Below, in pieces: positions 1 to 64,000 of a DNA stretch of 64,000 bases; the first letter of the stretch is position 1; each line of letters starts with the position of its first letter. The DNA is from Nemania diffusa (Eukaryota; Ascomycota; Sordariomycetes; Xylariales; Xylariaceae): assembly GCA_038501195.1 (NCBI GenBank), contig JBBPUQ010000006.1:2666001-2730000 (forward strand). The letters are read 5' to 3'. The notes beneath the pieces are model-generated. The model saw nothing but the letters and a program-made list of their open reading frames with translations. It was not told where the DNA came from and made no database searches. The position numbers and the translations under genes were made by a program.

Positions 1-3000
1 TAAATGCTAATTTTTTATATTTTTTTAATAAAAAACTTTTATAATTAATTTATAATAAAATATTAATTAAAAATATATTTAATACTAATAATAGTTTATT
101 AATAATTAATTTATAAATTTTAATTATTTATAAAATAAAATATTTTAAAATAAAATTTTTTAAAGTTAGCTATTTTAAAGTTATAACTAGTTAAAAAAAT
201 ATTATTATATATTGTTTGTTTTTTTTTTGTTTTTAGTTTTTTAATTTATTTTTTAGTTTTAATATAATATTTAAAATAATATTTTAAGTTTTTAGCTAAT
301 AAATAATTATAAAGTTATAATATAATATTAGTTTAGTTTATTTAATTTGTTAAAAGTTTAATATATATTTAATAATAAAATATTTTAATATTATATAATT
401 AATAATTATTATAAAAAATTTAATTTATTATAAATTTATTAGTTTTATTTTTTAATAAATAAGTTTTTTTATTACTATTAATATTTTTTTGTTATAAATA
501 TTATAATTAAATTCGATTTTATAAAACATTTTAAAATAAAATATTATAAAATACTAGTTGTTTTTTAAATTGTTTTTTTATAAAAAGCAATTTATAGTTA
601 TTTTATTTAATATATTTGTTTTTATATATATTTTTATATTAAATAAAAAATAACAAAATATTAGTATTAATAGCAAAGTTTATTTTAGCTAATTAAACAC
701 TTTTTAATATATTTTAAATTAATTAAAACAAATTGTAATAACTATTAACTAAATTAATAGTTTTATAATATAGCTAAATTTTTTAATAAATTATTTATAA
801 AAATTACAAAACTTTAAAAAAAACTACATTTTTTAAACTTAAACTATATTATATTTTTTAAATAGTTTTTATTTATAAATTATTTTAGTTTTTACTAAGT
901 TTATTTTAATTTTATTAATATTAATAATAAATTTTAAAAATTTAGTTTTAGTTATATAAAATTTATATTTTTTTAAATCTGTTTATAATTTTATAGTTTA
1001 TAATTTATTTAAAACTTTTTTTATATAAAGTTTATATTTAACTTTATTATTTAAATATATTAATATATTATTAATATATATTATATAAAATATATTAAAA
1101 TATTTAGCTAAAATATTATTAATAAATTATTAAAACATAATTAATTTATTTATTAAACTAAAAAATAAAACATTAAATTAATATGTTTTATATTATATAT
1201 AAAATATAGTTAAAAATTTATATTTTTTTATTATATATATATAATAAAATATTTATTTTATATTTAATTTAATATAAATTTTTATTTTTATAAAATAAAT
1301 AAATGTTTTATTAATTAAAAGTAAAAAATATTAGTTTTTTTATATTAAAAAGTTCAATTTTTAATAATTTATATATAGTTTTAAAAATTTGTTGTTTTTT
1401 TATATAAATAAAACTAATATTGCTTAAAATATTATAATAAACTTAATAAAACTTTTTATTAAGTTTTTATATATATATTGCTTATAAATTTTAGTTTTTT
1501 TTAAAAACATTTTATATAAAATATTATATTTTAAGTTTTTTAAATTTTTTATAAGTTTAATTTAGTAATTAATTTTATATTTTTGAAATAATATTTAATT
1601 AAAAGTTTTTTTACTAAATATATTAAAATATTTGTAATATTTTATAAATATTATTTATTTAGTTATTTTTTAAAAGTTTTTTTTTAAGCTTTTTAATTTA
1701 AATTTTTTTTAAGCAATTATTAAATTTATTTTATATAAAAAAGTTATTTTATATAATTTAATGTTTTTTTAATATATTATTATTACAAAAGTTATAATAT
1801 TTAATATAAAAATATTAATAAGTTAATATTTATATTATTTTATAATATTTTTTTACAGTTTATATTTGTTATAATAGTTTTTTAATTTAAGTTTTTTTTT
1901 TAATAAAACTTTTTTAAATAAATTTTTTTAAAATAGCTTTATTTTATTATTGTTTGTTAATAATATTTTTATTTTTTATAATTTATATTTTATTTAGTTT
2001 TTTTTAAACAAATTAACAATATATTAAAAAAGTTTAAATATAATATAAATAAAACTAATTATAAAAAAATATTTTTTTGTTTTTTTATTTAATTTTTTAT
2101 ATATAACTTTTAATTAAAAAATTTGTTTTTTTATAATAAATAAACTTTATAACTAAATAATATTTTATATTTTTTAAGTTATTTTAGTTTTAAATAATTT
2201 GTTTTATTATATAATATTAATTTAGTAATTTAAACTTTTTAATTTTTTTGTTTTATTTAATAATATATTTTTAATAAACTTTTTTTTTTATAATAAAAAA
2301 TATTAGTTTTTATTTTTAGCAATTAATTAATATATTATAATATATAAAAAACTTCTATTTAATAATTATATTATATTTTATATTTAATATTATTATAAAA
2401 ATATTTTAAATAATATATATATTAATATAAAAATAAATATTTAATATTTTAGTAATTTTTTAGTTACTATTGCTATTATATTTTGTAATAAAAATAAATT
2501 TAAAATTAAACAATTTAAAAAAGTTTAAAAGTTATATTATTTTTTTAATAAATTAAATATTTATATATAAATATATTTTAATTTTTATATTAACTAAAAT
2601 AAAAATAAAAAGTTTTAATTTATTAAATATTATTAAATAAATTATTAATAAAAGCTTTTTTTTAAAAATTTTTTTTAAAAAATCAAATAAAATTTTTTTA
2701 TATTAATTTAAATTTAAAATTAACAGTATAATAAACTTAAAAAAAAAATTAGTTGTTTTAAGCTTTTTTATTTTTTGAAATTTTTTTTTTTATATTAACT
2801 TTTTAATTATTTTTAAAATAACTTATTTTTTTTTTTATAATTACTACAACTTAAATAATATTTAAACATTTATATTTTTTATAATATAAACAGTTAATAT
2901 TTTAATAGTTAATTTTATAACAAATAAAGCAGAAACTTTTTTATATTAAAATTATTTTTTTTTTATATTATAGTTTTATATAAAACTTATATTTATTTTT

Positions 3001-3842
3001 TAATTTTTTAAATATTAAAATAAAAAAATATTGTTTAATAGTTAAAAATATAGCTTTATTAAGTAATAACTTTATAAAATAAAGTTATTAATAAAGTTTT
3101 TATATTATTAATAATTAATAATTTAAATATAAAAACAATAAATATTAAAAGTAATTTTAAAGCTGTTTATATTAAATATTATAATTTTATTTAATTGTTT
3201 TAATAATTTATTATATAAGTTTTATTTATAGTTAATTTAAAATATATAAATTTAATTAGTTAGTTTAATAAATTTAAATTAAAAGTTTAAAAATATTTTT
3301 AGTTTTTTTATTTTAAACTTTTTATATTTAGTTTAAATTTTTTTATATTTATAAAAGTTATTATATAATTTTAATAAATATTTTAAAATTTTTATAATAG
3401 TTATATATATAAAATTATTTTGTTTTAAAATTTATTTTATAAATAAAATAATTTTTAAAATAATTAATTTATTTATATATTTTAAAATATAATATATTTA
3501 GCTTTGTTTATTTATAAAATAATTTATATTTGTTTAAAGTTTATTTTTTATAAATAAATATTAGTAATAAAATTTAATTATAAATTTATTGTTTAAAAAA
3601 ATATTGTTAATAAAAATAAAAAAATTTATTATTTTTATATTTTGTTTTTTATTGTTTAAAAATATTAAACTTAATGTTATATTTTTTTTGTAACTGCTTT
3701 TTTAAGTAATATTTTTTAAAATAAATATATTATAAATAAAGCTTTTTGAAATAAATATATATAAAATAATAAACTTTTAAATATTTATTTCAAAGTTTAA
3801 ATTATTTTAAATAATTTAGTTTTAAATAGTTTTTTTAAATAT
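1..3842. repeat. AT-rich, RIP-like degraded block (left, outer part)
   Basis: Almost pure A+T with no credible open reading frame and no recognisable gene. Runs of A or T and short ATTA/TAAT words dominate. The few remaining C residues are nearly all preceded by A or G. This is the look of repeat-derived DNA after repeat-induced C-to-T mutation in a filamentous ascomycete. That origin is inferred; no element can be named in this stretch. Confidence 0.8.
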
Positions 3843-4119
3843 AGTTATAGAATAATAGCTAGAGGTATAGCTGTGCAAACATTTTTAGCTACATATTACT
3901 GTAATTTTATTTACTATTTTATAAAACTTTTTTAGCTAGTAAATACTGCTACTACATACTGCTTTAGGGATTTATTTAAAAACTTATTAAACTTACTTAT
4001 TTTAATTTTTTTATTTGTAGTTTAAATTACTTTTTTTTTTTTTTTTTTTATATTTAAATTTTTATACTAATATAGTTTTTTTTAAAAAGCTTTGTTTTTA
4101 AAATTGCTAAAGTATAACA
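3843..4119 (+). repeat. 5' LTR of the Ty3/Gypsy relic
   Basis: 277 bp, matching 10371-10647 over its full length including a 19-T run at the same relative place. Every difference between the two copies that I can see is a transition (C/T or G/A). They were therefore identical at insertion and diverged by C-to-T mutation on either strand. Confidence 0.9.
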
Positions 4120-5806
4120 ATTTAAATATTATTTATTTTTACAAAAGTATTAAAGACTGCTTTTTTAATTTATATTTTTTATACTTTAGAACTAACAAGA
4201 TAGGATCTGCTTTTGTACCGATTTTTACTTTAAACGAACTAAACCGATGTTTGCTATAACTTGATTTTGAAAAAAGCGCGCTTGATTAAAAAAAGCGGCT
4301 TGCAAAAAAGTCTGCTATATTATTAAATATATAAACTGTTTATATACAAACAAAGTACTTTATTTTAAAACATATTAAAAAGTTTTATTGACTTTTTAAA
4401 TTATATTATTTAAAAAACAAACTTAAATATTAAATAATGAACTAAAAAACTTTTGCTAGCTTATTATTAAGTTTTAAAATCAAGTTAATAAAAATGTGTT
4501 TAATAATAAATGCTATTATAATATATTTAAAAATATTAATAAAGCTATAAGCTAGCTTACTGAAAACTTTGCTGCTTTATACTTTAAAAGTAATAACTTT
4601 GTTTTTTTTTTTACTTTTTTTACTTAATTATATAAAAAAGCTTTTTTTAAATTTGATAAATTAATAAACTACAAAAAATTTAACTAGCTATTAACTAACT
4701 TTGATATATTTTATATAAAATTTAAGTTTTATATATTATTTTTATTTGTATTATATAAATAAGTATATAATTTATATAAACTTTTATACAAAACTAAAAC
4801 TAAACTAAAAAATGTTATCGAATAGAGTATTTTTATAATTAATACTAAATTAAAAAAGCTGTTTAACTAAAGTAACAGATAGTTTAAAGAATTAAATATA
4901 GTATAGCACTGTATAACAATTGATTATTTTTTAGCAGAATTAATAGATATAACTAAAGAATATAATCGATATTAAGTTTATACTATTAAAGTTAATAAAT
5001 ATTTTGTAGCTATAATAATAGTAAACTGCTATAATACTTTAAGTTTTATTTTAATAGAAGAAAATATTTGTAAATTTTTAAAAGTTTAAATATTTGTTTT
5101 TTATAACAATAAAAACAAAAATAAAGTTAAGTTTGAAATATAGCATTGCAATATAAAAAACTGACTTGTTATAAATAAAAACTGGTTTGTTATAAATGCT
5201 GCTAAAATAACTAACATTAAATTTTAGCTTAAAAAAACTGTGGCTAAATATTTATAATTATATCTAAGTTTTAATTACTTAAAAGCTATTTAAACTTTAA
5301 ACAGACTTTTTTTATATTTATAAAATAATTACTATAATATTAATATATTAGAAAAGTTTAAAAGTAAATACTGTGAATTTATTATAAAAAGCAAATATAT
5401 AATCGACAAGTTTTTTGCTTTTAAAAATGAATTTATTTGTTTTATAAGCAAAAACTGCTTGTTTAAAAATATATAAAAAAAAGAATTTAAAAATAAGTTA
5501 TTACTATAACTTTAAAATAAAACATTAGTAGAATATTTAAAAAAGGATTTTATTTTTAAATAATTTACTAGTTACTATATTTAAATTGCTTATTATTTGT
5601 TTATTAGCAACTAAAAATAGAATATAGTTTATAAAGTTAAAAATGTTTAAAAGTTTATTAATATTTTTAACGCTAGTAATAACAACAGTAGTAATTGTAA
5701 AACTAACTGTAATAAAAAAATTAGAAATTTTTTAGTTTTATTTTAAATATAGGTATTTTTAAAGCTTATATAGAAAAAAATATATAAATTAGTTTTTAAA
5801 AGATTA

Positions 5807-5848
5807 TGTTTTAACTGTTAATAAAAAGAATATGTTACTAAAGATTGT
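5807..5848 (+). pseudogene. Gag CCHC zinc-knuckle ghost
   Basis: Read in one frame, the codons give C-F-N-C, two stops, K-E-Y-V-T-K-D-C. This is the CX2CX4HX4C retroviral zinc knuckle, with the histidine now tyrosine (CAT to TAT) and two internal TAA stops. It places the nucleocapsid end of Gag here. The protein is not expressible. Confidence 0.7.
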
Positions 5849-6226
5849 TTTTTTAAAAACAATTTTGCTTAAAAAAAAGCTTGAGCTATATAAATTGTAA
5901 AGATATATTTTAAATTTTTTGAAGCAATTGCAGATATGCTTACTTTAAGACAGTTTAACAACGCTGGTTAAAAAGCAAAAAACTAATTTTAAAAAAAATT
6001 GACTTCCGCTTAAAAAAAGTGTTTCAAAATAAAGAAAAAATAAAACAAAACTTGGCTAATAAATATTTAAAAAAAAGATTTTTTTTATATATTTATATTT
6101 TAAGCAGTAATAGATTATTATTAACTAGTAAAAATATTTTTAAAAATATAAAAGCTAGTATATATATATATGTAAATATTTAATTTGCTAAAAAATTAAT
6201 TTAGCAATTACAACTATTAGTTATTA

Positions 6227-6300
6227 TTTAATTCTGATTATAAGAAATAATTAGTTACAATAGTAAAAGCAACTAGTTAATATATAAAATATTTTAAGTA
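6227..6300 (+). pseudogene. Possible retroviral-type aspartic protease ghost
   Basis: Between the zinc knuckle and the reverse transcriptase, one frame reads F-N-S-D-Y-K-K-stop-L-V. This fits the D-S-G active-site motif of retropepsins with Asp changed to Asn and Gly changed to Asp, both G-to-A changes. Position and pattern support the call, but the motif is short and the reading is inferential. Confidence 0.4.
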
Positions 6301-7185
6301 ACAATATGTATATAAAGTAAAGTATTTTAATAAATTTCTGTTTTTGTATTGGAAATATAATATAATATAATTTTGAGAAAGCTGTGGTTTGTAAAATATA
6401 ACATTTTATCCGACTGCAGATAATATTAACTGATATTTTTTTTTGACTTTTTAAGCGAAACTTTAAACAGAGATATTTTTATAAATAAAGCTAATATATA
6501 GTTGATATATTTATTATACTAAACAGACGCAAATAAATGTAATGCTTTTTTTAATAAAAAGACAAAAAGGAAAAAAAAGCAGCAAAAAGCGGTACAAGCT
6601 GTTAACACTTGTTATTAATAGGCTAATGTAATAATTTTATATAGAGACTTAGTTAAAAGTAATTTAGAGAAAATATAACAAAGCTTCGATAAAGCTATAC
6701 TGCTATTAACAAAGAAAATATAGTTTGAGCTTTTTGCTAAAGTTATTAAGTTAGCAAATATTGCTAAAAAATGGTATTATAACAGCTAAAGCTTTTATTA
6801 ATTTAAAAAAAATAGTATAAGCTAATATAAAAACTGTTTTATGCAAAAAATGATTATTATAAATGTAATTATATTTAAAGCTATTATTTAACGTAATAAG
6901 TTAATTTATAAAATTTAAGTTACAAATATATATTAAATTGATAAATTAATCGAAAATAAAAATATTAACGCAGAAAAGTTTTTTAATAAAAAAAATAAAA
7001 AACTAAAAAAGAAAGCTTTAAAGTTTATATTTATTAAATATTATAACTTATTGTATATGTTTAATAAAGTAAATTTTAATATTTTGTTTTTATATAAATT
7101 TAATGTAAACTATTATATCAAGTTTATTAAAAAAAAGTTTTTTACTGATTTAAAGTATAGTTTTTTATATAAAATATTTTTTGAT

Positions 7186-7800
7186 AAGCTAGAAATTGTA
7201 CGCAAGTACTTAATTAATAACTTTTAAAAAAGATTTATTAAATTTAACAATATATTATATATATTTTCTGTTTTATTTGTTAAAAAGCTTTATAGCAGAT
7301 TATACTTTTATATAAATTACTGCAAACTAAATAAATTGTTAAAAAAAAACTGCTACTTTTTACTTTTGATCGAAAAAATTTTATTATATATATTTAAAGC
7401 TAAAATTTTTACAAAAATCGATATTTAACAAATATTTTATTATATTAAAATATAACTTAGTTAAAAAGACTTAACGACTTTTTGTATATGATATAATGTT
7501 TATAGATATAAAGTTTTATTATTTGGACTAACAAACGGGCTTTTGACTTTTTAAAAATATATCAATAATATATTGTTTAATTATTTGAATAACTTTTGTA
7601 GTGTATATATAAATAATATTTTGATTTATTTTGACAATTTAGAAAACTATTGTTTTTATATAAAAAAAATTTTAAAAAGACTATATAATATAAAGCTTTA
7701 AGCCGATTTAAAAAAATCTGAATTTTATATTACTGAAACTAAGTTTTTAAAATATATTGTTAAAATAAATAGTATTTAAGTTAATTTTGACAAAGTTAAA
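7186..7800 (+). pseudogene. Reverse transcriptase ghost (Ty3/Gypsy type)
   Basis: In-frame fragments match the Gypsy RT fingers and palm in order: VRKYL, then VLFVKK at about 7269-7286, LNKL, LLIEKIL, and KIFTKIDI ending near 7425, where the first catalytic aspartate survives. The YxDD box reads V-Y-I-N-N-I-L-I-Y at 7603-7629. Both catalytic aspartates are asparagine (GAT GAT to AAT AAT, with Y-I-N-N at 7606-7617). Several stops interrupt the frame. Confidence 0.85.
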
Positions 7801-8104
7801 GTAGTAATATATTAAAAAGTATTTATGTAAATAAAAAAAGTGCAATTGTTTTTAAGATTTTATAATTTTTATTGCAAGTTTATTAAAGTATATAGTTGTA
7901 TTGCTATGCTTTTAAATCAACTAATTTGAAAAAACGTGCTTTTTGAATAAATAATAGCTTGTTAAAAAGTTTTTGATAGATTAAAAGCTGTGTTAATAAA
8001 AATATTTATACTATAGTATTTTGACTATAACTTGTTTACTAAAGTAGAAATAAATTTGTTTAACAAAATAGCAGCAGAAGTATTATTTTAGTTATTTAAA
8101 AACA

Positions 8105-8290
8105 GCAAATAGTACTTTGTAGCGTTTTTTTTTAAAATAATACAAAACGCAGAGTTTAATTACAGCATTTATAACAAAAAAATGTTAACAGTAATATTAA
8201 TATTTAAAGAATAAAAATTTAAGCTAGTAAAAGTTTGTAAAGAACTTTTTTTAGTTATTATAAATTATAGTACTTTAAAATACTTTAAAT
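8105..8290 (+). pseudogene. RNase H ghost
   Basis: Downstream of the RT, one frame reads F-F-F-K-I-I-Q-N-A-E-F-N-Y-S-I-Y-N-K-K-M-L, then an L-V-K-V segment followed by a T-L-K-Y-F segment. This matches the Gypsy RNase H pattern FxSKxLxxAExNYxIYxKEML followed by the HxSLxYF region. Confidence 0.75.
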
Positions 8291-8739
8291 AAAAATAGCA
8301 ACTAAATTTATGTTAAGCTAGTTAAATAGTATTTTTTTTAAGGTATAATTTTGTTATTATATATTAATTAAGCAAAAATAACATAGTAGTAAATATATTG
8401 TTTAAAAAATAAAAAGATATAATAATATAACAAGCTAAAAAAAAAGCTTAATGCAATTTTGCTTTATTTAAACTTATATATAGCGTGCTATTTGAATAAA
8501 TAAATAAAGTAACAAGTGATATAACAGTAGTTACTTTTGAGCTTTAAAAACTAAAAATAACAAAGATTTATTTAGTAGACTAAGTTTTATGAAAAAACTG
8601 TTTAAACTTTAGAATGAAAATCTATTGGTAGAAAACCTGTAATATATAAAAGCATTAGAAAGTAAAAAAAAAACTGACTTTTTATAAAAATAAATTGGTA
8701 GTTTTCGACTAACTTTTTTTTTACATTTATTTGATTCGT

Positions 8740-9420
8740 GAAGTTTACGAGCTTATTACAACAGTTTATTTTAGAAAAAAAAAAACATATATATTGCTAG
8801 CATTTTGTTATTAGTAGTTATATATATATAAAGACTGCGATATATATGTTATTAATTGCTTAAGATATTGTTTTATAAAAGTTTTTTATAACAAGACTTT
8901 AGAACAACTAAAGCTGTTTTTTATATTTAATAAAATATAATAATACTTAGTTATAGATTTTAAATTTATGCTAAAAAATAAATATAAATATAATAACACT
9001 TTAGTAATAGTAAACAGATTAAATAAAAAAATATAGACAATATTATATACTATTTAGGCTACTGTAGCTAATGCTGCAATAATGTATTACTAAAGGCTTT
9101 TTTGTATATTTAGGTTGCTTACTACAGTTATATTTAATAAAAGTTTTTAGTTTATATTAATATTTATAAACAAATTATATAAAATTATAAGCGTAATATA
9201 TTGCTTAGTTAGCTTAAATTACTATAAAACAGCAAAGCAAACTGAAATTATAAATAAATATTTAAACTAGCGATTAAAGCTTTATATAAATTATTATTAA
9301 AATAATTAATTTAAAAAGATTTTTGTTATAAATTATATATAAGCTTTTTTATTATATAAATTTATAAAATTGTTACTGTATAAAATAAAAATAGGATTTT
9401 TTATGCTTTTTTACTTTAAT
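8740..9420 (+). pseudogene. Integrase ghost
   Basis: The frame shows CDIYVINC (the CxxC half of the H2C2 zinc finger), then VIDFKFM followed by NKYKYNNTLVIVNRLNKK. The latter matches the core 'DF...GYDN..VVVDRL.K' of Gypsy integrases. The first catalytic aspartate (in IDF) is kept. The second, normally in S-D-R-G, reads F-N-K-S, that is Asp to Asn. Stops are frequent. I cannot tell whether a chromodomain followed. Confidence 0.75.
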
Positions 9421-10370
9421 TAAGAAAATCAAATAACAAAAAAAAATTAGCAAGACTTTTTTTTTCAAAAAAAAAAGTTAAGAAAAAAAATATAAAACTG
9501 CGCTATTAAAATTAAAAAATATATAAATATAGCGAAGTTTTATATAATATATTTACAAAAGCAAATAATAAAGCAGGCAAATAAAACCCGATAAAAGTTA
9601 AACTTTAAAGTTAAAAACTAAATGTTTATTTTTAAAAAACAACAGTTTTAAAATACTAACTATTTTTTTAATAAACTTAATTATTTAATAACTTAATAAA
9701 CTTTTAAAATTTTCGATTATAATTTTAATATTAACATTTTTATTTTAGAAATGCTTTTTTTATAAAAAGCTATAAACTAATATTATATAAACTGATTAAA
9801 GAAATACTCAAATAACTTTTTGCTAAAACAAAAAACAAAAAACTTTAAAAAAAAGATTATTTAACTAAATAACAAAAAAAAAAAGTTTATAATATATAAA
9901 GTTTATATATTTTATATATATTATAATAAACTATAATATTAAGTGTATTAAAAAAAATAAAATATAAATAATAAATAGTATTTAGCTAAAAACTTTAAAA
10001 ATAGCGCTAAACTACTAAAGAAGTTTTATAATAAAAACTTTAAAGCACTTAAACTACTTTTTAAATTAAACAATTAAATAAATATAGCAAATAAAAAGGC
10101 TTTTAATAAAGTATACAAAAATAACAATAAACTGGTTATATAAAGTCGCTTAAAAAAAAAATAAAAAGCATAATTATATAAAAGCTGTAATAATAAACCG
10201 ATTTTTTAACAATTGTATAAAAAAACTTGTTTAATAATGTAACAAAATAAAAGCTTTGATTTGATTTAAACAAGTAAATATTTAAAGCTATTTTTTTTTT
10301 AGCTAGAAAGTACAATTTAATATATAACGGTTTGACTTGTGGACGAGCCCGTTTTTTTTTAAAAAGAAGT

Positions 10371-10647
10371 AGTTATAAAATAATAGCTGGAGGTATAGCT
10401 GCGCAAGCATTTTTAGCTATATATTACTGTAATTTTATTTACTACTTTACAAGACTTTTTTAGCTAATAAATACTGCTATTATATACTGCTTTAGAGATT
10501 TATTTAAAAACTTACTAAATTTATTTATTTTAATTTTTTTATTTATAGCTTAGATTACTTTTTTTTTTTTTTTTTTTATACTTAGATTTTCGTACTAATA
10601 TAGTTTTTTTTAAAAAGCTTTGCTTTCAGGATTGCTAGAGTATAACA
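10371..10647 (+). repeat. 3' LTR of the Ty3/Gypsy relic
   Basis: Second 277-bp LTR copy. A purine run (AAAAAGAAG, 10361-10369) lies directly upstream, as expected of a polypurine tract for plus-strand priming. This copy keeps more of the original C and G residues than the 5' copy at several sites. Confidence 0.9.
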
Positions 10648-13095
10648 AATATAATAATAAATAAAATATTTTTTATTAAAATAAATTAACTAAAAATAAT
10701 TTTATTATTAATATTATTTATATAAATATAACTTTTTTAAATAAAAAGCTGTTAAATAAATATTTATTAAATAAATTTTTGTTTAATAATAATTTATACA
10801 ATAAATATTTTTTTATATATTTTAATTAAAGCTTTTTAAAAAACTTTGTTGTAATTTTATAGTTTTTTAATTTTTTTTTTGTATATTTTTAAAATTTGTT
10901 TATTTTTAACTAGTTTTATTTTAGCTTTTTATAAAAACTATTTATTTTTTTATATAAAATTTTTTATAATATAACAAATAATATATAAATAGTTTTAATT
11001 TTAACTGTTATTAAAAGTTATAATATATAGTTAATTTATTATTTTATAAAATATTTAAGTTATAATAATATAAATTTATACTTTATTAAAAATAAACTTA
11101 AGTTTAGTTTTATTTAATTTTTTTTAAATATTATAATTAATAATAAACTTTTTATTTTTAAATTTATGTTTTGTTATATTAAATAAAAAAAATGTTTTAT
11201 ATATATAGTATTATTTTTATTAATAAGTTAACTTATGTTTATTTTTTATTTAAAAAAAAATATTTTGTTAAATTTTATTAATAATTAAATAAAATATATA
11301 AAAGTTTTATACTGTTTTGTTTTTTATATAGTTTTAATATTATTAATAAATATTTTTTTTAAAACTATTAAAATATTTTTTAATAAATTTTAATATAATT
11401 TTTTATAAAATAATATTATAAATTATAAACTTTTTAACTAAAAAGTTTAAAGCTATTTTTTTTATATTGAAATAACTATTTTTATTTTTAAAATAAAAAT
11501 AAAAATTATTTAATATAAACAATTTTTTTTTTTTTTTTTTTAAGTGTTAAAAAAATCTATAATATTATAGCTTAGCATTTTTTTTTTTTTTTTTTTTTTT
11601 AAAATATAAAGTTAGTATAAAAAATGTAAAAAAAACTTAATATCAAATAAAAAATTCAGTATTTAATAATAAATCAATATTTTAATATTAGTATTAAATA
11701 TATTTAATATTAAATTAATATTAAATTAGTATTAAATTAAGCTTTTTAATATTAATTTATAACAAATAAATAAAACAAGTTTAGTATTGTAAAAGCTAAA
11801 AAAAAACAGCTAATATAGCATATATAAAAATACTATATATTTGAAAAAAAAATATTAAATTAAAAAAAAAAAAAAAAAAAAAATTAAGTTTACAACAGTA
11901 AACTTAATTATATATAAGCTTTTTTTTTTATAATAAATACTTTTTTTATTGTTTTAGTATTATTTGTTATATTTTTATTGTTTGTTTTTAATATAATAAA
12001 ATAAATATTTGTTATAAAGTATAATAAATGCTTTAATATATTTTTTATATATTGTTTTTTTATATAGTAAATGCAGTTTAACTATAACTATAATTAAAAA
12101 ATAATATTAATATATTAATAATAATATATATAACTTAAATTTTAAAAAGTTTAATTTTATTAATATTTAATATTTAAAAAATTATTGCTTTTATTTTTAA
12201 AAATATTAATTTATTTTTAGTTGTAAACTTTGCTATTTTAATCGATTATTTTATATTAATAGTTTAAACATTTAAAATTTTATTAATATTTAGTTTTAGT
12301 TTTTTTAAAAAAGCAACTTTTATTATAAATAATATAAAACAATAAATTAGTTTATTTTTATTAACTTTTATAAAAATTTATAAATTTTTAATATTTATAA
12401 CTATTAAATAAATTTTAAATAAAATAAATATATTATTTTTAAAAGTTTTGTTTTTAAATTTTAAAATAAATAAATAGCTAGCTTTATAAACTATTATAAC
12501 ATAAATATTAATAGTACTAAATTTATTTACTATATATTTTTAAATAAATTAATTAAATATAACTTTTTTATTAGTAATAGTTTTACTGCTAAAAAAATAA
12601 ATAAATTATAATTATAAATAAACTAAAACAGTTTTTTTTAATTTAATAAAAATAATAGTATTAAAATATTAGCTAATTTTATTAACTAATTTTTTAATAA
12701 GTTTTTGTTATAAATTTTAGTTTATTTTATTAAAAAATTTAATAAATCTATTTAATATAATAGTAAAATTTATAAAAACTTTTTTTTATATTTTAGTGTT
12801 ATATTTTGTTTTTACAAAATAATTTATAACTAGTTTTTGCAAAAAAAACTTAAGTTTAGCAATATTTTTTTTTGTAGCTATTTTTAAAAAAGCAAATATA
12901 TTACTAATTTTAACTTTTTTACATTATAAATTATTTTTAAACAAAATAAAAAACTTTATTTATTTAATAAATTAAAAGTTTAATATAATAAATTAATATT
13001 ATAATATAAAAAGTTTTATTATTTATAAATAAAGCTTATAAAAGCAAATCTTTAATATTTTAAATAAATCATACTAAAAAAAAATATTGTTAGTA
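10648..13095. repeat. AT-rich degraded block (left, inner part)
   Basis: Returns to nearly pure A+T after the retrotransposon. Long homopolymers occur (T runs near 11525-11542 and 11580-11600, an A run near 11864-11883), as do simple ATTAAAT-type repeats around 11690-11760. No gene is visible. The border with the balanced island is sharp, between about 13,080 and 13,170. It includes a small inverted repeat, GCGTCTA (13107-13113) with TAGACGC (13132-13138). Confidence 0.8.
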
Positions 13096-13173
13096 TTTTT
13101 AATGCAGCGTCTACTTATGTATTAACAGTTTTAGACGCATAGACAATAAATAAAAGAGTAGGTATTTGTTCAA

Positions 13174-14032
13174 TTAAAAAGAGGCGGATGGCAGTTGCAC
13201 GCATTCATGTAGTGAGGTGAAGTTGGCAATAGGAATCGCCTGTTGCTTTCCCCAGATGAAAGTACCTAGACTGACATCACCGCGACACTGGACCGACTGT
13301 CGAATCCTATCTAAGCAATGCCCTGATCTACTTGTTAGTCCATTCTAGTACCTGAAATATATGATAGACTTCGGCTCACGGGCATGCTTAAGATTCATAT
13401 TCTTGATCTCGTCTGTCATATTGGGGAAGTAGTGGTCCATGTAGAGCAACCGAGTTACTCGTCGCAGGCAATGAAGGTCGTGGAAAACCGTCATTGTGCC
13501 AATATAATCACCATCTGGAAGCTGGATTCCCCTTGGCCTACCCAAGCGAGCTATATCTTCAGGGTGCAGGCGAATGGTAGAGTCTTACGTCTATTAGAGA
13601 TAAGTGACCCGATCCGAAGTGAATGTGTTAGGGGCTTACGTGCTAGCAGTTCTTCCCAGGCAGCTTCCCTTTCGTCGCTAGGCTCTCCAAAGTACTTGGT
13701 AGCACTCGTTATACTGTCATTGAAATATTGTGCTTCGTACCTTATTGACGCACTTGCAGGTGCTTGCTCTTGTGTTAGCTGATGGTATTCTGAAGACACT
13801 AAGGGTGATCGAGAGGCATACATTGGATCATATCGTGAACAGCATCGTGGTTCGTCACTCTGTGTTGGCTCTTGAATATCGTGAGCAAAAGTATTGCTGA
13901 ATAAAAGGTAACAAGAGAGCCGTGAAGAATCCACGGCTTGTAAGAGGGCCGCTTTAGGCGACCATACTCTATGTCACGATGTGTCGCCTTTCTAGGGTGA
14001 TCCACGTTGTCGAGGAATCGTGTTGATTCCAT
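13174..14032 (-). CDS. UstYa-family (DUF3328) oxidase, four exons, 217 aa
   Basis: Likely catalyses oxidative cyclisation of a RiPP precursor, as UstYa/UstYb homologues do in ustiloxin and related dikaritin pathways. Exons by my reconstruction: 14032-13822, 13762-13640, 13550-13380 and 13322-13174. Introns are 59, 89 and 57 nt with donors GTATGC, GTAAGC and GTGAGC; introns 1 and 3 have CTAAC branch sites. Every junction keeps the frame and restores family sequence. The product has a cytosolic tail, one transmembrane segment (about residues 36-53), an SPA segment (71-73), YFGEPS...AAWEEL (94-109), and both diagnostic HxxHC motifs, HDLHC (135-139) and HARHC (167-171). It ends with the usual W...H.C region. 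A shorter reading that skips intron 3 loses the second motif. The gene is intact although its stop lies only about 80 bp from the AT-rich block. It is transcribed away from the repeat precursor at 15333. The family call is firm; the substrate is inferred. Confidence 0.88.
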
Positions 14033-15332
14033 TGAGACTTTTTCTCTAAGTTCTAGAAACGTGATAGTCTTTGAAGCTATGGTGATATTAGTGTGTATTG
14101 GGCAAGACCACAATAAGACCTAATCGAAAGGAGACTATTACTGCGTGTCGTGAAGTTGTGTATGTAGCAGAAGTCTGTTTCGGCCGTTTTCCTTCAAATC
14201 TTGGACCGCTATCAATTCAAGATGCGGCTTCACCGATATTCAGAAACCCAGAAATAAAATCTTGAATATGCATGTGTTCCCATTTTTCAGTTAAGCCAAG
14301 GAAGTCTATTTCTTTTGTTGCAGTGCCCTATTGCATTGCATTACATTGCATTGCAGGATACTCTGAACCATAGCGTATAACTCTCATCGAACCCCGCGTT
14401 ATCATAGGCCTAGCCATTATAAGAATGTCTCACTTCTAAGCGAGATTTCGGAATCCGAGCATGTAAGACCATTGCTGCAGATTAACCCCACAGGTGACGA
14501 CTTCAACATATTTAGACTTTTGACTTCAGGATTGTTAACATGGCAAAAGCAAAATAGTTAATTGTATTTATCCCGGGACATGTTCAATTGAAGTGAGGCT
14601 GTAGATGAGTACGTCAGTTGATAAAATTAGTACAAGCGTGTTGGGATGTCGTTTAGTAGTGTTCCTAGCACCCAATTCAGACTTATAAATTTCTAACTAT
14701 TTGCTAACAAGCCTGTTATACACGGTATAATCCATGACAAGCACCTGTACCACATTCGATCAATTCGAAATAGTATTTTATGTAAATCATGATGCGACTT
14801 AGCTAGTGTAATGATTTATGCCTTCCACGCTTAATACATAATCCGCGTGTAAACAGTACCGGTGTATAACCTACACTCGTGTAGAGTCAAGCTAGCTCAG
14901 GTGCATGATCCGAATATGTTAGTGTGCTATTGTGCGAATCCCATGATTGAATCATACTAGCCTGGCATTTGCATTGAACTTCGATGAGGACAAATCGCGC
15001 ACTGCAAAAGCAAGTGAGCTCATAGACGATGTGGCGTGAGTACCATGTCTGTGACTACTCATCAGGGGCTATGCATATGTCGTTTGCTTGATCCGATCTC
15101 GCCATTTCGGTCAGCGTGATATTAATGAATCAAAAATTCAAAATGGAGGTATGCATGGATGAACGTGTCGTGTCTTGAAATTTGAAAGCCCGAGTTGTTA
15201 TTAGAAAATGCAGACATATAAATCAGTACCACGTTCCCCTTTATTAACGGCAATACAAAGTTCAATCACTCATAGACTCTCCAAGTATCAGCAACTTCAC
15301 TAAACACTTCAACCCTCCTAGTATCAGTTAAA
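14033..15332. promoter_or_regulatory. Shared divergent promoter region between UstYa gene and precursor gene
   Basis: 1.3 kb with no supported gene between two divergent start codons, so the pair may be co-regulated. It contains a pentamer array of five ATTGC-type units (14330-14354, the third unit ATTAC). A TATA-like ATATAAAT lies near 15215, about 115 bp before the precursor ATG. The regulatory roles are inference. Confidence 0.5.
14330..14354. repeat. ATTGC pentamer array in the divergent promoter
   Basis: Five consecutive 5-bp units, ATTGC x2, ATTAC, ATTGC x2. The array is isolated in otherwise unstructured intergenic sequence. It could be a binding-site cluster or a chance microsatellite. 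Confidence 0.6.
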
Positions 15333-15680
15333 ATGCGTTCCTATATCCTAATCATTGGGGCCGTCTATGCCGCCTTTGCTAGCGCTATCCCAATTGGCTC
15401 TACCTCGGCACTTGTAAACAAACGTGCCGAAGCCGACGCCGATTACATCTTCATCGACCTGCCAGATAAGAGAGACCTGGCCACCCAGCGATCTGAAGCA
15501 GACAGTGACTACATCTTCATCGACCTCCCGGACAAGAGGAGCTTGTCTGAGAAACGTGCTGAGGCAGACTCTGACTACATTTTCATTGATCTGCCTGACA
15601 AGAGAGGCCTGCCTGAAAAGCGTTCCGAGGCAGATAGCGACTACATCTTCATTGATCTCCCCGATAAGCGCTCTAATTAG
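15333..15680 (+). CDS. Repeat-containing, Kex2-processed RiPP precursor (dikaritin-like), 115 aa
   Basis: A secreted precursor. A signal peptide covers about residues 1-18 (cut near AFASA), then a short spacer ends in KR (30-31). Four units follow with exact 22-residue period; the tyrosines are at 38, 60, 82 and 104. Each unit is an acidic AEAD/SEAD leader, the invariant core DYIFIDLPD, then KR. Short linkers (DLATQR, SLSEKR, GLPEKR) separate the units. Kex2 would cut at each KR, and the acidic A/S-E-A-D leader resembles dipeptidyl-aminopeptidase spacers. The core is identical in all four copies while its codons differ synonymously, which indicates selection on the peptide. A Tyr-starting, Ile/Asp-containing core beside a UstYa gene matches ustiloxin/phomopsin-type precursors, but YIFIDLP is not a core I recognise. 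Single exon; ATG context GTTAAAATGC. An alternative is a pheromone or other Kex2-processed repeat protein; it lacks the Trp/Cys-rich core of alpha-type pheromones. Confidence 0.88.
   Translation: MRSYILIIGAVYAAFASAIPIGSTSALVNKRAEADADYIFIDLPDKRDLATQRSEADSDYIFIDLPDKRSLSEKRAEADSDYIFIDLPDKRGLPEKRSEADSDYIFIDLPDKRSN
15465..15674 (+). repeat. 66-bp in-frame tandem repeats of the precursor gene
   Basis: Units repeat every 66 nt (22 codons). Between copies the differences in the core are third-position changes, for example GATTAC/GACTAC, ATCTTC/ATTTTC, GACCTG/GATCTC. Linker codons vary more and change amino acids. Confidence 0.85.
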
Positions 15681-16135
15681 AGCCCTGATGCCGATGATAC
15701 CTGCATGAACGAAGGATTTGGTCGAGTTGAATTCAAGTTTGTCGGTGCTAGGTAGCTCTGGGGCAAATCACCTTCCCTGCTGCCCTACAGCTAGAGAACG
15801 GCTGTTGCAAGGAATATAGGGGGAGGGTTGAGGAGTTTGTGGGAACATAGTTAAGATAGTTTGAGGTGGGATGGATATATACATACTAAATAGTGAGGTA
15901 TTTCTATATATATAAATATCCAAATGCTTATGACTAGTGCCATAAAATTTCAATTAAGTGTCGCTACTAAAGTAGGACCCCCTTTTTTTTCTTTTGGAGA
16001 GGGGAAAAGGGGAGGGGGATCTAGATCTAGAGCTAGGTTCCTAGATGTAGCCCCAAAACCTTTCAACAGTTAAGTCATAGGTAGCTTCAAATTTGGCTTG
16101 ACTACCTAAGTTAAACGGCAGTCCTACTCTCGTCC
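15681..16135. other. Convergent 3' intergenic region (precursor / HET gene)
   Basis: 455 bp between two convergent genes. There is an A/T/G-rich stretch with ATATATA near 15906-15915 and a pyrimidine/purine tract (CCCCCTTTTTTTTCTTTTGG, then GGGGAAAAGGGGAGGGGG) at about 15978-16018. No coding content is seen; both genes' polyadenylation signals presumably lie here. Confidence 0.5.
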
Positions 16136-18748
16136 TCACACCAGAGTAACCCTCTCTGGTCTCCAAACAAAACCCAACTCATTCAGTAGCGATTTTGGCC
16201 AGTCGTATAAGAACACTATGTGGTCTTCGGGTCTCGGATCTCGCTCAAGAAGTGCAATCATATTCTCCCCGGTCAGTCGACAAAATGGCTCCAGGTCGCG
16301 GATAAGCCTATACAACCTCTTTTCCTGTGCGATGCTTATAATTGCTTCCAAAGACATTCTGACTTGAATAGGCGGTTTTAGACGCTTCAGATGTTTACTA
16401 TTCATTAGGTCGTCCCAGTCGCTATGCCCCTCAACCTTTGTCTCTGGAGAAAGTCGTTCTTGTGATGATTCCGAGTGGCGGCTGAGTATATCCGAGAAAG
16501 AATTGATCGTGTCGATATCATGTAATGTAAAATAGACGAAATCATCATCTAGATCCGGTTGGTATTTGCTTGAGAGCTTTTGAAGGCACGATTTATAAGC
16601 TAGTCGAACTGGCAAGCAGGAACCATATACGGAATCAAGTTCTGAAATCTGTTTCGAGGAGTCCTCCTCACAACGGATAGCAATCAGGAAGGAGATGATG
16701 ATTTTCATTCCTTCTTGAGTTTCAGAAAGTCCTCCTGGGAAAATCAAGTTGAAAACAAAACGAGCTCCACCACTTGAGATCTCATCTGCGGTGGCCTGCT
16801 TGACATCACTGAGTAATTTGTGAAGACTGCTGAGAATTACCTCGTCGGATTTTGGTATGGGCATGGGGACGCGCATTTTGAGGTTGTCTACGGACAGAAA
16901 CACGGAAGCTCTCAGTCGGCAGCACCATACAAGCTTGAAATGTCCTTTGTCTTCCGACTCGGTTGCTAGAAGGAGGAGCGGTGCCGGAGAATCTATGTGA
17001 TAATTCTTTGCAAGTGTTGATTCCCATAGTAGGAACGCGTGGCATGGCTGTTCCAGGATGTGGATAGGGGGCGTCCAAACTGCAAAGCGCGCCGCAGATG
17101 TTGGGCCCCTAGCCCATAGCCAGGTATATGGATACTCCCCTGTTGCGCTGAACTGGTGTGCCACTTCGAAGATGCGAACAACATATAGATGTAATGAGGC
17201 AGTTTTTGACTCTACCTGACAATTCGAATGCCACAATAATTTATGTGGATGCAATGAGAAATATTGCTCTCCAGGAAATTTTTCTTGCGAGAGATAGGCT
17301 ATCGAAATCCCTCGCCCTACCAGATTATCGATGTCCCCAGGGGACGGAAAGTCTCCAAAATAACGAAGACTTATAAATGATCCCCAGTTCTTAGGTTCTT
17401 GGTCAACCGCAGGGTACCAATTTTGAGTTCCTACTGTAGAAATCCCGGATGAATTTGGATCCTTGCCTTCTAGTTGTATCCTAATTTGGGGCTTCCAATG
17501 CGCCATATCTTCAATTCTCGGTAGCCATGACGGATAGTTAGTCTTGCCCTTAGAATGTGCTGCGAAGATAAGCGGCCAGGTTTCATGCTCAACGAGTAAA
17601 ACGTACGCCATGACGCCTACTACTACATCCCTGTAGGGTAGCGAGTAGTCTGGTGTGAGGTCTGTAGACAGCTCCCGCTGGAGTAGTCCTACCACGCCGA
17701 ATATCTTGTCTCGCGGATCACTCGCTTGACTTTCCATTGTCTGCTCCAAAACGCCTAATATGGTATGACGATTCAGTTTGACAGCATCCCCCATGTACTG
17801 TAGCCAGTTCTTAGAATCTTCCTCTTGCTGATTCGATGTAATGGCCTGAAAAAGTTCTCCACGTCCTAGGTAGACATCTACTTGGCCCAGCGGCATGACG
17901 GCATAAGGCGCGAGAATAAGCTCCTGTATAATCCATACTCGCCCAAAGTATCTTTTTGATAAGAAATGTTGAATGTCTCTGCCCAAAAGCAACTCCTTCA
18001 GTGCTGAAGCCCGTACTTTTGGCCGGAAGCGTTGCTTAGTCGGCTCGACGACGCTGTTTCCTAGATACACTAAAACGCGCATACATTGTATATATATGCG
18101 GTCCATAAGAGCCACCTGAGCAGATCGCTCCAAATCACTTCTCTGGTTAATGCAGATGGCATCTACCCAGACATTACGACCGCCGCTATAGGGCCTGAGA
18201 TATTGTAGCAACGACCAGCAGTTTCGTGTGACAAGGAGAACCTCCCAGAACTTCCCCAAATATATTGGCATACACGGTGTGGAATTGCCATCTTCGTCAC
18301 CCCAGGTGTAGGACACAGTCTCGTATTCAGGACAATCGGCCAAAGGGAACTCCTCTAGTGTAGCATGAATTGGGTCTCCAGAGGCCTCCGATCCGAAGAC
18401 ATAAAGCAACCTAAAGTGGTTCTTCTTGAGAATGAAGGGATACACCTCTGACAATGAGTGATCTATTTCGTTTATAGAGCGCGATGCTGTCGCGCTTGTT
18501 GCGAGATTGTCATATTCAGTCCCAGACCTATGGGTGTAAGGGACTTTAGGAGGCCACCAGAGATCCAGCTGTCCAATCTGTTTCTCCTGCAGTAGACCAG
18601 GTTCACCACTAGTCGAAGTCTGCTCGGAGACAAGCGTCTGATTAACTCGTAAAGCGTCGTTGTTACAGGTTCGGCAGAAAGGAATGCCTTCTGGCGAAAC
18701 CACATCTGGACTGTCGCACCATTCTAGATGCCAGTGGCCATGACTCAT
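16136..18748 (-). CDS. HET-domain (heterokaryon incompatibility-type) protein, 870 aa
   Basis: Single uninterrupted exon. The HET domain occupies about residues 140-300: YETVSYTWGDEDG (142-154), NVWVDAICINQ (192-202), an MDRIY segment (215-219) and RVWIIQE (270-276). These are the three conserved HET blocks. The amino-terminal region has a WC...FCRTC cysteine pattern (10-28), often seen at the start of long HET proteins and possibly metal-binding. The remaining roughly 570 residues match nothing I recognise and include the RDLEPF and RDPRPEDH segments near the end. HET proteins trigger cell death in vegetative incompatibility or respond to non-self; most genomic copies have no assigned partner. 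The start at 18748 gives the WC motif. The gene converges on the RiPP precursor, with no evidence of a shared function. Confidence 0.92.
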   Translation of the reverse strand: MSHGHWHLEWCDSPDVVSPEGIPFCRTCNNDALRVNQTLVSEQTSTSGEPGLLQEKQIGQLDLWWPPKVPYTHRSGTEYDNLATSATASRSINEIDHSLSEVYPFILKKNHFRLLYVFGSEASGDPIHATLEEFPLADCPEYETVSYTWGDEDGNSTPCMPIYLGKFWEVLLVTRNCWSLLQYLRPYSGGRNVWVDAICINQRSDLERSAQVALMDRIYIQCMRVLVYLGNSVVEPTKQRFRPKVRASALKELLLGRDIQHFLSKRYFGRVWIIQELILAPYAVMPLGQVDVYLGRGELFQAITSNQQEEDSKNWLQYMGDAVKLNRHTILGVLEQTMESQASDPRDKIFGVVGLLQRELSTDLTPDYSLPYRDVVVGVMAYVLLVEHETWPLIFAAHSKGKTNYPSWLPRIEDMAHWKPQIRIQLEGKDPNSSGISTVGTQNWYPAVDQEPKNWGSFISLRYFGDFPSPGDIDNLVGRGISIAYLSQEKFPGEQYFSLHPHKLLWHSNCQVESKTASLHLYVVRIFEVAHQFSATGEYPYTWLWARGPTSAARFAVWTPPIHILEQPCHAFLLWESTLAKNYHIDSPAPLLLLATESEDKGHFKLVWCCRLRASVFLSVDNLKMRVPMPIPKSDEVILSSLHKLLSDVKQATADEISSGGARFVFNLIFPGGLSETQEGMKIIISFLIAIRCEEDSSKQISELDSVYGSCLPVRLAYKSCLQKLSSKYQPDLDDDFVYFTLHDIDTINSFSDILSRHSESSQERLSPETKVEGHSDWDDLMNSKHLKRLKPPIQVRMSLEAIISIAQEKRLYRLIRDLEPFCRLTGENMIALLERDPRPEDHIVFLYDWPKSLLNELGFVWRPERVTLV

Positions 18749-19574
18749 ATCGAAAAGAGAGGCTGTCTACTTTGCTTAAAATGGGAAACAACTCCAACAT
18801 CAAAACCAAAGTTTAATAAGCCAGGATATTTCGAATTCAAGTTAAAATGCAGACAAGGGGGCACTTGTGACAATGACTTGTCCACCCCGCTCGCTTGCTC
18901 TTTTAAGCAATATACGCGAAAATTTTGCTGAATTGCATAATTAGCGGGCTGTTCCTAACATCAATAAAGAGACTATATGGAGAGAGCACTATAACCACTG
19001 CTTCGTCATTAGGATTACGATTTAACTTATGATTAAATTTATCTAAACCGCTTCCCAGGGTTGATCTAGTATGTTAAACTCAGTCTAAAGATGCATCGAT
19101 TACTAATTAGATTTAGTCACACTTCAATTTTCGTAAAGCTAGGTCGTTAACCTACACGTTTGCTATATTCCGACTTTGTGTATTAAGAAATTAAAATGCA
19201 ATCATCTACCTTGATCTTTTACCTTTTAGTCTTTAATATAGCGAGTGGTTTTACAATCATCCATGAAACGCCGCCCAAAGGCGCAGGATGTGGAATACAT
19301 TAGATTGTTTTCACAATACCCCCTCTCCCCTCAATCGTGAATCCAGCAGCACACTAGAAGATATCATTTAACAGGTTGGAATTCCTGCTTAGTCTGCATG
19401 ACAAGGATATCTGAAAGACTCTCTTAGAAGTACGTATAATTATGTCTTAAGCGTCAACGCACTTGTTACTAAATTTGTTACAGGCGTATCACGTGTACTC
19501 GCTAGATAGACGAAGTACTTGTAGTGACGAGCAATGATTAGCTAGAAGAGGTACATCGGACCCTTAACCCTTAA
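18749..19574. other. Intergenic region upstream of the HET gene
   Basis: About 0.8 kb, A/T-leaning but not RIP-like. It lies between the HET gene start and the S53 peptidase stop, both on the minus strand. It should hold the HET promoter. I see no gene, RNA or repeat in it. Confidence 0.5.
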
Positions 19575-21717
19575 TCAAGGTAGGCTTAGCCATAAATCCA
19601 ACATCTTAGGGTAATTTGGCGTTCCCAGCCCGGTCACTGGATCCCAGCCTTTGGCAGCAGAAAAGCCATTTGTACCACATCCGGGGTTCGTGCCGTTGGT
19701 GATGTCGTTTAGCACCTGGGGGTTCTCATAAAGTACCGGATTCACGAAACCGAGGGGGCCTTTGCCCACCTTGATGCGCTCATCCACAATACGGTTGAGC
19801 AGCGACGCGAAGATGGGTGCAGACATGCTCGTCCCGCCGCTCGTGCCAAAACTGCCGTTGTACCAGCCGGGGTAGTTCCACCCATTGGCAGACACGTCAG
19901 GAATGCCGTGGCCATTGCGGTTATCTACATCAAAATCATGTCAGCAATTTCTATTATCCCTTGGTTCTTTCCCGGATGATGGTAAAGGGTAAACACAAAA
20001 GGGAAGTGGATTTTGACGTACAAACACCGCCGTTAGTGGCGTTTTGCCAGTTTCCGTTGTAATAGTAGGGGTACGACGGGTTGGCCGTGTCGAAGAAGTG
20101 TTGCACGGCCTTCTGCTGATACGCGGGGATGGGGAAGATGTTGGAGAAGCCGCCGCTCGAGCTATAGTTGCCATTGAGGCGGTGCTCCTGCACGAGCACG
20201 GCGCTCTCGGGCTCGGAGACCGTCTGGCCGGGAAAAACCTCGGTGGCGCCCACGTTGGTGACCCACGGGCAGCTGCAGGCTTCCGAGGGAGTGAAGACAG
20301 CGTCGTTATCTCCGAGGCACCCGTAGTAACTCCCATCTCCGTACGTGCCGTAGTTATAGCCACCGACGCCCGTGTCGCCCGACGCGATCACGATGGTCAC
20401 GCCCTGAAGCGCTAGCTTCAAGTACTCGTTGCACTGCCGCTCCTGGTAGGAGTACGGCAGGTCCTGCTCGTACACGCCATATGAGATGCTGATGATATTG
20501 GTCGGCTCATAAGTGCCGCACTGGAGCTTCCCGAGGTAAGGTTCCTCGTCTGCCGGGCTGGCCTTGTCCGGGTATTGCGGGTCTAGGCGTGAGTCACCCG
20601 TCTCGCCAAAGGCTGTATAATTGCAATACGAGCCATCAAGTGCGTCGAGAAAGGTGTTGAAGATTCCCCTGCTGCCAGTGAAATATGCGTAATACTCATC
20701 ATCAGTCTGGTATAGGGTAATGGTCTGGGGGAAGATGATGGGATACGCAATGGTGAAATCAAGAAGGCTTTCTCCGCCAAGGAATCCAGCCAGGGGCGCA
20801 ACACCACCATCAATCGAGTCAAGCTTTGGATGCGTGCCATTAGCGATAGAAGGCGTGTAGGCGTTGAAAAACAAGTCAAGATCCGGCTGGTCATAGTAGT
20901 CGCCTTCTTCAAAGATGCCCAATGAGTTCTTGGAGCTGACTTTAGCTTTGGGGGAGGGCGCTGAGAAGTCGTAGAGGGCTCGGATGCAGGCTGGCGTAAT
21001 GATACTATCGCAGTTGGAAAGATCATCGGGGTCTCTTGCGAGGACCTCCTCCACATTCTTGACTGGTCGGGGCAGCGTATTCTTGGAACGTCTGTGCGAA
21101 ACGCTACTTGTAGTGTCTCTCTTGGCGGCGCGCTTACGGCGAAGGCGCTTCAAGTCCATCGTGGTAGACTTAACTCCAGGAGTAATGTAATCGACATGCT
21201 CCTGGATATGTGCTGGCAGGTAATAAGCATTATTGCCAACCACGACCTTGCTATTATCGTCGTCGTCATCATGCTCGCCATTGTGGTAATACTCCGTCTT
21301 TAAGAGGGCCTCGGCCTCTTTAACGGTGGCGTCGAAGGCTATCCAAAGCTTATTACTGCTATGAGTAATGCGCCTGCTTGCAATGCCGGCGTCAACAAGC
21401 CACCCGGTAACCGCTTCCACAGAGGCATCCGAAGGGCGGAAAGAGTTGATGACCCGGTCCTGGCTCCAATGCTTTCCAAAGTTAGGCGATGACGGATGCG
21501 AAACATCCATGAGCCACTCCTCGGCCTTGGCTATAGCCTCGACATTGTGCTTGAGACCAATACGCATAGGAAGGATGGAATCCTCAGGAGCACGCTTGGT
21601 GAGGCCGGGATGGCGACGTCCACGCTTCTCGTGCAAGACATGGGCCGATGGCACGACGGCAGCCATTCCGGCGCCCACAAGGACCGACACGGCTTCGAGG
21701 AGGGCAATCAAATGCAT
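19575..21717 (-). CDS. Secreted S53 (sedolisin / tripeptidyl-peptidase-type) serine peptidase, 681 aa
   Basis: Two exons, 21717-20022 and 19924-19575, joined across a 97-nt intron (donor GTACGT). Joining restores Y-N-R-N-G-H-G-I-P-D-V-S-A, a conserved S53 stretch. A signal peptide is at residues 1 to about 20. A pro-domain of the pro-kumamolisin type runs to about 200-230 and contains basic sites (KRGRR at 31-35, RRKRAAKR at 193-200) suited to maturation. The catalytic pair E316/D320 (GGESLLD), oxyanion D448 (ASGDTG) and nucleophile S598 (GGTSMSAP) are all present. A carboxy-terminal calcium site is suggested by the DIT.G and GWDPVTGLG segments. The length fits fungal sedolisins. The enzyme probably acts outside the cell at acid pH, removing tripeptides or degrading protein. 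It lies near the RiPP locus, but I see no specific link; ustiloxin-type clusters use an S41-like peptidase instead. Confidence 0.93.
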
Positions 21718-22985
21718 GGCAACAACTAAAAGGGACGCCGAGTCGAACCTTCGGAGAACGAATGTCGTCCCTCATTGTCTTGGCGCCGAGGGCCTTTTAT
21801 GCCCAGCGCCAAAACATATCGCGTCTTCCATTGTTATCATGGCACCCTCTTTATCACGTCTACGTGGCTAGCCTCTTTTGAGAAGGAGGTCGTATTGATA
21901 ACCTCGCTGCCCCGGTCTCGTTCCTACGTTGCCGGGGGGTCCAAAACTTCTAATACCGCATTGCCGAGGCACGTACATACGCATACTCTGTACGTCATCC
22001 ATGTTGTTTTGCTGTAGTTGATGGAATGAGTATGCCGAGGCTTGAGACAATCAATAAACTGTCGGTGATTTTAGCGATCCTGCTGAGATTCTCGAAAAGA
22101 AGCGGCGTTAGTCCGCAGGCCGCGCGATTCTAGGGCCGCTATCTTAGCAAGAGCTAAAATTGTGAGCGACCTAGCAAAAGATGCGGGTTTAACTACCTAA
22201 CAAGATGCTCGAGAGATTCTCATCAAGGGTTATGCAAAAAGGAAAATAAAACAGCCGTATTAGGTAGGTGGTATCTACAGTAAGAGGTAGGTACCCTATC
22301 TAATCATGTACCTTGCAGATTTAGGCTCGTTTGGTTGGCTTATGGAAAGTGGTCCACACCAAATGCCTATCTAAGTTAGGCCCGGTCCAATCGCAAAGCA
22401 GAGGACCGGCGACGCCTCAGTCGGGGAAGTAAAACCGTAGATACCATGCTGATGATAAATAGAAAGACATGTATTGTGTATTGTCTCGGAGATGTGCTGC
22501 TAATTAATAACGGCATCGCGTTTGCTGCTAAAGAAATAAAACGAACACGGGTTACAACGTATCGCGATCCCTCTAAACAAAATATATCTTGCATAATCCT
22601 TCGGAATTCGGGATACCCCATCCTTAACGCACCTTTTTCTCTTATCGTGTATGATATTTATTCGCTTGTTACTTTTACTTTCATATTTGTTTCAGTGTTG
22701 ATTATTTATATATCAGCACCGTTTATTTGTATGAAATACGCGAAGTATGCAAAGATTCGCCTCGAACCGTCGTGACAACAGACCGACAACGATGACGTAA
22801 TACTACTACCACTCCTCATGAAAACATACTGGAGATTCAAGGGATTCGGGAGTTCGTTAAGGGTGATCAGTCTATTTATAAAAAATAATCGTCAAGAGCT
22901 TGATGTCGCCTATTACGCGGGCGCAAAACTCCTCGTTAGCTTATATTGCCGAGGGTGTTGAGTGAAGTGACGAAGCTATGCCGAA
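21718..22985. other. Intergenic region upstream of the S53 gene
   Basis: About 1.27 kb with no supported gene. An open frame at 22446-22775 on the plus strand (109 codons, one possible hydrophobic segment) has no recognisable family feature. The 22250-22380 part carries TAGGTA/TACCTA words like those near other promoters in this island. Confidence 0.4.
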
Positions 22986-23925
22986 AAGCTGAGCCAAATT
23001 TGGAAGTTCGGCAGCCTCTTTCCAAGAATACATGAGAATCATGTGAAAAGAGAAGATGACAGCTCTCGAGCAAGGCAAACCTAGCCTTGGTGGCATTATG
23101 TCGGCTTTTGTCCGTGCTCTCGATACCACAGCGTGAGGTCAATAATACCTGCGCGAAAAAAGATCTTGCCGAGGAGGAGATATATGGCAACCTCTTCATT
23201 ATTGATTCTGTCGGGCACGACACGACAGCTAATACATTGGCATTCAGTATGCTACTCCTCGCTGCGAACCCTAACCTTCAAGACTGGATCTCGAAAGAAA
23301 TTTTAGTGATAACGGGAAACTCAAAGCAATATGACTACAAAGAACTGGGAACATCTCTCAATAGATGTCTCTCTATCATCCCAGAGATGACACGTCTCTT
23401 CTCGCCTTCCATGCCAAAGTGAACTTCTCAGATGGCTCAAACTCTCCAAGTCGGAAGTCAACCGCTGATAATCCCACCTAGTGTGTACACCATCTTGTTC
23501 CTACCGGCCGTTAATCATATCCGGATTAATACTAGCCTTACCCTCATACCTATAAATTAAGTCGATGGGTCTTGCAACTTGCTCTAGCAGAGCTAAATCT
23601 CTACCGAGAAATTGCTCGTGCCAAAGCAAGGTACCTACTTTCGCTAGTCCGACAGGCCTCAATATTTCCCTGTAAAGAAACTCTCTGAAGTTAAGGTAGT
23701 GGCTATCCTAGCGCGCTTATTTAGTCGGTGTCGCGTGCACGTCAAGAAGATGGCACAGGAGAGCGACCACTCTGCTCGGGAGCGCGCTCTTGAATGTACC
23801 GAAAGTGTCAGCATAGAAATGCTGCTAAAGATGACAAAGTCCGATAAGCTGACGCTAATTTGTAACCCAGTCCAAACTGAGCAATGGGAACGATATGAGG
23901 GCACAGGGTGTTATTCAGTTTGAGC
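22986..23925 (+). pseudogene. Cytochrome P450 pseudogene (carboxy-terminal half)
   Basis: Pieces of one P450 appear in order but in different frames. About 22996-23125 reads FQEYMRIM, an in-frame stop, then KEKMTALEQGKPSLGG.MSAFVRA. About 23155-23420 holds EEEIYGN, the I-helix SVGHDTTANT and the K-helix ExxR (EMTRLF). About 23429-23565 reads AQTLQVGSQPLIIPP, the beta1-4/PERF-side region. About 23685-23890 reads KKLSEVKVVAILARLF...ESDHSARERALE...LICNPV, the region after the heme-binding loop. The expected F-x-x-G-x-R-x-C-x-G cysteine loop near 23660-23690 is degenerate. I could not find the amino-terminal half or splice sites that repair the frame. P450s are common in secondary-metabolite clusters, so this may be a lost tailoring gene of the nearby RiPP locus; that is speculative. 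Confidence 0.8.
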
Positions 23926-24902
23926 TGCGGATTTCTCGTCGAAGAAGAAGGCTTCACTAAACGGCGCACTTTCTCTCCCCCCTCTATTCCATGACAGCAG
24001 CCGCAAAAGGGTATCGCAGTCCCAATCTTTCAACCTAGCCATGTGCTCTTAAGTGGCCCTCACGGAAGCGGTCATGTCAACTCCTTCGCTATGTCTGCAA
24101 CATGAATAGCGCACGAACACTCTATCGAGTTCTACTCTATTAACGCGTTAAAAATCAGGAGGCAGGACTAAACTTACGATGCATGACGAAGCTAATAGGT
24201 AATATAGATGAATAAATAGACTAAGCTATTTGCTAAGTTTATACGTACACAAAATGGAGGCCTCGCCAACACCCTTCATTACGGTATTTACTGTATTTGA
24301 TTGTGGTATTTTTAGAAACTATCTGCGATGGATCATTACCTAATTACCGTTAGGGGAACCGTTTAGAGACCGTTCATTATGCGTTGCCTGCAATGCCTTG
24401 CAAGATGTCGAACGATGGAGTGGCTGTGCTGAGCGAGCGACGTTCGACGTGTGTCATAACAATTGGTCTGTAGGCATTTGACGGGCGCGGGCGGCATACC
24501 AAGACATAGTTCCCTGTATGCCGCAGACGATGGCCTCCAATGAGACTCAGGGGCTATACTCAACGCCTGCATCTTGATATTATGCCTTGGCAGTCTGATG
24601 GCTACTGCAGGTTGCATCTTGGATACAGAGCCTGCCGCAAAACTCTCATCGAGTGCACATTTATGCAGAGCTCGTCATTCAGGGAGTGGCTTAAGGGCTA
24701 GGCGGCCTTCGCATTATGCATCTTTATTGCCTTAGTGACGAGACTTGCTCGGCCCGCGTCCTGCGTCCTGTGTAATTACTCGCACACCAGATCTCATTTG
24801 AAACAACACTCCTTCATTAGATAGCCCTCCTTTGAGCGAAGAACGCAAGATCTCATCGCCTGTCTATATTGATCAGCAATCATACTCGGCCCCTCTGCAG
24901 CC
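23926..24902. other. Intergenic region upstream of the Hsp70-like gene
   Basis: About 1 kb with no supported gene or RNA. Local A/T enrichment occurs at 24180-24330. Short open frames on the minus strand around 24363-24617 have no family features. Confidence 0.45.
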
Positions 24903-27233
24903 ATGTTCGAGAAGGCGAGGGAAGATAAGCCAAGAAAGGAGAAGCCGTGGGGGTTGAAAGCGATTGTCAGTCGACTGAAGAAGAAAACCGAGTCGGATCT
25001 TGACGACTTCATGGTTATCGGAATTGATTTCGGGACTACGTAAGTCATTCACTTATCTAACATGAGGTGAAAAAGCAGTTCGCTGATACTCAGACCAGTT
25101 ATTCCGGAGTAGCATGGGCCACTGTCGCCGACTTCGAGAATGACCAGATCAATCTCATCACCAGTTGGCCAGACTGGGGCCGTGAGGAGGGAAAGGCACC
25201 TACTGAGCTGTTCTACGAGAACAACAAAGTCATGTGGGGATACGGCATCCCCGCCGATGCTGAACCTATCCGTTGGTTCAAGTTGCTGCTCCTTCGCGAG
25301 GAAGACCTTCCATCACCCGAGCTACGCCAAGCGGAGTATCTCCTACGAGCTCGCCGGTTCCTCAGGGAACAGAACAAGACCGCGACTGATCTAATTGCCG
25401 ATTTCTTGAGATGTCTATGGCAACACATCCTTGTCACTATCCAGAAAGCACGAAAAAAGACCGTAGTTGACGGCATGGTTTTCCATGTCGTCCTCACTGT
25501 GCCTGCTATATGGAAGGGCTATGCTAGACAAGCTATGGAAGATGCAGCTAGGAAAGCCGGCATCCTAGATTTCCGCCCGGCCGGTCCAACAACACTGGCT
25601 TTTGCTCCTGAGCCTGAGGCAGCAGCTCTTGCGACTATCTGTGAGCTTAGACAGAGTATCAAGAAGGATGAAGTCTATGTTATATGCGATGCAGGCGGTG
25701 GTACTGTGGTATGGCTGCACAATCTAGTATATCATCTACGACTAGCGCTAATGCGACTCTCAGGATCTCATCAGTTATCAGGTTAGCGATACTGACCCGA
25801 TTGCTTTGAATGAAGCCGTCTTAGGGACCGGTAAGCATTCTTAAATATCATATCATTTTATTTTAACAGCATATGAATGAAATGTGTTAACGTTGAACAG
25901 GAGGACTCTGCGGTGGGATTTTCATAGATGAAGCCTTCGAGAACATATGCAAAAACCGACTTGGGCGGCGATGGGGCAAGCTCAGCCAAACCGGCGTCAG
26001 AGAGATAATGAGGAATGAATGGGAGTACGCAATTAAACCGCAGTACCGCGCAGGTGATAAGTCCAAGGAATACATCGTCGCTGTACCAGCCGAGGCGTTC
26101 AAGGATGGCAGCACGAATGACGATAGTAAAAAGCCGATCATCAAAGAAGGGCGAATTTATTTCTCGAGGTATGTATTCTGGTTCGCCAATCCTTCATAAC
26201 CTGGCAAAGCAGTGTAAGCTGATTAAAAATCTACACTTAGCTCTGATATTCAGGGCGCGTTCGAGGAGGTATTCTCGGAGATTCACAAATTAGTCGACGG
26301 GCAAATTCGTAAAGCGAAAGAGAACAAATTAGCGGTAGTGGTGCGTAGAAGATACCCGGCTCACTTAAAATAGCATTATACTAACTACTCCTAGGGGATA
26401 GTACTGGTGGGTGGTCTTGGTTCCAGCCCGTACCTTTACGACTACCTTTCAGGTCTATACGAGAAGAAGGGAATAGATGTGATGCAGTCCACAGGTGTCA
26501 AACCGTAAGGTGCCCTTAGAGCTAGTCCTCATCACACCCGAACTAACATCATATCTTAGACGCACGGCAATATGCCGAGGTGCCATATTCAAGGGCTTTC
26601 TAGACGGAAGTACCCAATCTACTGCGGAAGCCTCTCTCAGTAATAAGGCAGCCCCTAAAGTAGCCAGCGCGATTAGTGTTACGTCTACCATCGCTAGGCA
26701 GAGCCTAGGTGTTACGACATTATCCCGGTTTAGCAAGGATACACACCTCGAACAAGACAAGGTCTGGGATAGTGACGAGGAGTGCTACTTCGCTGAGAAA
26801 CAGATGACGTGGTACCTCACAAAGGTTCGTTTTAGTGAGCTTATATGGTGACCGTGCTCATGATTTCTAACTGCTCTGCCAGGGACAAAACGTTCAAAAA
26901 CTCGAGCCCGTTCGCCATGATTTCTACAAGTCATATGCCTCGGAAAACGCCTATCAAACACGTGCCGGTGAGGTCACAATTGAGATCAAGCAGTGCTTTG
27001 ACGACGCCGCTCCTTCGCGACTTACCGACAAGGTCGGGGATCTATGCACCATCACAATCAAGCATGACGTGGCTTACGAGGAGCTCCCGGATTTTCTGTC
27101 GGATGGCGGAAAAAGGTTGAAGAAGTTCAGCTATGTGGTTGAGATGATTCCTTCGGGGGCATCTATGGACTTTGCTATCATCTACAATGATGTCAAACTA
27201 GGCTCGCAGAATGCGAAGATCCAATTTGAGTAA
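24903..27233 (+). CDS. Hsp70-like ATPase-domain protein, eight exons, 635 aa
   Basis: Actin-fold ATPase of the divergent fungal Hsp70-like group, which is not the canonical Ssa/Ssb chaperone. Exons: 24903-25039, 25099-25708, 25764-25830, 25901-26168, 26241-26340, 26395-26504, 26560-26824 and 26883-27233. All seven introns are 54-72 nt with GT..AG ends, and every junction keeps frame. Phosphate-1 motif IGIDFGTTYSGVAW is at 39-52, rebuilt across intron 1. Phosphate-2 motif CDAGGGTVDLISY is around 242-254, across intron 2. The adenosine motif GIVLVGGLGSSPYL starts at 395, across intron 5, followed by RTAICRGAI. The sequence LTVPAIWKGYARQAM is typical of this subgroup. The usual peptide-binding domain and EEVD tail are absent; the last 230 residues are of unknown fold. 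Such paralogues are expanded in ascomycetes and some lie near HET or NLR genes, so a signalling rather than folding role is possible. The substrate is unknown. Confidence 0.92.
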
Positions 27234-30200
27234 TAGATGTCCTCCTCCTCGTGGGTGCTGGTAAGGCAGTGCGCATCGGCGGATGGTGAGGTGGTGTAAG
27301 TCAGGCCTTCCGCTCCAAACTTAGCGGAGGTTCATAGATGGAATCTCATGATCTACCTAGCTACTTAGATAGATATCTTTATTTAATCAAATACCTCTAT
27401 CAATTCACACATATTATTTTTAATTAAATCTGTTGCGCGTTTGTCGTTAAGCTTTGGGGTTGTTGCGTTCACGGGGCTTCTGAGTTAGCTAAAGACACCG
27501 TAGGGTCGGTAACCCAGCACTTCTCCCTCATGGCGGCATAGCTCCCGGGGAAGTTCATTATAGCTTTCCTATAGCAGATTATATCGGCTTTCCATTTCAG
27601 GCTGCTTCTAGTAGTTATGGTGCTGGCATATCTTGTAAGGGACCAAAGGAAGGTAGATGCCATGTGCGCGACATGGCGCCTCCAAGTAGGCCTATCTTCG
27701 CCACATTGGTCAAAGTGGTACAAGAAAATAGCCACAAATCCTCATAACCCGCGACTAAAGAGTACCGTTTCACGTTGACTACGAATGCCTGAGAGAGCGA
27801 GAAAGGATGCGATGAATGTTCCTCAAATTTTACCCCGCTAGTTGAGGAATTGCCCCTTTCAACTAACATCTTAACTACCTAGGTTCACATTCCACCCTCC
27901 TTTGCAGAGAAATCGTTTCTCCTATTATCATTCCCGCCATCGTGAACCCCGCTTATTGCACAGCTTAGAATACTTCACCTATAGGCACTCCTTTCTCCCA
28001 GCCCCGTCCCTGCGAACCCCGGGAATAGATTCATTAATTTGCCTATACTAATAATTGTACCTATTGATCTCATCGATAGAATTATCCTCGTCTTCTTCTG
28101 TTTGTTAGCTGCTTTTCCCACGTGGCCACAAACCTAAGAAAATATAGCACTTGTATATTCCTCATAGCTACCTGCGTGTCTGGGGCTTTATAATGCTAGT
28201 TTGCCGCGCGTATTATAGCCAGCAAGTCGAGCAACATTAGGCAGTCCCTATCCGTAAACCACCCCCGATAGCCCCAATAGTATGAGGCACCGAGGGCAAA
28301 AGAGCGGGAACGCGACTAGTGGCTACGAGATTTCTAAGGATATGACTACGATGAATACGATGAACACGATGCGCAAGTTGAGCAGGGCTAACTCAATCTA
28401 GCAAATCGAATTTGAAGATAGTGTGAATTAATCGAAGGTAAACATTGTCAGATATTTTCTATAAGAGTTTCATGGAAGGTGAATGGGCTTGATACCAGAC
28501 GACTCTGAAATCCATATGGGAACACTCCCCTTTTAGAAAAATTAGCCTCAAGTAAAGCATTTTCATTGCCTTTACTGCAAAATCATTATCATTAGCTTAA
28601 AACATGCAGTGCCCTATTATTATATCACATTCTGGATAGACCTTGATTAGGCAGCAGTATATAATGTTGAAATAAACCCTCTGGCTGGGGCTTATTAGAG
28701 TATGAGGTTAAGGGCGATTCAGGGGCTAGATTACCGCATTATTGAGCTGTATAGCTGTTATACTCAGTAGCTGGGTTACCAGGAGGCCTCAACTCACTCG
28801 TTATTCCCGTAATATTTCTTCTATTGTCGCTTGTCCTGTAAATAATCCCCATAGCGCCGCGCGAGCCACCCACATGGCGAACAGTTAGTTTTCAGACTTA
28901 CTACCTATTAGCTATAGCCAAATGAGAGACTACGTCCTAGTTCGCTTACGACATTGTCGGCATCTGAGACAATACCTTTATCAGATTGTTATTATTTTAA
29001 GATGGTATTCTATATACGCCCCCCGCATGTGATTGCAGCTCTTACGCGTCTCATGTCATCTTTCAGCTACGTCCAGTCTAACCGATGAACGCCATCGACG
29101 CAAGCATGTAGATGATGTGACAGCTAATGCAACCTAAATTCCCGATACAGAGGACGATCAGGTCTTAGTAATGCCAATCGCGCCCTCCTCCTTAGCATCG
29201 TGATCTTCGAATCAATATTTATGGATATATTGACAATAAAGAATATTACCTGCATCTCTGGGCTTCATCATCAAGGCTAAGTAGTATAAAATACCTCTAA
29301 CTAAGAAACTTAGAAAGTGCCAGCCTTTTGGAACGCGATGAGAGATGGCACCAGCTAACTCGGTAATGATCGCCATGCGTGCACGCGCATCAAGTGAGAG
29401 CCAATACGCCTATGTGGATTCTCGTCTGACTCTAGGATTAGAATGCCATCTAGAGTACTTACGAGTTAAATACTACTTACTATTATTGAACTTGATTAAA
29501 CCACCAGGTTTCCAGTATTGGCGCTGTTCATTTGCGCTGTAAATTCGTGCGAGAACAATGAGAACAATACCTACAAGGTGAATATCGTTAAATTCGGCGT
29601 ATATTCACACTCTGACTGATACAAACATAGCCATTCAGTTTTTTAGCTTTATTTCGAGAGTCGTGGGTTTTCGGTGACCTGGTGCCACTAGAAGTTAGTT
29701 TTCACTCGGCCCTTTCGTGACGCCTGTTTCAATCTATTATAGGGGATTGCTCCTAAGTAGAGGTACTGAATTCGCCATCGTGGCAAGGTATTTGCTTGTA
29801 CATCGACAACGACTTCGTTTCACAGGACATTCGCCATCTTTTGTTTCGGAACTGCTTATTCTGGCAAGCCGAAGGGCAACACAGTGATTAAGTCTCCCAA
29901 CTAGTTGGAGAGCCAAGTGGATGAGAGGCACCGGTGGTATTTAGAGACAAGTATCAGCCGGTAGCTACACAGTGACGCCTGAGATGGATGCGTTTGATCT
30001 CGAGCTAGGCTCGGCCTAGGACGATAGGAAATTGTTTGCGAAGAAGCTTGCTTTATTTAGCAAGAGCCAATCCTACGGTCTGCAAATCAAGATCTGATGG
30101 TGTTCAAGCCGTCTGATCCCACGGTCACTAATCAGAGAAACTGTCAGCTCATGTCAACGATCATAGGGTGATGTAACGGAGGCGGTCGCGCCGTCAAGAA

Positions 30201-31479
30201 CGAAGTCGACGAGTTAACTAAGGAGACAGGGTAGAGGGGGTAGAGGAGGGTAACACGGACGGGAGTACCGTGGTCATGGGACCGGCAGAGCAATCTAGAC
30301 CTCGGATGCCCGGCATTTGGGGGGGCATGCTCATTGCTTCTGCCAATTGCCCAAACGGGGGTAGACGGGGGGAAACGGGGGAAGCAGGGGCAACGAGGGG
30401 GGATATGACGGCCCAAAAGAGGCGGCTTTGGACCCAGGATCCAATACTGCGCATGCAGCTTACTCGCGAGTACCACCAAAGTTGCTCCGAGTCTCACGAA
30501 GCAAAACGGCGTGGGATACTACTTGGAGCTAATGCGGTGAGAAACGGCGGTGTTAGTCACACACACACTCGCACGCACTCGCACGCATACCTGCGGCTTG
30601 GGCAAGTCATGTGCTCAACTCTTCATGTGGTGAGAGGGCGCCAGTGGTGTGCCAGTGGTGTGGTGGATGGTAGGGAGATGGGAGATGGTTGGTGAGTGGT
30701 GGATGACAATGTTCAATAATTTCAGCTGGGTTCTGTATATGGACAAGTGTGGTGTAAGTGCGAGATAGGTACGCGACGTGCCACGAATGATCCTGACATT
30801 GCGGCTAAAAACCAAGATTTTTTTTAAATCAATTACCAGCAATAGTTAGCCTGCGTGAGACGAGGTGATCAATCATTTTTTGTATCCACCAATAGTAGAC
30901 ATTATACGTTTGGAGTATGAGAATGGGGTATGTATGAGAAGAGGATGGTTTCTCGGTGCCCAAGGTAGGTATACCGTCCGTTATCTTGTTCTCGCTAGGT
31001 ACCTTAGATCGGTAGGTAGCTTATTTACTTGGCTAGAATATGGTACTTACCTAACTAAGGGTTAGGTGGTAGGTTAGGTATGCAATAGATTAAATACTAA
31101 TAACTACAGTGCTGTAAACTTACATGCATACCTACCTAGGTAGGTGTCTACTAGATAGGTAGAAAGAGGTAGGCATCTGCTAAGGAGGTAGGTGTCCAGA
31201 GGTATCTGGTGTAGGTAACAACTATCAGTTTCAGGTAACAGTTTCAAAACAACTTACCGAATCTGGTAAGATCTAATCACCGAGGTTTTGAGTATAACTC
31301 CGGTTGCTTCCGATAAGCTCAGCAGCCGTCCCTCCGGTCATTCTCGTCTTACGGATGGTTCAGGTCCAACTTATCTTGTTTTTCCCCTTCGTTTTCCCTA
31401 CTGCCGTGCGTGCTCAACGACCCAACCAACGACTAATCCGATCCCGATCCCGCTTCCGATCTTACCCGCCCTGGCTCCC
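27234..31479. other. Long intergenic region (4.2 kb) without a supported gene
   Basis: Composition is balanced, but no open frame shows family motifs, and I could not assemble exons. Plausible but unassignable frames occur on the minus strand at 27469-27869. A short CACACTCGCACGC microsatellite lies near 30559-30588. From about 30960 to 31210 the sequence is dense in TAGGTA/TACCTA words, directly upstream of the lipoyltransferase gene. Confidence 0.5.
30962..31200. repeat. TAGGTA/TACCTA-rich promoter-proximal tract
   Basis: Many copies of TAGGTA or its complement TACCTA, some in head-to-tail or inverted arrangement such as CTACCTAGGTAGG near 31132-31144. The same words recur at 22250-22380, 33356-33410, 38270-38470 and 45417-45432. 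Confidence 0.6.
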
Positions 31480-32463
31480 ATGGCATTCCGACACCTTACC
31501 CTGCATTCCAGCCCGGGCGCTCTTCTTCCCCAATTCCCAAGCTACGCCCTGGCCTCGCGAGTGCAGACTACGCTGCAGCAGGAGTTCCTGGCCTGGAAGG
31601 CTCTTCCGCCGAGCTCTCGTGGTCCTCCGCCGCCACCAGGTATCATCTGCTTTACGCCAACGCCGACGTACACCCTCGGCCGACGACAGACAGAGCCCTT
31701 ATCCGAGAGCGAGATTGCCAGTCTGCGGTCGCCGCTCTTCGTGCCGACTGCGAACGCGAGCAACGGGAACTGGGGCGCCAGCAGTGAGGGTATTAATGGG
31801 CCGGAGAAGACCGCGTTCTTCCTCCCGACAATCGCCCACGCGCCCCGTGGCGGCCTGACCACCTATCATGGCCCCGGCCAGCTGGTCATCTGGCCCGTCA
31901 TCGATCTGCACTCCCCCTTGCATGCGCATCTGTCCGTGCGCGACTATGCCTGCCTGCTCGAGAAGACCACCATCGCGGCACTGAAACACCTGTGGGGTCT
32001 CGACGCGTTCACGACGGCGAACCCGGGCGTCTGGGTGCGGTCTCGTGGTGCGAGCGGAGAGGCAGCGCAAGAGCGCAAGATCGCCGCCCTTGGCGTCCAC
32101 CTCCGCCGCCACGTTACGGGTCTCGGCGTCGCCATAAACTATAGCACGCCGGTGACAGGGCCCGTGGCGACGAACCCCTGGAGCCGTATCGTGCCCTGTG
32201 GTCTCGGAGATCGGGGCGTCACGAGCGTGTGTGCAGAACTAAGCAGTGGCATCGGCAGCACCCCTCACCAACACAACGATGATAAGAGCGCATTAGACAG
32301 CTTGGCTGAGACTTGGCAGTCTGAATTCCAGAAGCGCTTGAAGATGCACGAGGGTGCCGTTGCGTCTGACATTGAACAGACCATGAGTGAATTAGGTGCC
32401 CAAGTCAAGGGCCGTGACGATTTGCTCATCCAGGCTCGCCCCCTCAGTTATCTTGAAACGTGA
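31480..32463 (+). CDS. LIP2: Octanoyl-[acyl-carrier-protein]:protein N-octanoyltransferase (lipoyltransferase, LIP2/LipB type), 327 aa
   Basis: Transfers octanoate from acyl carrier protein to lipoyl domains of mitochondrial 2-oxoacid dehydrogenases and glycine cleavage H protein, the first step of protein lipoylation. The LipB signature RGGLTTYHGPGQLVIWP lies at 123-139. The catalytic lysine is K200 in ERKIAALGV. The catalytic cysteine is C240 in VPCGLGDRGVTS, with the GLGVAINYS segment (215-222) before it. Its length is close to yeast Lip2. I chose the ATG at 31480 because it begins MAFRHL just before the conserved domain. The frame stays open upstream for 64 codons without another ATG, so a longer non-ATG-initiated amino terminus cannot be excluded. 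Residues 91-112 and the part after 255 are low-conservation inserts. Single exon. Transcribed toward the otubain gene (convergent). Confidence 0.93.
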   Translation: MAFRHLTLHSSPGALLPQFPSYALASRVQTTLQQEFLAWKALPPSSRGPPPPPGIICFTPTPTYTLGRRQTEPLSESEIASLRSPLFVPTANASNGNWGASSEGINGPEKTAFFLPTIAHAPRGGLTTYHGPGQLVIWPVIDLHSPLHAHLSVRDYACLLEKTTIAALKHLWGLDAFTTANPGVWVRSRGASGEAAQERKIAALGVHLRRHVTGLGVAINYSTPVTGPVATNPWSRIVPCGLGDRGVTSVCAELSSGIGSTPHQHNDDKSALDSLAETWQSEFQKRLKMHEGAVASDIEQTMSELGAQVKGRDDLLIQARPLSYLET

Positions 32464-34678
32464 ACGGGTCAAAGGCTTACGCGTCCTGGACGATATGTCG
32501 GACCATGGGGATCGCCAGTCCCTTGCTTCTGCGTCCGCGATGCGGTTCCGACCTCAGCTTCACAGGGATTACCAGACGTCACAGACACCCGGCCATTTCC
32601 GCAACAAGGCACCCTGCAATAGGCTCTTCGGCCGACGGCGAGGATACACCCGTGCTTGATTCGACGATGGTTTCTTCTCTTCTTCCACCACCATATAGGG
32701 CAATCTAATCATAGATTCTTGCTCACTACCATATATGCAGCCTAGGATCCTATCGGGATTTGCTCCATTCATAGCCCTAGAGGGGATCGGAGGTGGCGTG
32801 CCGTATCAGGGCCGGAAATAAGCGCACTCCCAGCACCAAAGTGCTGGCGTGCCTAGGTATCTTGACTGAACCATGCTCCGAGGATGGAACTAGCCGATAC
32901 CGCCTCTATCCTGCGAGATGTGGGACCCGAAGAGGGAAGAAGAAGAAAAGTGAGGCTTCCGGCGACCACAAATGACATCTGCTGTCTCTGTCTATATGTA
33001 ATAGACTGAACTCGTATACGCCCTGCCCAGCCAGAAAATGCCCATCCACAACGAAGCCCGTCCATAAAATTCACACGCGTGTCAATGGCACTCTGTAGCT
33101 TGATTTTCTCCCCACTCTTGCAGACAGCACGATGTGGGATATCCACAAGGGACACACAGACAGATAGACCCAAGCGGGTATTCCCGAATAGCGCAACGCA
33201 CCGGAGATGCTCCCCGCACTTTTCGACGAAGAATCTTGGAAACGGCTCGGCGCAAAGAGACCTTATCAAGCTTAGCTCCGCTCCCAAATTCCCATGTGTC
33301 TGCATCGCCTGCGTGACCGACCAGGGCACCCAGACTAGGTAATGTACGTAAGTACCAGTACCTACCTACCTACCTACCTACCTATCTCTACACTAGCTAG
33401 GTGGCTTATGCGTAGATAGCTAAAATACTCCATATAAACCTGTAGAATACCGTACGGTAGAATACTTAGCCTAACAAGTTTGTCTGGGTATCCTGGCGGC
33501 AAGTAGCACACCCGCGCGTAGACTTTCCTTGCTAGTTCTCCATTCGCACTAGTGCATGTCAGTAGTTACATACCTTGTTGATAAGTAGCCTGCTATGAGA
33601 TAGCTTAATTGCTATTCTTAGGCGATAGAGCGATCGCAACAGGGTAGGTAGGCAAATAGGCAAACAGGCGAACAGGCGGGCAGAGAAGGCGGTGGGCATT
33701 ATTTGTGAAGGCGACGAGTTCTATGCTTCCGTTAGGACGGCAAGTCAGCCCACGATCCCATGAGCCCATTAATTGCTGGCCAGCCGGGGTCGTCAAGCAG
33801 CAGGGGGGCATGGACACGTCAAAGTCTTCTGTTATTCAATGCGTAGACTGTAGGTTCGGATTGGAGCTAATGTGGGCAGGCTTGAGAGACACATCTCCAA
33901 GGCAGGGAACTTGTGCGTTCGAAGCGAGCGCTGTACAGGACCTAGAGGCGCCAAGCAGCAGGCCGAATAGGTACCGACATCGGGAGAGGCGTTTCAACTC
34001 CCACGGCTAGGAAGATGTGGCCTGCTTAGTGAATCGACTACCTATGCGTATGTATGTACGTACGGCCTGGGCCCCTGTGCTTATGTACTTCCGATCAACG
34101 ATACGCTGCGTTGTGACCAGCCACGGTTTCGAAACCTGATATTAATAATGTTCATTACCACAATTTATGATCGTTTTGCTGGGTTTTAAGCTGATGCCAA
34201 GGAATAGGTTTTACATAGACAGATTATTTTGATTTCAAGTTCCAGGATCGTCGCTCTAGACATAGAGAGCAATCGATCTCCAGGCTCAATTTAACCACTG
34301 TGTGACGGTAGCCTGTGCCTTCATCTCCCGCCCCCTGATCTCGCTTCTCCCCTAAGCCATTAAGCATCGCACAGCTCGTCCTATCAGTTCTTCCCCGTCG
34401 TTCCTTGAAAGACAATGCTGCCTGATGATTAACTTATCATGTCGTGTTCTCGTCTCGGTGGGATAGCCGTAGTAGTCCGCGCTCCCAAAATGTCATACCC
34501 GTATGCCAGTTGCTACAACCCGATTCGCTCGTTCCAACGAGGTGTGAAATCTGCCAAGATGAAAGGAGAGGGCATAAATTCAAATGAATGAGCAGGAAAA
34601 TCACTACGTGCCGCAACACCAATCCGAAGATGCAACGCGCCTAGAGTAAGGAAGCAAGATGCGCAGACTCCTCTATTC
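32464..34678. other. Convergent intergenic region (LIP2 / otubain)
   Basis: 2.2 kb between two convergent stop codons. It holds a TACC array at 33359-33384 and scattered TAGGTA words to 33410. Short open frames on both strands, for example 32853-33329 on the minus strand, show no domain features. I see no gene. Confidence 0.5.
33359..33384. repeat. (TACC)n microsatellite
   Basis: About six head-to-tail TACC units, within the wider TAGGTA/TACCTA-type sequence of this island. Confidence 0.85.
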
Positions 34679-36901
34679 CTACTTCTCCTTTTTGATGCCT
34701 AGGCAATGCTCAGTACTCCGTTTTCGACCCCCAGTCTTGCTGTTTCCATTACTCGGCGCCTCCTCTTCGGCATCCGGTTGGTACATCTCTGGTTGGAAAT
34801 ATTGATTATTATAATGGGCTGTATTAAAGTGGCTGTTTTTGAAGGTGTTAGTTGTGAATGAAGGCTCATATGTGCTATTATTCTCCGCCGCCATTTCTGG
34901 GAGGTTCGGAAAATTGTATTTGCTGAAGCGAAGGTGGTGTACCGTAGCTGGCTGCGGAGGAGGAGGGCTTGGTTGGCTAGGGGATGCTGCCGGTATAGCC
35001 TCGGGTGTGAAGTTTCGAGAAACCCATGACGAGGCAGGGGATGGTGCATATGGATCCGTCATCGGAGGCGGGGTTGTTGATGGACCGCCATATAGAGACG
35101 AGGATGTCAGTCCCGGAATCATAGCTAATGCGCTCATATCCATTGTATAGGACGTATCCTGCAATGCCGGTACAGGGTTCTCGAAGTCTCGATTGTGATG
35201 CTGAAATGAGGTCACTCTGTTGATCTGGACATCCACTGGCACTGGAGCCGGTGGGACCTGAGTATCGCGATAGAGAATATCGTAATGGCCAGGACGGTAC
35301 AGGAGATAAATGGTTGGACCTAGAGTAGATGGGTCTTGTCCAGTGGCTTCTTCGGGAAATCGGTGCACATTGACCTCAGTGCCTTCACTGCGGTCCAAGT
35401 ATGCTATATCAAGCACTATGTTTGCCGGTGCTAGGAGTATAGCATGGACAAGGGCCACACAGATATGATCGATTTCTCGGTTCACAGGCATCACTGTTGT
35501 TTGCAGATAACTTTCCACGTCGCCACCAAGATACGGCTCATATTCAGCAGGGTTGCCCTTCAATCTTGCACCTGCCATGAGTCGAAGGTGGTAGACCAGG
35601 CATTGCGATGTTGAAGAATCATTAAACTTAGCAACCAAATTAGGCATGGGATCTCTGCCTTCGGACATGGTCGCAATGATCTCATTGAACAACACGAGAG
35701 TCTCCTCTACCATGAGTTCTATGATGGTAGGTTCCTGACCGCCGACATCCTCAATGTATTTGTTGAGGCGAGTGATCCGTTGTAGTTCGTTCTGAATTAG
35801 GTTCATATCACCACATTGTACCAATATCTCGAAGTATGCGAACGCAATAGCTGTGACCAAGTCAGCACTGGCACTGGGGTGGTTTTGGAGCTGTGATGGT
35901 AGTCACAGGAGTAGCAGGAGCAGAACGTCTATGCCGGGTACTTTGTGAATCGAGATGCGTTAGGTAGAGGCTAGAGCATCATCCTGCTTCATGGCGTTGG
36001 CTAGCGCTCTGGCTGCTGCACAGGACACAGAATCGGGAGGGAAGGGGGTCACATAGAAGGTCGAGATTGTTTTGAAGAGACTCACCTCGCCAGCCGCAAT
36101 TACCGTCCCCTTGAATTGGGCGGTAGTGAGAATATGTCTGCGGCAGTGCCTAGGGAGAACAACGGTGTCAGCAACTCAGATCGCAGTAAGTGTCATATCT
36201 CAGAAGCATGGAACTTACCATGGTTTTGGCAACATAGGTCGGGTCTGCTCTTGCGTATTCTGCCGTAATGGCCTGACTTGATACCTTCTCTCCAACGAGC
36301 GGGCCCTGTATGTGAGCAGCGAGTGTGAGCTTTCAATCTACCCAGGGAAACATTTACATATTTCACGATCCAGGGTAGTGAGAGGGCTGTAAATAGAGGA
36401 AGGGAGCGGAGAGGAGAGGAGAGGAGACGGCCTTGGCGGAGCGTGCAAGATGTGCCTAGGAGGAGAAGATGGTAATAAGAAGTAGAGATATGAGGATATG
36501 ATTATTAATATGAAGCGTACAAAGGACACCTTCAATTGCTTGTTCGTGGCGGCACACACACAACACAACATACACATACACACACATAACACAATACATA
36601 TACACACACGCACGCACGCACGCACACGCATATATATATGCATCACACATGCGCATATACACATACACATGCATACCCACGATCGTTCCCTGGATGGGCT
36701 AGATAGAGCACGGTAGATGATTTGTCTCATAGAAGGGCCAGGTACTTACCTCGAGTTGAGGTTCGAAATCCCTCGCAGCGGCTTCCTGTTGAGCCATGTC
36801 GTTTGGATCGAGCTCCAATTGTTGATCCATCTTGAAGTGGATGGTGGCACGGTCGGCGAGGTGGGAATGCTGTGATAGGCCTTGGTGCTGATGTGGATGA
36901 C

Positions 36902-36932
<31 letters not shown>

Positions 36933-37571
36933 TTGTGATTGTTGCTGCGGCTGCGGCTGGTGCTGGTGCTGCTGATGTTGGTTTTGTTGCCGGTGCTGGT
37001 TGGGGTGGTGTTGCTGGCGGTGTTGGTGCTGGTGGTGGTGGTGTTGGTGGTGGGGTAGAGGTACGACGGATACGGGCATCGGAACGTTGTGGTTGTGGTG
37101 GCTCTGGCCGTGGTTGTGGTTGTGGTTGTGGTAGAGAGAAGGATGGATGCTGCTAGCGCTATTGCTGCTGTAACCAGCGCTGTTGTCGCTAGTGGCCACT
37201 GCTGTAGTGGGTGAGCCGAGACCCTGCACTGGCTGCACTGGCTGCACAGGCTGCTGCACCCCAACAGCCATGCCACCCGCCGGCCCGCCGCTACTGGCGC
37301 TGGCGTGGAAATTATGCGTATGCCTAGAAGGCACTGCCGCCGCCGCCGTGAAGGTTCGACCAGCTGCTGGTCCACCTCCTCTTCCACCTACAACTCCGCC
37401 GCCTTCACTGTTACTTGGCGTGCTTCCCCCGCCATGTCCTCCACCAAATTGTGCCAGCAATGGTGTAGGCGCAAAGGCGTACTCGGGGAGTGCCGCGTTC
37501 GCTACGTGAAATCCATAGGAAGAGAACGGTGAGTATGGCGTTGGTTGCGGCTGGAACATGCCCATGCCCAT
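34679..37571 (-). CDS. Otubain-like deubiquitinase (peptidase C65) with long Q/H-rich amino terminus, four exons, 714 aa
   Basis: Removes ubiquitin from proteins; otubains prefer Lys48 chains and can inhibit E2 enzymes. Exons: 37571-36750, 36305-36219, 36149-36086 and 35850-34679. Introns are 444, 69 and 235 nt (donors GTAAGT, GTAAGT, GTGAGT), all phase-consistent. The catalytic domain starts near residue 275 (GPLVGEKV...). D318 and C321 sit in GDGNCGWRAIAF, completed across intron 3, and H513 in LYRPGHYDILY; all three catalytic residues are present. Residues 1-274 are low complexity: Gly-rich, VQPVQPVQP, His-Asn and His-Gln runs, and an 11-residue glutamine tract near 229-239. The tail from about 540 is Pro/Ser/Asn-rich and ends in a basic GGRKRS segment. 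The frame is open upstream of 37571 without an ATG. Metazoan OTUB1 is about 270 aa, so over half of this protein is disordered extension. Confidence 0.9.
36553..36675. repeat. (CA)n / CACG microsatellite inside otubain intron 1
   Basis: Imperfect CA repeat with a CACG subarray (about 36605-36626) and a TATATATA stretch. It lies inside the unusually long 444-nt first intron and explains its length. Confidence 0.9.
36903..37065. repeat. CAG/CAC triplet tracts in otubain exon 1
   Basis: On the coding (minus) strand these give CAG/CAA glutamine runs and CAC/CAT histidine runs. Nearly pure CTG triplets on the plus strand at 36902-36930 are the likely length-variable part. Confidence 0.85.
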
Positions 37572-40500
37572 ACCGATGCCTATACCTATGTCGGTGCCGG
37601 TGCCGGTGCCGATGCCGAGATCGATGTCTATTCCTAGATCTAGGATGCTAGTGCTGCTGTCCGTGCCCCTGGCTGGTGAACCAGAGCGCGAGACCGACCT
37701 CTGTTCCCGTCGCGCCAGCTTGGTGCCCGCGAACGTAGAATTTCAGAATCTCCGAGGGAGCTGGTGTAGTGATGCCCTATTCCGCTGTCAACTAGTCCAG
37801 ATGACGCGAGTACGTTCCGTATGAGGCTCATTTGCCTACGTGATCGTTGCTTTCCTCTCTCTAAGGGAGGAAGGGGCCGATAATCGATAGCTTTGGGCCC
37901 CAGACTCTAGGTTTGTGGGACTGTCGACGATGCCTGTCCGGCGACTAGTGAGCGGGAAGGCGAGGCGAGGACTAAGAATGGGAGACAGACAGAAGGAAAA
38001 GGAAACGGTATCGAGGAATAACGAAGGGGGAGGATATGTTGGTAGAAAACCGGATGGGATGGGACCCAGCGATATGGTACACACCGGGCTTTTTGTCTAA
38101 AAGCAGCTGAAAGCCGACGCAAGCTCCTCTCTGTCGACGGTATGGGTATTCCACTGCCGTAAGATATGGGATGACGGGATGCGGACGACAACAAGTCACA
38201 AAGCGGGTTGCAACAGCTACACTAGGTACACTACCTGCCATCCTCTCACATGACGGCCTCTACTAAGGTGTAGGGTAGGTACTGTAGTCTGTATAGTCTG
38301 TAGTTTGTAGTATGTATGTACATTGTAGATGCACGTACGTGTACACGACTACCTATATGCAGTATGTAGGTACTGCGTGCTGTATCGGCTATCCTGGACA
38401 TCGAGGGTATAGTACCTTTCTACATATCATTCGGTACCACAGGATCCTTGAAATATTACTACCTACCGCTGGGTGATATTCTGTGGGCCTGCAAATACTG
38501 GTATTATCTAGATGCCATTATCGATATATTTCAGTACTTATTCCCACCTGTCTACTGTATAGACGATTGTATATACCTATTCTCTACCATACACGTTGTG
38601 TAGGGCTGTGGCCTCCCTATTCCGTCGATATAGGTAGATGTGTATATACTTGCTCTATGTGTTTCATAGCCACTATAAGTAGATATAGATATAGATATAG
38701 ATATATATCTATGTAGAGCCTATAGAGTGCTCGGTCCTGGAGGATTCTTAAGGAGCAGGCAAAAGCTACTGGGTAGCCGGAACAAATCGATATTGATCTC
38801 ACGAATGCTTCATATGGCGGTGTATTACGTTCCTTGTTGGTCGGGATAATTGGCCTGCTTCGGAAACACTTTGTTCTCCCAAAGAGGGAGCCCAGGAGGA
38901 ACAAAAACTGTAAGTACTCAGGCTTCCTGATTGTGTGTATCCGTTATTGCACCAGCTTCCCCCCTTATCCTTGCAGCATTGCAGGAGTACTGCTACACTA
39001 TAGTGGTATTCTGTAGTTGTACTTTGGTAAAATACCTCGAAAGTAGTATAGTGTACTCCCCATACTACGCAGTATTACTACCTACTGGAGGATGTATGCG
39101 AATGGGCTTGGAGTCTGTGCTCTGTATCAGGTAACCCTAGCCTAATACGACATGGGTCTCGTCGTTCTCGCAACTACGCACGCTACACTACACTAGGTAG
39201 ACCAGGTAATAAATAAGTCGCAGTTGTTACTCCGCCTTTCCTCTGCAACACTAAGGCAACAGGAAGCCTGAATGTCTCAGGATCGGTCTGTAGCATGACA
39301 GCACAGCCAGAGAGGAAAATGCAATACTCTGAACCCGCCGACACTATGAAACGCCCCGTAGCATAATGGCTCAATAATACAAATATATCGTCCCATCACC
39401 GATAACGGCGTAGCCAGCTCGCAGACTATTGCACAAGGCTGCTGGTTCGAACCGCTCGTCACAGAGAAGGTTACGAGCAAGTGGCGTTGGTGGCCGAATC
39501 CCAACGACTCTCGACACTAAGAGACAGTAGCGTATACTTGCCTGCCTCAACACATACATGCCTACTTGTACCTATGCTGAAGACCCGAGTCAAGGGCTCA
39601 GAGCAAGCCACTTACTAATGGGTACAAATGCCATGTGGGCTATGGTATCATCGCGTGTCTCGGCCATACCTCAGGGAGTGTACACCACCTTAACCACCTA
39701 CCATCCCAGATTGTAGTGCCCTGCAAGGTACTGTCTATTCTCTAGCAGTGCTGACTTCTATCTACAGTAGTGTTTTTACTTTCGTACTGGGCCGACGAAA
39801 AGCGTGTCACTCGTCTCCCCTCGTTGTGTCAAGCCTCAGTGCGTCGTCCTTGGCGTCGACGTCAGAGGCCAAGCATAGGCATTCTGTATCGATCGCAGAC
39901 CCAGATGTCCATATTGCTACCTATATTCTGTATGAGTACATACATACACGCACACCTACATCTTGTACCCCCAGGACGACTGACAGGCATCGCCCCCAAA
40001 AGGCCCCTGCTTCTTACCCCCCCTGGTCTTGTTGGACGTGATGGGTTAGGTGTATTTCGACACCTTGATTACACTAGGCAAAACAGGCGGTGGGAATTGT
40101 CATGATATGCGTACATAGCTAGGTACACTAGGCAGAGCGAATCGCCTAAGGCTAGAAATTGCGCGATTGTCTTAACGTCTTTCCGTTAAGCGCTCCCGAT
40201 CTAGGCTATAGGCCATCTCCATTCCTTGGGCTTCAACGTTGTCAAGCTTCCACCAACCATCGACGGCGGAAACTTGGAACTTGCTGCGGTACGTACATAC
40301 ATACATAGTATACTACGTACAGTATTAGTGTCGTGTACCAGGATAGACGACCCGCCACAGTACCGTATCGTCTATGGCACTGCGTATGTAGATAGCGTAG
40401 GGGGCTGCCATGGCCGCCTCTTAGTACGATCGAACTACAGTAGTGCACCCAGCAACGATGTCCTTTTGTTTCCCTGTAACTCACGAGAGGGTCCACCATG

Positions 40501-42420
40501 AACCACAAGTACAGGCCAGCAGAAGTCGATCGGAAATTACCGCAACACCTGCCAGAGCCAAAAGCAAGCGATCACAAGAACGGGAACCTCGTCATGCTAC
40601 GTCAAGCAATGGATGGAACAGTATCTCCGGTAACATGCAACGGCGCATCGTGTGTCCATCATTTGGTTCAGTTCAGCTACTGTATATACGCTCCGTACGT
40701 CCACAGTCTACGGTCTACAGTACGGGGCACTCGCATTAGTGACACATAACATCGTCAACGCTTGGCACCAGCGCCAGAAGCCGAGACCTCTGTGGGGAAA
40801 AAAAGCCAAGAACTTTGAATCTCAAGCACCTATCTGGGTACCTGTTCTGTATCTGATGCCACGATCTTCTTGACCGATCAGCTGACCAGACCCAATCTAA
40901 ACAAGCACCAACTACTCGGACACATACACACACTAACTAAGGGACCAGGGAATGTGGTGAGAAATACTAGCTCTGGTTGGTGATGACATGGGACCAAAAC
41001 GCTCTATAGTCTACCCAGCTCACTGGGGAGGGGGGTTCCTCGGTTAAAACGGGATGCAAGCAAACGGTTTATAATGTTTAATAAGATAAATACGCAGGGC
41101 TATTGCCAAAGCTGAGAAGATACCACATGCCAACTTAGTATAAGATATAGTCGATCTCTTACAACCACCGCCGCATATCCTGGATACCACGCAGGAACCA
41201 GGGCCATCCGCCGGAAAAAGTAGTACTGACGACGGCCACGACGGCCACGAGCCAGAGATATTCGAAATGGCGGAGAGCCTAGACACCCTTTCGCATGACG
41301 CGAAAGAAGCATACCTCCTCAGTACATGCCTACCATGAGGCCAAGCGACCCTGTCTACGAGTGCTCCGTGGAATCCGTTCAGAAGAACCTGGTCTCGAAT
41401 ACCTGTCTGTGCCAGCATGGCCTTACCTATAGCATAGCTGGCTTCGTTGCATTGCACCCTCAACCCCGCCTTCCTCTGAGCAGGTAGTGTGCAAATACTC
41501 CTCAGTGTCATGCAAAGACAGCTTGCCATGCGAACCTGAGCTTGTCCTGGTATCCGCTAAGCTGCGTCATGGAGACGACTAGAAACGCCACCTCTCGGTG
41601 ACTTAGCCCAAGCACCGCTCCATGCCCTTGCCAATGCTTGTGATGAGGAGGGTAAGGGCCGGATAGCTTCTCGCCACAATCCCAACCGACTATGCGTACG
41701 TAGGCAGACAAATCGTGCCGGCTTATGTGTGTATGCGTAGTATACGATAGGTATTTTCTACAGTCACGTTTATTAGGCATGGAAGCTGGTCCACCTCTTT
41801 ACTTTTCTCGTGGCTCTCTCGGCTATGTATCGGTGGTTCTCATGCGGTCCAAACTATGAGTTTCATAGGTTTATATCATGCTGCTTCGAAATGCCTCCCT
41901 GCCTACGCAGGAAATATACACGCCACTGTAGCTTCAAGTATTCAATACAGCTACCGACCAAACTTCGTCGATGGCTGTTACATGCTACGTAGTATTTTAC
42001 GATCATCTCCGGTTCAGATTAACAGCTGTATTGCGATTTACGCAGTACATGGCATCGGGCTTTTTTTTAGGAAGCGGCATCTCGCCTTAATAACCCGAGG
42101 GGATGCAAGGGATGACCACAAGAGAATTTACTAACAGATACCGACCATCCGGTCAACAAACATGTAATAATAGGCCAGGTCGCTTGCAACCACTTTAGCG
42201 TCTACAGTAAGTTCTCTTTGCTTTCGTTACTCTTCAACATCCTTGCCATGACACCGAATTATATCTGGGACGAAATCAAGATGCGTTCGAGAGCTCAATA
42301 TGTTTAGCATACAGTAGATGTGAGGCAGAGTGTAGGTAGTTACGAGCTCCGCATTAACGAGGGGGACCCTTGCTATAGGTACAATAACACGACTGGGGGA
42401 TCCCTAACCCTTTGCTGCAG

Positions 42421-42530
42421 GGCAGATCCTTCACGGGCAAGACAATCCCGGAGTTGGAATTTGACATGATCTACGATCAAGACTACGATTTGGGCTTCGT
42501 TGGTACAGGCGCGGCGATCTCTAATGGCAG
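42421..42530 (+). other. Exon-like coding fragment, family unknown
   Basis: Open segment beginning GRSFTGKTIPELEFDM and ending GFVGTGAAISNG. It is bounded by a plausible acceptor (TTTGCTGCAG before it) and donor (GGCAG/GTACTA after it). The amino-acid texture is protein-like, but I cannot attach a family or extend it into neighbours. It may be a relic exon. Confidence 0.25.
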
Positions 42531-44207
42531 GTACTAGCTATCCTATTTTGGAGTTCGCCGCTCCATTGCCGCATCGTATGTACCAATCCTCGCAGCGTCT
42601 CGTACTGCTAACGCATTTCTATGTGTACAGGGGCTAGACTATTACTGAACGCCGGGGTGCTTCCATGGCAGGTATGTATCTCGGGAGACAAACGCAAAAC
42701 CGTTTACCCGGTCGAGTTACAAGTAAGATGCTATGGGATGGGTCTGCCAATCCTGCCAAGTCTTCTATAATGCGATCCCAGGGCAGCTATCTACATACTA
42801 CTACGCATACTGCGCAGATGAACTCGATAATACATTCTAAAATCAATCCTGGGCACATACTTGGGACCATTACTACTCGTTCCACTAACATCCGGTTTTC
42901 TTGCAGAGCATACAGGAGCCAAGCTCCCTCATGCATCGCTAGGTGGCTTCTTTCTCCCTACCTATATCGCCTTCCTTATGAAGAGCGACTTACTAAGTTA
43001 TAGAGACCGACACTACACCGTGACGAAACACCCGTGTACAGATGTAGATGTGCATTTTACTAAAGGGACGGACGTGTAGATAGATAGACCTGGAAGATAG
43101 TACGCACACCGATGATGTAAGTAAGAGCTCTATTATAACCTGAGCCTAGTCGGTAGCCATAAAAATAAAATATCGCGCCCCTTTGCAACCTTGAACCATG
43201 CCATACATACATACGTCGAACATGCTCGGTGAGCCACGGTTGACGCATACTGCCAGCCCAGATGGTGGTTAAAGGGCCAGGTCAGCAACAGAGCGGCGGC
43301 ATGCAGGATAATACAGAATGCAGTGCGACAGATCTAAGACGAGCCAGCAGGGACCACCTATCTCTCGCGCGAGAACAGCAACCAGTCGACATGGATGAGA
43401 TAGGCCGCGGGGCCCATGGCTTCTAGCCCAGATAGAGCAACAATGAGTCCAATAAAGGCCATCACACGGAGCATCTGTGATCTATCAGGTAGCTCAACAT
43501 GAGCGAGTGGCCGGATCTCCCGAAAAGCAATCCCTTTAGTATGGTTGCTGTGAATGCACAGGACACCGCGCGCGCGCGCATGTCGTTCATTTGCTAGCCG
43601 ACCATGATGGCTTACCTCATTCACCCCTCACGTTGCCTCCCATTAGATTACCTTGCAGCAAGCCAGCGGCGAACTCATGAAGTAAACGGCGTTCACGTCA
43701 CAGCATCAGCCAATGTCTCTCGCAAGTAACACTCGCGAACCAACCCAGTGTTCGACTCGACGCGGATACCGCGTGTATAGCCCATGTGCGTCTCAATATA
43801 GACAGTCAGCCTGTGTGGTGATGTATGTACCGCGGTGTAGAAGTAACTCAATTTCGTCATAGAACGCGCCATGATCGACAACCGGTCAAGCCAAAATGAA
43901 AATAAAATAAAATGAAAAAAACCAGAAAGCGGGAAACACTCGCACACACACACACCCACATAGCCGAATAAAAGCCCTATAACCCGCAACAAGCGCACCC
44001 GAGGCCATTGGCCAAACAGACGTTTTCAGTGTCGTACTCGCTTCCGGGCCGCCCGTCCCGCCCTAGTAAAGAGGTCTCGAGCAAGACCCGTCCTTTGGAA
44101 TGATCTACAAGACTACGGGCAACCGAAGCAGCGCGGGCCCCGCGGGTATGTATGGGTCTTGGTTCTTGTCTGGGACGTCAATTGGTACCTGGTTTCGGTT
44201 TCGGTTC

Positions 44208-44226
44208 TTTTTTTTTTTTTTTTTTT
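44208..44226. repeat. Poly-T run (19 nt)
   Basis: Uninterrupted T homopolymer in non-RIP sequence. It could be a decayed retroposon tail on the minus strand, but no body or target duplication was found. Confidence 0.8.
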
Positions 44227-45348
44227 ATAAGTTTATTTTTTTTCTCACTCTAGATAGTATCTCTCGCGCGCCTGTGCCCGTGCGTAAAGGCCGAGATCAG
44301 CAACAACAATATAACGAGACAATGTCGAAAAGGACAGAGACAGCTCCCCAAAAGATGACCACGCAGCCCGAGCCAATGAGCGCCTAGGGATATAGCCAAT
44401 GCCAACAACAATTCTGTAGTCGGATACAGGCTGCAATACTCACGCTAGATACTCCAATACTACACCGCGTTCTACCATGAGAAAGATAAAACATGCATTT
44501 GATGCCTTGTTTCATGAAGCCCTCTACCGAAAGCTTCCCGTCCTTCCTATTCATATGCTTCATGCATGTTTCCCGCCGTGCGCAGGTACATTGACCCGTA
44601 ACACATAATAGGGACGCAAAGTAGTATTCCAGAGAAACTCCTTGGAACCTCTTATCATCAGTAGAATAAGCCATTGTGTACAATACGCCGGTTCGGTTGA
44701 CTCTCCAGATACGTCACGTGCTAGATTCCAGTCTCTCTAATGGTTACCTTGTTTGTTATTCCTTGGTGCGATGCAGGTGTACCGTCGACTTACCTACACT
44801 GTAGGCTCTCCCCCAAGCCCCTTCATGCTAAGTCGCTTGCCCCCCATCGCCGTCCTCGGTCACTTCGAGAACGGCCCAGCTAATGGCAGATCAACTCGAC
44901 AAGTCGGTTATGCCGGTCGACTTCTAGACTTGGAGAAGCCGGCACTCCTCTTCTCTCCCCCCCTAGCTATCTAGCTACCTAGCTAGCCGGCCAGCCAACC
45001 AGCCAGCCATCTCATTCCCCACGGGCAGCCGCCGCCGCGGCGACGGCGACGACCATGGGCAGGTTGTACGCGTGGTTGCATGCAGGTGTACATCGCCATC
45101 CGCTTCACGATTCCCCTCATCTACATCTCTCGCATGCACGACGAATATGATGACATGACATATAGGTATGGGCGCGTCCAGCTTTCTCTCTCCGCTCGGC
45201 GGCGGGCGGGCGGACGGGCGGCCGTGCACGCTTGGTTGATACATAGATTGGAGTGGCATTCTTTTCCTGTCTGGGGCCTGCAGTACCCATTCGGCGCTTG
45301 CAAGAAGAGTCTTACATGCCACTTTCTTGGCGGCGGATAGGCGCACTA

Positions 45349-45398
45349 CCGACCGACCGACCGACCGACCTGCTGCTGCTGCTGCTGCTGCTGCTGCT
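45349..45398. repeat. Compound (CCGA)n(CTG)n microsatellite
   Basis: About five CCGA units pass directly into about nine CTG units. It is not within any supported reading frame. Confidence 0.9.
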
Positions 45399-48300
45399 AC
45401 GACTATCTAGATAGACACTTACCTAGGTAGGCACTTCCGCTCAGAGGCAGGCGAGCAAGCGGCCGGCCAAGCGACCGGGCAAAGCAGTAGAACCACCTTA
45501 GAGACCTACAGCAACATACGACAACGCAATGCGTGCGTGCGACAGATCGTACGGGATGTTTCCTTCGTTAGCTAGCTAGCATAGCATCTGCTGTCCTTGA
45601 TACTCCCGACGCACGGACAGTACACCTACATAGAGACTCGCGTATCCACCTGTCTAGGGACGTTGGAGTATCGGCCCCTATCAGCGTGTGTGTTTGTTGT
45701 GTTTCCTGCCCACATTATTATGTAGGTATATCTGCAGCATGGCAGCATCGGTACGGCAGAGCATGAGAAGGGGGCATACGCACATGCAGGCAGCCGGCAC
45801 GGCTCGCACGTTAGATGGAGATCCAGAGACAAGACAGACTGGTCCCTAATCTACATGACATTCCCCGTTCGTTCGCTTCCCTTTCGTTTGTAATAAATAT
45901 TAACTCGCCAGGGCGGAGGCTATCTAGATCGTCGTGGGGAGAATTGTTTGCCAAGGATTCGATTGTGTTTTGGCTGATATCTCGTAAATTTTGTGCTACC
46001 CGGTTTCCTTCTCGATCTTCAGGCTCTCGAAGCGAACGAAGAAGATCATATCGGACGGGGCTAAAGAATCATGACGCTACGGTAGAGAGCAGAGCTGTGA
46101 GGCAGTAGACTAGGGGGCCCAGTTGCAGCCAGGCGGAGCGGCCGAAGTTGTGCGAATGTATACCGAATACTCTCCGTTATCCGCATGCATTTACACAAGG
46201 GAGCTTACTGTTATCCGGCCGATCTAGCACCCAGACTTTGTGCGATTTATGTAGACTCTCAAGTTCCGTTGGAGAATCTCCACGTCTCACTGGGTATAAC
46301 GCCGCTGCCTTGGCTTTGAACCCTTTAGTTCAATCCTTGACTTCGCTTCTGTGTCTCTCGTATACCACCTCGTGTCTCTGTTCCTGTCACTCGCGGAGAA
46401 CCCATCGATAAAAACGGTCGTTATTCTCGCGGCATCGCTTACATTAGGCTAGCTCCGTATTGTGTTTGTGTTTTGCTGTCATACTAAGCGAATGTCTCTC
46501 GGACAGAATGTGCGAGCACTTGGACCGACTTCATGCTGTCATACTCCATTCCCGCTATCACTACGGTTATCTATAACCCTCGAATTATAAATTATGGTAG
46601 CACAGCTTGAAGATACAGACTAGTAAGGTGTCATGTTGAATAGTCGTACAAGTTGATGCTTCCACCACATACAGCTAGTGTCAGATGATTTTGTATTAGT
46701 AGGAGGGGTCTTATGTCAATGGGATAGAGAGATGCGGGTACAGACAGATGATAGAGCCGTTAAAACGGATACCTGTATGAGAGTGACGGGTGAGTAATGA
46801 ATCTGTAGTTGGGCGTTAGCCTATTGTCAGTGTCTCACAACGCTGGAGAGGTACTAGGTACAAAAATCTAATTGAGTATGTGTATGTGTTAGGATGATAC
46901 ACTAAGTAACTTGCAAGTAGCGAGCTCACTTGGTATGTAAACTACATAGATAGAAACAAACAGCCTTGATATTGTGTTCACCGTCTGTCTCACTAAGTAG
47001 AAACTCACACAAGTTTCTAATGTTATCTCCTGGATTTAACTACAGCGGTTCCCCAGGGTCATTGGACTAGTTCATTTATCATATCATATAAAATGCAGGC
47101 TACAAGACTTGTACGTTAGTATATCAGGGGCTCTTAGTAATTCCTTTTATTCATAGATATAGTAGCATTAACCAAACTACTATCAGTATGATTCAGCCAG
47201 TGGAGGTCTTTCTCAGGAGATGGGAACATCGGCTTTAGCGCCGAAATAGGATATCCCGTCTATAATATGTAGCCACATGCTTTGATATGATTACGTTAAT
47301 AAGTATGTAGTGTAGATTAGTTGCCAGGAGATTGGGCTTAAAACCTTGCTAGTATGTTGCATGCCGCTGAATATCTAACTGCTACTAAACTCGGCTTGAT
47401 ACTTGGTAGTTGGTCAGATCTCCCGAAAGTTGTGCCACAGATGTCATAGACTAGTGGGGAATATACTTTAGCGACTATGAAGTGCTAATGTATTGATAGT
47501 TCCCAATAGTATATTCACCGTATTTTTGCTCCGAGCCTCAGTAGACCTAAAGGGGGTTGAGGAGTCCTATGCCTCGTAACTTGACGAATTATCTGTCTGC
47601 CACGGAGGCTTCCTATGTGTTAGAAAGGTACATATTCTGTCCGAGAACTAGGTAGAGGGTAAGGACTCGAGCATGCATGTTTTCGGTCACTTGAAGGGTG
47701 ACACGAAGATCTCGCGGAGCTAAAGGGCGATGATTGTATATCCACATGCGATCTCCCGGTGTCCGTCCGTCCTTGTTTTGTCGGCATTATCAAGTTTTCT
47801 ACAACCGACCCGTTTCATAGACGTAGTATCACATTCTGCAAGCTGGAGAGTACTTCCAGCAATGCATTTGGGCACTAGTGCTTTAAGGCCAAGGGCGACG
47901 AACAGAGGGTATCGAAGCTGGCTTGCCCATGTCCTAGTCTCGAGATCAGGTAGGAAGTATCCGGAACGTCGCATTTCTCGGGGACTGTAGAGTTACATCT
48001 CAGAGCGATTCTACTAGTTTCCAACTTTTCAGGGTGATGTGATGAAACACAGCGAACGAGAGTAGCGCAGCGACACTCGACATGTTCATGATATGTTTTG
48101 GGGCCACTTGATTCGTCTGCAAAGAAATCGACGTGTCGAAGACTGACATCATTGCAATCGAATTTCTCGTATTCGACTAGGAGGCTGTCACGAAGCTGCT
48201 CTTGTCATGGCACTACCCACCGTTCAAGGGTTTGAGCAACGCGAGCTGACCACATGCGTTACTAAAACGCCCCCTAAATATAACGCCAATATAACCCCGC

Positions 48301-49964
48301 TCCGGTGCGGTGAGTAAAAGAATGAATTGAACTCGGTTAAGCAGAGTGTAGATCGTGGCATTGCTGACCTACAACAGAAGCGAGAACGGGGCAGATTCGT
48401 AATACTTGGATGCAGCTACCTCTCGTTGACTGGGACAGTTCAGCTGCTCCGCGGTCCCCCCAAGAAATCCCAACGAATTGTGTATCGCTATACATGTGTA
48501 AAGCCACAATCCGATACACTCGGAGAGTCCGCGGCTGCCATGCTGAAGGGGAATCTTGAATCCACATTGAGGCCGAGTGATGTAGGACAAGCGATTACCT
48601 ACCATGTCCACTGATTGTGAAAGGAGGTCGTGTCCTCCTAAACAAAGAAAAAGGAGCGGAGTCGATATTGAAGCAGTGCGAACACACCATCTGTATGGTG
48701 CTGCGAGTACACTGTAAGAGTAGTAGGCTCTAGTCGCCAGCAGCTTCGTTGGTTTTTCCTTGACGTCCCGTGTATAGCTACATCTCTTTGATATGCAATA
48801 CTCCAGTTGACCACGAAGGCCTCTCAGCGTTTTCTTTTCTTTTCTTTTTTAAGTTACTTAAAAGGTAAAACAAAGATCTTTCCCGGACTTGAGCTCCCTA
48901 GCTAAAACTTAGGGTTCTATCGAGCTTTACTGTGGAAGTCCCTGTGAGGTCCTCAGCTATGGTCAAGTCCCTATAGTTCGGTTAATGCATGTATAGATGA
49001 GTAAGTTGCCCAGCCTGCCTACTCACACAGCCCCCTTTAATATTCGACGGCCCTTGCTACTCAATGTAGGTCTCATAATTCTTATAAGAATATTCTCGAG
49101 TAAGAGATCTCACATGTAGTAGAAAAATCAATGATATAATAGGGCGTCATTCTGCACTAGAAGCCTCTTCTTCGCGCAGTATGAAAAGATACACTTTAGA
49201 TCTACTAGCTAGCTTTCGCATGCGTTCTCAGCATATCGACTCTGTAGGCTGGTAATTATATATTCACAATTGTGACATGGAAACAACGATTTTACACTAA
49301 AATATTAATTGCATAGTGTCATCTATCTAGTTGACTCGGTCGCATTTAGTCTCTCTTCTCAGTGTCAATACAGTACAATCTTCGTATAAGCTATTATGTC
49401 TGGTTTATGAACATGACTAATAGTCATAAAAGTATTATAAGACTGTGTATGAATATGTGCCACATTATGACTAATAGTTAACAATGAAAAATTTGAACTT
49501 CACTCTATGGTTTCTTGTCACCCTTGCGTACGTAGATCAGACCTAGAATTAGCTCAGCTGGCGCTCAAGATGACCAATCAGAGAGGCGCTAGCGATCTGA
49601 TAAACCGAGTCGTTCGGCGGATCTAAATCTCGGCATTAACGGAGGTTGAATAATAGTATACAGCAGTAGTCAAAGGCATAAGTAATTAGTATTGGTACTG
49701 GAGAGTACATAGGCCAAATAATGGTCCGCGACGGAAGCCGACCGGGACGCTCGGGTTTAGCTTATCAGATCCGAGTCGTCATCTCATCTCAGATATTTTA
49801 GATGGTATATATGTCCAAGATCTCAGTATGAAATCAGAAGGGAGCTAGCTACGGTTAATTCGGATGAATATTCTGGATACATATCAAAATCACGGTTGAT
49901 ACCTACCTCTAAATAAATCAACCCTTCGTAATATCTCATCAATCTACACTGAGCCGAAGTAAAG

Positions 49965-50265
49965 ATGGCCGCTAGCTTGAAGAATATTATTGTCATTGGA
50001 GGGTCGTATGTCGGCGTGGTCAGTGAACCCCAATGTTTATACTTTCCGCCGTTTGCTAAGCTTCCAGATACACTCACTCATACTAACAATATTATTTTAA
50101 GTCCACCACACAGGGTCTTGCCAATCTCATACCAGCGACACATCGAGTAAGAACTAATAGAACCATGCTTGTTACACTTCGATAATGCAGTACGGTATTT
50201 AATAACGAAATGCGCAGGTTCTCCTAATTGAGCCGCATAGCCATTTCCATTATCTATTTGCCTTT
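49965..50265 (+). pseudogene. 5' fragment of a FAD-dependent pyridine nucleotide-disulfide oxidoreductase (AMID-like), truncated
   Basis: Three exons, 49965-50018, 50114-50146 and 50218-50265, give 45 residues: MAASLKNIIVIGGSYVGV, then GLANLIPATHR, then VLLIEPHSHFHYLFAF. This is the amino-terminal Rossmann fold (GGSYVG dinucleotide-binding loop), then the THRVLLIEPHSHFHxLFAFPR segment typical of fungal AIF/AMID-like oxidoreductases. Introns of 95 and 71 nt have GT..AG ends, and a third donor (GTGAGT) starts at 50266. No further exon, such as the expected PRFA continuation, is found in the next 250 bp, after which the AT-rich block begins. About 350 further residues are missing. Either the gene was broken at this border or a large insertion separates its halves. 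Confidence 0.8.
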
Positions 50266-50530
50266 GTGAGTGATATAGCACACTCATAAATATCTACGAA
50301 TTCAATGTTTAAGTATCTGGTATAAGACTAATATAAAAATGGACGAAAACAGCCGCGATTCGCCATCTTACCTACACATGAACATAAGGCTTTTATCCCA
50401 TACACAGGCACTTTCGCCTCGGCGCCCAACCCAGACCGACACCATGTCGTGAGGGCGCGAGTGTCTGCTCTGCAACAAGACTGCGTCCTTGCGTCCCTGG
50501 AGGCTTGATTTTCCATTTTTGGCAGTGTTT
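50266..50530. other. Border sequence between truncated oxidoreductase and right AT block
   Basis: About 265 bp, with a locally GC-rich part (50340-50515) that does not continue the oxidoreductase. It may belong to whatever element created the breakpoint. No gene is assigned. Confidence 0.4.
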
Positions 50531-50552
50531 TAGCTCTAAAAACATGTTACAG

Positions 50553-50704
50553 AAGTCTGTTGCGAGAGTCTGTTTTTATAAAAAATTTTAAACAGAAATC
50601 TGTTGCAAAAGTTTATCTTATTATAAAAAGTCTGTTTTATTATAAAAAGTTTGTTTTATTATAAAAAGTCTATTTTATTATAAAAAGTTTGTTTTATTAT
50701 AAAG
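50553..50704. repeat. Border repeats: diverged ~24-bp pair and 19-bp tandem array
   Basis: ACAGAAGTCTGTTGCGAGAG (from 50553) recurs as ACAGAAATCTGTTGCAAAAG (from 50592), differing by G-to-A changes. It is followed by about four copies of a 19-bp unit, TCTGTTTTATTATAAAAAG (about 50631-50704), whose copies also differ only by transitions (TCTG/TTTG/TCTA). Confidence 0.8.
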
Positions 50705-52920
50705 CTATTTTAAGTTTTAAATAATATTTAAAACTAAATTTATTGTTTAATATTTTTATTTCTTTAATATATAGTTTTATATTTAAAAATTTTAATCGAA
50801 CTAAAGTTGTTTTAAAAAAAACTTAAGCTTTTTTTTATATTAAAAAAGTTCTTTTTTATATTAAGCTTTTTTTTTATTTATATATTTAGTTTATATATAT
50901 AGTTTGTTATTTTATTAATAAAATAATTAATATTTAATTAATATTTTAGTTGATTTATATTAAAGTTATATATTAGCTAAATTTAATAATAATATATATA
51001 TATTGCTTTTTTAATTTTTGCTACTATATTTATAAAAAATTTTAAAATATTATATTTTATTAACTAATATATTTTATTAAAAGCTATTTTTAAATTAAAT
51101 AAAATAAAAGTTTTATAAAAATATTAAGTTATAAACTAAAATATATTAAATTTTATAAATATAAGCTTTATATATATATTAAGTATTATATTATTGTTTT
51201 TTAATTTAAAAAAATTAGTTTTTACAAATAGAAATAACTATTTACTAGCTTATTTATTTATTTCAAATAATTTAATAGCTTTATTAAATTTTATATTTTT
51301 AATAAATATTAAAACTAATAGTTTATTTATTAAAAAGTTATATAAATTAATTATTATTTAAATAGCTGTTATTTTTTTATTAGTTAATTTATAGTAAATA
51401 ATATTATTAAAACTAATAATATTAATTATTTATATATTAAAAGTTTTTTAAATATTTTATTGATTTATAGCTTTAAATATAATTTAATAATATATTTAAA
51501 TGTTAAATAATATTGCAACAAAAAAATAGTTTAAATTATAATATATTATTTGATTTTATAATATATTAAAAAAATTATATAATTTTAACTAAATTAAGTA
51601 TTAAAATTATAAACTAGTTATATTAAATAAAATAAATAATTTAATTATTTTTATTTTTTTATTTTTAATTTTATATTTTTTTTTTATAATAATATAATAT
51701 ATTTTATTATAAAACTTGTTTATTTATTATTTAAAAATGTTATATTTGCTTTTTTATAGTTTTTTATTTAATATTAAATTTTATAAATAAAATATTTATA
51801 TTTAAAAGTTTTTAATATTGTTTTAATATTATATTATTTTTTAAAATATTTTTATAATTGTTTTAGTTAAATTTTTTGTTTGATTTAATATATTAGTAAT
51901 TTTTATAATAAATAAAAAATATATTTTGCTATTTTTTAACAAGTTTATAATTTTAAAAAAAATAAAAATTATTATTTTTATAGTTTAAATATTTTAAATT
52001 TAAAAAATATAAGTTTAAAATATTAAATATTTTTAGTTTTAATAGTTTATTTTTAATAAAAAAATAAATATATTTTTATTAAAATAACAAATAAACAATT
52101 AAAAAATTTTTATATTATTAATAATAATATATTAAAACTAATAAAAAATATATTTAATAAATATTAAATAAAAAAATAATAATAATATTAAATTTAATAA
52201 GCTATTATATTAAAGTTAATATTAAAAAAATAAATATTTAAAGTTGTAACTAAAATTAAATACTAAAACTATTAAAAAAATAGTAAAAGTTTTAAAACTT
52301 AATATAATTAAATAGATTTAAAAATATATTAAATAAATTAATAGATTTTTTAGCTTTAATAAAACTATTTTATTATAATAAAATAAAATATATTTATATA
52401 TTAAAAATTATTTGTTATATATTTTAATTTTTATATTTTGTTAAAATTGCTTTGTTTATATATTATAAAAATAATAAAAATTATTATAAAAAACTTACAA
52501 AATATTGTAAGCATTAAAAAATGTATATATTTAGTTTAATATAAGTTTATTAATAATAATTATAAACTATAATTTATTGTTTTATTAAAAAAAAAGTTTA
52601 CTTTTTTTTAAGCTTTTATATAATATAAATATAAAGTTTTAAATTAATATAGCTATATATAAAATAGTACTTTTTTATTAATATTATTTATATTTATTTT
52701 AAATAATTTAAATAATTAAATAGTTTAATAATATAACTAATTAATATTAAATAAAAATTTATATAAAACTATTTAAAAACAATTGTTTTAAAAATATTAA
52801 AAGTATTGTTAATAAATTATATAATTAATTTTTAATTTAAAAGCTTTTTTTTAAAATAAATACTTTAATATATAAAAAAAATAAATTTTAAAAGTTAATA
52901 AATAAAAATTTTAATATAAA

Positions 52921-53240
52921 AATTAGTTTGAAGTTAAAAAAAAAGTTAAATTTAAATTTAAAAATAAAGATTAGTTTAAATTTAAATATAAAGTAAGTTT
53001 TGCTTTTAATAAAAAAAATTAATTTAAATTTAAAAGCGAAAATTAATTTAAACTTAAAAAAAAAGTTAAATTTAAATTTAAAAATAAAAATCAATTTAAA
53101 TTTAAATATAAAATAAGTTTTATTTTTAGTAAAAAAAATTAGTTTAAATTTAAAAGCAAAAATTAATTTAAATTTAAGTATAAAATAAGTTTTAATTTTA
53201 ATAAAAAGAACTAGTTTAAATTAAAAAATAAAAATCAGTT
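52921..53240. repeat. 120-bp tandem repeat
   Basis: 52921-53040 and 53041-53160 align without gaps at a 120-bp period. A partial third copy follows to about 53240. Nested TTTAAATTTAAA words occur inside. The array produces a spurious Phe/Lys-rich open frame on the minus strand (52888-53094). Confidence 0.85.
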
Positions 53241-56200
53241 TTAATTTGAAAAAAAATTGCTGCAAAAATATTTAGTTTAAATTTAAAAAATAAAACGAAA
53301 ATAATATTTATATACAAAAATACTTTTAAAAGAAAAAAAAATAACTTTAGTAAATTTTTTTATTAGTAATAGCTTTAGAAGTTTTTAATATAACTTTAAA
53401 AAAAATATTATAAGTACAGCTTTATTTTTATAATTTTATAACTTTAAAAATATATATATATTATTATAAAGCTTACTTTTTATATAAATATTATTAATAG
53501 TTTAATTTATATAGCTATAAAAACTAATAAAATTTAATTAATTAAAACATTATATAAAGTTAATATTTAAAACTTTTATATTTTTATTTTATTTAAAAAT
53601 TAAGCTTAAATATATAATATTTAAATCGTTTTTATTTATATAGCATTAGTTATATTATAATAACAAAATATAAAAATATATATTTTAAATAATAAAAAAA
53701 ATAATATTAGCTTAAGTATTTTTTTTATATAATTTTAACTAAGTTTAAAAAAATTATATTTATTTTTTAAACTTTTTTAATATTAAAACTAAAGCTTAAA
53801 TATTAAAATTATTTATATTTAAATAAAATTTATTTAATAATAAAAAATTTAAATATAAACTTATAAAAATATAAAAATTTTAATTTAAAATATATTTTAT
53901 ATAATAAATATTTAAAATTTTTTATTTTTTAAATTTTATAAAAATAAAATTTAAAGTTAAAACAATTGAACTTTTAATATTTACTAAAAATTAATTATAT
54001 AGTAATAATAAAAAATTTAAATATATATTTTTAGCAATAAAAAAGTTATATATAATAGTTTAAAACTTTAAAATAAATAAATTTTTAAAAATATTATATT
54101 TAATAATTAAAGTTGTTAGCTTTATAATAAAAGCTGTTTTTTTTTATAATTTAAAGTTTAAACAAAAAAAAATATTTTAATATTTTTAAAATAATTAGCT
54201 TTAAATTATACAATTTAATACAATAATTTTGTTATTTTTTTATTAATTAAATTTATATTATTTAAATTTTTAGTTTAAATTTAATATTTAAAAATAGTTT
54301 TAATAAAATTAGTTTTAAAAATATTATTAATTATTTAGTTTATATTGCTTAAATAATTTTATAAAATAATAATATAACAGTTATTATTTGCTATATTAAA
54401 AGCAATTAAACTATTTATTATATTAATTTAAAAATATTATAAAACTTACAATTTATATATAATATATTTTATTTTAAAAATTTTAACTATTTTACTATTA
54501 ATTAATAAGCTTTTTTTGATATTTTTTAATTTAATTTATATTTAGTTTTTTTTAAAAAAAATTTTAAAAATAAACTTAAACAAAGCTATTATTTTAACAA
54601 ATATTTAAAAAATATAAAAGATTTGCACTAATAAATAATAAATAATTATATTATATTTTAAATTAAAAATATAATAATTAATTAAAATAAAAAAAAAAAA
54701 GCAAAAAAAAATAAATAACAAAAAAACAGCTTTTATAATAAATTATATATATTATATTTATAAATATATTTTAAATATTTATATATTATTTTTATTTATA
54801 TATTAAAACAGCTATATATATTAAATATAACATTTAAATATTATAACATTTTATAATATTTTAAAAGTTTTTTATTATATTTAATATATTATTTTTAAAT
54901 AGCTATATATATTAAACAGCTATATATATTAAATAGAAACAATATTTTTATTATTAAATAAAAAACTTAAATATTGTTAAACTATATATTTTTTTATATT
55001 TTATTAATGCTTAATTTTTTATATTATATTTAATATATTATATAAAATATTTATTAGCTTTTAATTATTTATACCGATTTTTTAAAAATTTAATTTATTT
55101 TTAAACAAAGTTTTTTTTTTTATTATAAAAGCTTTTGTTTATTTATTACATTTAATTTATACTATAGCAACATTTTTATATATATTAAATATATAATTTA
55201 TTATACTATAAATTAAAAACTAAATAGTTATATTATTAATATTAATAATTTAATTTTAAAGTTTAAGCTATTAAAATAAACAACTAAATATTAAAAAGCT
55301 ATTAAAAATAATAAATTTAATAAAATAGCAAATATAATTTTTAAAAATTAAATTTAATAAAATATAAATAAAGCTATAGTTAACTATAAACTTTATAGTT
55401 TTTAGTTTAAAATTAATTTTTTATAAAAATATAACAATTTTATTATTAAAGTTTATAAAAATTAATAAAAGCAGCTTATTTAAAACAAAATTTATTAATT
55501 TACTTTTTAGTTTTAATATTTAATTTATAGTTATTAATATAAATATATTAATATATTTATATTTAAACTAAATTTAGCTAATAATATAATAGCAAATGTT
55601 TTTATTGCATTATATTTTAAATAATTAATTAGTTTTTTTTATAATTATATTTAAAGCAGTAATTTTTTTATATTAAATATTAAATAAATATTAAAAGTAA
55701 ATATAACTAGTTTTTAAAACAAATTAAATAGTTTTTGCTATTTTTTAATAGTTATTTCTAATATAAAAAAATATAAAGTTTAAAACAGTTATATAAGCCG
55801 ATTATAAAACATTTATAAAAAAAGCTAAATTATTACAAAAAAAAAAAAGTACTAGCAATTAATATATATTATTATTATAAAAAAAGCTTAAAAATATAAC
55901 ATTTAAATATAGTTTTTTATTTACTATAAAATTTAATATAATTTAATATATTAAATTAAATAAATATATTTATATAATTATATAATAACTAATTAAATAA
56001 ACACTAAAAAAAAAAAAAAACTTTAAAATTTAACTAAGTTATATTATAAAAAAAGTTTAATATTATAATTAAAAAATTAATATTATAACTAAAAATTAAT
56101 ATATTTTATTTTACTAAATTAATGTTATATTTAAAGTTTTATAATTAATATTTATATAATTTATTTATTAGATTTTTTTGTTAAATTTATTTGTTAATTA

Positions 56201-58524
56201 ATATTTTTAATTTGTTAAAAATAATAAGTAAATATTTTAAAAAAATATAATAAACAAAATATAAATATAAAAAATAAACAAAATAAAAAAAAAATATATA
56301 TATAATATAAAAAATTTTATTAACTATTATATTATTTATTATTAAAATAATTTAATATTAATTATATATTAAGTTTTTATAAATATATATTTATAACTAC
56401 TAGTTTATAATTTATTATTAAAAATATAAAGTTATAATTTAATAAAAAAAACAAATATTGCATTTATAGCTACTAAAAAATTTAATATAATATATATATT
56501 TTATAAAATATATATATTTTTGCTACAATTAATATAACAGTTTATTATATTTTTTTTTTTATTTAATTTTTTATTTAAAATTAAAGTTTAATATTTATTT
56601 TTTTTTATATAATATTTAGTTATATTTATTTTTAAATTAAAAAAATATTAAAATAGTAATTATATTATTTAGTAAATTTATATTTATTATTAATACTTTA
56701 TTTATTATAAAACAAAAATATATATTTTTATAAGCTTTATAAATTATTTTTGTAAAAGTTTTTTGCTACAATTTAAAATAAAAATATAAGTTTATATTTA
56801 AGTTTTAAACTAATAAAATAATATCGTTATAAATATAGCAAAAATAAACTTTTATTATAAAATATACTATATTAATAAAAGTTATAATAAATATATTAGA
56901 ATTGAATATTTATTATTAAAAATTAGCTATTACAAATAATTTAAAATAAATATAACAATAGTAACAACTAAAATAATAATTAAACTAAAAGTAAATAAAT
57001 ATATTGTAATAACTAATAAAATAATAGTAATAATATTGTAGTAAAATAAAAATAAAATAATATTTTTATTAAAATAGCAATAAAAAAACTTATAATTTTA
57101 AAATAACAATAAAAAAAATAATATAAATAGTTTATATTTTTAAATATATTTTAATTAAACTAATAATAAAAATATATAATATAATTTTAAAATTAAATCA
57201 AAAACTTTTTTACTAAAATTATAAAATTAAATTAAAAAGTTTTTTTAATTTAATATAATATATAAAAACTATTTTATTTTTTAAAACTATTGTTTTATTA
57301 TTTTATATTTTTTTTAATATTTATAATATTTAAATATTAAACTAGTTTTTTTAATTTTTTATTTTTAGCATTTTTTTATATAAACTGCTATTAATAATAC
57401 TAGCTATAAATATTAAATATATATTTAATACTATAGCATTTTAATAAATTAATTTATTTTAAATATTAGCTTTTAATAAGTAAATTTTGTATTTTTAATT
57501 AGCTAAATTATTATTGATTTAGTTTTTTTGATTTATTAACTATTATAGCTTTTTAAAAAAGTATATTTTATTTTAAACAGTAGCTTTAAATTAATTGCTT
57601 TTATTTTACAGTATAACTAAAAATAAAAATATAAATTAATTGTTTATAAAGCTAAGTATTATAAATTAAAAAATATATATTGTTTTTATAACTATTTTAA
57701 ATATTTTTTTAAATTTATTATTATTTTAATATAGCTAAAACTAAACTTTTATTTAATTAAGTTATATTATTTTATATTTATTTTATATTATTTTAGTTTT
57801 AATTACTTTTTTTTAAATAAACTAACTTAGTTTAAAATAAAAGTTATTTTTTATTTTAATAGCAACTATATAGCAATATTTATTGCTACAACTTAGTTTA
57901 TATATTTAAAACAGTAGTTAGTTTATAAGCTATATTTTAATAGATTATATTTAAGTTTTAATAAAAGCTAGCTAAACTAATTTTTTAATTTTATATTTTA
58001 AACTAAACTAAATTTTAATAGTAACTAAAATAAAAAACTGTTTATATATTATTTATAGTATTATTTATTAGTTTTAATATAGTAATAAAATAAAAAATAG
58101 TTGTTAAAGCTTACTTATATTAAAAGAATTAAAAAAATATATTATTATAACAAAGTTCTGCAGTAAAATTTTTTAATAAAATTGAATCTTAAATAAAGAT
58201 TTAAAAAACAAACTATTTAGCAGCTAAAATAAATATTTATAAAATATAAAAAAAACTAAACAATTATTACAAAAAAAAATAAGCAATTATTTTGTTTATA
58301 TAAATTATTTTATTTTTATTTAATAATAATAATATAAATATTTTAAATTAATAATATTTTAAATATTTTATAAAATATAATTTATATTTTTATATATATA
58401 AATATTTAAAACTGTTTAGTATTAAAAAATAATATAGTTTTTATAGTAATAATATAGTTTATTAAATAATATTTAACTAGTTAAACTAAAAGTTTGCAAT
58501 ATTATAAATAAACTATAAAGCTAT

Positions 58525-59180
58525 TTTAATTAGCTAAATCAAAATATTTTATAATTTATTTACAACTTTTTTTTTATATTATAATATTATAAAATGTTAT
58601 TTTTTTAAACTTTCTGTTTAATTTTTTCTAAATTTTTTTAACTTTTTAGTTATATGTTAGTTTTATATTAATATATTAAATATTAAAACAGCATTTTAGC
58701 TAGTTAAACTAAAACACTTTATAATTTATTTACAACTTTTTTGTTATATTATAATAACTATAAAATAATATTTTTTTAAACTTTTTATTTAGTTTTTTTT
58801 TAGTTTATTTAACTTTTTAAAAACTAAAGTAGTTTTATATATATAATTATATATTAGTTTTATATTAATATATTAAGCATTAAAACAACTAATAAAAATT
58901 TATATTTAAAAGCTTATAAGTGTTACTTTATATTAAAATATATATATAGTTATATATTGGTTTTATATTAATATATTAAGTACTAAAACAGCTAACGAAG
59001 CTTTATATATAAGCTAGTAAAAACTAATATTTAGAAGCTTATAAATATTGCTTTGTTTTATATTAGAATATATATACAGTTGTACATTAGTTTTATATTA
59101 ACATATTAAATACTAGAACAGCTAATAAAGTCTTATATATAAGCTAATAAAAACTAATATCTAAAAGTTTATAAGTTTGT
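58525..59180. repeat. Irregular tandem repeat cluster
   Basis: A box of the form TTAGTTTTATATTAATATAT recurs near 58657, 58857, 58957 and 59087. It is followed each time by a GCATTAAAACA/TACTAAAACAGCTAA segment, and the last copies share TTTATATATAAGCTAGTAAA-type tails. An upstream segment containing TTATAATTTATTTACAACTT occurs twice (about 58550 and 58722). Probably a decayed satellite. Confidence 0.7.
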
Positions 59181-62100
59181 TGCAAAAAAAAGAAAGCGCT
59201 ATTAACTAATATATATTATTAGTAAAAATAACAGTTATTAAATTTATAGCTTATAAAATTTTAATTAAAGCTGAATTAATAAAGTAAAATAAATTAATAT
59301 ATTAAAAGTTTTTTAAATTATATAATATATTAATTAATTAAGCTATATATGTTTGAACTAAAAAAAGCAGCTTATATTTGTTACACTTGTTTTAGTACTT
59401 ATTTTTTTTTTGTAAGTTTATATAGTAAAAAATAAAAAACAAACAATAAAGCAATAGTGTTTATTTGTTTAGCTAATATAAATAGTTTTTGTTATTTAAA
59501 GCTTTATAAAAAGCAAAAAATGCTATATTGCAATTTATTATTTAAAGTTTTAACTAGTAGTAATAATATAAATTTAAATAAGTAATATGTTGCAGTATAT
59601 TTATGTTTAGCTTATTTTTTTATATAATATAGTAATAAGCTATAAGCTGTAGCTTTTTTTTTTAGTATAAAATAGCTGTAGTAAATAAGCTATAAGTTTT
59701 AACAGTTTTTTTATAATTTAAGCTGCTGCTTCAAGGTATAAAAATGTACTAACAATAAGCTAAAAAAACTAAAAACAAAAAAGCTTTAAATAATATTTAT
59801 ATTATAAGTTTTAAATAAAAGTTATTGCTAGCTTAGTTATTACTACTTTTTATATTATTTAAAACAGCTAATAAAATATATTTAGCTTGTTATTATTTTT
59901 AAAATAACTAAATAAATAATATTAAATTAGTTTTGTTATTAAATATTAAAAAAATTATTTATATTATTTAATATATTTTATATTTTATTTTTAAAGTAAA
60001 AATATTTAGTATTATAATTTAGTAATAATAAACAAAAAAAAAACATAGCAAAAAAATAGCAAGCTTTAATAAAAAAAGTTAGTTGTTTTTTAGTTGCTTT
60101 TTTTTTAGTACTAGCTATTTTTTACAACATAGTTTTTTTTTTAAAAGTATTATTACTTTTATTTATTTAGTTATATATTTTATTTTTTTTGTTTTAAACT
60201 GTTAAAATAAATATATAAATCTAAAAGTACTACAAGCTAAACTACTAATATATATATAATATAATAGTTAAAAGCACTTTTTATAGTTTAAATTTTATAA
60301 AAGCAACTAATCTGCTGCAATATATTCAAAAATAACATAAATAAAACAAATATAATAAAGCATCAACATTTATTATTTAGATATAATTACTAGCTTTAGC
60401 TTTCAAAAGCTATATTAATAAGATTTAATTATTAAATATAGTAGCAGCTAATATTAATATTAATATTAATACTTTTTTTAGTATATTTTTATTTCTGCTA
60501 AATTTTTAAGTGCTAGAAATATTTGCAATTTATATAGCAGTATTACTAGCGCTATCAGCACTTTTTTTAAATTTAAAGCAAATAATTTATATAAAAAACC
60601 CATATAATATAAATTATTTAAAAATTAAAAAGCTTTTAAAATATATCTGCTTTTAAAACATTATATTAGTATATAAAGCAGTTGTTTTTAAAAAATATTT
60701 AAACTAAATTAAAAATATTTAATAATTGTTTTAAAATAAAAAAAACTATTTAAAAAGCTATATATTTTAATTAATAATATTGTAAAAGCTAAATATATTT
60801 TATTTAAGTATATATATTGTTTAGTTTAAAAATTAGTAAACGTTTAAACTAAAAGCTTTTGCTAGCTTATTAAAATTCAAAAATTACACTTTTGCTAGCT
60901 TTAGCTATATAATAAATATTAAAATAATATATTATTTTTATTAAAGTTAATATTAATATAGCTTACAAATATACAAATATAATAACTATATAATTACTTT
61001 AATATATATAATTATATAGTTTAAAAATTAGCTGTAAACTAAAGCTTAGTTTAATATTTTTTTTGAATTTAGTTTATATTAGCAGCAAAATAACTTATAT
61101 AAATACTATAACTTGCTTTATATAAACCTGTTTTATTTTATATATAAATTAACTTTATATAATATTTATTACTAAATATATTAAAAGTATATATTATTTT
61201 TATAAACTTATAATAAAAATATTTTATTAAAATATTATTTTTATAACTTATTATATTTAATATAAATAAATTATTATATTTTTATATTTTACTGCTATTT
61301 TATTAATAGTAATTATATAGCATGTTTTATTTACTATATTTAAAGTATATATTATTTAAATATTTATTTTTAAATAAATATATAAGTTTTGCTAAATATT
61401 TTTTATTTAGTTTTTGTAGTATTAATATTTAATATTTAAAAACTAGCTTTTTTTATTATTAAAAGCTATTTAAGTAAAATTTTTCGATTTAGTTATATAA
61501 AAATAAAGCAGTTTTTATTGTTTAACTTTTGTTTGTTAGCTATATAGCTATATTAAAAGTTTTAACAAAATTGCTAGCTTATAAAGCTATATTTAAACAA
61601 AACATATTAATTATAACAAAAAAAAGAAAATAAAAAAAATATAACAAATTGTTATATTATAAAAGTTATATTTAAAAACAATTTATAGTAATAAATCTAA
61701 TTTTATTATAGTTAAATTAACAGCTATTTTATAAAATAACTTTTTATAAAAAGTTATTAAAACTTGGTTTATATAGCTATTATTTGTTAACTTAAAAAAA
61801 GTTAAATATATTATAATATATTTATTTATAATATTAAAGCAAAATTTAAAACAAAATAAATATATAAAAGTTAACAAAAAGCAAAAAAAAATAAATAAAA
61901 ACAAATAAAAATAAAAAATAATATTAATTAATTATTGCTATTAAATTTTATTATTTAATATAAATAATAATTTTTAAATATTAAAAAATTATTAGTAGTA
62001 TATATATTTAAAAATAAATATATAAATAAAACTAGTAATATAAAGCTTGATTTAGTTTTTACTTAATAAACACTTTATTATTGTAATATATAAACTGTTT

Positions 62101-62736
62101 TAATTTTTTTTGTATTTTAGCTATAATAAGCTGCAAATATTATTGCTTTTTGTAAAATTAAACAATTGTAAAAATTAAACACATTTTTTAACTTTTTTTT
62201 ATTAAAAAGTATATAATTATACTACTAAACTATTAGTTTAATATATTTATATTTTAATTAATTAAATATATTAAAACAGCTTTAGTAATAGCTTTATTTT
62301 TTTTAAAAACTATTATTTCTAACATTTTTATTACTATTATTTTTTAGTATAATTTATATATAAATAAAAATATTTTCAATAATAATTTTAACTTTTTAAT
62401 ACTATAAAAAATATATAAAACTTAATAGTAGCTAATTTTATTTTAAACTAAAAATAGCTATATTAAAACTTAAAATTTAAAACTAAAAATTTATTAAAAC
62501 TTATTAAGTAAAAAAATTAAACTAATTATATAAATAAATAAATAAAAACTTTATTAATTAACTTTTTTAACTATATTTTAATTAATTAAAAGCTTTATAA
62601 AAAACAATAACTTTTAAAACATTAAAAAATATAAATTTTTAAAAAAATAAAGTTATAAATAAATAGTTAAAAATAACTTTTTTTTTTATTATTATTAATT
62701 AATAAACATATTTTAATAATTAACTATTTAATATAT

Positions 62737-62965
62737 AAAATAATAATAAAAACTTAGTTTTAGTTTATTTTTTTATTATTTTTAATAATATAATTAATTA
62801 TTTTATTAAAATTTAATAACTGCTTTTTTTAATAATATAATTAGTTATTTTATTTAGTATAATTAAAAAGTTTAATTAAAATAATAATAAAAACTTAGTT
62901 TTATTTTAACTTTTTATTATTATTAACAATATAATTAATTATTTTTTATTAAAACTTAATAACTT
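62737..62965. repeat. ~140-bp direct repeat
   Basis: AATAATAATAAAAACTTAG followed by TTTTAGTTTATTTT and AATAATATAATTAATTATTT begins near 62738 and recurs near 62879 with minor changes. Decayed tandem pair. Confidence 0.6.
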
Positions 62966-64000
62966 TATAAACTTTATATATTTAATACAATTAAAAAACT
63001 TAATTAAATTATTTATAAAATTATTTTTTAATTTAATATATTAAAAATATATATAATTTGTTTTAATTTTTTAATTAATATAATAATATATTATATAAAT
63101 CAATCTTTTTTATATTTTAGTTATAACAAGCTATAAATATTATTATTAACAATTATTATTAACTTTAAATATAACAACTTTAGCAGTTTTTTATATTTAT
63201 ATTTTTATTTTTTTTAAAAAATATATTTTTTTCTTTTTAAATATATATTTGTAATACTTTTTGTAATAGCTATAGTTTTTATATCAATTTTGCTTAATTA
63301 AATATTTGTTATATTTATTTTAAATAATATAAATCAAACTTGCTTTTTTATAATAGATTTAGTTTTGTTTTAACTAAATATTTAATTAACTAAATATTTA
63401 AATAAAATATATATATAGTTACAACTACTATTAGTATTATTATTATTGTTTGTTTTGTTGCTATTTTTGTTATTTTTAGTTTTACTTTTATATTTAATAT
63501 TATTAGCGTTTTTATTTTTGTTATTATTTTTTTTTAAGTTGTTATTATTATTACTATTATTTTAGCTTTAAAGCAAATAAATAAATTTTAAAACAGAAAA
63601 TTGTTTTTATTTTATTAATAAAAGCTATAAAAAATATATATATTATTTACTTTTAAATATTATTATATAAAACTTATAGCTGTTTTAATATATTTAAATA
63701 TATTAAACTTTTTAATATATTTTAAAATTTTTTTTTTTTTGTTTATATTTTAATATTTAAAAACATCTACTAACTTTTTTTTAATTTATAAATAATAATT
63801 TAAATATTTATTAAATATAATAAGTACTATAGAAATAGTAAAATAAACTAGTTTGTAATAGTATAGTTTTAGCTAATTTTTATATTTTAATAAATCTGAA
63901 ATTTTAAAAAAAAAAACGATAATATAAAATAAAAAACTAGAAAATAATCTAAAAACTTTTTATATAAATTTTATAATATATAAATATATATAATAAATAA

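What the first reader, a model, noticed from the sequence alone, without database searches (positions are those of the whole stretch)
13174..15680. Candidate new dikaritin-type RiPP locus: UstYa oxidase divergent to a four-repeat DYIFIDLP precursor
Seen: a secreted precursor with four identical Tyr-led cores between KR sites, divergent to a complete UstYa-family gene with both HxxHC motifs. Known: this pairing defines ustiloxin/phomopsin/asperipin/epichloecyclin-type fungal RiPPs, where UstYa-type proteins cross-link the Tyr side chain to neighbouring residues. Inference: the product is a cyclic, possibly Tyr-ether-linked, peptide from the DYIFIDLP segment. The core differs from the cores I know (YAIG, YVIPID, FYYTGY). 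The locus is compact, with one UstY gene and no tyrosinase or methyltransferase in view.
Basis: partly seen in the sequence, partly recalled or inferred. Interest (0 to 1): 0.92.

Follow-up and report, generated by a model that had tools for sequence, protein, structure and literature searches.

The report
Transposon-broken fungal cyclic-peptide gene cluster
A fungus related to Xylaria carries an intact gene for a repeated, secreted peptide of the kind that other fungi turn into cyclic peptides, but the two enzyme genes that should modify it have each been split by a decayed repeat insertion, so the pathway here is probably dead or crippled.

Summary
Window 15333-15680 (+) encodes a 115-aa secreted repeat precursor with four identical DYIFIDLPDKR segments, divergent to a UstYa/DUF3328 gene (14032-13174, -) with both HxxHC motifs. 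The core looks constrained: the differences between the four DNA copies are all synonymous.

Two claims fail. The UstYa gene is not complete: its conserved last ~50 residues lie 27.5 kb away, across an AT-rich insertion flanked by an 11-bp target duplication. And the cluster held more than one UstY gene: beyond that insertion lies a second one, itself split inside its second HxxHC motif by a ~13.5-kb block with terminal direct repeats. Orthologues of both UstY genes sit on contigs of equal length in Ustulina deusta and in Xylaria sp. FL0043, so they probably belong together.

Best reading: a dikaritin-type (Kex2-repeat precursor + UstY) pathway of Xylariaceae, with no tyrosinase or S41-peptidase match on its contig, taken apart by RIP-mutated repeats. 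New member of a known kind, with a core not found in the papers searched, and probably non-functional in this strain.

The parts
15333..15680 (+). precursor gene, 115 aa, single exon, four repeats; includes stop
   Evidence: sequence read directly and translated; single copy in the genome
15441..15464 (+). core DYIFIDLP, repeat 1
15507..15530 (+). core DYIFIDLP, repeat 2 (preceding site reads TQR, not KR)
15573..15596 (+). core DYIFIDLP, repeat 3
15639..15662 (+). core DYIFIDLP, repeat 4
13822..14032 (-). UstYa head, exon 1 (transmembrane segment)
   Evidence: splice model; start agrees with orthologue P0001
13640..13762 (-). UstYa head, exon 2
   Evidence: supported by tblastn with orthologues
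13380..13583 (-). UstYa head, exon 3 with first motif HDLHC
   Evidence: one of 7 intron-2 models that keep the frame
13198..13322 (-). UstYa head, exon 4 up to the break; second motif HARHC spans intron 3
13174..13197 (-). 7 residues (QLPSASF) and stop read from inserted DNA
   Evidence: residues unlike those of the orthologues
13198..13208 (-). ATGAATGCGTG, head-side copy of the 11-bp duplication; the other copy is at C6:2651694-2651704, outside the window
1..13197 (.). window part of the 27.5-kb AT-rich insertion (C6:2651705-2679197) that splits UstYa
   Evidence: composition, RIP-type dinucleotide indices, tail across the block; tail-side end recurs at 8 other places

Best explanation
This is what is left of a dikaritin-type RiPP cluster of Xylariaceae: a Kex2-type repeat precursor and two UstY-type copper oxidases, possibly with an MFS transporter and a Zn2Cys6 regulator. 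In an intact version (inferred) the precursor enters the secretory path, Kex2 cuts at the dibasic sites, and the two membrane-anchored UstY enzymes oxidatively link the Tyr of the DYIFIDLP segment to a neighbouring residue. Shown here: in this assembly two AT-rich repeat insertions split both UstY genes; UstYa loses about 50 conserved C-terminal residues, the second UstY is cut inside its second HxxHC motif; the precursor gene is intact. Inferred: the second UstY is inactive, UstYa probably so, and the precursor, if expressed, gives linear Kex2-cut peptides or nothing useful.
For: Precursor with a core conserved through synonymous-only change. UstYa match 1.1e-44. UstYa tail (P0001 residues 215-268, 76% identity) on the same strand 27.5 kb away, with ATGAATGCGTG on both sides of the block. 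Tail-side end of the block found at 8 further places. Second UstY gene: head-side match to P0015 up to residue 206 and tail-side from about 207, inside its HQLHC; its block has terminal direct repeats (score 161, maximum of 20 shuffles 45) that differ by 52 transitions and 1 transversion over 264 positions, and the end sequence has 40 scored matches including itself. RIP-type indices in the blocks but not in the normal-GC part. UstYa and second-UstY orthologues on contigs of equal length in U. deusta (481,305) and Xylaria sp. FL0043 (184,186). No tyrosinase (0 of 26 matches) and no S41 peptidase (0 of 3) on contig C6.
Against: The UstYa head keeps its transmembrane segment, both HxxHC motifs and the Cys of HECV, so activity of the short form is not excluded. 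Database models P0011 and P0013 (2 of 14 homologues) also lack the tail; I took them for faulty gene models without testing it. No precursor relative was found among 5.8 billion proteins, so the link of precursor to these UstY genes is not shown in a second species. Equal contig length is only indirect evidence of linkage, and the other two closest UstYa species (X. venustula, X. bambusicola) had no second-UstY hit on a contig of the same length. The head-side end of insertion 1 does not recur and its terminal-repeat tests were inconclusive, so its element type is unknown. One assembly only; no expression or chemistry data.
Confidence: 0.8

Rival explanations
1. The shortened UstYa still works, alone or with another UstY of the genome acting in trans, and the locus still makes a cross-linked peptide, as in one-UstY pathways of the asperipin-2a type.
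For: Both HxxHC motifs are present in the head. One DUF3328 protein is enough for asperipin-2a (PMC7329392, section 7). The genome has many other UstYa matches (52 exon-level matches in all).
Against: The lost tail holds a Trp that is invariant in the 17 UstY proteins I aligned (17 chosen of 27 held), and the tail is present in 12 of 14 homologues. In relatives a second UstY goes with it, and that one is destroyed here.
Confidence: 0.1
2. The precursor is a Kex2-processed linear peptide (signal or pheromone-like) and its nearness to UstYa is chance.
For: Most KEPs (6120 of 7878) have no DUF3328 neighbour (PMC7329392, section 7); no precursor relative was found.
Against: Divergent neighbour 1.3 kb from UstYa; the core holds a Tyr, as is commoner in DUF3328-linked KEPs (65.6% against 38.2%); 5 of the 20 other fetched UstYa loci of this genome also hold a KR-flanked repeat ORF, while the criterion fired 0 times in two control stretches.
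Confidence: 0.05
3. The splits are assembly errors and the genes are whole.
For: AT-rich DNA is hard to assemble; only one assembly was available.
Against: An 11-bp duplication at break 1 and a pair of terminal repeats differing almost only by transitions at break 2 are signatures of insertion; 55.6 Mb in 16 contigs is a contiguous assembly.
Confidence: 0.04

Closest known systems
UstYa and second-UstY orthologues of Ustulina deusta and Xylaria spp. (database entries, not characterised)
   Same: UstYa 62-67% identity for the four closest; second UstY 57% (P0015) and 64% (P0020) to the head-side pieces
   Different: There both genes are whole in the database models; a precursor is not known from the protein database searched
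Ustiloxin and phomopsin pathways (dikaritins)
   Same: Kex2-type repeat precursor with a Tyr core and UstY enzymes, several per cluster
   Different: They use a tyrosinase; here none on the contig.
Asperipin-2a pathway
   Same: Repeat precursor with DUF3328, grouped with dikaritins (passages of PMC9233826)
   Different: One DUF3328 protein there; two UstY genes here, both split
Epichloecyclins (GigA)
   Same: Multicore Kex2-type precursor with Tyr-Ile linkage thought likely (passages)
   Different: Different core; comparison of precursors not run
CctR (cyclochlorotine hydroxylase)
   Same: DUF3328 family, HxxHC pair as copper site (PMC12435403, section 3 read)
   Different: Acts on a non-ribosomal peptide; intact

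Membership tests
Dikaritin-type RiPP cluster | secreted precursor with repeated cores at dibasic sites | tested here: met
   signal peptide by eye
Dikaritin-type RiPP cluster | DUF3328/UstYa gene beside the precursor | tested here: met
   PF11807 E 1.1e-44, 1.3 kb away
Dikaritin-type RiPP cluster | working set of UstY genes in this strain | tested here: not met
   both UstY genes are split; whether the UstYa head still works is not tested
Dikaritin-type RiPP cluster | Tyr in the core | tested here: met
   4 of 4 repeats
Dikaritin-type RiPP cluster | cross-linked Tyr product | not testable with these tools
   needs LC-MS
Ustiloxin/phomopsin subtype | tyrosinase in the cluster | tested here: not met
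   0 of 26 tyrosinase matches of the genome on C6
Ustiloxin/phomopsin subtype | cluster peptidase of the S41 kind (recalled, not from a call) | tested here: not met
   0 of 3 S41 matches on C6
UstYa (PF11807) protein | both HxxHC motifs | tested here: met
   HDLHC and HARHC in the head
UstYa (PF11807) protein | C-terminal region to the profile end | tested here: not met
   match ends at 209 of 220; of the 50 other genome matches, 37 end at 213-220 and 13 are fragments ending at or before 183

The most novel reading that the evidence does not exclude
The pathway is not dead: the C-terminally shortened UstYa, alone or with another UstY of the genome acting in trans, still modifies the constrained core, so the insertions changed the product rather than ended it.
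Probability: 0.12. Interest if true: 0.55.

Novelty: new member of a known kind. Interest (0 to 1): 0.32.

Why it matters
It adds a Xylariaceae dikaritin-type locus with an apparently undescribed core and two UstY enzymes that are conserved in relatives. It is also a clean case of repeats and RIP taking a RiPP pathway apart while the precursor stays intact, and a warning that such a cluster can look compact and whole in a single window when its other parts lie about 27 to 45 kb away. Relatives with both UstY genes whole (Ustulina deusta, Xylaria sp. FL0043) are the better place to look for the product.

Tried and rejected
The precursor searched against 5.8 billion proteins shared words with 1297 candidates, none at E<=1. 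A search of its own genome found only itself. A paper search for the core letters found 0 papers; sequences printed only in figures, supplements or closed journals would be missed. Terminal-repeat tests on the 27.5-kb insertion were inconclusive: direct score 134 against a maximum of 122 in 20 shuffles, inverted 141 against 130, in very AT-rich DNA. Its tail-side end is a dispersed repeat ending in a short TATC run, which with an 11-bp duplication would suit a non-LTR element with later nested insertions, but the element type is not established. The AAA_31 Pfam hit of the precursor (E 0.0074, below its cut-off) is taken as chance. Seven intron-2 models keep the UstYa frame; I chose the 56-nt intron because it agrees with the orthologues. 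That UstYa loci of this genome sit in AT-rich DNA as a rule is rejected: 3 of the 20 fetched loci hold AT-rich 500-bp stretches. The invariance count used 17 proteins; P0011 and P0013, whose models lack the tail, and eight hits were left out.

Mended since then: residues read from the insert are 7, not 8; orthologue tails run 37-50 residues in P0001-P0010, not 33-55; GC of the first insertion is 2-22% per 500 bases, not 5-18%; the intron-2 alternatives were recounted (and re-reading).

Full report
WHAT IS THERE. The precursor gene at 15333-15680 (+) begins MRSYILIIGAVYAAFASAIPIG and holds four copies of [AS]EAD[AS]DYIFIDLPDKR separated by short spacers. DYIFIDLPDKR is identical in 4 of 4 copies although 9 of its 33 nucleotide columns vary; all copies encode the same residues. 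That is the mark of purifying selection on the peptide over a long time, not of a fresh expansion. The gene is the only match to itself in its 55.6-Mb, 16-contig genome.

THE DIVERGENT ENZYME GENE. On the minus strand, 1.3 kb away, four exons (14032-13822, 13762-13640, 13583-13380, 13322-13174; introns of 59, 56 and 57 nt) give 228 aa, PF11807 E 1.1e-44. HDLHC lies in exon 3; HARHC spans intron 3. The nearest proteins are from Xylariaceae: Ustulina deusta 65%, three Xylaria 62-67% (14 proteins at E<=0.001 of 161 candidates). I infer a host in Xylariales; no call named it.

THE ENZYME GENE IS SPLIT. The window protein follows its orthologues to HECV and then ends in 7 other residues and a stop, whereas P0001-P0010 go on for 37-50 residues. 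Two database models, P0011 and P0013, lack this region too. The Pfam match stops at 209 of 220; of the 50 other UstYa matches of the genome 37 end at 213-220 and 13 are fragments ending at or before 183. A genome search with P0001 found its residues 215-268, 76% identical, at C6:2651550-2651711 on the same strand, 27.5 kb away; that piece is still an open frame. ATGAATGCGTG stands at the end of the head (window 13208-13198) and again at the start of the tail (C6:2651704-2651694). The DNA between, C6:2651705-2679197, is 2-22% GC in 51 windows of 500 bases read; about 1 kb just left of the window, C6:2664991-2666000, was not read. The tail-side end recurs at 8 other places at 83-90% identity; the head-side end does not recur. 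I read this as an insertion with target duplication.

A SECOND UstY GENE, ALSO SPLIT. A small island of normal GC at about C6:2649.7k-2651.7k holds the tail of UstYa and, downstream on the same strand, the N-terminal part of another UstY gene with its first motif HTLHC. Its C-terminal part lies at about C6:2636.2k-2636.0k beyond another AT-rich block. Orthologue P0015 (284 aa) matches the head up to residue 206 and the tail from about 207, so the cut lies inside HQLHC, its second motif (residues 205-209). The two ends of the block match as direct repeats (161 against a maximum of 45 in 20 shuffles) and differ by 52 transitions and 1 transversion over 264 positions, as expected of terminal repeats hit by RIP. 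The end sequence has 40 scored matches including itself, of 168 candidates. Dinucleotide indices of the blocks also fit RIP (TpA/ApT 1.14-1.32, (CpA+TpG)/(ApC+GpT) 0.30-0.59, against 0.94 and 1.12 in window 13301-50000).

DO THE TWO UstY GENES BELONG TOGETHER? Head-side pieces of the second gene found 13 proteins at E<=0.001 of 78 candidates. Two lie on contigs of the same length as UstYa orthologues: U. deusta 481,305 bp (source numbers 298728 and 298731) and Xylaria sp. FL0043 184,186 bp. This is indirect; the contigs could not be opened. The other two close UstYa species, X. venustula and X. bambusicola, had no such partner in the list.

SURROUNDINGS. Beyond the second UstY tail lie an MFS transporter gene (C6:2633501-2635459; two of three ORFs match MFS_1, best 1.3e-11) and a Zn2Cys6 regulator (C6:2630621-2632444); that they belong is a guess from position. 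On the other side of the precursor are a HET-domain ORF (16136-18766, -) and an ORF with a pro-kumamolisin domain (19954-21771, -). None of 26 tyrosinase and none of 3 S41-peptidase matches of the genome is on C6. Methyltransferases were not searched for, beyond the ORFs given to Pfam.

HOW COMMON IS THE PAIRING HERE? By my grouping the 52 matches fall into about 28 loci. I fetched 20 others of them. In 5 of these 20 (L012, L018, L021, L023, L025) one ORF holds at least three dibasic sites and a 5-residue word at least three times; the same test fired 0 times in window 16001-50000 and in L038. Seven further loci were not fetched. So the pairing is ordinary in this genome, and this locus is one of several.

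HOW IT PROBABLY WORKED, AND NOW. Known: the DUF3328 protein CctR is membrane-anchored, dimeric and copper-dependent, with the HxxHC pair as metal site, and Ala changes in it abolish activity (PMC12435403: abstract and all of section 3 read). Known: 1758 of 7878 KEPs have DUF3328 neighbours, on average 1.7 each (PMC7329392: abstract and section 7 read). Known: dikaritins link Tyr to Ile or, in asperipin, through other Tyr links (passages of PMC9233826). Precursors of dikaritins carry a signal peptide and repeated cores (PMC12048977: abstract and section 22 read). Inferred: Kex2 cutting, trimming and oxidative linking of the core Tyr in intact relatives. Shown: both enzyme genes are split in this assembly. 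Inferred: the second UstY is inactive (cut in its metal motif); UstYa probably is (tail with a Trp invariant in 17 chosen proteins missing), though its head keeps both motifs.

NOVELTY. The kind of locus is known; the core and this UstY pair seem undescribed. The core letters occur in none of the 5.39 million papers held. The wider searches were seen as listings; five papers were opened, in the parts named. PMC8403587 (passages) reports ustiloxin-like clusters in Hypoxylaceae found by similarity to known precursors.

LIMITS. One assembly, no reads, no expression, no chemistry. Splice sites and signal peptide are read from sequence and homology. The structure tool was off.

Noticed in passing
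L012:7137-7757 (+); L018:7999-8895 (-); L021:7931-8218 (+); L023:2325-2714 (+); L025:6859-7587 (+): Five other repeat precursors with KR-flanked units near UstYa genes of the same genome, for example QYQLVVSVHDIEEPAP x4 in L023, beside the closest UstYa paralogue.
   Followed up: partly
L029 (C9:2502300-2512200) and L020 (C3:4014900-4024800): Tyrosinase matches lie among UstYa matches (C9:2506228-2506974; C3:4022895-4023625), so these two loci look more like ustiloxin-type clusters; the repeat scan found no precursor in either.
   Followed up: no
L017, C2:1316121-1316261: A copy of the terminal repeat of the second block lies between two UstYa matches at C2:1315284-1317076.
   Followed up: no
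window 51000-64000: A second AT-rich block (9% GC, RIP-type indices) bounds the normal-GC part of the window.
   Followed up: no
window 25061-25786 (+): ORF with a weak HSP70 match (E 3.3e-05), possibly a fragment or an exon of an actin/HSP70-like protein.
   Followed up: no
P0012 (Elsinoe australis): A UstYa-family protein is named protoheme IX farnesyltransferase by its source, which looks like a wrong name.
   Followed up: no
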